Positions 1 through 64,000 of a stretch of DNA of 64,000 nucleotides are shown here, in pieces (the stretch's first letter is position 1; each line of letters opens with the position of its first letter). Location of the stretch: positions 695,344 to 759,343 of the forward strand of contig CAUJGJ010000003.1 of NCBI GenBank assembly GCA_963170055.1, read 5' to 3'. The translations under genes were made by a program, and so were the position numbers. This DNA comes from Halisarca cf. caerulea (lineage: Eukaryota > Porifera > Demospongiae > Chondrillida > Halisarcidae). The notes beneath the pieces are model-generated. The model was given only the letters and a program-made list of their open reading frames with translations. It had not been told where the DNA came from and made no database searches.

Positions 1-1018
1 GGTGACTTTAGACTGAGGCTTAAACACCACTTGACATAAGTGGGTGCCATCGCATGCCTTTCATACTTTTTGCAGATAAAGCTTGCTTTTGTTGCTCCCA
101 AAGAAGTCTCATTGGACTTCCTTCTTGAAACATGTTGTCTTTACTTGCAATCTGCAACATGTCTTCAGACATACTGTCATCCAGTTCTACAGTAGATTGC
201 TGTTGAAGTGCATTTATTGCTGCCAGCAATGTGGAAGATTCCCGCTGAGCAGAGGTAATTCCTGTCTTCATTTGCTGGTGCTTCTGCTGTTTTTCAGGAG
301 TGTTCAAATAACGCAGATTGACATGGCTATCTGGGGCTAACGACTTTTCTTTCCCTTTGGCAGATCTTGAAAGCATTTTACGTAAACTATTTCGATGAGC
401 ATTGCAGTTCTGACAGCGAGTTTGAACACCTTGACAGATGAGAAGCTGACACCCTTCAGATCGAATTGTACCAACAATAGTGCCGCTTTCTCCTTCTACT
501 GGGTACTGGGTATCCTGGCGAGCTGTAACGGTAACTCCATTCTGGCCCTTAAATACTCCCTTCCTTGCTTTAGCGAGTGGAATAAAGGCTTGGTCAGGAT
601 TTCCGGCACATATCTTGTGTTCGTTTATGATACGAAGAAGAGTATTGACTCCGGAACAATCTAATACTCTTGGTATTCCACTGAGAGGGGCACATCGAAA
701 AGGGGTTACTTCTAGCCCATGCAGTGATGCTGACCATGTGCCATCATCTGAGATGACAACGCAATGTGTTGTAACAGACTGGCTGCTTGAGGGTACAACA
801 GTAACACGCATGTAAATTGTACGATGGGCCTCCAATTGTTTAGTCCACATAGGGGGTGGATCTGGTAAAGATATACGTGCATGAGGCTTGTTAACCTCAG
901 TCTTTTTCCAGTAACCCTTCCTCTTTCTATCCAAACCAGGCATAGTTACAAATCGACTACAAAAAGGATCACAAAACATGCAGATATGAATATTTAAGAC
1001 ATTAATGAGGGGAAACAA
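1..1018 (-). CDS. P-element-like (THAP9-type) transposase fragment, runs off the left edge
   Basis: Antisense to the host exons. The frame is open for 332 codons from 1018. The first Met lies in a Cys-rich stretch, and a second Met at 943 (MPGLDRKRKGYWKK) is the more natural start of the recognisable protein. The middle holds CQNCNAHR and other paired Cys and His; the C-terminal part ends in MRWHPLM, the motif I associate from memory with P-element-like transposases of animals, normally followed by a KWCL stretch. That continuation (KWCLSLSLKS) is present in the next frame at about 33-4, so one base is lost near position 33: a frameshift or a sequencing error. Catalytic residues would lie beyond the window. 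It is probably a transposon copy rather than a host gene. Family assignment rests on motif memory only. Confidence 0.5.
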
Positions 1019-2033
1019 AAAAACGTTACCAATAACTTCGGAATTACACAGAAGTCAAGTCCTTAAATAATACATGTCGTGCACCACGCCACTCTACCAC
1101 ATGCAATCACACTATTCATATACACATTAGAGCCGAATCTAAAGATGTGATCGTACACGAGGCTCTGAACGTCATCGTGTAAAAGCACAAGCAAAACGGA
1201 TTTGCCAAAGAAGAAGCGAAGGTAGACTGTTCATTTTTCTACCACGCCATACAGTTCAATGTCGGCTAACCCATACGTTTTTAAAAGCTGCTCACTTAAT
1301 CCAAATGCAGTGACATGAGGCTCAGAACCTCCCAGACTTACGTATCGTACTTCTCCTACGCGAGCGAATCGAACAACCTTCCAACTCGGTCTACCGAAAC
1401 AAAAGGACAATGAACAAAGCCTATAAGGGAAGTTTTATATAGTTTAATAGGCTATAGATTGCCTATGGACGATAGTATTCCGCTCTACACATTATATAAA
1501 GGAAGTACAAGCCGAGACACGGATGTTTCCTCTATATACAATATAAAAGCTGTACTTAAAAGTCACGTGATAAACGAGTTTCCTATCCATACCCTTTCCC
1601 TTATTATACTATCTATGGTCGACTCCAGAGATCGACTCAATCGCGCTCACTGGAGATGGCCGAGGTGCCTACAATGGCCGGTCGTTGTCCCTGCAGTGGT
1701 TGGAGACCAGCGTACCATATATACCTGGATTCAGACCAGCTATCAGGTGTAGTTGTTGTGTGATGTATTCCGTTAACTTATCGCTTATCACGTCCGAAGT
1801 GTTCTCGAACCATCGTCCGTTGTTGTCACTGCACGCAGTCCTGCTTCTTCTCCAGTCGTGAAATGTAGCAATCACGTTTCACGGATTTAGTGTTCCTTCG
1901 AAGGATGACCTGTTTGTATGCATGCGTATACTTATTCGTGTTTAACTTGTATCCCGAAACAGCCTTGCAGTGTTGAAATCCTGTACTTTTACTGAGTTTG
2001 GTGTTGTCTAGTTAGTCCGCTGTTTGGTTTCAG
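1019..2033. other. No gene recognised; region upstream of the first candidate exon
   Basis: Both strands carry only short open frames without recognisable motifs. AT-rich TATA-like stretches occur at about 1435-1500, flanked by similar GGAAGT words. It could hold a promoter for the plus-strand gene or for the antisense transposase, but nothing decides this. Confidence 0.3.
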
Positions 2034-2265
2034 AGTCATTGTGTTCTTTCGCTCACTCGTGTAGTCTTACGAAAACTACATTACAAGGAGAACGTAATCG
2101 AAGCAGCGGATTGCAGACAACTCGGGAGCTCTGAACAATGGGAGTGGAGGACACTGTTGCCGTTAATTGTTGTATCCAAACCACGAAGCTGTCAAGACAA
2201 AGCGATCACTGTCCTGCACAAGAGTGAGCTCTGGGGGAAAGATGACATTATAAAGAACCTACTGA
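2034..2265 (+). CDS. Candidate exon of the CARD-like/GTPase gene
   Basis: An open frame runs from a stop near 2014 to a good donor (CTACTGA then gtgagt at 2266). The best acceptor is tttcag ending at 2033, which makes the exon phase 0 in and phase 1 out. There is no in-frame ATG, so an upstream exon is implied. The end of the translation contains EQWEWRTLLPLIVV, then KPRSCQDKAITVL, then NLL. This lines up with WEANLVPVAATKDRSTVQNIASVM in the exon at 14545, and the last codons (CTA CTG A) match the end of the 3664 exon. It therefore looks like another member of the same module family. The 5' border is uncertain. Confidence 0.45.
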
Positions 2266-2352
2266 GTGAGTTCATTGTTCTGGTTTGATGTAGCGTACTT
2301 ACTTCTCTGTGAACATGTTCACTGCTGTTGTCATTTGGCTCTCCACATTTCC

Positions 2353-2719
2353 TAGGTAGTATACACCATACACACACAGGATGGTGGTTGTAGTGGGTTA
2401 TGTACACACCTGTATGCAACCTGGTCATACACACACAGGATGGTGGTTGTAGTGGGTTATGTACACACCTGTATACAACCTGATCACACACACAGGATGG
2501 TGGTTGTAGTGGGTTATGTACACACCTGTATACAACCTGGTCATACACACACAGGATGGTGGTTGTAGTGGGTTATGTACACACCTGTATACAACCTGGT
2601 CATACACACACAGGATGGTGGTTGTAGTGGGTTATGTACACACCTGTATACAACCTGGTCATACACACACAGGATGGTGGTTGTAGTGGGTTATGTACAC
2701 ACCTGTATACAACCTGGTC
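2353..2719. repeat. 59-bp minisatellite, copy A (about 6 units)
   Basis: Tandem units of about 59 bp containing CAGGATGGTGGTTGTAGTGG and TACACACCTGTATACAACC. The same unit forms the longer array at 6444-7221. Open frames on both strands here only reflect the repeat. Confidence 0.9.
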
Positions 2720-2985
2720 AGTTGGGTTGGTTCTGAGCACTGAGTCCTACCACTTCAATGTACACATTGAACAACAGTTGACTTGCAAGTCCTCTACACT
2801 AAGCCAGGGTTGTAATGAGTGTGCTGATAACTTGTGTGAATGGTTAACTTGTGCTGTAAGAGAACATGTATAATCATGGCTAGTGTCAGAACTAGACCAC
2901 CTTTGTCTGTATAATGTCATTCTAATCCTCATTCATGATTTTACCATGTGAAGGAACATAGGAACATATAGCCACCAGTTTAGAG
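2720..2985. repeat. Duplicated intron segment, copy A (partner 7222-7487)
   Basis: The sequence following the 59-bp array is nearly identical to 7222-7487, with only a few substitutions over about 260 bp. With the array and the downstream exon it forms a module present twice (2353-4060 and 6444-8100). The stretches between this segment and the exon differ in the two copies. Confidence 0.85.
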
Positions 2986-3463
2986 CTCCTGTCCTGTCCA
3001 ACATATTGCATGGTACATACTGGTACTGTGAGACCTCTCTAATCTGACACTCTGTGGGGCTTGAAAAGAACCTCAAATTAGGAGGTTGTCAGGTTACAGA
3101 GTGACTCTTAGCATACTTCAATATGGTGACTGTACCTCATCAGATGGTCGGGTAGAGAGAATGTCGGATTACAGAGGTGTCGGATTACAGAGGTTTCACT
3201 GTATGTTGTATTTGATGCATGGTGTTCTCTGAACTTTGCAACAGGACTCACTAGCATACTTGCCATGCATGCAGATCCACCTTCACCAATCCTACAGGTG
3301 AAGTGGATCTCAGGGACAATCATAATGGATGCATTCTACAATGTATTCATGTGTGCTGGGTCCTATCTTGAGAGTGGATACTTGTAGATCACCAACCATG
3401 CAAAGCATCTACATCTGTATTCAAACACTGCGGCCTCTCATTGTTTGAGATTGTGTTGTGTGA

Positions 3464-3640
3464 ATACTGTTTGATGTTGTGTTGTGTACTGTTTGATGTT
3501 GTGTTGTGTACTGTTTGATGTTGTGTTGTGTACTGTTTGATGTTGTGTTGTGTACTGTTTGATGTTGTGTTGTGTACTGTTTGATGTTGTGTTGTGTACT
3601 GTTTGCTGTAGTGTGAATATACTGTTTTGATGTTGTGTTG
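3464..3640. repeat. 22-bp minisatellite just upstream of an exon
   Basis: About seven to eight units of a 22-bp repeat with core TGTACTGTTTGATGTTGTG. One or two remnant units precede the paralogous exon at about 7680-7715, so the expansion followed or accompanied the module duplication. Confidence 0.85.
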
Positions 3641-3663
3641 TTTCTGATTGTCAATAACTGCAG

Positions 3664-3849
3664 TGTTGGTAGAACTGTGTGAGATGGGAATACTAAATCA
3701 TGAAGAGATTGAGGAAATAAAGAAAATGAAGGGAGACTTGTTGGACAGACTAGTAGTGATCCTCTGCAGTAAGGATTCAGATGTCATAACAAAGTCAGCA
3801 GAGGTTGTGAGAAAACATAGGTACACTGACCTTGGGAAGGCACTACTGA
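3664..3849 (+). CDS. CARD-like exon, copy A (186 bp, phase 1-1)
   Basis: Acceptor aactgcag ends at 3663; donor gtaagt starts at 3850. The 62-codon frame reads LVELCEMGILNHEEIEEIKK, then LLDRLVVILCSKDSDVITKS, then DLGKALL. The order (GIL, acidic EE..I, hydrophobic LL..L..IL, KD, a late helix, DLG.LL) resembles the later helices of a CARD. The frame closes shortly after the donor, as expected for an exon. Its twin is at 7743-7928, and an ungapped, more distant relative is at 14545-14730. A CARD is an adaptor for homotypic interaction in apoptosis or inflammasome-like signalling; that role here is inference. Confidence 0.65.
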
Positions 3850-4500
3850 GTAAGTTGTGTACTAGTGCCAATGTCTTATTACATACCAATCTATCTGCCA
3901 TCCCATACTTGATGCTGTGAAGTGCAACTTTTAATGGAGACCATTACATGTACATGTATATGACTGATTGTGTGTACTGCACTGTCGTGGTTGGTTCATG
4001 TGTGCATTGACATTTCATGTGTACAGTACAAATTGTACACATGAACAGTGCCTTATTCACATGATAGGAAGAGTGAATCATTCCACCTGTTCCGCGTTCA
4101 ATTCGAACAAGGTAACCCTTCTTCTAACTGTCGAGATCGTTTGTCGAAGGAAATCGCCATTTTGAGCATGTGACCTAATGTCACATTATTGCACAATCCG
4201 TCTTTCTTCGTACAGCTGCTAACAACGTTGTTGTCGGTCGATCATAGTAATGTTGTTGGTCGAAATTTCTCCTTTTGGTTATCAGCAAGCGCAATTGTGA
4301 ATTTCAGGGTGGGGTGTTGCTTCAGCTAGCTTACAAGTCAAAATTAGTTTAGCCCCTTACAAACCCAAGAGTAGGCCATGTAGAAGTATGGATATATACA
4401 AAAACATGTTTTAGTATCTATGGTAGAAGATGACCCTGATGATGACTTTGATGACAGCAGTGAAGTTTGCAATGGTGATGGCAACATTTTTAGTATCCAC

Positions 4501-4537
4501 TAGCAGGTGAGCCCGCCTTCGGTGGGCTCACCTGCTA
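4501..4537. other. Near-perfect hairpin, 17-bp stem with 3-nt loop
   Basis: Left arm TAGCAGGTGAGCCCGCC, loop TTC, right arm GGTGGGCTCACCTGCTA. One G-T wobble is the only imperfection. It lies about 120 bp left of a TA-flanked inverted-repeat element and has no tRNA-like surroundings. Function unknown. Confidence 0.7.
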
Positions 4538-4656
4538 TGTCACGATGTGTGCATTATTGTATCATGTGCATTGTTGCATCATGTGTATTGTTGAGTTGCA
4601 TGAGCAATGACTGTGAACATAATTAATATGTTTCCAGGAATGCCAATTGTGTACTA

Positions 4657-5221
4657 CCGTATGCGAGTTAACTTTCGCGGGACTAAACTTTCGCGGATTG
4701 CGGATTTTCAAATTTTCGCGGTTTTTATTTTCGCGGATGCAGGGGTCACTAATATTATATTACTTGTATGCACTAGTATATCTATACTAATAAAAATAAT
4801 GAAGCTGAGTGGATTTTTTGCTGTTAGCGTCGAAATTAGCGAACCAAGTCCAATTCTGTTCCTGTCTTGAGGTTTGGTTGTAATGATTCGCCGATTAGAA
4901 GTCTCTCAACGGACGAAATAGGCCTACCTTCGAACGAGAAGCTAGACCGCCGCAAGTATCAGCCTGTGACCATGGATACTCGACTTTCACAGATGAAGTG
5001 GGAACTTTGCCAGTTCTATGATCGGCAGTTTCAAGATGTTCGAAGTGGAGAGTTGTGTACGTGGATATCATGTTTATGGGGCACGGTGGACTCCTCTTAT
5101 TGGAGAAGATCTTCAATGCGTGCGCTTTGCTTTAATATTCGCGGACGGAATTATTCGCGGATGGCTCCCGAACCGCGAATACCGCGAAAGTTTAGTCCCG
5201 CGAAAGTTAACTCGCATACGG
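4657..5221. mobile_element. TA-flanked MITE with TTCGCGG-rich termini, copy 1
   Basis: 565 bp with long terminal inverted repeats (about 40 bp): CCGTATGCGAGTTAACTTTC at the left end and its reverse complement at the right. TA is present on both sides (4655-4656, 5222-5223). Subterminal TTCGCGG words recur near both ends. Short open frames inside have no transposase motif. A related element is at 55629-56285. The TA duplication fits a Tc1/mariner-type integrase acting in trans (inference). Confidence 0.85.
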
Positions 5222-5624
5222 TATACGGTTGCAGGAGTAGTTCATGTATTATAATATGAGAAATGAAAATACAAATTTTAAATGATTAGTGCAAAACTTC
5301 TTTGTAGACAATATTTCTAGTTACCGAGTGAAGCGAGGTTGATTACTTCTGCTGTGCAGGGACCTGATCTCTCGTTTGGCCTGCGTGGCTGCAATTTGCT
5401 GATTTTGTCCCATTTCTGTTTTCTTCTTTAATGAAATGCTCGTTTGTCAAAGCGTTTGGGAGCAAGGCGTGTCAATACTCGGGTTGGGGCACAGATAAAG
5501 AATACCTTTCAGTGAAAGCAATTTGCGGTTGGAATTTTTTAGGGGTTGGAAGCTGGAGAGTCTGGTGTACATGCATGTTGAAGCTTCCCCCCTGCCCCCC
5601 CCCCCCCACTGGATAGAACCCTGC

Positions 5625-5689
<65 letters not shown>

Positions 5690-5856
5690 CATGTGTGTGT
5701 TCATGTGTGTGGGAGAGAGAATGCATGTGTGTGTGTGTTGTGTGTGTGGGGATTCTACCTAGGATGAAAATTTTGGGGTGGAAGCTTCCTCCCGCTCCCT
5801 TGCTAAATAGAAGCCTGGTATGTGTGTATATATTATGTATGTGTGTTGTGTATGTG

Positions 5857-5896
<40 letters not shown>

Positions 5897-5965
5897 TACA
5901 TGTCATGTGTGTATGTGTGTGTGTGTGTGTGTTTGTACATGTCATATGTGTGTATGTGTGTGTGT

Positions 5966-6034
<69 letters not shown>

Positions 6035-6443
6035 GGGCGCCGGACCGGTCCGGCAGGTCCGGCACTTGCCAGACCAATATTTTGTATTACCCCAATATTT
6101 TTTTGGCATGTATATATACATGACATTGTATAGAGTACTATGGTATGATCTTGCAGCTTACTAATATGGCTCCCTTGATTGAAATAGTGACGTCACAACC
6201 ACTGTCCAGTGTATCAGCGTTTGGGCGCGATATGGCTAAAGTTATCCCAGCTAAGTTCTATCCACCCAAAAGCTAAGTTCCATCCACCCAAAAGTTTCAA
6301 GTTTCCTTTGCATTCTTTTGGATCCAAGGGAGAGAAACGGTCATTTCGAGCTGAATGGTGCTCTCAATACGATTGACTTCACTACAATAATGCTGCCGAT
6401 GCTGTTTTTTGCCATGTTTGTCTCACGGCGGAGTTAGGTAGTA
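5222..6443. repeat. GT microsatellites in two related copies of an intron segment
   Basis: (GT)n tracts cover about 5627-5755 and 5821-6032. Each is preceded by a similar stretch (GGAAGCTTCC with C-rich sequence, then a TAGAA word before the GT tract), so this part also looks duplicated. A GC-rich stretch GGACCGGTCCGG follows at about 6040. No coding exon was recognised. Confidence 0.75.
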
Positions 6444-7221
6444 TACACCATACACACACAGGATGGTGGTTGTAGTGGGTTATGTACACACCTGTATACA
6501 ACCTGGTCATACACACACAGGATGGTGGTTGTAGTGGGTTATGTACACACCTGTATACAACCTGGTCATACACACATAGGATGGTGGTTGTAGTGGGTTA
6601 TGTACACACCTGTATACAACCTGGTCATACACACACACACAGGATGGTGGTTGTAGTGGGTTATGTACACACCTGTATACAACCTGGTCACACACACACA
6701 GGATGGTGGTTGTAGTGGGTTATGTACACGACTGTATACAACCTGGTCACACACACACAGGATGGTGGTTGTAGTGGGTTATGTACACACCTGTATACAA
6801 CCTGGTCATACACACACAGGATGGTGGTTGTAGTGGGTTATGTACACACCTGTATACAACCTGGTCATACACACACACAGGATGGTGGTTGTAGTGGGTT
6901 TTGCATGTACACACCTGTATACAACCTGGTCATACACACACAGGATGGTGGTTGTAGTGGGTTATGTACACACCTGTATACAACCTGGTCACACACACAG
7001 GATGGTGGTTATAGTGGGTTATGTACACACCTGTATACAACCTGGTCATACACACACAGGATGGTGGTTGTAGTGGGTTATGTACACACCTGTATACAAC
7101 CTGGTCACACACACAGGATGGTGGTTGTAGTGGGTTATGTACACACCTGTATACAACCTGGTCACACACACACAGGATGGTGGTTGTAGTGGGTTATGTA
7201 CACACCTGTACACAACCTGGT
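6444..7221. repeat. 59-bp minisatellite, copy B (about 13 units)
   Basis: Same unit as 2353-2719 but about twice as long. Units vary in the number of CA steps. One unit near 6900 has a short insertion (TTTTGCATG) in place of the usual TTATG. Confidence 0.9.
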
Positions 7222-7487
7222 CAGTTGGGTTGGTTCTGAGCACTGAGTCCTACCACTTCAATGTACACATTGAACAACAGTTGACGTGCAAGTCCTCTAC
7301 ACTAAGCCAAGGTTGTAATGAGTGTGCTGATAACTTGTGTGAATGGTTAACTTGTGCTGTAAGAGAACATGTATAATCATGGCTAGTGTCAGAACTAGAC
7401 CACCTTTGTCTGTATAATGTCATTCTAATCCTCATTCATGATTTTACCATGTGAAGGAACATAGGGACATATAGCCACCAGTTTAGG
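7222..7487. repeat. Duplicated intron segment, copy B (partner 2720-2985)
   Basis: Near-identical to 2720-2985. Similarity stops at about 7487, where copy A continues with unrelated sequence. Confidence 0.85.
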
Positions 7488-7742
7488 CCTTCTAGATTTT
7501 GATACGTTAAATGCAAATAGAGTTCTTAATCTTTGTTGGAGAAAGATGAGACATTCTTATCAGTAGAGGGTCTGGAGTTATTCCAATTGTAGTGTGTGCC
7601 ACATGGCCCTGATTGTCTCAGAAATGGTCGGGATAGCTGTCCTAAAACACCCACGGTTGTGTAGATCAGTCAGTTCCTTGCTGTTTGATGATGTGTTGTG
7701 TACTGTTTGATGTTTAATATTCATGATTGTCCATAACTGCAG

Positions 7743-7928
7743 TGTTGGTAAAACTGCAAGAGATGGGGATACTAAATCATGAAGAGATTGAGGAAATGAA
7801 GAAAATGGAGGGATACTTGTTGCACAGACTAGTAGTGATCCTCTGCAGTAAGGATTCAGATGTCATAACAAAGTCAGCAGAGGTTGTGACAAAACATGGG
7901 CTCACTGTGTATGGGAAGTACCTACTGT
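7743..7928 (+). CDS. CARD-like exon, copy B (186 bp, phase 1-1)
   Basis: Acceptor aactgcag ends at 7742; donor gtaagt starts at 7929. It has the same length and phases as the 3664 exon and differs at scattered codons (LVKLQEMGILNHEEIEEMKK; KHGLTVYGKYLL at the end). Both borders are intact and the frame has no stop, so it is probably still used. The most divergent part is the last helix (RYTDLGKALL against LTVYGKYLL), which may reflect a change of partner surface (inference). Confidence 0.65.
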
Positions 7929-8099
7929 GTAAGTTGTGTAGTATTCCCAATGTCTTATTACACACCAATCTATCTGCCATCCCATACTTGATGCTGTGAA
8001 GTGTAACTTTTGATGGAGACCATTACATGTACATGACTGATTGTGTGTACTGCACTGTTGTGGTTGGTTCACGTGTGGATTCACATTTCATGTGTACAG

Positions 8100-9088
8100 T
8101 ACAAATCCTACAAATCTGCACATTCTACGAGCTAAGCGATTTTCAAAATTGGTGCTATTACGTACAGGCCTCCAGCAAACCAGGGCATATATTGTGCTGT
8201 AACTTGCTTAGTGTTAATTATGCAGTATGCACACACCTTTGTATAAACATATTCATAGAAGGGTCTGGCTACAAGATGTTGCCTGTCCACAGAGGATTCT
8301 TGCATCTCAGTGTCATTGAAAAGTTCCCACTTTGTAATCGTGATAACAATATATTACAATATGTTTACAACTACGATATGAGGAAGTTACTATGAATCAT
8401 GATACGAAGAGATAACGATTATTCTGTGTTTAGAATCAACCAAAATTACAATATCCTTAATAATAAGAATGAAGTGTTGGTATGTGACGTATGCACGAGG
8501 AGTTCTGCAATATCTGCTTGAGATTGTGTGAGAGTCATTTAGGGCAAGGTTTGCAACAAGCATATAGTTTTGCATTTGCAGTGAGAGACTCCCAGTAGAC
8601 TCATCCTTGGAAACTACACTTTGCCGTTGCTATCGGCAATGAAGTATAAGAGAGTTGGTAATTCTTGTAACTGGGTGAATGCAGTTCCTTCATTTGCTCA
8701 TGTATTGTAGTCTGTCCCTTTGTACTTCTTAGCAGAATATGCTGTTCCCGATCCTCCTGGTGCTCAGCTCTTTGAACTGAAGTTTCTTACAAATGGAGGA
8801 TGTGTCTAGACCATTCTTGTGCCATCGTCCACTTTGCTTAGTTGGAATACAATTATTCCTCACTCGCACGGGAAATATTACTTAGGAAACCTTATGCAGC
8901 GAATGAATGAGGTGTAAATATAGAGATGAGCATATTTTCAGAAATAATGATTAAAATATGATTTCATCCTAATCATCATCTGATCGTTATAGGATACATT
9001 TACCATCACGATACTATGATTTTACTATCGTAATGCGATGAAAGGTGTTAACGATTGCAATATGATATGGGAACTATTTTGTGACAAG
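8100..9088. other. Intron, no feature recognised
   Basis: AT-rich sequence with short open frames only. A stretch at about 8310-8470 and another at 8930-9060 share CGATATG and AACGATT words but no clear repeat structure. Confidence 0.3.
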
Positions 9089-9090
9089 TA

Positions 9091-10049
9091 CACTACCCTC
9101 CAAAGGAATGTTAACAGTGACGTCATGTAACAAATAACGGCAACGATGTATGCTTGAATCTAAATTTCAATAGAGATACTAATGTCTACTGCATGTATTT
9201 GATAGCATTTCTTTCATTTCTGTTGCTAAAGAGCCATTTTGTGCTGCTGTAAAACTCTGAAGTCGTCGTAATCGAATGAGGAGTCGAAAGTGTTCCAACG
9301 CGAAGATGTTGCACAAATGCGGGTACTATCTTTGTGAATTTTCATGAATTTGCACAGGTATCTAGATACTCTGCAACAACAGTGCTATGTCCAAGTCTTC
9401 CTGCATTCCCAAAAGCCCATTTTATAGGCATAGGATGCTCTGTTCGGTTCTGGGACAGTTATTTGGGTCCTGATAAGGGGACAAATGTGGGGTGCAGTCG
9501 ACACTGAACCACGTTTCATCTAAGCCTTTTAAAGAACAATTATTTCCTATTACTTCCCCAAACGATCAAATCTCACACCAAAATAATGTTACCTATCATT
9601 TTTCTTACTCCACTATGCTACACTTCAGAATGAAAAATCGTCGGTGAGAGCAATAAATTGGATCAGTTATAAGAGGACCGCAACAAGTGCTGATCTTGAT
9701 CCTGTGGAGTATGTGGGATGTTTTGTCACATTTGATTCAAGATGATTGTCCTAGAACCTTTGATGAACTGTGGCAGTGTTTCGTTTGGTGGGAGGTTTAA
9801 AATATGTGCACAATTCACAACGATCTTATCGACAGCGTGCCTGACTGTATGCAAGCATATCAACCATTAAGGAGGAGGAAAGTATTTTTTTGACAATTTC
9901 CAATATTCCTCAACATTTCAGGCACAGATAGTAATAGTTATTCACCAATATTTTATAGGGTGAAGGTAAATCAGTCCTCTTTATTGTGCTTGTTGTCACC
10001 GCCATTTTCTTTGATGACATCAATGTTAACTTTCTTTTGGAGGGCAGTG
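9091..10049 (+). mobile_element. Tc1-like DNA transposon relic with terminal inverted repeats
   Basis: 959 bp flanked by TA (9089-9090 and 10050-10051). Termini are CACTACCCTCCAAAGGAATG at the left and the complement of CACTGCCCTCCAAAAGAAAG at the right, with similarity continuing through GTTAAC and GACGTCAT. It encloses the C-terminal part of a Tc1-family transposase, so this is a shortened, once-autonomous element. Confidence 0.85.
9656..9870 (+). pseudogene. Tc1-family transposase, C-terminal remnant
   Basis: The frame contains ADLDPVEYVWDVLSHLIQDD, the degenerate form of the Tc1 SPDLNPIEHxWD block that carries the last catalytic acidic residue. It is followed by FDELWQCF, an in-frame TAA, then DLIDSVPDCMQAYQ, which matches the usual C-terminal helix. 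Upstream catalytic blocks are not readable in one frame. Dead as a transposase. Confidence 0.75.
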
Positions 10050-10051
10050 TA

Positions 10052-11340
10052 TACATTGTAGAACTTGCTATTCAGCAGATGTTACAGCTGTAGTTCAGTT
10101 GCTGTTGTTTTGTTGTCAGATTCCACTGGTTATCGATTGTTGTCTTCATATCATCATACAGTGGGGACGCTACCACATCCTGGACTTTTAGTGAGGATTT
10201 CTATCTACTGGTAGTTTTCAGATGTTATAACCCTCAACTTCAGTACACGATGCCCTACTAACGATAACTAGGAACCCACATTAGAATATCTTGTCCCAAA
10301 CAATGATAATAAAGGACTTGTGAACAGAACTTTGAATCTTGCTGTATGCCGAACCAATCTCAGTAATGTGAATTCTGACTGTGACACAGTCCCATTACTT
10401 TGTCCCACACATTAAAGGTGCAAATTGAACTGAATCCTCAGACCTGTCCCCACCAGATTGTCTTGATAAAATCTGCCTGCCTGCATGTGGTACAAAATGG
10501 TCGTTAGGAATCTGACAGGTGGAACATTCAGTGTTTTAATGATTTGTACCGTACTTCATGCATACACTTCAGTTTGGGGGAAGTCCCTTTGGATGTAAAA
10601 AGCTAAATAGTAACTGGCTTATATGCTCAGTTAGTTGCTGTATGTTAAACCATGTAGAAAATGAACAGATTTCCACTAACCACATACAAAGCTGGTGCAT
10701 GCTTGAATGCAGGTGATGATTTGATGTGGCATGTGTTGTAGATGTGGTGTTTGCTAACAGTTATGAAGTTGTGTGATTTGGACAGCAAAAAGTGGGTCTT
10801 GTAGGACTGACCAACACTCCAGTATGTATCTCATGTAGTATATAGTCACTGTGGTCTATTTCTGCTACCTGTACTGAAAGGTTGTGAGCATGTTTTAGTG
10901 TTTGTACTACACTGTTCAGTGGGTGGGTGTTGAGTGGGAAAGTAGAATTATTGACTTAACATGTAAGTATATCTGGTATATGGTATTATTTTATTTAAAG
11001 GTCTTTATTCTTGAAAAGAATGTTAGTAGGCTCTGTGAACCTTTTGTGACTTTTTCATAATTATTAAAACCAAGGCATTTAATACTGTATTTATTCACTA
11101 AGAGCACATGTGGCCTAAGAGCTATAAATTTAGTAGCGATTGCATCACTCTTTTCCAGAAACCAGATGGCAAGTTGAGTCCATCACACCATTCACAATTT
11201 ATTATTTGGACTTAGTGGGATTTTAATGTCCCGCTTACTGAAGAAAAGAGCAAGCTGACATCTATGGTACATAATACCAGAACACATTTGATCCATGTGA
11301 GCAGTTCAAGTCAGTTATGAAGGCTATATACTGCCATGAT
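10052..11340. other. Intron, no feature recognised
   Basis: No open frame of interest, no tandem repeat and no inverted-repeat element recognised between the Tc1-like relic and the LINE 3' end at 11341. Confidence 0.3.
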
Positions 11341-12916
11341 AAAGAATCAAGTATCAAGTATCAAGTATTCTTATTTAGACTGGGGAACCGTTAGCCAAGG
11401 GCTACTATTAGTGGCACCCAGAAAAGAAAAGGAAAAAAGTACATGTAGAATATAAAAGTATATACAAAGAGATTGAAACTGTTTGTACAAAAGAATTCTA
11501 AAAATAAATAAATAAAATTTTAAGAAAATGAAGTTCAGAATTTACATTGAAGAATTAGTACATGCAGCAATAAAAATAATTAAATAAGATTTGATTAAGC
11601 AGAGTAAGGGATGGAATACAAAAGATAATTACAATGAAGAAGTCATTAGAAAAAGTAGTCTTTACAAAGTTTTGAGAACGCCCTGAAGTCTGTACAAGTT
11701 CTCATCTTATCAGGAAGAGACCGCCACAATGAAGCACCAGAGAAGCTGAAGGCCTTTTGTCCGAAGCTGGTTCTCGAGGGAGGCAGATTTATTTGGTGGG
11801 TGGAAGAGGAGCGTGTGTTATAGTGAGAGGAGGGGGAAGAGAAAAGTTGGGAAAGATAAGAAGGAGACTTGGAAGACAAGCATTTGAATACAGTTTGAGC
11901 CAAGTGGAGATTTCTTCTGGCAGAGAGAATAGAAAGACCAAGTTCAGAACGAGCAGCAGAAGCAGAATAATCTCTACGCTTACGAAGGACAGTACGACAA
12001 GCAAAGTTTAGTAGAGTTTCCAAGCGAAGAGCTTCATCCTTAGTACACCCAGACCAGGCAACATTGCAATAGTCAAAGGAAGGAAGAATGTAAGATTTTA
12101 TTTAGATACAGAAGAAGGAGGGGCTGAGGGAGAAACCAAGAGAGACGACGTAAAAGGTGGAGGCTACGGGTGACCTTGTTACAAACTAAATTGATGTGAT
12201 CGGACCATGTCAGAGTGTCATTGACCAAGACTCCAAGAAACTTAAAGGACTGAACCTGTTCTACATGCACATCATCAATTCTCAACACCAGCTTACTGTC
12301 AACCTTCTTCCTAGCAGAATGTATTAACATACTCTTTGTTTTAAGGGTGTTTAGTTTCAAACCATTTTGTTGTAGCCACAAGTTTGCCAGGTCAAGAGTT
12401 ACTTGAAGAGAAGAGTTAATAGAAGGAAGATTGTCACTAATGATAAAGATAGTGGTGTCATCAGCAAACAGTACAGTTGAATCAGGAGGAAGAACAGAAG
12501 GAAGATCATTTATGAAGGTATAGAAGAGGGTGGGACCAAGTATTGAGCCTTGGGGAACGCCGGAGCTGGGGAAACCAAGTGAAGAATAAGAGTTTTCGAC
12601 CCGAGTAACATGAGAGCGGTTGGAGAGATAGGACCTAAACCAGGAGATTGTGGAAGGAGACAGACCAAAGCGAGAAAGCTTAAGCAGGAGAAGATCATGT
12701 GGGACAGTATCAAAGGCTTTGGAAATGTCTAGAAACACTACTCCTACATATTTTTTGTTATCAAGAGCTTTGTACCACTTATCCAGGCAATGAAGAAGAA
12801 GAGTTTGCGTAGAGTGAGATGGACGGAAGCCAGACTGGAGGGGAAAGAGAAGGTTGTTTGAGTTGAGATGAGAAGAAAGTTGTTGCTGGAGAAGAAAGTT
12901 GTTGCTGGATATACCC
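11341..12916 (-). mobile_element. 5'-truncated LINE (CR1/L2-like), 3' half only
   Basis: The element lies antisense to the host exons. Its 3' end (left side) is a short tandem tail of a 7-bp word (TACTTGA on the element strand), the kind of tail seen on CR1/L2-type LINEs instead of poly(A). The 3' UTR contains AGCCCTTGGCTAACGG, shared with the LINE ending at 22168. Similarity to the LINE at 31827 is clear at protein level. The 5' end stops near 12916 inside the RT domain. A 14-bp word (AGTTGTTGCTGGAG-like) is duplicated at the truncated end. Confidence 0.85.
11646..12900 (-). pseudogene. LINE reverse transcriptase, C-terminal half, one frameshift
   Basis: Reading leftwards: LQSGFRPSHST, FLDISKAFDTVPHD (RT motif A), SSGVPQGSILGPTLF (motif B), LFADDTTIF (catalytic DD, motif C) and FKFLGVLVNDTLTW. 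After HSSFL at about 12075 the frame shifts by one base and continues as ETLLNFACRTVLRKRRDYSA to the end at 11646, including FSFSGASLWRSLPD, typical of this LINE group's C-terminus. It would copy element RNA at the insertion site; this copy is truncated and frameshifted. Confidence 0.85.
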
Positions 12917-13264
12917 TATTTGTTCAAATAGAAGCCCCGACCTCTATTTCCTTCTGAAAGGTTTTGACCTGGCCTCCATTTGAGCCCGGCCATAATATAT
13001 TATTCGTAATTATAGGTATTTATTGCTTCGTATAATTGGAATAGACCACGATAATTTGATAGCTTAAGAAACCACTGAAACTCACTAAAACCACATTTGA
13101 TGACAATAGTGAGACAAGACTTGTACAACTATGCTTACATATTGCAATATCACTTGTGTGACTGCTGACTATTGACCACTGAGCGACCGTGGATCGATTG
13201 ACCGAGTGAGAGAGGGTGAGTCATTAGACTTTTACGGAAAGAACTGTATACACTATATGGCCGA
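12917..13264. other. Intron; possible end of another repeat family
   Basis: Starts with CTATTTGTTCAAATAGAAGC (itself a small inverted repeat around TTTGTTCAAA) and GGCCTCC/GAGCCCGGCC words that look like a transposon end, but no matching partner end was found. Confidence 0.25.
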
Positions 13265-13448
13265 CACCATCAGTGAGAGGTGTGTGTGGACATGAACAGT
13301 TGACTACACATTCCTGCAATACATGAGTGTTGATTTGGTCTCTCTGAATGCAAATTACCATTCTGTACATTCTCACAGCATACAATGTTCAGAGAATTAT
13401 GTTTACATAACATACAGCATTGGTTCCATTGTTTACAGGAAACAGTTC

Positions 13449-13487
13449 AACACACACACACACACATGTATGCGCACACAAACACAT

Positions 13488-13577
<90 letters not shown>

Positions 13578-13597
13578 ACACACACTTACACACACAC

Positions 13598-13637
<40 letters not shown>

Positions 13638-13661
13638 GCGCACACACACACATACACACAT
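13449..13661. repeat. (CA)n microsatellite, about 210 bp
   Basis: Nearly pure CA dinucleotides with a few CATA and CGCG interruptions. The open frames across it are artefacts. Confidence 0.97.
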
Positions 13662-14179
13662 AATGTTGATGCAGTATACTGTCCTTTCAATGTGCATATA
13701 TCAGATGACCAACCAGCACTACATTATGTATAGTGTCATTTGTCTGGACCCCATTTCCTGCTATAGGGTATACAGTCTTACAAAAGTACATGCAGTTCTG
13801 TACATTGTTTGTATTTGTCCCTTCCATGTTTGTATCCATGCTATCTATAGTGTCCATAGTTCTGAGCTGACATCAGAGACACACTACCTCTGTATAGCAA
13901 GCCATGTTTATCTGTCTGTTGTGGCCACTCATCACTTGTCACAGTACACTGTGTACTAGGTACATTGTGTGGTATCAGTATTGGTCCAGGTAGTATTGAA
14001 AGACTGCTTAATATGCAGCTATACATACTGAGTATGTATGGTTGGAGGTGTGAGGAACACTGTAGTTCCTTCTTGTACTCGAAACAGCATTTCTGTGACA
14101 TAACAAGAAAATATAAGCTCTGTCCTTTACCAGTGTGATGTACTAGGTGTAAATGTATCTTCATCAACTAGTAATGTTA

Positions 14180-14365
<186 letters not shown>

Positions 14366-14544
14366 GTGTATGTGTTTGAGTGTAGGGGGATGGATTGGTA
14401 CATAGACACATCAGATTTTCCAATGATGGCCACTAGCTCTTCTCAGTTTCCTTCAGTGAAACTAGTCTATTGTTTGTGTTCTGTACATACAACATGTACA
14501 TTACATCTACCCACATCTTGACCTGCTGTTCTCTTGTCTTCTAG

Positions 14545-14730
14545 TTATGGCTAAGCTGAGAAGATTGAAGTCCTTATCAGTTGAGGAAGCCATAGCAGTT
14601 TGGAAGGACTACAGGGAGTGGGAAGCCAACCTAGTGCCTGTGGCTGCCACCAAAGACAGAAGTACAGTCCAGAACATTGCATCTGTAATGGATACACATG
14701 GGTATTCAGAGGAGTGTAGAGTACTGAAAG
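14545..14730 (+). CDS. Death-fold-like module exon, copy 1 (186 bp, phase 1-1)
   Basis: Acceptor tcttctag ends at 14544; donor gtatgt starts at 14731. The 62 codons read MAKLRRLKSLSVEEAIAVWK, DYREWEANLVPV, KDRSTVQNIASVMDTHGYSE. Length and phases equal those of the 3664 exon. An ungapped alignment of about 59 positions gives about 14 identities by eye, including the EE pair, the KD pair and a late H.Y, so I treat it as a distant member of the CARD-like family. The near-identical twin is at 15569. An ATG lies at the third base, but the splice acceptor directly before it argues for an internal exon. Confidence 0.6.
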
Positions 14731-15055
14731 GTATGTGAAAGGAGGGAGGACTGTAAGTATTGTGATGTTTGAATGTTTGTATCAATCTTGAGTTAACATA
14801 TTCAACTACACCAAACATAGTCTTGTGAGTGTACATATACTTGGTATATACTTGATGTCTCACACCATCATAGAGTGAGGTGCATATGTGGGTGTGTATT
14901 GTACCATAACAGTTGACTACACATTCCTGCAATACATCAGTGTTGATCTGGTCTCTCTGAATGCAAACTACCATTCTGTACATCCTCACAGTAAACAAGG
15001 TTCAGATGATTATGTTTACATAACATACAGCATTGGTTCCATTGGTCAAACAGTT

Positions 15056-15056
15056 C

Positions 15057-15134
<78 letters not shown>
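15056..15134. repeat. (CA)n microsatellite
   Basis: Pure CA tract at the place equivalent to 13449-13661, less than half as long. Confidence 0.97.
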
Positions 15135-15136
<2 letters not shown>

Positions 15137-15568
15137 GGTGATGCAGTATACTGTCCTTTAATATCAGATGACCAACCAGCCCTACATTATGTATAGTGTC
15201 ATTTGTCTGGACCCCATTTCCTGCTATAGGGTATACAGTCTTACAAAAGTACATGCAGTTCTGTACATTGTTTGTATTTGTCCCTTCAATGTTTGTATCC
15301 ATGTTCTTACCTGACATCAGAGACACACTACCTCTGTATAGCAAGCCATGTTTGTCTAACTTTATGTGTGTGTGTGTATGTGTGTGTGTGTGTATGTGTG
15401 TGAAAGTAGTGAGATATACACGTATGGTTATATTTAAATATTCCAATGATGGCCACCAGCTCTTTCTAGTCTCCTTCAGTGAAGCTAGTCTATTGTTTGT
15501 GTTGTGTACATACAACATGTACATTACATCTACCCACATCTTGACCTGCTGTTTCTCTTGCCTTGTAG

Positions 15569-15790
15569 TTATGGCTAAGCTTAAAGCTTCAAACTGTTTA
15601 TCAGTTGAGGAAGCCATAGCAGTTTGGAAGGACTACAGGGGGTGGGGAGCCAAGCTAGTACCTGTGGACTACAGGAGGTGGGAAGCCAACCTAGTGTCTG
15701 TGGCTGCCACCAAAGACATCAGGACAGTCAAGAGCATTGCATCTGTAATGGATACACATGGGTATTCAGAGGAGTGTAGAGTACTGAAAG
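15569..15790 (+). CDS. Death-fold-like module exon, copy 2 with internal 12-codon duplication (222 bp, phase 1-1)
   Basis: Acceptor cttgtag ends at 15568; donor gtatgt starts at 15791. It is homologous to 14545-14730 but 36 bp longer because DYRGWGAKLVPV is followed at once by DYRRWEANLVSV, an in-frame tandem duplication absent from copy 1. The rest is close to copy 1 (SVEEAIAVWK; DTHGYSEECRVLKG). No stops and both borders intact. The extra 12 residues would lengthen a helix or loop. Confidence 0.6.
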
Positions 15791-16885
15791 GTATGTGAAA
15801 GGAGGGAGGACTGTAAGTATTGTGATGTTTGAATGTTTGTATCAATCTTGAGTTAACATATTCAACTACACCAAACATAGTCTTGTGAGTGTACATATAC
15901 TTGGTATATACTTGATGTCTCACACCATCATACAGTGAGGTGCATAATTATGTGGATGTGTATTGTACCATAACAGTTGACTACACATTCCTGCAATACA
16001 TGAGTGTTGATTTGGTCTCTCTGAATGCAAACTACCATCCTGTACATGCTCACAGCATACAATGTTGTGCTACTTCTGTCAGGATTTTTGAGATTGCTAT
16101 ATAGAATTTGAATGTTCTCTATATTGCTATTGGATAGCGCTAGATCGATTGCGGCTGTCCATCCTCTAGAGACTCACTCATGACCAAGAAACATTGCTCC
16201 TGTGCTATGGCGATGTGGAAGAAGACCCTGGACCACCCACTGCTGCTGTGAACAAGCCTGACAAGATGCAGCTTGATTTATGTAAATGCTCACAGCTTAC
16301 TTTTTCCTGACTAAACTATTGGATTGCTGATCGTGAGGTTCACTTTCCTGGTTACTGCTTGTTTCATTCTGATAGAAATCAGTGTGGTGTTGGTGTTGCC
16401 ATTTATTGTGCTGAAAATTAGCCCTGTTCCCGCTTGTGTGATGGTACCTCTTCAAATGGTGATGAATTCCTATGGATTTCCGTGAAGTCTAGTTGTTTGA
16501 ATTCCCTTGCTTTTGGTTGTTTCTATCGCCCTCCTACTGTGGCATTCCAGTCCATTGTTGAAGTGTGTGACAGTATTGAGAATATGATGTAGTCTCACAA
16601 GTATGTGGTGGTATGTGGCGACTTCAACATAGACTTGCTAGACCTGAGCAAATGTCACTCCAAAACCCTGTAGAATTTCATTACGTCCCACTCTCTTATC
16701 CAGCCCATCTCTTCTCCAACTCATTTCTCCTGTTCTTCTGCTTCAGGATCTATCTCCTTGTTGCTCCTCCCGATGTTCTCATATTGCTAACTCTTCTCTA
16801 CTTGACCCTGCACTCTCTGACCATCTCCCCATCATCCTATGCATCAACTCATCCCTCCCCCATCCCTAACTAACCCTCATCACTC

Positions 16886-17616
16886 TGCATGTGGGACATG
16901 TCCACGCTAATTCCGAGGTGTGAAAATTTCGGTCTTTTTTCCAGCTTCTGTTCTCAACTTGTAGTAGATGCAGGAGTCAAACAAGGGATCAAGATGTAGG
17001 CAGACATGTAAATGTTCGTACGATTACCTTCTTGGAAGGCTTGCTTTTATCGCCAAGAAGCTACTGAGGTTTTCCTAACCCCTACTGAAAAGCGAAACGC
17101 TCTGGGTGCTACCTGGCGGAACGCTTCCAAGACTATTTTTTAACATAAATCGCTATAACAAAACATTTACTAACTTTTCCATGCGGGTGAGTTGACCGTT
17201 CCTTTCCAAAGCCGAGATCTGATCCATTGGGCCTCAAAAGCCAACATTCAAGCTCCTGTAACTTGCGACAGGAACAAAATCTCTCTCTCACCCACATGGA
17301 AAAGTTGTATATTTCCAATGGCTCGAAGTTGACACCAAGAAACTGTCTCCAGCTTGTTCCCTCGCGTAGCACCCAGCTGAAAACTATGATTCAGAAGAAA
17401 CATCGAGTTAGGTCACAAGCAAGCATGTGACAGAGCAACCGTGACGACAGAAAATGTCACTAAACGCGGATTCGCCATTCGTATACGCCCGAATATTAGT
17501 TCGAATCACGAGATAACTGTGTGACTAATAACTTGTAAGCGCCCAAAAATTACAATTTATCGCTATGCAAACTGGGAAGCGCTATCATAACAGATCCTGG
17601 ACATGTCCCACATGCG
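16886..17616. mobile_element. CGCATG-family inverted-repeat element, 731 bp
   Basis: Termini are TGCATGTGGGACATGTCC and the complement of CGCATGTGGGACATGTCC. TC is duplicated on both sides (16884-16885, 17617-17618); a 9-bp repeat TCATCACTC is also present but is not seen at other copies. It interrupts the LINE endonuclease region. Same family at 32545, 45042, 49026, 50323 and 62680. No transposase inside. Confidence 0.85.
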
Positions 17617-17726
17617 TCATCACTCATTCAAACACTTCTCCAAGCCCAGCTTTCAAGAAGATTTGTCATTTGTTCCCTGGAGTATCTTGTAGAATCTTTG
17701 ATAGCCCTGATGACAAAGTACATGTG

Positions 17727-18486
17727 AGCATCGCCAGTATAAATTGCAGATTATGACCACCCTGGTGAAAATGCTTTTTTGACATATTTTGAAAGAAGCA
17801 TTATCAGTGTGCTTAATTTGTAAGTTTGAGCGCGATTCGCCCAGCCATCTTGGAGTAATGGTCCCGTTTCCTGACAGTCCTCGCCTTTGTTCTGGCGTAA
17901 GTATACGGAAATCTCGGATTTTATTGGAAACTATGGTCTGTCACGTGACATTTCTTTCAAGAGAAATGAAGTTTTTTTATCTTCTTCCAGTGATTTTCTT
18001 CCCTTTTGGACGTTTTACAACGCCTTTCTGACGTTCTTCAACTATCAACACCTTTTTCCTACTTAACGATTTAAATGGCACCCGTGCTTCACTAGAGAGA
18101 TACTTTCCTGTTGTTTGTAGCCTCTTGGACGACTTTGGAGTATTCTCAGAAAGTTTAGGGACACCCAAACTAGGCGGTGAGAGTAAACAACAACCACTGA
18201 GTGATGCTGAAGATGAGAAAGTGGTTCCTTCTTCGATCGTATCCATTTCCACGAGTCACTGACGAAAAAGTGACGAATTCTGCTGGTAGAAGACAAATTT
18301 TACCCCATATACGCACTGAGTCTCTTTCTTGGCGCTTAAAGTAAGCATGTGTTTTGGAGTGATTTAAAAGTGATTGCAACCTCAAAAGGCAAACTATGAT
18401 AAAATTTTCCAATGCCAAACTTTGACAGCCATTTTCTCGAAAACACAAAGTGGTCATAATCTGCGATTTATACTGGCGACGCTCAC
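17727..18486. mobile_element. Inverted-repeat element with CGCCAGTATAAAT termini, 760 bp
   Basis: Left CGCCAGTATAAATTGCAGAT and right complement CGCCAGTATAAATCGCAGAT, with similarity over about 35 bp. ACATGTG is present on both sides (17720-17726, 18487-18493). Removing the element and one ACATGTG restores the LINE frame (DDKVHVFNLLF). Single copy in this window; no transposase seen. Confidence 0.8.
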
Positions 18487-20456
18487 ACATGTGTTTAATC
18501 TTCTGTTTTCTGATATTCTTGACCATCATGCTCCAATCAAAAATTGGAATTATGTGAAGAAGCCTTCACTGTAACAGGAAGACAATGAGAAAGGAGATGG
18601 ATCATAGAGACAGGCTGTTCAGATTCTACTGTCAGAATTCCTCACCTACATCATGGGACATCCACAAGGCTCATCAAAATTGTGTTGTATGGCTCCAGAG
18701 GAGGGCTGAAATAGATTACTTTCAACAGCTTCTGCTTACGAAATCCCATCCATCATCCCTCTGGAACACTCTCAACATTGCAGGTTTCTCTTCTGTGTCC
18801 ATTAACAACTGGTCTTCGTTTGCTTCTGATCATAACTCCATTGCAAACACTCCCAACAAACATGCACTTTGCTTCTGTAAGTTCAAATGACCTGACCCAT
18901 ACCATATCTGTCCCTACTTTCTCTTCCTCTACAAACTCCCCTCCCACCTCTGTGCTCTCCCTTGCCAAAACTACCCCTGCTTGGTGTGAACAGGGTCTTT
19001 TCAACTTATCCCCATGTTGCTCTTATTGCTCCTCGGTCTATCATCTCTTACCTGCTTTCTTCAATCGTCAACTGTTCCATTGCTTCTTTTTACTTTCCCA
19101 CCCAGTGGAATGTGCTGCTATCAAACCACTCCACAAGAGTGGTGATCGTGCTGTGCCTTCGAACTATCATCTAATCTCCATCCTACCAGTGTCCAGTAAA
19201 CTCTTATATAGAAAGGCTTGTTGACCTTTAGCTGTCTTGTTATCTTAACTCCAGCACTCTCCTCTTATACCTGGCTGGCTTTCACCCCTCCCAATCTACA
19301 CCGACCCTCCTCCTTCACTGGTGTGACAAGTGGTACAAGGCCCTTGATAGCAAGACATTCATCAGTGTAGCCTTCCTAGACATCTCCAAGGCCTTTGACA
19401 CTGTCAACCATGAACTCATGCTATTTAACTTTCCACTCTTGGCCTCTCCACCTCTGCTGTCTCCTGGTTCCAATCTTATCTATATCTAACTGTTCCCACA
19501 TCACTCACTTTGCTGAATCATGCTCTTCTCCTGGCTTTCCTCCCTCTGGTGTTCCTCAAGGCTCTATTATTGGTCCCACCCTCTTCTCCATCTTCACCAA
19601 TGACCTTCTTTCTGTCCTTCCTCCAGATTCCACAGTTCTCCTTGCCGATGACACCACAATCTACATCATAAGTGAAAACATTATTGCTTTCATCCAGTCC
19701 TCTCTACAACTCTGCCTCGACCTCGCTCATCTTTGGCTGCAAGGAAATGGACTAAAGCTCAATGCCACCGGGACTGTAGCTTATCCACTCCAGCAATAAG
19801 GTGGTACACGTATGCTTACAACTGAAGGTTGAAAATACTCCAATAGTGCAGGTTCGTACTTTTAAATTTCTGGAAGTTGCAGTAAATGACACACTAACTT
19901 GGACTGACCACAAGTACATGGTGTGCAAGAAAGTCTCTCACAGCCTTGTTCCCTTTTGTTCCCTTTTCTCAAGTCTTGTATCCTCCCTCACTTTGACTAT
20001 TGTGATGTTGTCTGGTATGGATGTACCAAGTCTGATTCCGTTCACCTGGAGTCTTTGCTTAACTTTGCTTGCTCTACTGTTCTTGGTAGAAGTTAACACT
20101 CCTCTGCTGCTGCTCGCCATGAACTTCATCTTAGTACTCTCTCTTCCAGATAAAGGCTTGATCTTTCCCAGGTTGTTTTCTAATGCTTGTTTCCCAATCT
20201 TATCTCTTCTCTTCTCCACTCCACGTTCTTCCCATTACACCTTCTGCCCATTTCATATTTGTTCACTTATTCTGCATGTATTTTTGAATTTGAGGACAAA
20301 TTAATTGCAATTGCATGCTATGATTGACCTCTGAATTCTTTTTCTCTGATTAATTTGTATCTATTAACACCATATGACATAATGTATGTTATGGCCAATA
20401 ATATTATATGGTACAAGAAAAAATGGCAATCATAAGATTTGTGATCATTCCGCTGT

Positions 20457-21227
20457 CACAGGACATTTATAACAGCCCACAGCTGCTTGGGATTTGGGGC
20501 GTGCACATACAAAATTTATGAACAACGTCACCAGAAACAGTAAACAACGTCACCACAAATTGTAAATACGTCATACAAAATGAGGACGTCACAGAAAGTG
20601 CTCTGTGTAAGCAGATACCGCTGCTAGTGATGTCACAGCTCCGCATCATGAAACGTCATTAAACATGGCCGCTTTTCGATAGGCGAACAGAAACCAGCTT
20701 TTCCAGAGGAGAAAACACCCTGCTACTTTCCCGTTTGCTTAACATTTCGATTCAAGATAGCCATGGCTATGGGAATTTGCTTAGCGAATAATGCCATAAG
20801 AAGGTAAGCGAAAGTAAATGTCGTATTTGTTTCCATTTTTTGCCGATTTGAGCACGGAAATGGTGTTTAATTCCAAATAAAAGGTTTTAACAAGGTTATA
20901 AGAGCAAACAACAAGCAAATTCATATAGTTCATATATTTAGCTAGCGATTGATGTAAATTTGGTGAAGCTTCAGTGTCATCTTCTCCTCCGGAAATGGCA
21001 ATTTTTGTTTTTTATCGAGAGTTTATGGCACCCTTGTTGTTCACTCAAACTTCTCTGTTTCTTACCTTTTCCTCTTCGGGTTTGCCTACCAATAATACTT
21101 GTTTACTTTCATGAAGTGTATTGCATAGCCCAATTCGTATTGGAGGCATAATATGCTATGGAAATTGGTCAAGTTTCGCGACGGCCATTTTACCGTTATA
21201 ACCGAGGGCTGAAATAAATACCCTGTG
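20457..21227. mobile_element. CACAGG-family inverted-repeat element
   Basis: Left end CACAGGACATTTATAACAGC; right end reads CACAGGGTATTTATTTCAGC on the other strand, an imperfect match. GT lies on both sides. Internal GGGATTTGGGGCGTGCACA is shared, inverted, with 58870-58895 inside the element 57841-58928, so the two belong to one family. Confidence 0.55.
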
Positions 21228-21414
21228 GTGGAAGGCCCTATTGCCTTCTGAAGTGCATCAAACATAGCCTGGACAGCACTTTACTGGATTATATGTGACA
21301 TTTACACAAAAGACGAGAATAGATTGAAAACTAATAAAGAATCTTTGAAGCAATTTTTGTGCTTGCGCTAATTTTTCTTGTAGATTCAGCTTTTGAGTTA
21401 AATACCATAGCTTT

Positions 21415-21692
21415 GGTAGAAATGTACTAACCACGAAAATCTGAGACGAAACATCGTTGTTTTGCCAATGTGCTATAAGGCCTTTTCTGGGAATTCCACC
21501 CTTCATCAGTAGCACTGGGCAGAGCAGTAACGGATGTTCCTTGGAAACCTCCCATCACGGGATTGGTCAAGGAAAATCCAAAACCGCTAGATGGTATTAA
21601 ACAGACATCTTCACCAAGCGCCTAGATTAACGCCAAGTACCGGTTTGTTAGCAGGTCTCAAATTTTCGTGGTTAGTACATTTCTATCTACCC
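21415..21692. mobile_element. Short MITE, about 278 bp
   Basis: TAGAAATGTACTAACCACGA near the left end and its complement near the right end, then GAGAC. TAGCTTT flanks both sides (21408-21414, 21693-21699), eight bases if one mismatch is allowed, which would fit a hAT-type duplication. Non-coding. Confidence 0.75.
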
Positions 21693-22405
21693 TAGCTTTA
21701 GTTGGAGCTTTTTCAGAAGTTAAGAACAGAATTTTAGAATAGTCGCGTCTTTACGCGTTGAAGTCCTCTCTTCTTACTGTGAGAATTTTTTGCCACCGTG
21801 ATGGTGCTTTTTATAGCAAAGCACAACTACACCCTTTGCTGATACCATAGCTTTGTTGTGTGTGCCGCTGCTTTGCTGGAGAGGGCACTATCATTGTTTA
21901 TTTCAGGCTTTCTGCTGTTATTCTTGCTTTCTTTCACACTTTCTTGCTTCCTTCACACATGGGGAAGCTTTTTGCACCTGTTTAGTGAATATTAATTCGT
22001 CCATGAGGCGTGTTTGTGTAACATAATAAATATGGTGTATAATCGGGTAATCATTTGGCATTCACATTCTCCTTTTTGTTTCTCTTTTGTTTACTGGGTG
22101 TCTGTTGGAATAGCCGGTGGCTGAAGGCTCCCCAGTCAAAATAGGATACCCTGATACTCTGATACCTTGAAGGTTCAGAGGATTATGTGCACATAACATA
22201 CAGCATTGGTTCCATGTAGTATATGTATGCACACATCAGATATCAGTGGAATCTTTCCTTTTCTAATAGTAAGCTCAGAGGCTTACCAGTTAGTCAGGAA
22301 ATCAGAGCATTGGAAAGAGGATGGACGGATGAGGAGTGAGTTCTGAGGTAGTCAACAGCTGATGATGTCTCCCAATGACCACATTGTGTTTACAATGATC
22401 CACAG

Positions 22406-22507
22406 CTGTTCTTGCTCTGTATTCGACACTGCTGTGCAGTGAGGATGACCGGGTGCTGGAGGAAAGTGAGAGAATGACCAATGACACTCTAGTGAACAAG
22501 CTCCAAG
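22406..22507 (+). CDS. Small exon (102 bp, phase 1-1)
   Basis: Acceptor tccacag ends at 22405; donor gtaatg starts at 22508. The frame reads VLALYSTLLCSEDDRVLEES then ERMTNDTLVNKLQ. It is shorter than the 186-bp modules but starts with the same VL and keeps phase 1 at both ends, joining the 22594 exon after an 86-bp intron. Together they would give a 94-codon unit. Family not recognised beyond the resemblance of the start. Confidence 0.55.
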
Positions 22508-22593
22508 GTAATGAGTTTGTGATGGATTCTTAAGATGTACATGTCTTGTCACTGACCTGCACTTTATGTACATGTTTTCTTACATGTGTACAG

Positions 22594-22773
22594 TTGTGGG
22601 GAGTCTGGTTATGAGGATGCTTGAGGACCCACTGTACCAGAACATTGAACCTGACCTCTCTGCACTCAAGGGCAGACAATGGACTGACTGGTACAGAGAC
22701 CTGAATGACTTCATTGCAGGTCTACTGAAGCCATTCAATGCTGGAAGTCCTGGAGTAGTAGACAAATTGAGAG
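22594..22773 (+). CDS. Exon with GRxW motif (180 bp, phase 1-1)
   Basis: Acceptor tgtacag ends at 22593; donor gtttgt starts at 22774. The frame reads VVGSLVMRMLEDPLYQNIEP, LSALKGRQWTDWYRDLNDFI, and ends VVDKLRG. The L.GR.W...YR stretch recurs in the joined exons 42709/53071 (LHGRWWEYYSRQRYK, ending SKLMEG), so it is probably a paralogous helical module directly ahead of the GTPase. Frame open, borders good. Confidence 0.6.
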
Positions 22774-23030
22774 GTTTGTACTGTGTCCACCACAACATTG
22801 CATCATTGTATTGGAGCTAGGTCATGTGTTATCATGCTCATCAATAACACTGCTAGTGAGGACAGGTTAACATGGAGGATGTAGGGAGACCCATTCAGAG
22901 TTGTCATCATATTTAGTTACTAGATGCAAACTAAGAGCTTCCAGATTCTTGTCCATAGTGAATTCTGAGTCACTGTCATCACCGAACTGACCAATTTCCT
23001 GTTATTGAATGTGCATGTGTGTGTAAGTGT

Positions 23031-23073
<43 letters not shown>

Positions 23074-23142
23074 AGAGATCCGTCTGATATAAAATTCCCT
23101 TACCTACCACGGTAGTTTTATTGGAAAAATTTTTTGTAATCC
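22774..23142. other. Intron start with short (GT)n
   Basis: Holds a (GT)n tract at 23033-23071 and nothing else recognised before the satellite. Confidence 0.5.
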
Positions 23143-23468
23143 TACTGTACACTACATATACTACTGTTCCCTCTCAATACTGTACACTAGTCTACTGCTC
23201 CCTCTCTACACTGTACACTATACTACTGCTCCTTCTCTATACTGTACACTATACTACTGCTCCCTCTCTACACTGTACACTATACTACTGCTCCCTCTCT
23301 ATACTGTACACTATACTACTGCTCCCTCTCTATACTGTACACTGTACTACTGCTCCCTCTCTATACTGTACACTATACTACTGCTCCCTCTCTATACTGT
23401 ACATTATACTACTGCTCCCTCTCTATACTGTACACTATACTACTGCTCCCTCTCTATACTGTACACTG
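23143..23468. repeat. 31-bp satellite, segment 1
   Basis: About ten units of a 31-bp repeat made of a pyrimidine half (GCTCCCTCTC) and a palindrome-like half (TATACTGTACACTATA). The first units are the most divergent. Interrupted on the right by a retrotransposon. Confidence 0.95.
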
Positions 23469-25925
23469 TTTTTTTTTTTACATACATTTTTTTTTACAGT
23501 ATACAAGTTGTAATAATTGAGAAATTGTTGGTACAATCGTAATCAAACTGATGGTTAAATGCAAAATAGTAGGAGCATAAAACGTATGCTGTGGATCATT
23601 GGATAAATACAGCAAATCAAGAGTGAGTGACTACAGCTAACGATATCACACAGGATTAAAGGAAATTACATGCACAAATGATGATGATGGGATACAGTCA
23701 GATTCTAGATTCATACGTGGCGAGCAGTAGGGAATCAGGGGTATTTGGAAATTTGGTGAATCGAGATTCTCGTATGCACATTATAGACGATCGTAGCAAA
23801 GAAGTTTAGGTGGCATCTCAGCCATCGCATGCAGTGGGAGTAAGGTTGTTTTTTCTTCTCTGCTAGCATTGATGCAAGTCGTCTATAGAAGATGGTGGCT
23901 TCTTTTCCCATTCCACCTGATGTACTGAAAATTAGTGGAGTGAAAGATCCGTGATCGATTTCATTGATACACTGTTCATTGGCCCGCTTCTTGATACGCT
24001 CATGTTGAGTATAGGACGAGGTAACAGGAGTGTTTCGATATGAAGGTGCGGTAGGGTTAAAAACCTTTACGTCAAAAAATGCACTTTGGTGTCTGGAACT
24101 CCAAAAACCTTTTGCCCGTACATCAACTCAAGCGTGATCTTCAACATTTGCCGTGGCATACCTGGGGGTGAATCTATCCACCGGCTGCAGTTCAGGCTCA
24201 ATGCACACGTCTGGGCAAACTTCAGAGAGCAAAGTTGCTGTAATGTCCCTTAGTTCGTTATGCCTGTGTGTGGGGAATGCACCTTTTGGGCAACTCAAGG
24301 CATGTTCTACTGAAAAGGGAGCATTACAGGCACAAGACAGTGGAAGACGCTCTGGCAACCAGCCATATCTCAAAGCCACAGCATCCTTAAATTCACTTTG
24401 GTGCAAAGCAAATCCATTTTTCTCTATTGGTGGTGCGGATAGCCATATAGAAGATCCCTTTTCCTTGGCAAACTCAACATTCCTTGCCAGACTTCTGCTA
24501 ATCTCAAGGTTGGATGCCACTTCCTCTTGTTTTGCTCTTCTTTCCAATCTGGTGCTCAACTTTGCTTGTTTCACCTCTGTTGCCATCTCATCTGGAATTG
24601 TGTATACCTTCTCAAGGATGAGATTAACCAGAGAACTTGTGATGCCACGGGAGTTGGCGTACTGCTCATCTGACAACTCTGTAGGGTTGATTAATCCCAT
24701 TCCACCAAGCCGACATGGAAGGGCTAGCAGTTTACGTTCAGCATCGGACACACCCTCACGACCAGTGAGAAAGGGAATCAATTTGTGTCTCATCACTTCC
24801 TCAAGGGGTTCCAACAAAGTGGAGATGTTGGGGATAGTCCTCATTGAGTACTGCCACCTGCTTATCAACCCATGAGTGACAGCTGCATATGCAGCATGGG
24901 GGTCTCTTCTTGCTACTGTACAGAGAATATCTAGTTCCTCCTTCCATTCAATGACTTTACTCTCTACAAACTTGTGACAGAATTCAGTGTCACCCAATGC
25001 CGCACCAAGATGCTTCCGTCCACTCATGGTGATATTCACACCACTTTGGCCAAATAGAGGGGTAGCATTGTCAGCATTCTCTTGTCTGATTATGAGCCAT
25101 GTCTTCTTGGGGTTAGGGTAGTACCCATATCTTGGTCACACTTAATTCAAGTAGTTTCTCCCACCACTGATGAACATCATCAAGAGTGCCTCCAGCGGCA
25201 GCATCGTCTGCAAACCATATTTGATGAGTTTCCCCAAGTTCCTTTATAAGAGGGGTGATTCCGATAGCAAACATGGCCATGGCCAGGGGGTCACCCTGCA
25301 TGACTCCTTCTCTTGACATCACAGTTTCATTCTGTACGTAGAGACTTGCGTCTTCTCTATACAGGTTGGTGAGCGTCACTGCAATGGAGGGGCATATTTT
25401 GTGACAATTAACAAGTGCTAGACGGCGATTCAGCAAGTTGAAAGCATTCTTGGCATCTACTAGGAGGGCTGCTTGAGTATCTTCATTTTCAAGGATGGAC
25501 TTTATGGCATGAACAGCGGCTTCACATCCCGCATCCTGTCCAGCACAGAGCTGGACAGAGCCTGCGACCTCAAGGACATCTGATTTGACAACAGATAAAA
25601 TAGCCTTGCTTATTATTCTCCTTGATACCTCCCCAATGGCAATGGGGCGAACTCCCGGATGCTTGTCAATGGCGATCAATCTGGAGGCTGTGAGGGATGT
25701 GAGTCCCCTGGGATCAACATACTTTGTGCACAACTTCCTTGCTACGAGAGCGATGCTGTTACACAGACTACTAGAGTGGTGTTTGAATGATGTACATAGT
25801 CTCCTCCATCCACTTGCATCAATGCCAGATGGACCAGCAGCACCATTTGTCTTAGAGCAGCTCTCTTGATTGCTTCACCATCGATGCGGTCGAATAGCAC
25901 AGGGTGAAACTCTTTGCCTTCATCT
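23469..25925 (-). mobile_element. RLE-type non-LTR retrotransposon in the satellite, copy A (5'-truncated)
   Basis: The element strand runs right to left. The 3' end is an A-rich tail (two A runs either side of TGTATGT) abutting satellite TACTGTACACTG at 23468; the 5' end stops near 25925, after which satellite resumes as TACTGTACAGTA, so about 12 bp of target is duplicated with two differences. It carries RT and C-terminal nuclease-like coding sequence. The 3' UTR shares TTGATTTG(C/T)TGTA with copy C. Largest of three copies. Confidence 0.85.
23698..25917 (-). pseudogene. Reverse transcriptase with C-terminal RLE-like domain, copy A
   Basis: Order: NGAAGPSGIDASGWRRL (about 25850, in a shifted frame), GVRPIAIGEVSRRI, ALLVDAKNAFNLLNR (motif A), SREGVMQGDPLAMAMF (motif B), IWFADDAAAGG (catalytic DD), then a one-base shift near 25130 into YGYYPNPKKTWLII. 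The 24128-25039 frame ends with CACNAPFSVEHALSCPKGAF (CxC..H..C), RHNELRD, IEPELQP. An in-frame TGA, probably from CGA, precedes VDVRAKGFW and AFFDVKVFNP. A further shift near 23830 precedes PDSLLLATYESRI and the stop at 23698. The CCHC, RHN, EP, D...W and DVKV order resembles the restriction-like endonuclease of R2-type elements (inference). Confidence 0.8.
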
Positions 25926-26180
25926 TACTGTACAGTATACTACTGCTCCCTCTCTATACTGTACACTATACTACTGCTCCCTCTCTATACTGTACACTAT
26001 ACTACTGCTCCCTCTCTACACTGTACACTATACTACTGCTCCCTCTCTATATTGTACACTATACTACTGCTCCCTCTCTATATTGTACACTATACTACTG
26101 CTCCCTCTCTATACTGTACACTATACTACTGCTCCCTCTCTATACTGTACACTATACTACTGCTCCCTCTCTACACTGTA
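25926..26180. repeat. 31-bp satellite, segment 2
   Basis: About eight units, between retrotransposon copy A and the CGCAGG element. Confidence 0.95.
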
Positions 26181-27537
26181 CGCAGGTATGTTATGTCCGA
26201 TCTTGGACATAAACAAAAATGGCCGCCGTTATCGAAGAAGTGAAATCAATAGGTCTTTTTTCCATGTGCACGATTAGTGATGCCCAGAAAATGCTTTGTG
26301 TTATATCTTAAACATGTCTACTTAGTATCTGAATCTTTTAGATTATTGTGCAAGGTCTCAAAACGTCGTATAACCAGTTTTTTCTGACCGTACTTGAAAA
26401 CATAAAAATCCAAAAACGTTGTGGTAGAAACTTAGGCTTTTGGACACAAAACTAGCCTCAAAAGAACACACAGGTACCGAACTTACTAAATCGAATTCAG
26501 GGTCTTCAGGCTCCACTGCATGGCTGTTATGTCCAAGGATTTATACAAAATTTGAGGGTGAGTAGTTACAATCCTTTGGACATAAAGCAAACGGTTCAAC
26601 GTACAAAGACCCTGAATTCGATTCTAGGGGTTTGGTCCTTTGGGAACAATATCTCAAAGTTTCACGCTGAAAATCAGAGATTTCTACCACTGCGATTTTC
26701 GATGAAATTTTCTTGTGGAGCAAGCTGTCTTCCTTCGGGAAAGTCACGTGACATCACATGCAATCCTACAAACAGTACACGAGTTGTGTTCGCGGTGAAA
26801 ACGGTTTTAGTGGAAAAGGTGGAAATGTAGATGGTGGCTTGTAAACCTTACAAAGTGGGTTTGAAGTAATCGTAGGATCAATATCTAGATTTTCACCACA
26901 TACACTTTTGAAATTCTATTGCTTGACTGTTATTTGCAGCATTTTGTGGCTTTCCAGCCAAGACGAGAAATAGTGACGCATATATATGTAATTCGAACAG
27001 AACAAGCAATCAAAAGTATACGCGGTTAAAATTTAGATTTACCTTTTAGAAATCAATCCTTACATTTCTGTAGTCATGACCGCCATCTACTGAGATCTCC
27101 GCCTTTCACGAAGAAATTTGCCTCGTAAAAAGGCTTCTCTCAAGGCTAAATCAATCTTCGTGCATTATACCTTCAGCATACTATCTTACGTATCCCCGTT
27201 ATTGTAAACGAAGGAGTTCAGAAAACATTGTCAACTTCTCTTGAAATCGGATTCTTCCCTGCCAAGATATCCTGTTCATACTTAAGTCGGTAAACCCCAA
27301 ACCTGCCAAAGAAAGCGCTATTATCCATAATCAACGCTTAGAATTTCGCGAACGAAACGTGCTGTGGAGAATTTGGTAGGTAACTCGATAGATAACCCTG
27401 CTTGTTGCGGAGCTTCCTAAGCTGATTCACGTTACTGGCACATGACCAACCCACGCAATTCAGTGATAATGAAATTCATAACGTGAAAACCACAAAGCGC
27501 CCGTGTTTTGGCTAGATTCGGACATAACATACCTGCG
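26181..27537. mobile_element. CGCAGG-family inverted-repeat element in the satellite, 1357 bp
   Basis: Termini CGCAGGTATGTTATG and complement. TA lies on both sides; removing the element and one TA restores an intact satellite unit (ACTG-TA-CACTATA), so the target is known. A second internal inverted repeat around GAATTCAGGGTCTT (26495 and 26610) hints at a nested smaller element. Long internal similarity to 61536-62647 (for example AAGTATACGCGGT). No transposase frame. Confidence 0.9.
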
Positions 27538-30500
27538 TACACTATACTACTGTTCCCTCTCCATACTGTACACTATACTTCTGCTCCCTCTCTACACTGT
27601 ACACTATAGTACTGCTCCCTCTCTCTATACTCTACACTATACTACTGCTCCCTCTCTACACTGTACACTGTACTACTGCTCCCTCTCTATACTGTACACT
27701 ATACTACTGCTCCCTCTCTACACTGTACACTATACTACTGTTCCCTCTCCATACTCTACACTTTACTACTGCTCCCTCTCTATACTGTACACTGTACTAC
27801 TGCTCCCTCTCTACACTGTACACTATACTACTGCTCCCTCTCTATACTGTGCACTATACTACTGCTCCCTTTCTATACTGTACACTATACTACTGCTCCC
27901 TCTCTACACTGTACACTACACTACTGCTCCCTCTCTACACTGTACACTATACTACTGCTCCCTCTCTATACTGTACACTATACTACTGCTCCCTCTCTAC
28001 GCTGTACACTATACTACTGCTCCCTCTCTACACTGTACACTATACTACTGCTCCCTCTCTATACTGTACACTATACTACTGCTCCCTCTCTATACTGTAC
28101 ACTATACTACTGCTCCCTCTCTATACTGTACACTATACTACTGCTCCCTCTCTATACTGTACACTATACTACTGCTCCCTCTCTATACTGTACACTATAC
28201 TACTGCTCCCTCTCTATACTGTACACTATACTACTGCTCCCTCTCTACGCTGTACACTGTACTACTGCTCCCTCTCTATACTGTACACTATACTACTGCT
28301 CCCTCTCTATACTGTAGACTGTACTACTGCTCCCTCTCTATACTGTACACTATACTACTGCTCCCTCTCTACACTTTACACTATACTACTGCTCCCTCTC
28401 TATACTGTGCACTATACTACTGCTCCCTTTCTATACTGTACACTATACTACTGCTCCCTCTCTACACTGTACACTATACTACTGCTCCCTCTCTACACTG
28501 TACACTATACTACTGCTCCCTCTCTATACTGTACACTATACTACTGCTCCCTCTCTACGCTGTACACTATACTACTGCTCCCTCTCTATACTGTACACTA
28601 TACTACTGCTCCCTCTCTATACTGTACACTATACTACTGCTCCCTCTCTACGCTGTACACTGTACTACTGCTCCCTCTCTATACTGTACACTATACTACT
28701 GCTCCCTCTCTACACTTTACACTATACTACTGCTCCCTCTCTATACTGTGCACTATACTACTGCTCCCTTTCTATACTGTACACTATACTACTGCTCCCT
28801 CTCTATACTGTACACTATACTACTGCTCCCTCTCTACGCTGTACACTGTACTACTGCTCCCTCTCTATACTGTACACTATACTACTGCTCCCTCTCTATA
28901 CTGTACACTATACTACTGCTCCCTCTCTACGCTGTACACTATACTACTGCTCCCTCTCTACGCTGTACACTATACTACTGCTCCCTCTCTATACTGTACA
29001 CTATACTACTGCTCACTCTCTATACTGTACACTATACTACTGCTCCCTCTCTACGCTGTACACTGTACTACTGCTCCCTCTCTATACTGTACACTATACT
29101 ACTGCTCCCTCTCTATACTGTACACTACACTACTGCTCCCTCTCTATACTGTACACTATACTACTGCTCCCTCTCTATACTGTACACTATACTACTGCTC
29201 CCTCTCTACGCTGTACACTGTACTACTGCTCCCTCTCTATACTGTACACTATACTACTGCTCCCTCTCTATACTGTACACTACACTACTTCTCCCTCTCT
29301 ATACTGTACACTATACTACTGCTCCCTCTCTACGCTGTACACTGTACTACTGCTCCCTCTCTATACTGTACACTATACTACTGCTCCCTCTCTATACTGT
29401 ACACTATACTACTGCTCCCTCTCTATACTGTACACTATACTACTGCTCCCTCTCTACGCTGTACACTGTACTACTGCTCCCTCTCTATACTGTACACTAT
29501 ACTACTGCTCCCTCTCTATACTGTACACTATACTACTGCTCCCTCTCTACGCTGTACACTATACTACTGCTCCCTCTCTACGCTGTACACTATACTACTG
29601 CTCCCTCTCTATACTGTACACTATACTACTGCTCACTCTCTATACTGTACACTATACTACTGCTCCCTCTCTACGCTGTACACTGTACTACTGCTCCCTC
29701 TCTATACTGTACACTATACTACTGCTCCCTCTCTATACTGTACACTACACTACTGCTCCCTCTCTATACTGTACACTATACTACTGCTCCCTCTCTATAC
29801 TGTACACTATACTACTGCTCCCTCTCTACGCTGTACACTGTACTACTGCTCCCTCTCTATACTGTACACTATACTACTGCTCCCTCTCTATACTGTACAC
29901 TACACTACTTCTCCCTCTCTATACTGTACACTATACTACTGCTCCCTCTCTATACTGTACACTATACTACTGCTCCCTCTCTACGCTGTACACTGTACTA
30001 CTGCTCCCTCTCTATACTGTACACTATACTACTATTCCCTCTCTATACTGTACACTATACTACTGCTCTCTCTCTATACTGTACACTACACTACTGCTCC
30101 CTCTCTATACTGTACACTATACTACTGCTCCCTCTCTATACTGTACACTATACTACTGCTCCCTCTCTATACTGCACACTATACTACTGCTCCCTCTCTA
30201 TACTGTACACTGTCCTACTGCTCCCTCTCTATGCTGTACACTATACTACTGCTCCCTCTCTATACTGTACACTATACTACTGCTCCCTCTCTATACTGTA
30301 CACTGTACTACTGCTCCCTCTCTACGCTGTACACTGTACTACTGCTCCCTCTCTATACTGTACACTATACTACTGCTCCCTCTCTATACTGTACACTATA
30401 CTACTGCTCCCTCTCTACGCTGTACACTATACTACTGCTCCCTCTCTACGCTGTACACTATACTACTGCTCCCTCTCTATACTGTACACTACACTACTGC

Positions 30501-30962
30501 TCTCTCTCTACGCTGTACACTGTACTACTGCTCCCTCTCTATACTGTACACTATACTACTGCTCCCTCTCTATACTGTACACTATACTACTGCTCCCTCT
30601 CTATACTGTACACTATACTACTGCTCCCTCTCTATACTGTACACTATACTACTGCTCCCTCTCTACGCTGTACACTGTACTACTACTCCCTCTCTATACT
30701 GTACACTATACTACTGCTCCCTCTCTATACTGTACACTATACTACTGCTCCCTCTCTATACTCTACACTTTACTACTGCTCCCTCTCTACACTGTACACT
30801 ATACTACTGCTCCCTCTCTACACTGTACACTATACTACTGCTCCCTCTCTATACTGCACACTATACTACTGCTCCCTCTCTATACTGTACACTGTACTAC
30901 TGCTCCCTCTCTATACTGTACACTATACTACTGCTCCCTCTCTATACTGTACACTATACTAC
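27538..30962. repeat. 31-bp satellite, segment 3 (about 110 units)
   Basis: The period of 31 bp is not a multiple of three, so a stop-free unit gives long open frames in all three plus-strand phases (over 1000 codons here). They are not genes. Marker variants recur at multiples of 31: GCTCACTCTC at 29011 and 29631 and CACTACTTCTCC at 29283 and 29903 (both 620 bp = 20 units), and ACACTTTACA at 28371 and 28712 (341 bp = 11 units), showing higher-order duplication. Confidence 0.97.
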
Positions 30963-31351
30963 TTTTTTTTTTATAGTATGTACACCTATGTATAGTATGT
31001 ACACATACACATTATTATTAAATTCAATCAGTACAGTGTCCCTCAACCAGTTACATCAACAACAGAATTAATTATTGGCATAATAGTAAGAAATTATAGT
31101 GAATGCTGTGATTCTTTATTAAGTACAACAAATCAAAGGTGGTGTACAATACATGATAAATACAGATGTCTAATTTAGATCTTTGATTCACAAGTGGCAA
31201 ATAGGAGGGAATCAGGGACATTGGGAAATTGTCTAGCTCTAGATCCTCTGATGCACAAAATTGATGATCGTAAAAGGCTGAAATTAAGCTGGCATCTCAT
31301 CCATCTGATAGTGTCTGCATACGATTCATTTCTCTTGTTAGCCAGAAAGTA
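30963..31351 (-). mobile_element. RLE-type retrotransposon in the satellite, copy C (389-bp 3' end)
   Basis: A poly(T) run at 30963-30972 (element poly(A)) follows satellite GTACACTATACTAC, and the same 14 bp restart the array at 31352. The coding part is the C-terminus: LRGSR-like ILCIRGSRARQFPN, PDSLLFATCESKI. It matches copies A and B at protein level. Strongly 5'-truncated, with a clean target duplication when read against the repeat phase. Confidence 0.88.
31175..31351 (-). pseudogene. C-terminal remnant of the RLE-type retrotransposon protein, copy C
   Basis: Frame: IRWMRCQLNFSLLRSSILCI then RGSRARQFPNVPDSLLFAT, ending CESKI and a stop. Aligns with LRCHLSFSLLRSAVMCLRGS in copy B. Only the last part of the protein is present. 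Confidence 0.8.
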
Positions 31352-31826
31352 GTACACTATACTACTGCTCCCTCTCTACACTGTACACTATACTACTGCT
31401 CCCTCTCTACACTGTACACTGTACTACTGCTCCCTCTCTATACTGTACACTATACTACTGCTCCCTCTCTACACTGTACACTATACTACTGCTCCCTCTC
31501 TACACTGTACACTGTACTACTGCTCCCTCTCTATACTGTACACTATACTACTGCTCCCTCTCTATACTGTACACTGTACTATTGCTCCCTCTCTATTCTG
31601 TACACTGTACTGCTGCTCCCTCTCTATACTGTACACTGTACTACTGCTCCCTCTCTATACTGTACACTGTACTACTGCTCCCTCTCTATACTGTACACTA
31701 TACTACTGCTCCCTCTCTATACTGTACACTATACCACTGCTCCCTCTCTATACTGTACACTATACTACTGCTCCCTCTCTATACTGTACACTATACTACT
31801 ACTCCCTCTCTATACTGTACACTATA
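31352..31826. repeat. 31-bp satellite, segment 4
   Basis: About fifteen units between copy C and the LINE at 31827; it includes more single-base variants than segment 3. Confidence 0.95.
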
Positions 31827-32066
31827 GGTTAGGTTAGGTTAGGAAACTTATTGAAACTGGGAAGGCCTTTAGCCAGAGGCTACTTTACAAGGCACCCAGT
31901 AATTCAGTACAAAAATTAGCTTACTGAATGGTAAACCATTCAGTGATATTGAAATTATAAACGGAAATTAGAAATAAGGTAAATAAATAAATATTAAATA
32001 TAATATATACACCAAGTCATGCAGCAGTACAGAAAGGACACTTTAAGAAAAAAATGAAGAGAGACA

Positions 32067-32544
32067 CTAATGAATAAAATGATCAGATACATTGGATATA
32101 AAACTGGACCAAGATGTAATGTTCCTCACGGACGGTGGAAGACTACGCCAGAGTGAGGCCCCAGAGAATGAGAAAGCATGTCTCCCAAAAGTAGAGCGCA
32201 CATGAGGAAGATTGACGGTGGAAGATGACTGAGTAAAGTGTTGGTGATGGGAAGAAGGGAGGGGAACAAAGAAGTGAGATAGGGAGGCTGCTGTGAATGG
32301 GTACACTTGTGCATCAGGCGGGCTAGATGTATCTTGCGGCGGATTGCAAGTGTTGTCAGACCCAGATCAGATCTTGCAGCAGTGGCAGACTCATGTCTCT
32401 GGCGACGTAGTACCACACAGCAGGCATAGTTGAGAAGAGTCTCCAAACACTGAGCATCTTTCTTAGTACAGGAGTCCCAAACGACATCGCAGTAGTCCAA
32501 AAAGAACTAGCAAAGATTGAGGAAGGAACCAAGATAAGCGCCGA
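32067..32544 (-). pseudogene. LINE C-terminal region downstream of the nested element
   Basis: Continues the RT protein after the insertion: RRLSWFLPQSLLVLF, then after a frameshift DYCDVVWDSCTKKDAQCLET and LLNYACCVVLRRQRH; the last part (FSFSGASLWRSLPP, SNVSDHFIH and stop) is in a further frame. The same blocks occur in the LINE at 11646. At least two frameshifts. Confidence 0.75.
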
Positions 32545-33274
32545 CGCATGTGGGACATGTCCAGATTTGTTATGATAACGCTCCTGAGTTTGCATAGTGA
32601 TAAAACATTATTTTTCGGCGCCTACAAGTTATTAGTCATGCATTTATCTCGTGATTTAGACTGATATTCAGGCGTATACGAATACCAAATCCGCGTTTAG
32701 TGACGTTTTGTGTCGTCACGGTTGCTCTGTCACATGCTCGCTTGTGACTAAACTGAATGTTCTTCGGAATTTTAGTTTTCGGCTGGGTGATGCACAAGGG
32801 AACAAGCTAGAGGCAGTTTCTTGGTGCCAACTTTGAGCCATCTGGAGGATACAACTTTTCCATGTGGCAGCAAGAAAGCTTTTGTTCCTGTCCTAAGTTA
32901 TAGGCGCTTGAAGTTTGTCTTTTGAGGGCCAATATTACAGATCTCGGCTTTGGAGAGGAATTGTCTTTGCTGCCGCATGGAAAAGTTAGTAAATGTTTTG
33001 CTATAGCGATTTATGTGCAAAAGTAGTCTTGAAAGCGTTCCTCCATCTATCACCCAAAGCGTTTCGCTTTGTAGTAGGGGTTAGTAAAACTTTAGTAGCT
33101 TCTGCGCGCTTGAATCAGGTCTTTCAAAAGGGTAATCGTCGGAACGCTTATGTGTCTGCCTACATGTTAAGCCTACGTTTGACGCTCTGAAGCTTCTGCA
33201 AGTTGAGAACAGAAGCTGTAAAAATGACCGAAATTTTCACACCTTCGAATTAGCGCGGACATGTCCCACATGCG
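32545..33274. mobile_element. CGCATG-family inverted-repeat element in a LINE, 730 bp
   Basis: Perfect termini CGCATGTGGGACATGTCC. GA on both sides (32543-32544, 33275-33276). Removing the element and one GA gives a LINE reading CLLRRLSWFLPQ, confirming the 2-bp target duplication. Same orientation relative to the LINE as the copy at 16886. Confidence 0.92.
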
Positions 33275-34088
33275 GAAGAAGACAGATGCTACGAGAGACT
33301 TTCCACGAAATGTAATCAATATGGTCAGACCAAGTGAGAGTATCGTTGATAATGACCCCAAGAAACTTGAATGAGGAGACTTGATCAATTTGAGAGCCAA
33401 GGAGGTAAAGATTAAGCGGTGGTAAGTCACGTTTTCGTGAAGAATGGATAAGCATGCACTTGGACTTAGTAGTGTTCAGTTTCAGACAGTTATCCATCAT
33501 CCAGAGACAGGTAGCATCAAGACTGGACTGAAGAGCAGACGAGATCTTGTGGACATCAGTACCACTGATAAAGATGGTAGTATCATCAGCATAGAGCACT
33601 GTCGTTGAAGAAGGTAAAGCTTGTGGGAAGTCAATAATGAAGGTGGAGAATAAAGAGGGGCCCAAAACTGACCCTTGAGGAACACCGGCTAAAGGAAACC
33701 CAGGAGAGGAGCGACATTCATCAAGGCAAGTGATTATGGAACGGTCCTGAAGGTAAGAGTGGAACCAAGCAACCACAGAAGAATCTAGACCCAGGGATTG
33801 AAGCTTTGATAGAAGGAGGTTGTGGTTTACTGTATCAAAAGCCTTGGAAACATCGAGAAACACCACACCTATGACACGACGATTGTCAAGGGCTTTATAC
33901 CAGGAGTCTGTACAATGCAACAGAGTTGAAGAGGTGGAGTAGCCAGGACGAAAGCCAGACTGGAGGGGGTAGTAGAGGTTGTTGGCATTAAGGTGTGAGG
34001 TTAGTTGACTCTGAACACACTTCTCAAGGAGTTTGCTCTGCTGGCAGGATGGAGATAGGTCTGTAGTTGGAGGGACAGGACCGATCAC
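33275..34088 (-). pseudogene. LINE reverse transcriptase core, split and frameshifted
   Basis: LQSGFRPGYSTSSTLL, VVFLDVSKAFDTVNHN (motif A), AGVPQGSVLGPSLF (motif B), VLYADDTTIFI (YADD), FKFLGVIINDTLTWSDH, ending KVSRSICLL at the nested element. All RT core motifs are intact, so the copy is fairly young. It joins the upstream frame (34024-35892) through a one-base shift near 34045, between RPISILP and KLLEKCV. Confidence 0.85.
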
Positions 34089-35892
34089 CAGACTTGTGGA
34101 GAGGCCTGACTAGAGAAGTCTTCCAGAGAGATGGAAAAGTGGAGGACGCGAGAGATGAGTTCAAGATATGACAAACGGGACCACTGAGAGAGGAAGAAGC
34201 AACACGTAGAGCTAAAGAAGGTATATTATCAGAGCCAGAACAGCGGCTGAGTATGAGGTTGCTTAACGCTTCTTGGCACCATTGGACAGTCACTGGCTCA
34301 AGAGATAAGCTAGCTGGTGGAGGATCAGTAGATGGAGGAGGATAACTTATCGGCAAATCATCAGAAGGGGAACTGGTAGACACAAAGTGGGTATTAAGGC
34401 TGTTGGCAGCAGATAAGACATTAGCCTCAGACAGACTCGGGATGGCGGGTGCTGTTGAAGAACTGGGTACAACTGACTTCAGAGTCTTCCAAAGCACAGC
34501 TGGACTGGAGTTGTTAGAGATGAGGGTGAGGAAATACTGCTTCTTGGCTTGTCTCTGGAGAGTTACAACACGATTACGTTGTGCAGTGAAAAGATGCCAG
34601 TCAGAAGGGCATTTCGTGGAACGAAACTTCCTTAGTAACTTATTCCTTATATCCATTTCATCACGAACAGATTTGCTAATCCAAGGTGCAGGGTTCTTTT
34701 TAGAGCGGAAAGACTTGAAAGGAGCATGTAGTGACAGGGCATCATTAAGCAAGGAATTAAACACTAACAACTTGTCATCAACATCATCAAAAACGTTAAG
34801 AACAGACCACGGTAGCCTGGCAACTTCCTCATCAAACAAGACGGGGTCAAAGTTTTTGAAAGATCGTTTATGGATGGTTTTTGTAAGGTGCTTTGGGGTT
34901 TGCCAAGACACAGTTAGAAAGATGGGAAGGTGATCAGAAAAGTAACTATCGATTACACCAGAGGAAACCACCGGAGTGTTGGAGGAAGCTAGAAACAGGT
35001 CAAGAATGGATGTAGATGAGCTGGAAAGACGGGTGGGTTCACAGATGGGCTGAATTAAACTATAGTTGGATATAAACTGTTGGAAGGTACTGGTGTAGGG
35101 TTTACAGGCGTCTGATACATCAACATTGAAATCACCACAAGCAATGACAAATCGCTTACAAGACAGCAAACCTTCGATACTAGCAAAAACATCATTCAGA
35201 GACCGAATACCCGACTGAGGTGGACGATAAAAACAACCGATAACAAAATTGGAAGGAAGGTGCTTTAAAGAGAGTGAGATCCAAATACACTCCAGGCCAG
35301 AAGGTAGGGAACACGATTCGACAATGGAGCTTGCGATCGAGTTTGATACGTACATAGCAACACCGCCTCCTTGGCGATTTCGGTCGTTCCTGTGGAAGTT
35401 AAAGCCCGGTACAGCGACTTCACTGTCAGCGATAGAGGAGTCCAACCATGATTCAGAGATGGCAATGACATGAGGCTTACAGGATGACACCAAAAGCAGC
35501 AGGTCTTCATAATGGCGAACAAGACTACGAGTGTTGACATGGATTATCTTCAAGCGGCAGTCCTTCTTCAATACTCTGGTCGTCCTCATAGAGTCATGTG
35601 GCCCAGGATTTAGTTCCACATCCCCTGATAGCCATACAGTAGCATGACAGAGGCTGGTGGTAAGATGGAAGGATTCCCTCAGCAATTTCGATTTCTTGAC
35701 TGAAGCACAGAGGTGTGAAAAAGAGTCACTGTGGGGATATCGCAACAGTAGCGATGGAGAAGAGTGACATCTCAAAGCCAAAGCAATCCACCGATGACGA
35801 AAAGCCTCATTGACATCAAAAAACAGGACAGCGTTCAATAAAATTGACAAAATAACCAGGGAACAAAACGCGTGACTTGCGCAAACCACCAA
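34024..35892 (-). CDS. LINE ORF: hydrophobic N-terminus, 2A peptide, EEP endonuclease, start of RT
   Basis: Residue numbers count from 35892; there is no ATG before the 2A. Residues about 8-26 are hydrophobic (FCSLVILSILLNAVLFF). The 2A peptide LSGDVELNPGP lies at about 88-98 (35599-35625), with ribosome skipping expected before the last Pro. Endonuclease blocks follow: HVNTRSL, ISESWLD, GCFYRPPQSG, ACGDFNVD and SDHLPIF. RT begins with RPLHKSGDRSCPSNYRPISI. Non-LTR elements with 2A have been described in sponges and sea urchins, where 2A may also act within a signal sequence. The frame breaks at the 3' end by a single-base shift. Confidence 0.88.
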   Translation of the reverse strand: MVVCASHAFCSLVILSILLNAVLFFDVNEAFRHRWIALALRCHSSPSLLLRYPHSDSFSHLCASVKKSKLLRESFHLTTSLCHATVWLSGDVELNPGPHDSMRTTRVLKKDCRLKIIHVNTRSLVRHYEDLLLLVSSCKPHVIAISESWLDSSIADSEVAVPGFNFHRNDRNRQGGGVAMYVSNSIASSIVESCSLPSGLECIWISLSLKHLPSNFVIGCFYRPPQSGIRSLNDVFASIEGLLSCKRFVIACGDFNVDVSDACKPYTSTFQQFISNYSLIQPICEPTRLSSSSTSILDLFLASSNTPVVSSGVIDSYFSDHLPIFLTVSWQTPKHLTKTIHKRSFKNFDPVLFDEEVARLPWSVLNVFDDVDDKLLVFNSLLNDALSLHAPFKSFRSKKNPAPWISKSVRDEMDIRNKLLRKFRSTKCPSDWHLFTAQRNRVVTLQRQAKKQYFLTLISNNSSPAVLWKTLKSVVPSSSTAPAIPSLSEANVLSAANSLNTHFVSTSSPSDDLPISYPPPSTDPPPASLSLEPVTVQWCQEALSNLILSRCSGSDNIPSLALRVASSSLSGPVCHILNSSLASSTFPSLWKTSLVRPLHKSGDRSCPSNYRPISILPAEQTP

Positions 35893-35910
35893 TTTTTTGG
35901 GGTCTCAACG

Positions 35911-36183
35911 ATACTACTGCTCCCTCTCTATACTGTACCCTATACTACTGCTTCCTCTCTATACTGTACACTATACTACTGCTCCCTCTCTATACTGTAC
36001 ACTATACTACTGCTCCCTCTCTACGCTGTACACTATACTACTGCTCCCTCTCTACGCTGTACACTATACTACTGCTCCCTCTCTATACTGTACACTATAC
36101 TACTGCTCCCTCTCTATACTGTACACTATACTACTGCTCCCTCTCTACGCTGTACACTGTACTACTGCTCCCTCTCTATACTG
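35911..36183. repeat. 31-bp satellite, segment 5
   Basis: About nine units between the LINE 5' end and retrotransposon copy B. Confidence 0.95.
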
Positions 36184-37622
36184 GATACATTCCTAATCCC
36201 TCCAAAACTTGGCTCATAGTCAAGGAGGATGTTTATGATGAAGCCAAAGTGGCTTTTGCTAACAGTGGAATTAATATCTCATCCTCTGGTCGTAAACATC
36301 TCGGCTCAGCTCTTGGAAAGTCTGCATTTGTACAGGATTTCCTGGAAGCCAAGGTTGTTAAATGGAGCAAAGAATTGGAGCTTTTGACAACTATTGCGAA
36401 GACAGAGCCTCACACCGCCTACTCAGCCCTTACTCATGGGCTTATGAGCAAGTGGACATACATAATAAGAACCACCCCTGAGGCATCCAGTCTTCTTACC
36501 CCTCTGGAAGACATTCTTAGGCACAAGTTCATCCCAGCAATTACAGGCAGAAGATCCATTACTGATGTAGAGCGGGAGTTGTTTGCCCTGCCTTGCCGAT
36601 TGGGTGGCCTGGGTATCCCCAATCCAACCATTGTCTCCGACTCTTACTACAATACTTCATTTGAGATTTCTGCACCACTTGTACAATCGATCATTGAAAG
36701 CAAGTATCAATATTCCAGTGATGTGGAGCTTGAGCAAAATCACATCAAGTACTCAATGAAGAAGCGCAAACGAGAGCAGCAGAATGACGATGCAATGAAC
36801 TTGAGGCCACCTGACACACTGAAGAGAGCAATGGAGCTAGCAAAGGAGAAAGGGTCGTCTAGCTGGTTAACAGCTCTACCCTTGGAGTCCCATGGGTTTG
36901 CTCTACACAAGAGTTCCTTCAGAGATGCACTGTGTCTCAGGTATGGGTGGCAACCTGAACGTCTGCCTACACGGTGTGACTGTGGTGATGCCTTTACTGT
37001 CGATCATGCACTCAATTGTCCGAGAGGTGCTTTTCCAACAATAAGGCATAATGAAGTCAGAGATTTCACTGGGCAGCTGTTGACAGAGGTGTGCCATGAT
37101 GTTTGTATTGAGCCTGTACTGCAACCCCTCGAGGGTGAAAGACTCGATTTGGCCAGCTCAATCAGAGATGACAATGCCAGGACAGACATTCGGGCTAGGG
37201 GATTCTGGGGATGTAGCCATCAGTGTGCATTTTTGGACGTAAAGGTTTTTAACCCCAACGCACAGACCAATCGGAAGTTCCCCTTAGCCGCTTGTTATCG
37301 TCATCATGAGAAGATGAAGAAGAGAGCCTATGAGCAGCGAGTCACAGATATTGAACATGGCTCCTTTACCCCACTGGTGTTTAGCACCACGGGTGGAATG
37401 GGGAAGTTGGCTGATACGTTCTACAGACGTCTAGCTTCACTTGTTTCGGCCAAGAGAGACCAGCCATACCATCAGATCATGGGTTGGCTCAGGTGCCATC
37501 TCAGCTTTTCCCTGCTTCGATCAGCAGTGATGTGCCTCAGAGGATCACGATCATCCTCCAGATTTGCCCCCAGATGTCCTGATTCTATTGACCTTGCAAT
37601 CAGCGAGGCTAGAATCATCTAA
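36183..37622 (+). CDS. RT C-terminus plus RLE-like domain, intact frame, copy B
   Basis: Starts inside the protein at GYIPNPSKTWLIVKED, downstream of the RT catalytic DD, which is lost. Conserved blocks: SSGRKHLGSALG, YSALTHGLMSKWTYIIRTTP, ELFALPCRLGGLGIPNP, KEKGSSSWLTALPLESHGFA. C-terminal: RCDCGDAFTVDHALNCPRGA (CxC-x7-H-x4-C), RHNEVRDFTGQL, CIEPVLQPL, ARTDIRARGFW, AFLDVKVFNP, HGSFTPLVFSTTGGMGK, LRGSRSSSRF and a stop at 37622. No stop or frameshift over 479 codons. The open frame extends upstream only because the satellite is stop-free. A finger followed by a D/E-rich nuclease core fits RLE-type elements; the exact clade is undetermined. Confidence 0.8.
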   Translation, partial: GYIPNPSKTWLIVKEDVYDEAKVAFANSGINISSSGRKHLGSALGKSAFVQDFLEAKVVKWSKELELLTTIAKTEPHTAYSALTHGLMSKWTYIIRTTPEASSLLTPLEDILRHKFIPAITGRRSITDVERELFALPCRLGGLGIPNPTIVSDSYYNTSFEISAPLVQSIIESKYQYSSDVELEQNHIKYSMKKRKREQQNDDAMNLRPPDTLKRAMELAKEKGSSSWLTALPLESHGFALHKSSFRDALCLRYGWQPERLPTRCDCGDAFTVDHALNCPRGAFPTIRHNEVRDFTGQLLTEVCHDVCIEPVLQPLEGERLDLASSIRDDNARTDIRARGFWGCSHQCAFLDVKVFNPNAQTNRKFPLAACYRHHEKMKKRAYEQRVTDIEHGSFTPLVFSTTGGMGKLADTFYRRLASLVSAKRDQPYHQIMGWLRCHLSFSLLRSAVMCLRGSRSSSRFAPRCPDSIDLAISEARII

Positions 37623-37768
37623 CTTTATTATATTAATTACTATATACATTGTGTACTAACCAGATATTAGGTGCTTTGTACTAATCAGTTATGTATTTTG
37701 CATGTCATTTATCTCAATTACATCATTTTTGTATAAAATTTTATTAATAATTGATATATTTGAAAAAA
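36184..37768 (+). mobile_element. RLE-type non-LTR retrotransposon in the satellite, copy B (5'-truncated)
   Basis: Opposite orientation to copies A and C. The 5' junction is satellite CTATACTG followed directly by RT sequence; the 3' end is a short A run (about 37763-37769) followed by CACTATACTACTG. Relative to the repeat phase about 3 bp of target (TAC) is missing rather than duplicated. The 3' UTR is only about 145 bp and AT-rich. Confidence 0.85.
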
Positions 37769-40700
37769 ACACTATACTACTGCTCCCTCTCTATACTGTA
37801 CACTACACTACTGCTCCCTCTCTATACTGTACACTATACTACTGCTCCCTCTCTATACTGTACACTATACTACTGTTCCCTCTCTACGCTGTACACTGTA
37901 CTACTGCTCCCTCTCTATACTGTACACTATACTACTGCTCCCTCTCTATACTGTACACTACACTACTGCTCCCTCTCTATACTGTACACTATACTACTGC
38001 TCCCTCTCTATACTGTACACTATACTACTGCTCCCTCTCTTCGCTGTACACTGTACTACTGCTCCCTCTCTATACTGTACACTATACTACTATTCCCTCT
38101 CTATACTGTACACTATACTACTGCTCCCTCTCTATACTGTACACTATACTACTGCTCCCTCTCTACGCTGTACACTGTACTACTGCTCCCTCTCTATACT
38201 GTACACTATACTACTGCTCCCTCTCTACGCTGTACACTATACTACTGCTCCCTCTCTATACTGTACACTATACTACTGCTCCCTCTCTATACTGTACACT
38301 ATACTACTGCTCCCTCTCTACGCTGTACACTGTACTACTGCTCCCTCTCTATACTGTACACTATACTACTGCTCCCTCTCTATACTGTACACTATACTAC
38401 TGCTCCCTCTCTATACTGTACACTATACTACTGCTCCCTCTCTACGCTGTACACTGTACTACTGCTCCCTCTCTATACTGTACACTATACTACTGCTCCC
38501 TCTCTATACTGTACACTATACTACTGCTCCCTCTCTATACTGTACACTATACTACTGCTCCCTCTCTATACTGTACACTGTACTACTGCTCCCTCTCTAT
38601 ACTGTACACTATACTACTGCTCCCTCTCTACGCTGTACACTATACTACTGCTCCCTCTCTATACTGTACACTATACTACTGCTCCCTCTCTATACTGTAC
38701 ACTATACTACTGCTCCCTCTCTACGCTGTACACTGTACTACTGCTCCCTCTCTATACTGTACACTATACTACTGCTCCCTCTCTACGCTGTACACTGTAC
38801 TACTGCTCCCTCTCTATACTGTACACTATACTACTGCTCCCTCTCTATACTGTACACTACACTACTGCTCCCTCTCTATACTGTACACTATACTACTGCT
38901 CCCTCTCTATACTGTACACTATACTACTGCTTCCTCTCTTCGCTGTACACTGTACTACTGCTCCCTCTCTATACTGTACACTATACTACTATTCCCTCTC
39001 TATACTGTACACTATACTACTGCTCCCTCTCTATACTGTACACTACACTACTGCTCCCTCTCTATACTGTACACTATACTACTGCTCCCTCTCTATACTG
39101 TACACTATACTACTGCTCCCTCTCTATACTGTACACTATACTACTGCTCCCTCTCTATACTGTACACTGTACTACTGCTCCCTCTCTATACTGTACACTA
39201 TACTACTGCTCCCTCTCTACGCTGTACACTATACTACTGCTCCCTCTCTATACTGTACACTATACTACTGCTCCCTCTCTATACTGTACACTATACTACT
39301 GCTCCCTCTCTACGCTGTACACTGTACTACTGCTCCCTCTCTATACTGTACACTATACTACTGCTCCCTCTCTATACTGTACACTATACTACTGCTCCCT
39401 CTCTATACTGTACACTATACTACTGCTCCCTCTCTACGCTGTACACTGTACTACTGCTCCCTCTCTATACTGTACACTATACTACTGCTCCCTCTCTATA
39501 CTGTACACTATACTACTGCTCCCTCTCTACGCTGTACACTATACTACTGCTCCCTCTCTACGCTGTACACTATACTACTGCTCCCTCTCTATACTGCACA
39601 CTATACTACTGCTCCCTCTCTACGCTGTACACTGTACTACTGCTCCCTCTCTATACTGTACACTATACTACTGCTCCCTCTCTATACTGTACACTATACT
39701 ACTGCTCCCTCTCTACGCTGTACACTATACTACTGCTCCCTCTCTATACTGTACACTATACTACTGCTCCCTCTCTACGTTGTACACTATACTACTGCTC
39801 CCTCTCTATACTGTACACTATACTACTGCTCCCTCTCTATACTGTACACTATACTACTGCTCCCTCTCTATACTCTACACTGTACTACTGCTCCCTCTCT
39901 ATACTGTACACTATACTACTGCTCCCTCTCTATACTGTACACTATACTACTGCTCCCTCTCTATACTGTACACTATACTACTGCTCCCTCTCTATACTGT
40001 ACACTATACTACTGCTCCCTCTCTACGCTGTACACTGTACTACTGCTCCCTCTCTATACTGTACACTATACTACTGCTCCCTCTCTACGCTGTACACTAT
40101 ACTACTGCTCCCTCTCTATACTGTACACTATACTACTGCTCCCTCTCTATACTGTACACTATACTACTGCTCCCTCTCTACGCTGTACACTGTACTACTG
40201 CTCCCTCTCTATACTGTACACTATACTACTGCTCCCTCTCTATACTGTACACTATACTACTGCTCCCTCTCTATACTGTACACTATACTACTGCTCCCTC
40301 TCTACGCTGTACACTGTACTACTGCTCCCTCTCTATACTGTACACTATACTACTGCTCCCTCTCTATACTGTACACTATACTACTGCTCCCTCTCTATAC
40401 TGTACACTATACTACTGCTCCCTCTCTATACTGTACACTGTACTACTGCTCCCTCTCTATACTGTACACTATACTACTGCTCCCTCTCTACGCTGTACAC
40501 TATACTACTGCTCCCTCTCTATACTGTACACTATACTACTGCTCCCTCTCTATACTGTACACTATACTACTGCTCCCTCTCTACGCTGTACACTGTACTA
40601 CTGCTCCCTCTCTATACTGTACACTATACTACTGCTCCCTCTCTATACTGTACACTATACTACTGCTCCCTCTCTATACTGTACACTATACTACTGCTCC

Positions 40701-42530
40701 CTCTCTATACTGTACACTACACTACTGCTCCCTCTCTATACTGTACACTATACTACTGCTCCCTCTCTATACTGTACACTATACTACTGCTCCCTCTCTT
40801 CGCTGTACACTGTACTACTGCTCCCTCTCTATACTGTACACTATACTACTATTCCCTCTCTATACTGTACACTATACTACTGCTCCCTCTCTATACTGTA
40901 CACTACACTACTGCTCCCTCTCTATACTGTACACTATACTACTGCTCCCTCTCTATACTGTACACTATACTACTGCTCCCTCTCTATACTGTACACTATA
41001 CTACTGCTCCCTCTCTACGCTGTACACTGTACTACTGCTCCCTCTCTATACTGTACACTATACTACTGCTCCCTCTCTACGCTGTACACTGTACTACTGC
41101 TCCCTCTCTATACTGTACACTATACTACTGCTCCCTCTCTACGCTGTACACTATACTACTGCTCCCTCTCTACGCTGTACACTATACTACTGCTCCCTCT
41201 CTATACTGTACACTATACTACTGCTCCCTCTCTACGCTGTACACTGTACTACTGCTCCCTCTCTATACTGTACACTATACTACTGCTCCCTCTCTATACT
41301 GTACACTATACTACTGCTCCCTCTCTACGCTGTACACTATACTACTGCTCCCTCTCTATACTGTACACTATACTACTGCTCCCTCTCTACGTTGTACACT
41401 GTACTACTGCTCCCTCTCTATACTGTACACTATACTACTGCTCCCTCTCTATACTGTACACTATACTACTGCTCCCTCTCTATACTGTACACTGTACTAC
41501 TGCTCCCTCTCTATACTGTACACTGTACTACTGCTCCCTCTCTATACTGTACACTATACTACTGCTCCCTCTCTATACTGTACACTATACTACTGCTCCC
41601 TCTCTACGCTGTACACTATACTACTGCTCCCTCTCTATACTGTACACTATACTACTGCTCCCTCTCTACGCTGTACACTGTACTACTGCTCCCTCTCTAT
41701 ACTGTACACTATACTACTGCTCCCTCTCTATACTGTACACTATACTACTGCTCCCTCTCTATACTGCACACTATACTACTGCTCCCTCTCTATACTGTAC
41801 ACTATACTACTGCTTCCTCTCTATACTGTACACTATACTACTGCTCCCTCTCTATATTGTACACTGTACTACTGCTCCCTCTCTGTACTGTACACTATAC
41901 TACTGCTCCCTCTCTATACTGTACACTATACTACTGCTCCCTCTCTACACTGTACACTATACTACTGCTCCCTCTCTATACTGTACACTGTACTACTGCT
42001 CCCTCTCTACACTGTACACTATACTACTGCTCCCTCTCTATATGTACACTGGACTACTGCTCCCTCTCTATACTGTACACTGTACTACTGCTCCCTCTCT
42101 ACACTGTACACTATACTACTGCTCCCTCTCTATACTGTACACTATACTACTGCTCCCTCTCTATACTGCACACTATACTACTGCTCCCTCTCTATACTGT
42201 ACACTATACTACTGCTTCCTCTCTATACTCTACACTATACTACTGCTCCCTCTCTATACTGTACACTATACTACTGCTCCCTCTCTATACTGTACACTAT
42301 ACTACTGCTCCCTCTCTACACTGTACACTATACTACTGCTCCCTCTCTATACTGTACACTGTACTACTGCTCCCTCTCTACACTGTACACTATACTACTG
42401 CTCCCTCTCTATATGTACACTGGACTACTGCTCCCTCTCTATACTGTACACTATACTACTGCTCCCTCTCTATATACTGTACACTGTACTACTGCTCCCT
42501 CTCTATACTGTACACTATACTACTGCTCCT
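37769..42530. repeat. 31-bp satellite, segment 6 (about 153 units)
   Basis: Longest segment, stop-free in three frames. Higher-order structure: the rare variant TCGCTG follows CTCCCTCTCT at 38041, 38940 and 40800 (spacings 899 = 29 units and 1860 = 60 units), and ACGTTGTAC at about 39777 and 41389 (1612 bp = 52 units). Around 42036-42055 and 42410-42425 shortened units (TATATGTACACTGG) recur, marking a further internal duplication near the edge. Confidence 0.97.
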
Positions 42531-42708
42531 TCGTTGAACTATTTTTCACTTTAACTGAAATTTCAGTGTAGTGTACTGTGTGTTCTGTAGTGATGAGGTG
42601 AAGCCATACAGTGACACTTGTGCTCTTTGTTCCACTCAGTGTTTATGTAACCTCCAGTTCAGAACTTGAACATGCTCCTATGTCATGGTTGTATCCACCT
42701 CTTTGTAG

Positions 42709-42875
42709 TCCTCATCTTGTGCTATTGGAGTGGGTTGATTTTTGATGAGTGTGAAAGGGATTCCTCACTGGATGATCCTGAGTGGAGGAGTCAGCTTGAG
42801 GCATTGCGGAATGAGGACATCAATGATGTGCTACATGGGAGGTGGTGGGAGTACTATTCCAGACAACGTTACAAG
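42709..42875 (+). CDS. Exon upstream of the GTPase (167 bp, phase 1-0)
   Basis: Acceptor ctttgtag ends at 42708; donor gtactg starts at 42876. The frame reads VLILCYWSGLIFDECERDSS, LDDPEWRSQLEALRNEDIND, VLHGRWWEYYSRQRYK. It leaves in phase 0, which is the phase in which the exon at 53071 starts, about 10.2 kb away. LHGRWWEYYSR parallels LKGRQWTDWYR in the 22594 exon. The product section is probably helical. No family recognised. Confidence 0.6.
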
Positions 42876-42921
42876 GTACTGATATATGTTAGAGCAGTCA
42901 ATTTGTCTTGTCACTGTAACA

Positions 42922-43139
42922 ACACAGGTGGATGGTGTGAGGTGGTGTTACTACACAGGTGGATGGTGTGAGGTGGTGTTACTACACAGGTGGATGGTGT
43001 GAGGTGGTGTTACTACACAGGTGGATGGTGTGAGGTGGTGTTACTACACAGGTGGATGGTGTGAGGTGGTGTTACTACACAGGTGGATGGTGTGAGGTGG
43101 TGTTACTACACAGGTGGATGGTGTGAGGTGGTGTTACTA
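42922..43139. repeat. 31-bp minisatellite, second type (7 units)
   Basis: Units contain ACACAGGTGGATGGTGTGAG and GTGGTGTTACT. The period is also 31 bp but the sequence is unrelated to the big satellite. It starts about 45 bp after the exon donor. Confidence 0.92.
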
Positions 43140-43769
43140 GCTTAGTGGTGTATATATACACCATGCACTATATGTATGATGGTGTTATTTACGAAAATGT
43201 AATTTTCTTTTGAATCCACTTTGAAGCCTTATAGCTAGCATCTTGCTGTCTGCCTTTTCCACTGAATCTGTTTTGATGTATTATTGTAATGAACATTGAA
43301 CTGTACAGCTACCACATAGAGTGCTCAGAGAAAAGTAGTATTGTATTGTGTGAGTGTTGTAAGGAGAGTTTATATGGCATTATCTGGTGATGCACTGAAT
43401 GCAGACAAGAATGATGGGGTATCGTATCAGCTTTTGTAATGACAGCCATTTTATCTTCAGTCTGAAAGACTAGTGTACATAACATGTCTGACTTATGTCA
43501 TTTGATACAAACAAAGCACACAGTTAAGTTCAGTGTTGGTGTTGAGGTATATGTTATTTGAGGGAAAGTACTATAGCACCCACATTGTAGAGTACATGCT
43601 TACATGAGTGTCTTGGTCCTCAAGTGTTGGGGGTGATGTGAAGTGTACATGTACATGGTTGTGATATGGAATATTTTAACTTAGTTTGAGTGGATTTGAT
43701 TGGCCAGCAGTGGCTTGGTGGAACACTGTTAAATGAACCTCAAAACACTCTTAAATGATGTGCATATTA
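43140..43769. other. Intron, no feature recognised
   Basis: No tandem repeat, inverted-repeat element or splice-bounded open frame recognised. Confidence 0.3.
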
Positions 43770-44038
43770 AACACCTTCCCTTTAGCAACATACTATTCCA
43801 TTATACAAAGAATCACCCTAGGATACACAAATCTGTGAACCACAAGAGATAGCAGCTGTACCAGCTGATAGTCCAATATATAAGTTATTGTTTACCAAAA
43901 CTTTGTTATTTGCTTTAAAATTAGAAATACAAAACAATACATTTGATCTATCCTTTGATCTTCTTGGCTTCACAAATTTGTGTATCTTGGGCTGATTCTT
44001 TTTATAATGGAAATGTACATTGCTTAATGGAAGGTGTT
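43770..44038. mobile_element. AACACCTTCC-family MITE, intact copy, 269 bp
   Basis: Ends AACACCTTCC and GGAAGGTGTT, with imperfect inverted repeats continuing for about 60 bp (TTTAGCAACATACTATTCCA; CAAAGAATCACCC). ATTA on both sides. This copy is an empty-site reference for the split copy at 57719-59943. Non-coding. Confidence 0.85.
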
Positions 44039-44188
44039 ATTAGTTGATGTTTGTCTGTATGAATTGTGCTTGTCTCTCAACAGTAAAACCAGCATGTCAT
44101 GTGGCATTATCCTTAGTACTTCACACTTGATAGGATTTGGTGTACCTCACAAGTACAAGTGTTGATTGAATAAGAGTTCAAGTAGTTA

Positions 44189-44476
44189 CATACCAACCTG
44201 TGTACATGTACCAACCTGTGTACATGTACCAACCTATGTACATGTACCAACCTGTGTACATGTACCAACCTGTGTACATGCACCTACCTGTGTACATGTA
44301 CCAACCTATGTACATGTACCAACCTGTGTACATGTACCAACCTGTGTACATGTACCAACCTGTGTACATGTACCAACCTATGTACATATACCAAGCTATG
44401 TACATGTACCAACCTATGTACATGGACCAACCTATGTACATGGACCAACCTATGTACATGTACCAATCCGTGTATA
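44189..44476. repeat. 18-bp minisatellite, segment 1 (16 units)
   Basis: Unit CCTGTGTACATGTACCAA with the palindrome GTACATGTAC. 18 is a multiple of three and no phase has a stop, so long open frames exist on both strands; none is a gene. Confidence 0.95.
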
Positions 44477-45041
44477 TATTTGCCAACCTATATGTGTTTA
44501 GATGTATTCTAAAGCTTTCTAACATCTGTAATACCACGGAACTGGAAGAAAAATTGGTTCTTGAACTTTGTCATTTCCATCTAAGCCTCGCTAATGTCAG
44601 GTGACTTTGCTCACGAGGTTGTAATACATTGTACTTTAAAGTCTTCCTATGAACGTTTGCTAACATTCATTGCTTGGACTTTTGACGTTCTTGTTTATTC
44701 ATGGATTGTGCTGTTTGTTACTTTACTCTGAAAAGCCTCAAGTTTTCAGAGGTTTTGCAAATTGAATGAACCCTGAGCCTCAGAGAGAGCTTTGTAAGTT
44801 TCTAAACTATGCACTTTTGAGTAGTTCTATAGCTCATTACCAATAGCGGGTGTGACCACAAGTTTGCTCATTTCTTTGTCCTCACTCTTCTAAACTCGGG
44901 CGACACCCTGAACTATCCCAACACAACAAGTATTAGTCTTTCAATCTAGTATCAATCTTTCATTCAATCCAAAGAAGCTAGCATAGTCAACAGATAACAG
45001 GTGCCTTCATGGAGGTGTGAAAACCCCATTGGTATTCATTA
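44477..45041. repeat. Segmental duplication flank, copy 1 (partner 48434-49025)
   Basis: Follows an 18-bp array in both places, with the same order (GTGTTTAGATGTATTCTAAA, TTCTTGAACTTTGTCATTTC, TTACCAA, CAATCTAGTATCAATC) and then a CGCATG-family element at the same point. The array, flank and transposon were therefore duplicated together. Confidence 0.85.
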
Positions 45042-45640
45042 CGCATGTGAGACATGTGCGTGATAAGTTGGAGGTGTAAAAATTTCGCTCTTTTACCGTC
45101 TTTGTTCTGAACTTGTAGAAGCTTCAGACCATCAAACAAGGGCTTAACATGTAGGTAGAGGCATAAACGTTTCGAGAATCACCATTTTAAAAGATCTAGT
45201 TTATTTACAAAGACGTTAGTGTGATTTACCTAACCCCTACTAAAAAGTGAAACGCTTTGGGCTCAAGATGGTGGAATGCTAAGACTATTTAATCAAATTG
45301 CCATAGCGAAACATTTACTAACTTTTCCATGCGGAGGCATTGACAACTCTGCTCCAAAGCCGAGATCTGTAGAAACGACCCTTAAACAGCAAAATTCAAG
45401 CAGTTATAATTTAATTGCGACAGGAGTAATGGTTCTTTTGCCTCCGCTAGGAAAAGCTGTATAATATTATAACAAATGGCTCAAAGTTGGCGCCTATAAA
45501 CCGTCTCCATCTTGTTCCTACATGTTGCGCTCTGCCGAAAACCAGAATTCCCAAGGGCATCCAGATAGGTCCCAGGCCAGCATGTGACAGAGTTTAACGT
45601 GACAACAGAAAACATCACTAAACACAGATTCGGTACGCAG
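45042..45640. mobile_element. CGCATG-family inverted-repeat element, 3'-truncated
   Basis: Left end CGCATGTGAGACATGTGC. The internal sequence follows the 49026 copy up to AAACACAGATTCGGTA, after which the last part and the right terminus are missing and CGCAGGTATTACATATG follows, possibly the edge of a CGCAGG-family remnant. A poly(C)/poly(T) tract is at about 45700-45717. Confidence 0.7.
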
Positions 45641-45805
45641 GTATTACATATGCACATGCGAGGTGTAAACAAAATGGAGCCCCAAAAGTCTGCTGAAATC
45701 CCCCCCCCCCCTTTTTCTTCCGTTCTGTTATGTTACGAGTCCTGAGAAGGACATCAGACATCGTTACAACTATTAAATGTTACATTTCTTAATACAATTG
45801 TTTAC

Positions 45806-47409
45806 ATGCGTACATGCACCAACCTGTGTACATGTACCAACCTGTGTACATGTACCAACCTGTGTACATGCACCAACCTATGTACATGTAACAACCTATG
45901 TACATGTACCAACCTGTGTACATGTACCAACCTATGTACATGTACCAACCTATGTACATGTACCAACCTGTGTACATGCACCAACCTGTGTACATGCACC
46001 AACCTGTGTACATGCACCAACCTGTGTACATGTACCAACCTATGTACATGCACCAACCTATGTACATGCACCAACCTGTGTACATGTACCAACCTGTGTA
46101 CATGTACCAACCTGTGTACATGCACCAACCTGTGTACATGTACCAACCTGTGTACATGCACCAACCTGTGTACATGTACCAACCTGTGTACATGTACCAA
46201 CCTATGTACATGTACCAACCTGTGTACATGTACCAACCTGTGTACATGTACCAACCTGTGTACATTCACCAACCTGTGTACATGTACCAACCTGTGTACA
46301 TGCACCAACCTGTGTACATGTACCAACCTGTGTACATGTACCAACCTATGTACATGCACCAACCTGTGTACATGTACCAACCTGTGTACATGTACCAACC
46401 TGTGTACATGCACCAACCTGTGTACATGTACCAACCTGTGTACATGCACCAACCTGTGTACATGTACCAACCTATGTACATGTACCAACCTATGTACATG
46501 TACCAACCTATGTACATGTACCAACCTGTGTACATGCACCAACCTGTGTACATGCACCAACCTGTGTACATGTACCAACCTGTGTACATGTACCAACGTT
46601 GTGTACATGTACTAACCTATGTACATGTACCAACCTATGTATATGGACCAACCTGTGTACATGTACCAACCTGTGTACATGTACTAACCTATGTACATGT
46701 ACCAACCTGTGTACATGTACTAACCTATGTACATGTACCAACCTTTGTACATGTACCAACCTGTGTACATGTACTAACCTATGTACATGTACCAACCTGT
46801 GTACATGTACCAACCCATGTACATGTACTAACCTATGTACATGTACCAACCTGTGTACATGTACCAACCCATGTACATGTACCAACCTATGTACATGTAC
46901 CAACCTGTGTACATGTACCAACCTGTGTACATGCACCAACCTGTGTACATGTACCAACCTGTGTACATGCACCAACCTGTGTACATGTACCAACCTGTGT
47001 ACATGTACCAACCTATGTACATGTACCAACCTATGTACATGTACCAACCTATGTACATGCACCAACCTGAGTACATGCACCAACCTGTGTACATGTACCA
47101 ACCAGTGTACATGTACCAACCTATGTACATGCACCAACCTATGTATATGGACCAACCTGTGTACATGTACCACCCTGTGTACATGTACTAACCTATGTAC
47201 ATGTACCAACCTGTGTACATGTACTAACCTATGTACATGTACCAACCTGTGTACATGTACCAACCTGTGTACATGTACTAACCTATGTACATGTACCAAC
47301 CTGTGTACATGTACCAACCCATGTACATGTACTAACCTATGTACATGTACCAACCTGTGTACATGTACCAACCCATGTACATGTACCAACCTATGTACAT
47401 GTACCAACC
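45806..47409. repeat. 18-bp minisatellite, segment 2 (about 89 units)
   Basis: Variants are GTGTACATG against GTATACATG-like units and CATGCACC against CATGTACC. A one-base irregularity at about 46596 (CAACGTTGTG) shifts the reading phase of the following units. Two blocks share the pattern TAACCTATG (46612-46830 and 47190-47340), a higher-order duplication of about 540 bp. Confidence 0.95.
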
Positions 47410-47411
47410 TA

Positions 47412-48320
47412 CGGTATAGAACAAAAAAAAGTTAACGTGAAGAGTTTTTATTACGTTTATCTTACGCCGTGATCGCGGAGCTGATACGCGGTGATCACGG
47501 AGCTGGTACGCCGTGATCACAGAGCAGGTACGCCGTGATCACGAAAATTCGCGTCGTGATCACAGAAGCTCAGGACCGTGATCCAGTTGCTCTACACCAC
47601 AAGAAACTGCACTGAAGGCGATTAAACCTTACTTTGATGTCGATGTGAATCCACACGATACGAAAATGATACAAGGACAATCGCGCACTGCACCGTTTCT
47701 CCAGAGTACGGGGTCAATTTGAAGCGAAAGAATCCAGAAACAGTAATTTAACAATATGAACGATTATTAAGTAGTACTCTTCTCGAACGCGTGCACCCTA
47801 CAGTTAGGAGCATCTTCTGCGGATCATGTAGAACAGCATGAAGCGAGCAGCCATGTTATTTTCAGTATATTTTCCGGATATTTCTGCGCACTAGTCTACC
47901 CATTTCCAGGAGAGCGCGATCTGGCGTATAGACTATTTCCTTGCTTCGCGGCAGGTAAAATGTGCCTGCTTGTTTACATTGAAGACGATGTCAATCCTTT
48001 TGAATAAAAACTATCGATTCATTGTTTAATATAATCAAGTGATCAAGTGCAAAATTTCTTTGTCCAACTCGAGGAAGACGAAGACGATGTGACATCCACG
48101 TTTGGCTAGAGTAGAAGTCCTAAAGCTAGAAAACGTCGTTGGTAAGATCACCTGTAGCCTCTTAGCGTAATACCGTTTTCTTCTAAAGCGTAATCACGTA
48201 TCTATCGCGGCGTGATCACTGAGCTCCTACGTCGTGATCACGGAGCTCGTACGTCGTGATTACGAAGCTCCTACGTCGTGATCACTTTACTTCACGTAAA
48301 CTTTTTTTCGTTCTATACCG
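47412..48320. mobile_element. TA-flanked element inside the 18-bp array, with inverted subterminal repeats, 909 bp
   Basis: Termini CGGTATAGAACAAAAAAAAG and the complement of CGGTATAGAACGAAAAAAAG. TA on both sides restores the unit AACC-TA-TGTACATG when removed. Next to each end are three to four 22-bp units with a GTGATCAC core (TACGCCGTGATCACGGAGCT-like), inverted relative to each other, the layout of transposase-binding sites. No transposase frame. Confidence 0.9.
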
Positions 48321-48322
48321 TA

Positions 48323-48433
48323 TGTACATGTACCAACCTGTGTACATGTACCAACCTATGTACATGTATACCAACCTGTGTACATGTACCAACCTATGTA
48401 CATGTACCAACCCGTGTACATGTACCAACCTGC
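48323..48433. repeat. 18-bp minisatellite, segment 3
   Basis: Six units right of the inserted element; one unit has an extra TA (ATGTATACC). Confidence 0.92.
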
Positions 48434-49025
48434 GTGTTTAGATGTATTCTAAATTTCTCACATCCATTGTACCACGAAACTAGAAGAAAGCTGGTTCTTG
48501 AACTTTGTCATTTCCACCTAAGTCATGCTAATGTCAGGTGACTTTGCTCACAAGGTTGTAATGCATTCTACTTTGAAGGCTTCCTACAAATGATAGCTAT
48601 AGCTTTCATTGCTTGGGCTTTTGATGTTCTTGTGTATTCATGCATGGATTATGCAGTTTGTTACTTTACTCTAACAAGCCTTAAAGGTTCCCAAGGGGGG
48701 TTGCAAATTGAATGAACCACCTTTCCCTGAGCCTCAGAGAGAGCTTTGTAACTTTCTAAACTTTGCACTTTTGAATAATTCTATAGCTCATTACCAACAA
48801 TGCATCGAGCAGCCATTTCATGGGGTGAATCCTGCAACTTACAGTGAGTGTGACCGCTCATTTCTTTGTCCTCACTCTTCTAAATTCTGGCTACACCCCT
48901 GAACTAGCCCAACACAAAGAAGTATTAGTCTTTCAATCTAGTATCAATCTTTCATTCAATCCAAAGAAGCTAGCATAGTCAACAGATGACCATTGCCTTC
49001 ATGAAGACCCAATTGGTATTCATTA
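48434..49025. repeat. Segmental duplication flank, copy 2 (partner 44477-45041)
   Basis: Collinear with copy 1. It retains a stretch (CAATGCATCGAGCAGCC region, about 48800-48845) that copy 1 lacks. Confidence 0.85.
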
Positions 49026-49726
49026 TGCATGTGGGATATGTCCGCGCTTATTCCGAGGTGTAAAAATTTCGCTCTTTTTTACCGTCTTTGTTGTGAACTT
49101 GTAGAAGCTTCAGAGCGTCAAACGAGGGCTTAGCATGTAGGTAGAGGTATAAACTTTTCAAGAATTACCATTTTAAAAGATCTTAGACTAGTTTACTTGC
49201 AAAGAAGATCGCATGGTTTACCAAACCCCTACATAAAAGCAAAACGCTTTGGGCACAAGATGGTGGAATGTTTCTAAGACTATTTAGTCACATAAATCAC
49301 CTTAGTGAAACATTTAGTAACTTTTCCATGCAGATATTGACAACTCTGCTCCTGAGCCGAGATCTGTAGAAATGACCCTCAAACAGCAAAATTCAAGCTG
49401 TTGTAACTTAATTGCAACAGGAGTAAAGGTTCTCTTGCCTCCATATGGAAAAGCTGTATATTACAAATGGCTCGAAGTTGGCACCTATAAACCGTCTCCA
49501 GCTTGCTCCTTCATGTTGCACTCAGCCAAAAACCAGAATTCTGAAGGACATTCAGATAGGTCACTGGCCAGCATGTGACAGAGTTTAATGTGACGACAGA
49601 AAACATCACTAAACACAGATTCGGTAAATGCATGACTAATAACTTAAAAGCGCCAAAAAATAACATTTTATCACTGTACAAACTGGGAAGCTCTATCATA
49701 ACAAATCTGGACATGTCTCACATGCT
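49026..49726. mobile_element. CGCATG-family inverted-repeat element, 701 bp
   Basis: Left TGCATGTGGGATATGTCC, right complement AGCATGTGAGACATGTCC. Termini are more diverged than at 32545. The target duplication is no longer clear. Full-length partner of 45042-45640. Confidence 0.85.
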
Positions 49727-50322
49727 ACCTCATTGTATTTCCAAGGCAAAGGACCATCTCCGTGTACATGCCCTAATTTGCATATCATAACTCACCTATA
49801 GTTTCACTTATGGCTCGGAAACATGGCTGTTGGCATCCTTCATATGCCAACAGCCCGAGTACCTGTGTCTTGGCTGCCAATGGTAAAATCAACCCCAGAT
49901 TCATACCCTCAGCACTCAACGGTTTGTCATACAGTCGTCAAGTGTAAGCTAGTGCTTACAACTACTTAGCTAACCTGTACATGGACAGTGGCACCAGTGT
50001 GACCGGTCTGGTTTAGGCTAAACCACTTTTTAGCTTATTTGGATCCTTGTTAAGTTTGTCTAAATCTCCAGAGAAATTGTACCTTAACTTTGTAATAGTA
50101 CTCACTTTACACCCTAGACGTCCCATTGACATACACGTTGACGTATTGATTCCACCATTTTTACCACATGTTGTGTGACAGTGCCTGAAAATGTCCATTC
50201 ATAGAGATTTTAATAGGCTGGTTAGGATGCCACGGTATGGGAACAGCTTTAATGCCCAAGAAGGACTCTCAGAATAGTCATAAGACAGGGTTGCAGGATT
50301 CTCTGCAGAGCCAGGATAGTCT
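49727..50322. other. Intron with a trace of a non-LTR RT
   Basis: The frame around 49795-49880 reads YGSETWLLASF, resembling the YGxETW block found near the C-terminus of several LINE reverse transcriptases. Nothing else of such an element is readable. A weak call. Confidence 0.3.
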
Positions 50323-51534
50323 CGCATGTGGGACATGTCCAAAGTCCCACTATTGTGTTAATGGGCTGGAATTTGGGCGTGTGTAAGGCTTTGATCATGT
50401 GAGATGCGCGTGACATTTCTTTCCGTAAAGTTTTAGTAAAGAAGCAGGGGCGATTGCGCTGCTCGACATTTGTTCTACTTTTACAACATATGAAAGCCTT
50501 TATTCATCAAAAGTTAATGTTACGTACATATTGTTGTGTAAGGGAGCTTGGAAGATCATACTCACGATCGATAGTAGGTATTGCAAACTGCATACTTACG
50601 TAATTCACGGCGAAATCACCCTGCTATTTTGCAGTTGATGATAGGCTTAAAGCGCATTTTGAAGGCTCAAACATAGATCAATCGCTCTTTTATAAGGTAC
50701 TCAAGTTAGTAAAACCGACTTTTCTATTTGAATTTAAAATCAAACAAAGATTACGCACCTTGTTCTTCGATGTCGTCGATCGGGCGCTGAATATCCAGTT
50801 TGCTTCTCTTAAACCGCCGATATTATATTTCGTTAAACTGTCTGTCTTCTTTGCCTAATGTTCTTCCTCCACTGAGTTTCTCTCGCTTACGCCGCATCAA
50901 TCATTGCAGAGATCAAACACTTCGAACACTTCGATAAGGGCAATAAGCGATTACGTCACAGCTCATGTCACATGACTATCATGTGATAATTGGCCCTTAG
51001 CTAAGCGAATCCTTCTTGCAAAATGCCATGTCGTCAAGTAAATCAGCGGATCAATGTAGGAAGCTTCTGAGTGTTTTACTGTAATCTATATCGAACGCTT
51101 CAACTTTTCACCGATGGGGATGTTGATGCCGTGAGTTTCCAAAGAGTTATTGCTGGTTATTTTAGTACATTTTTAGTATTTGTTGATTATCTTGAAAACT
51201 GTTCCAGTAAACAAAATCCCCATCGGTAGAATATTGGGTAGCCTTATTAGGGACAGTTTAGTCCATATTCTGTGTCTCTAGGCCTAAGTTTCGATTAACT
51301 TGAGAGGAATAACTGCTAAATACAGCTGCTCGGAAAAGAAGCGAGTATTGGAACGATTGACGGAAAAGTTGGTTGAAAAATAGTTAAATGTGTAGCTTAA
51401 CTGTGTTCATACAGTCTAAATGTCGTTGCTTGCCATTTCTGATACGCATAAGAGAGAAAAAGCGCGATTTGTTAGCAACAAAATCGCCGACTTTCAGAAG
51501 CCATTCAAGTGCGAATGGACATGTCCCACATGCG
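50323..51534. mobile_element. CGCATG-family element, long subfamily, 1212 bp
   Basis: Perfect termini CGCATGTGGGACATGTCC; CT on both sides (50321-50322, 51535-51536). The inside differs from the 730-bp members and is shared in reverse orientation with about 60670-61452 (ACATGGCATTT; TCTGAGTGTTTTA; CTTCAACTTTTCAC). No transposase motif. Confidence 0.88.
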
Positions 51535-51665
51535 CTAGCTTACTAATTTCCGCAAGCGAGAATTTAGAAATCAAACCTTGTTCTCCCTTTCAACATACTT
51601 GGTTACAATCAGGTCTTGGCTTCCTTACAATGCAATCACACCTTAACAATGTTTGTGTTCAATGA

Positions 51666-51752
51666 TGACTCAAGAGAGATTGAACCATTTGATGATAGGT
51701 CATGTTTACATGTAATGTTATTAAGATGGTTTCATCTCTTTTGAGTCATCGC
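51666..51752. repeat. Short inverted repeat
   Basis: GATGACTCAAGAGAGATTGA and, about 45 bp on, its imperfect complement (TCATCTCTTTTGAGTCATC). A small foldback, possibly a MITE remnant. Confidence 0.5.
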
Positions 51753-51829
51753 TAAATTACCTTAAGTACAAGTAAATTCGTTAGCAAAAGCACATGCAGA
51801 ACAGCTGCAGGTTTTGAAAAAATTTTCGT

Positions 51830-52102
51830 CTCTGTTGAAGACCGCCTACACATCCGGATTTTGAGGTTTCTTGTAATTTAAAATTAAAAGTGCCACTTGT
51901 TTTGAATCGTTCACACTTTTCTACGTGTAACTTTTGGTCTGATTGTGCAGCTTAATATTTCGATAAATCTTCTTAAAGCATAAAACTGTCGCAAAAGCAG
52001 ACATATATTGTTGCTGTGAGTTTAAAATATGCAGTATTATTGCGCATTTTAAGTGGCAGCCATTTTGTTCATTGCCAAAAAGTGTTATAATGAGCCTGTG
52101 CC
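51830..52102. mobile_element. CACAGG-family element, one end only
   Basis: The last 270 bp match, inverted, the left part of the element 57841-58928 (TGCCAAAAAGTGTTATAATG, GAGCCTGTG end; TGTAGGCGGTCTTCAACAGA). The other end was not found. It abuts the pyrimidine minisatellite directly. Confidence 0.75.
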
Positions 52103-52862
52103 AACTCCTCCCTTCACCCCTTCCAACTCCTCCCCTCACCCCTTCCAACTTCTCCCCTGACCCCTTCCAACTCCTCCCCTCACCCCTTTCAACTTCTCCC
52201 CTGACCCCTTCCAACTCCTCCCCTCACCCCTTCCAACTTCTCCCCTGACCCCTTTCAACTCCTCCCCTCACCCCTCCAACTCCTCCCTTCACCCCTTCCA
52301 ACTCCTCCCCTGACCCCTGTAACTCCACCCCTCACCCCTTCCAAACTCCTCCCCTCACTCCTTCCAACTCCCCCCTGACCCTTCCAGCTCCTCCCCTGAC
52401 CCCTTGTAACTCAACCCCTCACCCCTTCCAAACTCCTCCCCTCACCCCTTCCAACTCCCCCCTGACCCTTCCAGCTCCTCCCCTGACCCCTTGTAACTCA
52501 ACCCCTCACCCCTTCCAAACTCCTCCCCTCACCCCTTCTAACTCCCCCCTGACCCTTCCAGCTCCTCCCCTGACCCTTCCAGCTCCTCCCCTGACCCCTT
52601 GTAACTCTACCCCTCACCCCTTCCAACTCCTCCCCTCACCCCTTCCAACTCCTCCTCTCACCCCTTCCAACTCCTCCCCAGACCCCTCCAACTCCTCCTC
52701 TCACCCCTTCCAACTCCTCTCCTCATCCCTTTCAACTCCTCTCCTCATCCCTTCCAACTCCTCCCCTCATCCCTTACAGCTCCTCCCCTGACTCCTTGCA
52801 ACTCCTCCCCTCACCCCTTCCAACTCCTCCACTGACCCCTTGCAACTCCCCTCACCCCTTAA
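52103..52862. repeat. Pyrimidine-strand minisatellite, about 22-bp units
   Basis: About 34 units around CTCCCCTCACCCCTTCCAAC, with CTGACCCC and TTGTAACTC variants in a longer alternating pattern of about 100 bp. The plus strand is almost purely C/T with A. It ends about 200 bp before the exon at 53071. Confidence 0.93.
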
Positions 52863-53070
52863 ATATTCTTAGACCCACCCCTTTACTGTTTGTACAGTGC
52901 TGTATGGACAGGGTGACTTTGGATTGTCATGTAATGTGTCAAAGACAGGTATACATATCTCACTATCCATCACATGTGGTCTGCATCACTAGATTTTTGC
53001 TACACTACTTATGAGCTTTGTTATGTCAGACTCTGTAATTTTAACAAACTTATTGTTGTCTCTATTACAG

Positions 53071-53122
53071 CACTATGCTCAGCTAAGCTTTACAGAGGAG
53101 TTCCAGTCCAAGCTTATGGAAG
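53071..53122 (+). CDS. Small exon linking to the GTPase (52 bp, phase 0-1)
   Basis: Acceptor ctattacag ends at 53070; donor gtcagc starts at 53123, followed by a 77-bp intron. The frame is HYAQLSFTEEFQSKLMEG with the last codon shared. Phase 0 in and 1 out is exactly what is needed between 42709-42875 and 53200-55563. The ending SKLMEG parallels DKLRG of the 22594 exon. Confidence 0.55.
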
Positions 53123-53199
53123 GTCAGCATACAATGAGTCATTTGCCCTCTATACACATGTGTACATGTCTTGAAAGCATCCTCCTTCAACCTGTACAG

Positions 53200-55563
53200 C
53201 TGCAATTGACAAAGGTGGTTCTGTGGAAGTGGAGATTGTCAAAGTAGTGACTCTTGGACCACCAGAAGCTGGCAAGACTCAATTAAAGAAAGCATTGACA
53301 AAGAACATTGATGAAACTAAAGAAAGCACACTAGTTTCAACTGAGGCAGAAGTAGTCATGGACTGCTTTGTTGAAGAAGGATCAAATATTGCGTGGAAAA
53401 AATTGGATGGCCGTGAGCTTCAAACCATGTTATGTGCCACAATAGAGAATAGAAAGTATGACATTTCTCTGCCAAATGCAGCACAGAAGGATACAAGTCA
53501 CTGGAAAAGACAAATACCAATGCCCATAATTGGAGAGAAGCCTGACAATGCTGAACATTTGCTAGAAACAGGTCAAATGTCACTTGATGATGAGGTAGTA
53601 TTTAGTATTAGTAGTGAGAGGGGATCTGAAGAGTCTGATGGATACACTGACTTTGAGATAGCTAGTGATAGTGAAAAGGAGATCACATCTGACCCTCCTG
53701 TTATGAGTACATTTTCTAGGTTAAAAAAACGAGTCGTTCGCCGATTCCCCCTCGTATTTGGTGACAATCATTTAAATATGGTTCGGCTGATCCACATAAT
53801 CGACAGTGGTGGACAGCCAGCCTTCCTTGATTTCCACCCTCTAGTTGCCACCAGCAGAGCCCTCTACCTACTGGTGTACAACTCCCAGGAAGGTCTCTCT
53901 GCTCACCCTGCACTCACGTACCGCAAACCCACTGAGTTCCCCACCAAATCCCTTCCGAATCCATCCCAGACCAATTTGGACATGATCAAGAGGTCCTTGC
54001 ACTCTCTTCACCATTGCAAGGGTAAATTATTGAAAATGGAAGCGACAATGCGAGACCACCTCGGTGACAATGTCACCATTGATCCTTCTGATGTGCTCCC
54101 AATCATTGTAGTGGGATCTCGAAAGGCCCAGCAGTGTCAAGAGGATCCTTCAAGTCTGTTGAAGTCACACTGCTGTAGCATCCCAATTTGGGACGACACC
54201 CAGTGGAATGTAGTTCTCGTGGATAGCCTCAATCCTTCTTGCAGTGGTGTCGAGGAGCTGCGTGAAACGATTTCAAAAACTAAATCAAAATTTAAAATCC
54301 GTTTTCCCCTTTTGTGGTTCCACTGTCAGTTGATGTTCTGGTCAAATGATGACCCCTCCCTCTCTGTGCTGACGTACCACGATCTTCAAGAAATCTGTAT
54401 GAAGCACAAGTTTGTCTCTTCAGCTGAGGAATTTCTTGCACTGATAACCACCTTCCACATGCTTGGTCTATTTGTCTGTTCTGGTATTGATTGCATCAGA
54501 GAGGATCGAAACGATTCTGACAGCCTCTACAACTCTCCCATCTTCACCAAACCTGATGTTTTCTATCAGCAAATATCAAGAATTCTTGAAATTCCATTCC
54601 GTGACCTAGAAAGTCCTGAATGTAATCTTGCAATTGACCAGCGAAAGTTGTTCCAAAGTATCCAAAAAGAGGGAATTATCTCAGGCAACTCCCTCCATCT
54701 GTTGGGAGTCCCAAACACTCTGGGATCATTCACTGGATTCCACTCATACTTGCTACAGTCTCTGGTGAAGTGGGGATTGGCTGCTCAAGTATCACAAGAC
54801 TTAGGATTGGCTGCTCAAGTATCACAAGACCCACTTCAGCTCTTCATTCCATCCGTCCTGCCTACACGCTCTGATGCCCACTGCGCTCTAAGTGAGAGCC
54901 CTATTCCACAGCTGGCTCTGGCCATCCTTGCTGAAGGATCAGATGCTTATTACCATCTTCCTCAATGCCTCTTCCCTCACTTCATAGTTAGCCTCATGAA
55001 CCATCATGGTGGTGGCTATGAATTGAGGAAGGGCAGAGGAGAGGCTACTCCTCGTTGTCGAGATGTTATCACGCTTACCAAAGGCAATCATCAGGGAACA
55101 GAATTCCCCTACACCATTTTTACCATGGACAACATTGACAACATCACTGTCCACATCATTCCAGATCTGGAGGATGACTCCAGCCCCCAGTGGTCCCCAG
55201 AAGATGTTGCAATCATCATTGAAGACATGAAGCAGTCTATGGAAGAGGCTTATTCCAGGCTGTACCAGGAGTCCACTCAGCCCCGAGTGATCCTCTGTTG
55301 CCCATGCTCACTTTGCCCTCTTGCTCAACAGAAGAAGCATCTTGCTCGAGTGGACTGTGAGCGACTCACCCTTCACTGTTTGTCACTGGAATGTGTCAAA
55401 GGGTATGCCAAGAAGTGTTCTGGCACAATGGAGGCTATTCTGAAAGAGATGAAAAGTAAGGGATGTAATGTCCAGGATCTCTACCCTAAGTTGTCACACC
55501 TTTCTATGTCCATAGTCCATACCACCATGTGTGTAATGTCTCAGCAGCTTTGTAGCTTACATT
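53200..55563 (+). CDS. Roc/COR-like GTPase exon (2364 bp, phase 1-1)
   Basis: Acceptor cctgtacag ends at 53199 (AIDKGGSVEVEIVKVV follows); donor gtaagt starts at 55564, so the frame's stop at 55578 is probably intronic. Numbering from the GTG at 53223: P-loop GPPEAGKT at 12-19; a charged, Ser-rich insert at about 80-175; DSGGQP (DxGGQ, G3) at 194-199; VVGSRKAQ near 296-303 in place of NKxD. From about 335 a COR-like region (FPLLWFHCQLMFWS, LTYHDLQEICMKHKF, MLGLFVCSG). GLAAQVSQDL is repeated at once (30-bp duplication, 54776-54835). C-terminal CCPCSLCPLA with later His and Cys may bind metal. Roco proteins are signalling GTPases that dimerise through COR; coupling to CARD-like exons suggests immune or death signalling (inference). 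Confidence 0.8.
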
Positions 55564-55628
55564 GTAAGTGTAGACGATGAGTGTGCACAGAGGTACACTC
55601 ACTGCAAAGAGTCCATGCAATACATGTA

Positions 55629-56285
55629 CCGTACGCGCTCTAATTTTCGCGGGCCTAAACTTTCGCGGTTTTCGCGGATTAGAAGCCATCCGCAAAAGTT
55701 TAAATCAGCGAAAAGTTTGAAATCTTGCGCAGTGATATAAAATGGCCGTTGCAGTGATATAAAATGGCTGTCGCTGAACAGCGGGCAGCGCTGTCGACGC
55801 CTTGTTGTATTCTTATTAGATCCATGATGATATACCTAGTATAGGTGTGAAAGAAGGTATAGGCTTGTCCGCTGCCTTTATTTTGTCTTCGTTTGCGTTC
55901 GGCATGTGCCTGTAGTTACCTGACGGTGCTTGAAGGAAGTCACCCGATTCGTTCGTTTTTGGTTCGCAAGCGTCTGGACTTTCCAGATTTGGAGTAAGTT
56001 GTTCCATCCAGCATGGCCGATGCTGTTAGAAAAGAAATATGCGACAATTCGGAGGAAGAAACCGCTCACATGTCTGTGTCATTGCCCGGCCTGTTTGGCT
56101 TGACAATCATTAAAACTTTGAAGTGCCAATTGCGATCTAGGGTCTACTCAGGTCTATCACTACTAGTTAACTTGAACAAAAAAAACAGAGACTCTGAATG
56201 GGGACCCGCGAAAATAAAAACGCGAAAACCGCGAATTTGCGAAATCCGCGAAAGTTTAAGCCTGTGAAAATTAGAGCGCGTGCGG
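55629..56285. mobile_element. TA-flanked MITE with TTCGCGG-rich termini, copy 2
   Basis: 657 bp; TA at 55627-55628 and 56286-56287. Termini CCGTACGCGCTCTAATTTTC and, on the other strand, CCGCACGCGCTCTAATTTTC, then AAACTTTCGCGG. Related to 4657-5221 in its ends only. A frame at 56013-56267 starts MADAVRKEICDNSEEETAHM but has no transposase motif and runs into the terminal repeat. It lies in the intron just after the GTPase exon. Confidence 0.85.
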
Positions 56286-56467
56286 TATTCCCTCAAGTAC
56301 ACAACATTCTATCCACCAACACTTTGTATAATACAGTGCATGTATTTGCAGATTACAATCACCATACTTGTCTATGCTTGAAGCATCCATGTAGCATGCA
56401 ATGTATTGGACATTAGCTCACCCTCTGAAACAATGTGATAGTTTCCATCTCAATCGCTCTCTTACAG

Positions 56468-56528
56468 GGGCACAGGGGAAAACGGAGCCTGTTAAGCTTC
56501 CTAGCTCTCCTTCACAACAAGATTCATG
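56468..56528 (+). CDS. Possible exon, paralogous to 63768, phase does not fit
   Basis: Acceptor ctcttacag ends at 56467. In phase 1 it reads GAQGKTEPVKLPSSPSQQDS, matching TQRKREPHKLPTSASKKKD at 63768. The only donor-like site (gtcagt at 56529) leaves in phase 2, which does not join the phase-1 exons downstream, and the frame stops soon after. It may be a decayed or alternative exon. Confidence 0.35.
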
Positions 56529-56780
56529 GTCAGTTGTAGCTCCAATCTTGTGAATAGTTGTTCCTTTACAAAGTAAAGTTGAATTCATTTGACCATTGGT
56601 AGCTATAGTGATGTTTCTACTCCTGTAACAGACATCATTGTAGATCTTACTTCCAATGACTTCCTTTGTGAACTATAATATGGCAACTCACCATGTCCAG
56701 GTTCTGCACTGTCCATAGCATGTTGAATAGACAAGACTGTGCATACTGTCCTGCTATCTATTAGTTTACTGTATGTACAG

Positions 56781-57658
56781 TACAGACCCTTTACTGTTCC
56801 AAGTATAGACCCTTCACTGTTCCAAGTACAGACCCTTCACTGTTCCAAGTACAGACCCTTCACTGTTCCAAGTATAAACCCTTCACTGTTCCAAGTACAG
56901 ACCCTTTACTGGTCCAAGTATAGACCCTTCACTGGTCCAAGTATAGACCCTTCACTGTTCCAAGTATAGACCCTTCACTGTTCCAAGTATAGACCCTTCA
57001 CTGTTCCAAGTACAGACCCTTCACTGTTCCAAGTATAAACCCTTCACTGTTCCAAGTACAGACCCTTTACTGGTCCAAGTATAGACCCTTCACTGGTCCA
57101 AGTATAGACCCTTCACTGTTCCAAGTATAGACCCTTCACTGTTCCAAGTATAGACCCTTCACTGTTCCAAGTATAGACCCTTCACTGGTCCAAGTACAGA
57201 CCCTTAACTGTTCCAAGTATAGACCCTTCACTGTTCCAAGAACAGACCCTTCACTGTTCCAAGTATAGACCCTTCACTGTTCCAAGTACAGACCCTTCAC
57301 TGGTCCAAGTACAGACCCTTCACTGTTCCAAGTATAGACCCTTCACTGTTCCAAGTATAGACCCTTCACTGTTCCAAGTATAGACCCTTCACTGGTCCAA
57401 GTACAGACCCTTCACTGGTCCAAGTATAGACCCTTCACTGTTCCAAGTACAGACCCTTCACTGTTCCAAGTACAGACCCTTCACTGGTCCAAGTATAGAC
57501 CCTTCACTATTTCAAGTATAGACCCTTCACTGTTCCAAGTATAGACCCTTCACTGTTCCAAGTATAGACCCTTCACTGGTCCAAGTACAGACCCTTCACT
57601 GTTCCATGCAAGTATAGACCCTTCACTATTCCAAGTATATAGACCCTTCACTGTTCCA
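56781..57658. repeat. 23-bp minisatellite (about 38 units)
   Basis: Unit core GACCCTTCACTGTTCCAAGT with ATA/ACA and GTT/GGT variants that recur in a longer pattern (for example TATAAACCC at about 56873 and 57045). Non-coding. Confidence 0.95.
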
Positions 57659-57840
57659 AGAACACTCTTACAGCTGCTTCACTATCTTATTGCAGTAGCA
57701 TTATCATACACTGTCAGGAACACATTCCATTCAGCAACATACTATTCCATCATACAAAGAATCACCCTAAGATACAAATATCAGTGAACCCAAAGAGAAA
57801 GTAGCTGTACCAACTGCAAGTCCACTATATGAATTGTTTA

Positions 57841-58928
57841 ATGCACAGGCTCATTATAACACTTTTTGGCATTAAACAAAATGGCTACCACTTAAAAGGC
57901 GTAACAAAGACTGTGTATTTTAAACTCCCAGCAACAATATATGTCCGCTTTTGCTATAGTGTTATGCTGTAATAAGATATATCAAAATGCTAAGCTACAA
58001 AATTTGATCAAAAGTTACATGCAGAAAAGTGTAAGCCATTCAAAACAAGTGCCACTTTTTGCAAGAAACCTTGAATTCCGGACGTGTAGCCGGTCTTCAA
58101 CAGAGACAAAAGTTACATGAAATTAGACAATGGAGCTTGCTTAACATAATATTATGTTGCTGAGCGGGGAAAGTATAACTTTCAGTGAAACAGTTATACC
58201 GAAAAATATACTTTTTTGTCTACAAAATAACGAAAATTATTATTCATAATGGCTATATCTCAAACGTACCTGGTTATATTTTTTCCGCTCAGGCAATTAT
58301 GTGCACAAGCTTGTTAGGAATCACCTAACATCTTCTTTACCCGAGAGTAATGGCATTTATACGTCTGGAAAATACGATTTTTGCGAGAAGGGTACAAAAT
58401 GGACGTTTTATTGTGACGTCATCAAATTATTGCGAAAGCAAAATGCCCGTAGCAGCCTCTTGCTCACTTGTTTCTCTTTTTGTGTCTCCTATCTGACGTC
58501 TATGAAGGTATTTCGATCGTAAGCTTTTGATATTCCTCATTTTTTTCTGATTTCAATGGATCTAAATATGCGTTTCTGAATAAGAATCTGTGAGTTAAGC
58601 TTTCAGATATTTTATGGCCTACTTCTTCAGCCTAAACAGAGATATATGTTGCAGGAAAGGTACCACAGTTATAGACTTTGCCACATAATCATATTCTTGT
58701 ACTTACACGTTCATAAATGATGTATTTTGTTAAGAAAGTTACTCAGTCGGCGACAATATTAGCTGCTTCTCCTGAGGACTCTGCTTTGGGTTGTGCAAGA
58801 TCTAATGATGTTTGTGACGCTATTTGATTAATTGTTCCTTATGTAAACATAAATGGTCACTGTGATAAATTCCATTGTGTGCACGCCCCAAATCCCCAAG
58901 TTCACAAAAGCGTTATAATGCCCCTGTG
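57841..58928. mobile_element. CACAGG-family inverted-repeat element, 1088 bp
   Basis: Left CACAGGCTCATTATAACACT (from 57844) and right complement CACAGGGGCATTATAACGCT. TA on both sides if the left end includes ATG; the exact border is uncertain. Internal similarity to 20457-21227 and to 51830-52102. Open frames inside are short. Confidence 0.8.
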
Positions 58929-58989
58929 TACAACATTGTTATTTGTTTTGAATTTAGACGAAACAACAAAAGTCTTTGATCTTTCCTTT

Positions 58990-59856
58990 CGCAAGTATGT
59001 TATGCCCGAAAACAGGGAGGATTGTTTACGTACAACACGATTGTTTACATAACAATTACTTTGTTTACATTAGAAGGAATTTCACGCAAGGGTCACATGA
59101 AATCGCCGACTAAACGCCTCGAAACAAAAGTTAAATCAGACAATAACCTTACCAAAGACCTCTTTCATTGCTAATTTCGTTAATCTACTTCAGAGACAAT
59201 TTCATTCGTCGAATGAACCAACTCGGCGACTTATCTGCTGGTAGATACGCAAAGGCTGGTTTTGTATGATGTAATCAAACCACGTGACTGCATGTGATAT
59301 TCGACGAAGGAGGATGACTCCACAAGAATATTTCAATCGAAATTCCGGTCGGAAAAATTTTGGATGTTAGTATTGAAACTTTCACAGATTGTTCTTAAAG
59401 GACCAAACCCCCAGAATCGAAAAATGAATCTTCGTACGTTGCTCCATTCATTTTATGTCCAGCGTTTTGTGGCCGTACGGGTGTGTTTCTTGTGTATAAC
59501 CTTGGACATAACAGCCGTGGAACGGAGCATCAAAATTCATTTTTCGATTTAGAAAGTTCATACTTTGTTCTACCTTTTGAGCCTACTTTTGTACGCAAAA
59601 CCCGAAATTTCTCCGACCGGAAATTGCAATCTTTGTGTTTTCACGTAGGTATGAATAATGTGGACAGAGACAAACTATTGAGAATTAAATAGGCCTCGAA
59701 ATCATTCAGTTGCAAAATATGTATGTTCATATGTTGGTACAAGCAATATCTGGAGCTGTATTTCACATTTTGGCAGAAAACAAGGCAATAAACTTCGTGC
59801 TTCGATAACGTCCACCATTTTGTTTTATGTCTAAAATCGGACATAACATACCTGCG
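58990..59856. mobile_element. CGCAGG-family inverted-repeat element, 867 bp
   Basis: Left CGCAAGTATGTTATG, right complement CGCAGGTATGTTATG. TT on both sides, and the empty site is visible in the intact MITE (CCTTTGATC at 43952), so the 2-bp duplication is direct. An internal inverted pair around TTCCGGTCGGA occurs at about 59343 and 59612. No transposase frame. Confidence 0.9.
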
Positions 59857-60059
59857 TTGATCTTGGTTTCACAAATTTGTGTAACTTAGGCAGAATCTGA
59901 TTCTTTTTATAATGGAAAGGTACGTTGCTAAATGGAAGGTGTTACAAGGGAAATGACTTGGTCGCATCTAGCTTGTACTGCCTAGCCCTTCACATTGCAC
60001 TGAAGAAGCTTATATGTCTTGTTAACATTCTCTATAACACACTGCATGGTGACTGGTAG

Positions 60060-60158
60060 TGAAGTTGTCATTTGGTGAAAGATTTGATGTCCAGCCATCT
60101 CATCCCACCTCTTCAAAGAGCCCTGAACACCAGCATCCAGTGCTGAGCAACCCAAAAG
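60060..60158 (+). CDS. Ser/Pro-rich tail exon (99 bp, phase 1-1)
   Basis: Acceptor actggtag ends at 60059; donor gtataa starts at 60159. The frame reads KLSFGERFDVQPSHPTSSKS then PEHQHPVLSNPKG. Low-complexity linker or tail character. Phases fit directly after the GTPase exon (55563) and before 63768. Weak donor (gtataa). Confidence 0.5.
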
Positions 60159-60669
60159 GTATAATTAACTGTGCATTCACCCAAGCACATTACATGCCAT
60201 TCTGCGTGTGTACTCAATATAAGTGGCACTGTAGTTGTTGTGGAAGGCATTGATGACAGGGCATATTATGGAGTATGGTAGTACTTCATATGTAGGATTG
60301 ACACCGAAAAACCATGGCTGCTATACATTAGCGCAAATTTTATTAACACCCAAAAACTAATGATACAGTATAGTTGAGGTATTTTGAATTGATATATATT
60401 GGTACCTTTTATCACACTAGCTATAAGATAAGTAGTTAAAACCCTTTGTAGGCCAATTGCTCTCTTTGAAGGATTTGAAATCTTAGATGGCAATGTATGG
60501 TTATATGCAACACAATGGAATTTAATATAATTCTGTATTATTATTCTCGTCTTTTTGAATTGAGCTTTAAGCGACCAGGAAGGGTCCAGAGGTCTCATCT
60601 TTTGTTAGTACATGAGCTCCTATTGTTAGCCCGAAATGCCTTTTAAGTTAGTTATATGTATAGGTTTTT
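60159..60669. other. Intron, no feature recognised
   Basis: AT-rich; a minus-strand open frame (60266-60598) has no recognisable motif. Confidence 0.3.
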
Positions 60670-61452
60670 TAAACAACCCTCATTAGTGAAAAGTTGAAGC
60701 AGTCAATATTGATCACCATAAAACACTCAGAAGGTTCTTAAGTTACTTTGCTGATTTACTCGGCGACATGGCATTTAGCAAAAAAGATCTCTGGCAAGGA
60801 GCTTGTTTTCACATGATTGTCATGTGATATGTGTTGTGACATCATCAAACTCTTCATACCATTGGAAAATGGCAACCATTTTGAAGTTTGAAGAGCATGG
60901 TAAGGATTGATACATTGCAAGCAAGAACTAGACAGTTCAGACAGGCCATTATCCTAAGAATGCAGATTACCGAAGAAAGGCTAGTGTTGGTGATTGAGGA
61001 AAATTTAAAGCAAATGAGTCATTCGGCGCCAATCACTGATAGCGAAGAACAATGTGCGTAATCACATAGTTAAAAACTCACATCTAAATAGCAAAGGCTA
61101 TTACTAGTCTAAATACCTTAGAGTAGGATGAATCATCTTTATGCAGCCTTCCAGACGCCTTGAAGGTACCATTGATTGTACCCGATAATTGAATTTTGAA
61201 AGTACTACAGTCCTCGATTGTGTCTAACAAGTGTCCTTACACAAGTGCATGTGCACAGCAGTACTTATTCTCGGATAAAGGCTAACAAAGCACCAAACAT
61301 ACAATGAATGACCATGCAGCACAATTGACTTGGCTTGCTCCTAAGTAAAAACGTCACGGAATGTCAAGCGTATGTCACATGATTCGAAGCTATCGAAGTC
61401 AAAAATCCCAGCCTATTAGCACGCAGTGAGATTTTGGACATGTCCCACATGC
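60670..61452. mobile_element. CGCATG-family element, long subfamily, one end only
   Basis: Right end GGACATGTCCCACATGCA at 61435-61452. Reverse-complement similarity to the left and middle part of 50323-51534 extends to about 60670. The other terminus is absent, so this copy is truncated. Confidence 0.7.
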
Positions 61453-61535
61453 ATGGATGAGCATGCATAGTGCTACACATACATGAGGCTAGACAAGTGT
61501 AGAGCTAGACAGAGTTTAGTCAGACTGAGTGCACA

Positions 61536-62647
61536 CGCAGGTATGTTATGGCAGATTTTATGGCAAAGTCAAAATGGTCACCACTACGATGACCGTAATT
61601 GCACCCCTATTTTCTTCGTAGATACTTTATAAAAAGTGTACAAAATGTCATACATAATATTTTTAATATTCCTACTTTGTGACAATACCTCTTTTCTTGC
61701 TATATTCTATTCGGTAGTTGTACAAGTAAGCGTTTGCCACAACGTCCGAAAACAGGTTCAGTGGAAAAGGCGAAGATCTAAATGGTGGCTTTTAAACCTT
61801 TAAGTGGGTTCAAAATAATCTTAAGATTAATATCTAAATTTTCACTGCGTATACATTTGAAATTCTCTTCCTCGACTGTTATGTGCAACATTTTGTGGTT
61901 ATCAAGCCAGACCAAGACAAGAAATAGTGAGACGTAACTTGAATGGAACAAGCAATCAAAAGTATACGCGGTGAAAATTTAGCTTTACCTCTTAGAAATC
62001 ACCCCTCAAATTCCTGCAGTTATGGACCGTCATCTAGATCTCCGCCTTTTGCGAAGAAATTTGCCCCATGAAGAAGACTCCTCTCTAGGCCAAAGTCACA
62101 TGATGTCACGAGACGGAAGTTAACGGAAGTTACAATACAATTAACGCAAGCCCATTATTATCTTCGGTTTTTGAGGCAAATACTCTAGATCTAGTCAAAT
62201 TTTACTCAGCACGTTCCTTTATAGGGATATTCTCCTTCTTCTTCTTTGGAAGGTTGCTTGTAGCCTCGGCTTTTGCAGCCGAACAACAGACAGAGAAAGG
62301 CAAGCATGGTTCTAAACAAAGGAGTTGAAAGATTGTAAACTTCTCTCAACGTCGGATTTACCTTTCCAAGATCTACAGTTTGTACACAAACCAGCGTTCA
62401 TTTCTTTGCAAGCCTTCTAAAGAAAGCTTTAATAACCAAAAACTAACATTCGGAAGTTTGGCAACGAAGCGTGCTGTGTAAAGTTGGGTTGGATGGAATG
62501 TTTTTACTTGCTAGCCGCGGAGCTTCCTAAGCTGATTCACGTTGCTGGCACATGACCAACCCACGCAATTCTGAGTAAATGAAATTCATACCGTGAAACC
62601 CGCAAAGCGCCCGTGTTATGGCTAGATTCTGCCATAACATACCTGCG
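61536..62647. mobile_element. CGCAGG-family inverted-repeat element, 1112 bp
   Basis: Perfect termini CGCAGGTATGTTATGGCAGA and complement; CA on both sides (61534-61535, 62648-62649). Much of the inside matches 26181-27537 (AGCAATCAAAAGTATACGCG; AAGCTGATTCACGTT; ACATGACCAACCCACGCAA). Non-autonomous. Confidence 0.9.
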
Positions 62648-62679
62648 CACTGCAAATTCCTACATCCCGCACATATGTA

Positions 62680-63410
62680 CACATGTGGGACATGTCTGCG
62701 CTAATTTGAAGGTGTGAAAATTTCGGTCATTTTTACAACTTCTGTTCTCAACTTGTACAAGATTTAGAATATCGTAGAAGAACGATTGTAGTTGGGCAGG
62801 CATGTAAACTTCTCGTTGAACATAGTTTTTAACGACTGCTGTCTATGTTGAAGCTGCTACGAAGGTTTTCCCTACCCCTACGTGTGTAGGAATTTCTCTG
62901 GGTGCTGCATAGTGGAACGGCTTCTGGAATATATTTCTACATAAATCGCGATGGCGAAGTATTGACTAAGTTTTCCATGTTGTCTATTTTGTCATTCCTC
63001 TCCAAAGCCGAGATCGGTGAAATCAGCCCAGAAAATCAGAACTTCAGGTGAACATAACTCGGGACTGGAGCAGAAATTCAAAATGCGCAACATGGAAAAG
63101 TTAGATTGTGTCAATAACTCACATTTGGTAGTATAAAATCGTCTTAGCCTAGTTCCCTCATGCAGCACCCAGCACAAAACTAAAATTCTAAAGAACTTTA
63201 AAGTTTAGTCACATGTCAGCATGTAACAGAGCATCGGTGACAACAAAAACGTCACTAAACACAGATTCGGCATTCGTATGTGCCCGAATAACAACACGGA
63301 TCACGTGCTAAATGCATGACAAATATTTTATTGGTGCCAAAATATAATATTTCATCACTATGCAAACTGAGAAGCGCTATAATAACAAATGTGGACATGT
63401 TCCACATGCG
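62680..63410. mobile_element. CGCATG-family inverted-repeat element, 731 bp
   Basis: Left CACATGTGGGACATGTCT, right complement CGCATGTGGAACATGTCC; TA on both sides (62678-62679, 63411-63412). Same length as 16886-17616. Only 32 bp from the preceding CGCAGG-family element. Confidence 0.88.
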
Positions 63411-63767
63411 TATTTGCTAGTGTGCACTCAGTCCTACTAAACTCTGTCTAGCTCTATACTCATCTAGCCTCGTATACATAGCCCTATGCTCGACTTACCA
63501 TATGCCTGTCTACCCCTAGGCCTTTTAATGTGTTTTTAAAGGATCCTTTAAGGATAAAGTTTTTTGCACAATCATGTGTCAATCCTACATTCTTCTGCCA
63601 TTTTCAATGGTTTTTATACACCATTATGTATTACTGTATTTTGCAGATAACTGTGTCACAAAACCTGATGTCTATGCTTCAACCCCCCCAGCAGCACATG
63701 TATTCAATCTATTATCATTGCACAATCTCTGACACAACATGTAATAACTTGTATCTTTCATTTACAG

Positions 63768-63887
63768 TGACACAGAGGAAAAGAGAACCTCACAAGCTTC
63801 CTACTTCTGCTTCAAAGAAGAAAGACAATAAAACAAGTGAGATCCATACCAGATCCACTGTCCCCTCAGTACCTCCAATGATTTCAG
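63768..63887 (+). CDS. Lys/Ser/Pro-rich tail exon (120 bp, phase 1-1)
   Basis: Acceptor catttacag ends at 63767; donor gtgata starts at 63888 (an earlier donor gtgaga at 63838 is also possible). The frame reads TQRKREPHKLPTSASKKKDN, then SEIHTRSTVPSVPPMISG. Basic start with EP.KLP.S shared with 56468. The gene continues beyond the window; no stop codon of the chain was found here. Confidence 0.5.
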
Positions 63888-64000
63888 GTGATATTCCAGT
63901 TGTCCTTTTGCCCAAACCACACATGCACACATGACACTCCTGCAGTATTCACAAGTTTCACTGCAGTCAATAACATGTATACAATTCCACCCATCACTAC

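Follow-up and report, generated by a model that had tools for sequence, protein, structure and literature searches.

Copies A, B and C of a non-LTR retrotransposon lie in one array of a 31-bp tandem repeat in Halisarca cf. caerulea, which raises the question of what their target is. A sequence-only reading of the window (the whole 64,000-nucleotide stretch analysed, from contig CAUJGJ010000003.1) had proposed that a single family uses this satellite as its home, and that this would be a new target class for elements with a restriction-like endonuclease (RLE).

Three insertions in one 31-bp array

The positions and strands of the three copies, their 5' truncation, their A-rich 3' ends and the 31-bp repeat on their flanks were all borne out, and a protein search together with three DNA searches using the 3' parts found no fourth copy in the window. 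The copies, their frames and the segments of the array (from TRF) are as follows.

23153..23467, + strand: 31-bp array, left of copy A
23469..25925, - strand: copy A, probable RLE-type element, 5'-truncated, RT core to 3'UTR, A-tailed, in three reading frames
23738..24127, - strand: A, final frame, with DVKVFNP
24131..25135, - strand: A, frame with thumb, linker, CxC-x7-H-x3-C, RHN and EP
25116..25874, - strand: A, RT core frame (RVT_1)
25926..26181, + strand: 31-bp array, copy A to DNA transposon
27537..30962, + strand: 31-bp array, DNA transposon to copy C
30963..31351, - strand: copy C, 3'-terminal fragment from a third subfamily, A-tailed
31352..31826, + strand: 31-bp array, copy C to L2-like element
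35911..36183, + strand: 31-bp array, left of copy B
36184..37768, + strand: copy B, 5'-truncated, C-terminal frame open to 37622, 3'UTR, A-tailed
36942..37622, + strand: B, C-terminal zinc knuckle and RLE-like segment
37769..42529, + strand: 31-bp array, right of copy B

All three copies are degenerate. They had been taken for one family, but are three subfamilies of one clade: A and B are 64% identical over 724 nt of DNA and fall in different branches of the tree, C is 72.5% identical to A over 131 nt, and C, too short for the tree, was placed via its 94-98% relatives L021, L022 and L025. Nor are RT blocks common to all copies, as had been stated. The RT core is present in A alone (RVT_1, 1e-7), B begins just past the catalytic motif, at GYIPNPSKTW, and C consists of 3'UTR and about 56 C-terminal codons, a number deduced from where its match overlaps the L025 frame. 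The C-terminal motifs RHN, EP, D..ARGFW and DVKVFNP are present as described, but the zinc motif is C-x-C-x7-H-x3-C, with x3 in place of the x4 given.

B is inserted in the opposite orientation to A and C, and the 3' junctions of the three lie at different places in the 31-bp unit; these differing phases and orientations rule out specificity for one phase of the unit. The junction of A is GTAGT^ACAGTG, within a variant unit having a second GTAC, and that of C is GGAGC^AGTAG; their target duplications, of 12 bp and 14-15 bp respectively, are in array phase. At the B junction, CTGT^ACAC, either 1 bp was lost or 30 bp were duplicated. Five insertions of more than one kind lie in this array in total, and because they include a DNA transposon as well as an L2-like element, residence in the array is weak evidence of target choice unless it is set against controls.

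The elements are probably of the RLE type

At E 0.05, RVT_1 was detected in 9/9 full-length relatives, one of which, P0077, did not reach the curated cut-off, and in the PDB the RT was matched best by R2 proteins (E 1.7e-5). The C-terminal profile gave only weak PDB matches, to 8ibw and 8gh6 (E 1.1 and 1.2), which are listed as 'Reverse transcriptase-like protein' and which we take to be R2Bm; in this weak match the zinc knuckle followed by RHN...EP aligns with residues 934-991. Across 22 alignment rows C-x-C..H..C, RHN, R-x-D and D-V/I-K/R are invariant or nearly so. The APE endonuclease domain Exo_endo_phos had no match in the nine full-length relatives, and the same library detects it in the L2-like element. 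Features of target-primed insertion are present, namely a fixed 3' end, 5' truncation and target duplication. The elements are likely to be RLE-type non-LTR retrotransposons with a predicted RLE, as the sequence-only reading had them, and to be R2-group-like, the RT and C-terminal matches both being R2-type and the latter weak. The N-terminal Cys-rich domain had no convincing Pfam or PDB match, and in relatives this module is replaced by PHD or SAND. Public prokaryote contigs yielded one related locus (L098, 52% identical), and no relatives were found in viral contigs.

Tandem arrays adjoin about half of the clade copies

Exact 35-mers of the 31-bp repeat occur 552 times forward and 0 times in reverse, all on contig C3 among the matches listed, and clade relatives are spread over many contigs. 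The satellite is not the home of the family, since it holds only the window's three of the 50 scored copies (the duplicates at C3:808-818 kb being excluded from this count). The sequence-only reading had itself proposed that flanks mostly unrelated to the satellite would count against it, and to the letter this is what was found, as most copies lie outside. Many of these outside copies occupy arrays whose units differ from it but have GTAC in common, and L058, L059, L063, L064, L025 and L057, which are 96-100% alike to B or C, sit in other arrays on other contigs. The 31-bp satellite is one of many landing places for the clade.

With 3' ends placed by eye, 27/50 clade copies have a tandem repeat that begins no more than 60 bp from the 3' end, a count that used three misplaced anchors (L003 wrongly 'yes' and C wrongly 'no', which cancel, and L004, which is 'no' regardless). 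The same was true of 1/20 L2-like copies, picked non-randomly from 45 matches for reaching the 3' end, and of 0/11 sister-clade copies, several of them lacking a clear tail. The difference between the clade and the controls taken together (1/31) gave a Fisher P of 8.5e-7, so a preference for tandem repeats is real, and to this extent the sequence-only reading is supported. Before counting we left out duplicates (L044, L066-L068, L054-L056), N-filled copies (L007, L048), and L012 and L023, as well as the sister-clade copies L035, L037, L038 and L041, whose 3' ends were unclear. L046 and L051, whose arrays begin about 95-115 bp beyond the matched end, are outside the 50 but are among the 29 clade-adjacent arrays considered below; L099, L100 and L101 were later additions without arrays, also outside the 50. 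Among the sister-clade elements, L033 has a 134-bp array 242 bp beyond the protein match and was scored 'no', and L038 sits among 36-64-bp repeats.

In the tree, 14/14 rows scored as array-flanked fall in one clade (support 100/99). Identical units on both sides of the single copies L017, L020, L024, L025, L047, L052 and L063 indicate insertion into pre-existing arrays. An array at the 3' end was absent from 23/50 clade copies. Three subfamilies of the clade had none, namely L005/L006/L011 and L008-L010 (0/6), and L099 and L100, whose 3' sequence matches L023. The flanks of the 50 copies are arrays or varied DNA, not one fixed site.

GTAC in units and at 3' junctions

The repeat unit contains GTAC in 28/29 clade-adjacent arrays, compared with 13/40 other arrays (P 4e-8), the latter taken from the window and the distal parts of fetched loci and not from random places; for TACTG the figures are 23/29 and 6/40. 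With the same misplaced anchors (L003, C and L004) remaining in the distance and k-mer counts, GTAC lay within 30 bp of 35/50 clade, 6/20 L2-like and 0/11 sister-clade copies, and TACTGT/ACAGTA lay within 50 bp of 20/50 clade copies versus 1/31 controls. At 60 bp GTAC separated the groups weakly (39/50, 9/20 and 7/11, P 0.016), because it is common in the sampled DNA. By these counts, clade copies adjoin or occupy arrays far more often than control elements do, and the units differ but nearly all contain GTAC.

GT^A, often as GT^AC, was the 3' junction in 11/15 A-tailed array copies, versus 2.43 expected from the same arrays (P 5e-7), for a motif picked after looking and 3' ends placed by eye. 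G[T/C]^A accounts for 12/15, and the exceptions to GT^A are C (GC^A), L019 (CC^A), L017 (CT^A) and L069. The excess emerged once A-tailed copies were analysed alone; with unclear 3' ends included, GT^A was found in just 11 of all 26 array copies (P 4e-4). Outside the 15, junctions were read from the target duplications of L003, L004, L009, L020 and L065, with one inserted base in the L065 duplication and one extra base beside the L020 junction, and GT^A was found in 3/5 (background 0.018, P 5.6e-5). L004 and L065, which lie outside arrays, both read GT^A. The duplications of L002, L018, L026, L047, L049 and L061 were too unclear to be used; the L026 junction is not GT^A. The nick does not keep a fixed distance to GTAC, as the nearest GTAC starts are spread from -15 to +12. 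Clade insertions show target duplications of about 9-15 bp; duplications were found in L003, L004, L009 and L057, and those of L020 (121 nt, exact) and L031 (at least 184 nt) are far longer.

A proposed mechanism and its rivals

We consider it probable that the clade inserts by a nick at GT^A(C) and target-primed reverse transcription, its preference for arrays arising from the choice of target. Opposite GT^A(C), the C-terminal restriction-like endonuclease would nick the primer strand so that the new 3' end finishes in ...T, and this end could pair with the A tail of the RNA and prime reverse transcription. Because GTAC is its own complement, such a nick would be possible on either strand, which would give the two orientations seen in the window. 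The preference for arrays would be set at target choice by GTAC density, by array reading through the N-terminal Cys-rich domain, or by both. In the stronger form of this proposal, a credible one that we place rather below even chance, the clade reads minisatellites as a class through repeated GTAC-type sites, nicking at GT^A in either orientation whatever the unit, and the N-terminal Cys-rich module is perhaps the reader of those sites; the target 'class' would then be defined by a tandem tetranucleotide rather than by one repeat sequence.

A narrower version nested within the proposal, to which we give a little under half of our belief, is that the enzyme reads nothing beyond a short site of roughly GT^A(C), arrays being hit without array recognition since much GTAC lies there. 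The GT^A junctions, found also in L004 and L065 outside arrays, would fit this, and arrays hold 47% of GTAC sites in the pooled, window-heavy sample and 58% of those in the window once 23.0-42.6 kb is left out, so that motif preference alone may suffice. Without the window, however, arrays hold 9% of GTAC sites, to be compared with 27/50 copies, and the units also favour TACTG, which goes beyond a bare GTAC.

Insertion anywhere, followed by survival of array copies because they harm no gene, we regard as improbable. It would accommodate the other two kinds of element in the window array and the 23/50 clade copies with no array at the 3' end, but L2-like elements under the same selection lie beside arrays in 1/20 cases and sister RLE clades in none of 11, and survival predicts neither the near-universal GTAC of the units nor the GT^A junctions. 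That the arrays arose after insertion, through expansion of duplicated target sequence, is more improbable still: target duplications are short direct repeats, and an exact duplication of 121 nt flanks L020, but many copies of the same unit lie on both sides of elements, the 31-bp array hosts five insertions of more than one kind, and some GTAC arrays, as at 44191-48432, contain no detected element. The insertion of three subfamilies in one array, together with the C3:808-818 kb duplicates, would suit a family specific for the 31-bp satellite, but with the listed repeat 35-mers all on C3 and B- and C-like copies in other arrays on other contigs, this explanation is refuted as stated and retains almost no probability. 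If the preferred reading of a GT^A(C) nick with array preference at target choice is true, the clade would show how elements can lose dependence on a single target via a short motif and yet avoid genes, whereas the target-specific RLE elements in the descriptions examined are each bound to one multicopy sequence. It would also provide an RLE whose preferred nick is compact and palindromic, useful for biochemistry, and a natural record of a genome's minisatellites in the clade's insertions.

Comparison with known systems

Like the R2 group (R2Bm, R2Tg), the clade has one long frame, a Cys-rich N-terminus, 5' truncation and insertion into repeated DNA, and R2 is the closest RT among solved proteins, with the weak alignment of zinc knuckle and RHN...EP. 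The R2 target is 28S rDNA, whereas that of the clade is arrays with GTA(C), its flanks reading as arrays or varied DNA, and the clade differs also in its A tail and its Cys-rich N-terminal module.

Insertion into satellites or microsatellites is already in print (PMC8091179 and PMC4640811), and 'new target class' was therefore too strong. Among the papers listed in the literature searches, which covered few subscription papers, none dealt with an RLE element that occupies several kinds of minisatellite. Togen, in (TG)n, YURE, in a U2-derived satellite, and some HERO elements, with microsatellite targets, are RLE elements that, like the clade, insert into simple or tandem repeats; each is described as using one kind of repeat, whereas the clade uses many units sharing a short palindrome (PMC4640811). 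The L1-CS LINE, inserted in the CUS-TR24 satellite of Cuscuta europaea, resembles the clade as a heterogeneous LINE lineage at preferred positions in a satellite unit, target duplication having offset its 5' and 3' ends by about 13-16 bp; it belongs to a plant L1 lineage, with the sites TTCTA/TTTCAA and one satellite, in contrast to an R2-like lineage with GT^A(C) and many arrays (PMC8091179). Finally, R9Av is an R2-family element with a changed site and an rDNA target in rotifers, and the title of a paper cited in the review PMC12203849 gives it an exceptionally long target duplication, with which the long duplications of L020 and L031 may be compared.

Insertions in the 31-bp array

The window (C3:695344-759343, in a 194-Mb genome of 454 contigs) carries a 31-bp minisatellite at 23153-42529, which is interrupted by five insertions, in order:

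Insertions in the 31-bp array (window coordinates)
23469-25925, minus: copy A, RT core in one frame, remainder split over two further frames
26182-27536: TIR DNA transposon, 19-bp TIRs, GTAC target duplication
30963-31351, minus: copy C, last codons and 3'UTR only
31827-35910, minus: L2-like APE element, GGTTA-type tail; an insert with 18-bp inverted ends (32545-33274) is nested within it
36184-37768, plus: copy B, starting downstream of the RT core

The TIR element is unrelated to the RLE clade and likewise uses GTAC. The sequence-only reading had taken A, B and C for three insertions of one RLE-like family with shared RT blocks and with this satellite as its home. All three do lie in the array, but by sequence they are three different subfamilies, and the RT core is present in A only. 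Further A and C copies plus the 31-bp repeat, 99-100% alike, occur at C3:808655-818389 (L044, L066-L068), a set that we read as a local segmental duplication. The window also contains a GTAC-bearing 18-bp array (GTACATGTACCAACCTGT; 44191-48432), interrupted by other sequence, in which a protein search found no family copies.

Association of the clade with tandem arrays

A genome search with the copy B protein yielded 1917 candidate places, of which 92 were scored and 42 (L001-L042) were retrieved as sequence. Searches with the 3' portion of each copy matched 26 (B), 15 (A) and 27 (C) times. Sequence was also retrieved for all 15 places of the A search (L043-L057), for 8 more B-type places (L058-L065), for 12 C-type places (L066-L077) and for three added later. 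A search for the 31-bp repeat found 552 exact 35-mers, every one in forward orientation, and all matches listed lie on C3. Other copies sat in tandem arrays built from units other than this repeat.

Arrays around other copies (unit length in bp: loci)
9: L063, L070, L075, L014
13: L062
14: L024
16: L052
17: L025, L058
20: L017
22: L057
23: L064
26: L047, L019
28: L069
31 (different sequence): L013
33: L050, L016
37/41: L021
41: L046
48: L022
53: L020
96: L015

Of 50 scored clade copies, 27 had a tandem repeat of period at least 7 that began no more than 60 bp from the 3' end, a count with some faulty 3'-end anchors and some rows left out, compared with 1/20 L2-like copies and 0/11 copies from sister RLE clades by the same 60-bp measure (Fisher 8.5e-7). 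In the tree, all 14 array-flanked rows fell within one 36-row clade (support 100/99). The habit is not universal, since three subfamilies inside the clade lacked arrays (0/6 scored copies, and none at L099 and L100). One relative (L098) is encoded on a contig assigned to a Candidatus Poribacteria MAG; Poribacteria inhabit sponges, and the contig is perhaps animal-host DNA within that bin.

A shared GTAC motif and a frequent GT^A junction

The adjacent arrays resemble each other in motif: GTAC was present in the unit of 28/29, versus 13/40 other arrays from the window and the retrieved loci (4e-8), and TACTG in 23/29 versus 6/40 (9e-8). When pre-insertion sites were deduced from repeat periodicity, the target ended in GTA at the junction in 11 of the 15 array copies with a clear A-tail (5e-7), against 2.43 expected if any non-A position of the same arrays could be a junction. 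The final A could belong to target or tail, and we therefore take the nick as GT^A. This motif was noticed before testing, and its significance survives correction for 64 triplets. Five copies beyond these 15, read through target duplications, gave GT^A in 3/5 (background 0.018); six more were left out because their duplications were ambiguous.

Individual junctions
Copy A: GTAGT^ACAGTG (variant unit carrying a second GTAC)
Copy B: CTGT^ACAC
Copy C: GGAGC^AGTAG
By target duplication: L003 TGC^A; L004 GGT^AC; L009 TGC^A; L020 AGT^A; L065 TGT^A

A and B both sit at GT^AC in opposite orientations, as the palindromic site allows.

A bare preference for GT^A(C) could account for a large part of the association with arrays, because GTAC is common in the genome and 47% of its sites in the pooled sample lie inside arrays; however, this share falls to 9% once the window is removed. 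The earlier observation largely holds; its interpretation was too narrow and, on one point, wrong. A clade of RLE-like elements that settles in arrays carrying GTAC, with GT^A junctions, has better support than the original claim.

Element type and domains

Complete-looking relatives are mostly about 1000-1200 aa, with an N-terminal module, RT and then a C-terminal zinc knuckle accompanied by RHN, EP, R-x-D and D-V/I-K/R. The N-terminus is Cys-rich (P0006, P0009, P0014) or replaced by a PHD finger (P0077) or SAND (P0120), variation that we interpret as exchange of chromatin- or DNA-reading modules. The RT profile matched R2 proteins best in PDB (E 1.7e-5), and no L1 protein appeared among the 8 hits that it had at E 10 or below. 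The C-terminal profile weakly matched two PDB sequences only, 8ibw (E 1.1) and 8gh6 (E 1.2), across the zinc knuckle, RHN and EP; both are labeled 'Reverse transcriptase-like protein' and we take them to be R2Bm. This match fits a putative restriction-like endonuclease. At L004 (about 570-3035), a B-type copy with a target duplication has a frame joining the N-terminal part directly to the post-RT-core region, apparently an internally deleted element inserted in that form.

Comparison with known elements

Among the literature matches listed, we found no RLE clade that occupies minisatellites of many kinds and has one nick motif in common across them. Togen, some HERO and YURE are named as RLE elements that target microsatellites or satellites (PMC4640811), and a LINE lineage resides in a single satellite (PMC8091179). 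Target duplications here can be long: L020 has one of 121 nt and L031 one of at least 184 nt, the latter an exact direct duplication flanking a sister-clade element that includes its N-terminus; these lengths can be set beside the exceptionally long target duplication on record, by its title, for R9 elements (PMC12203849).
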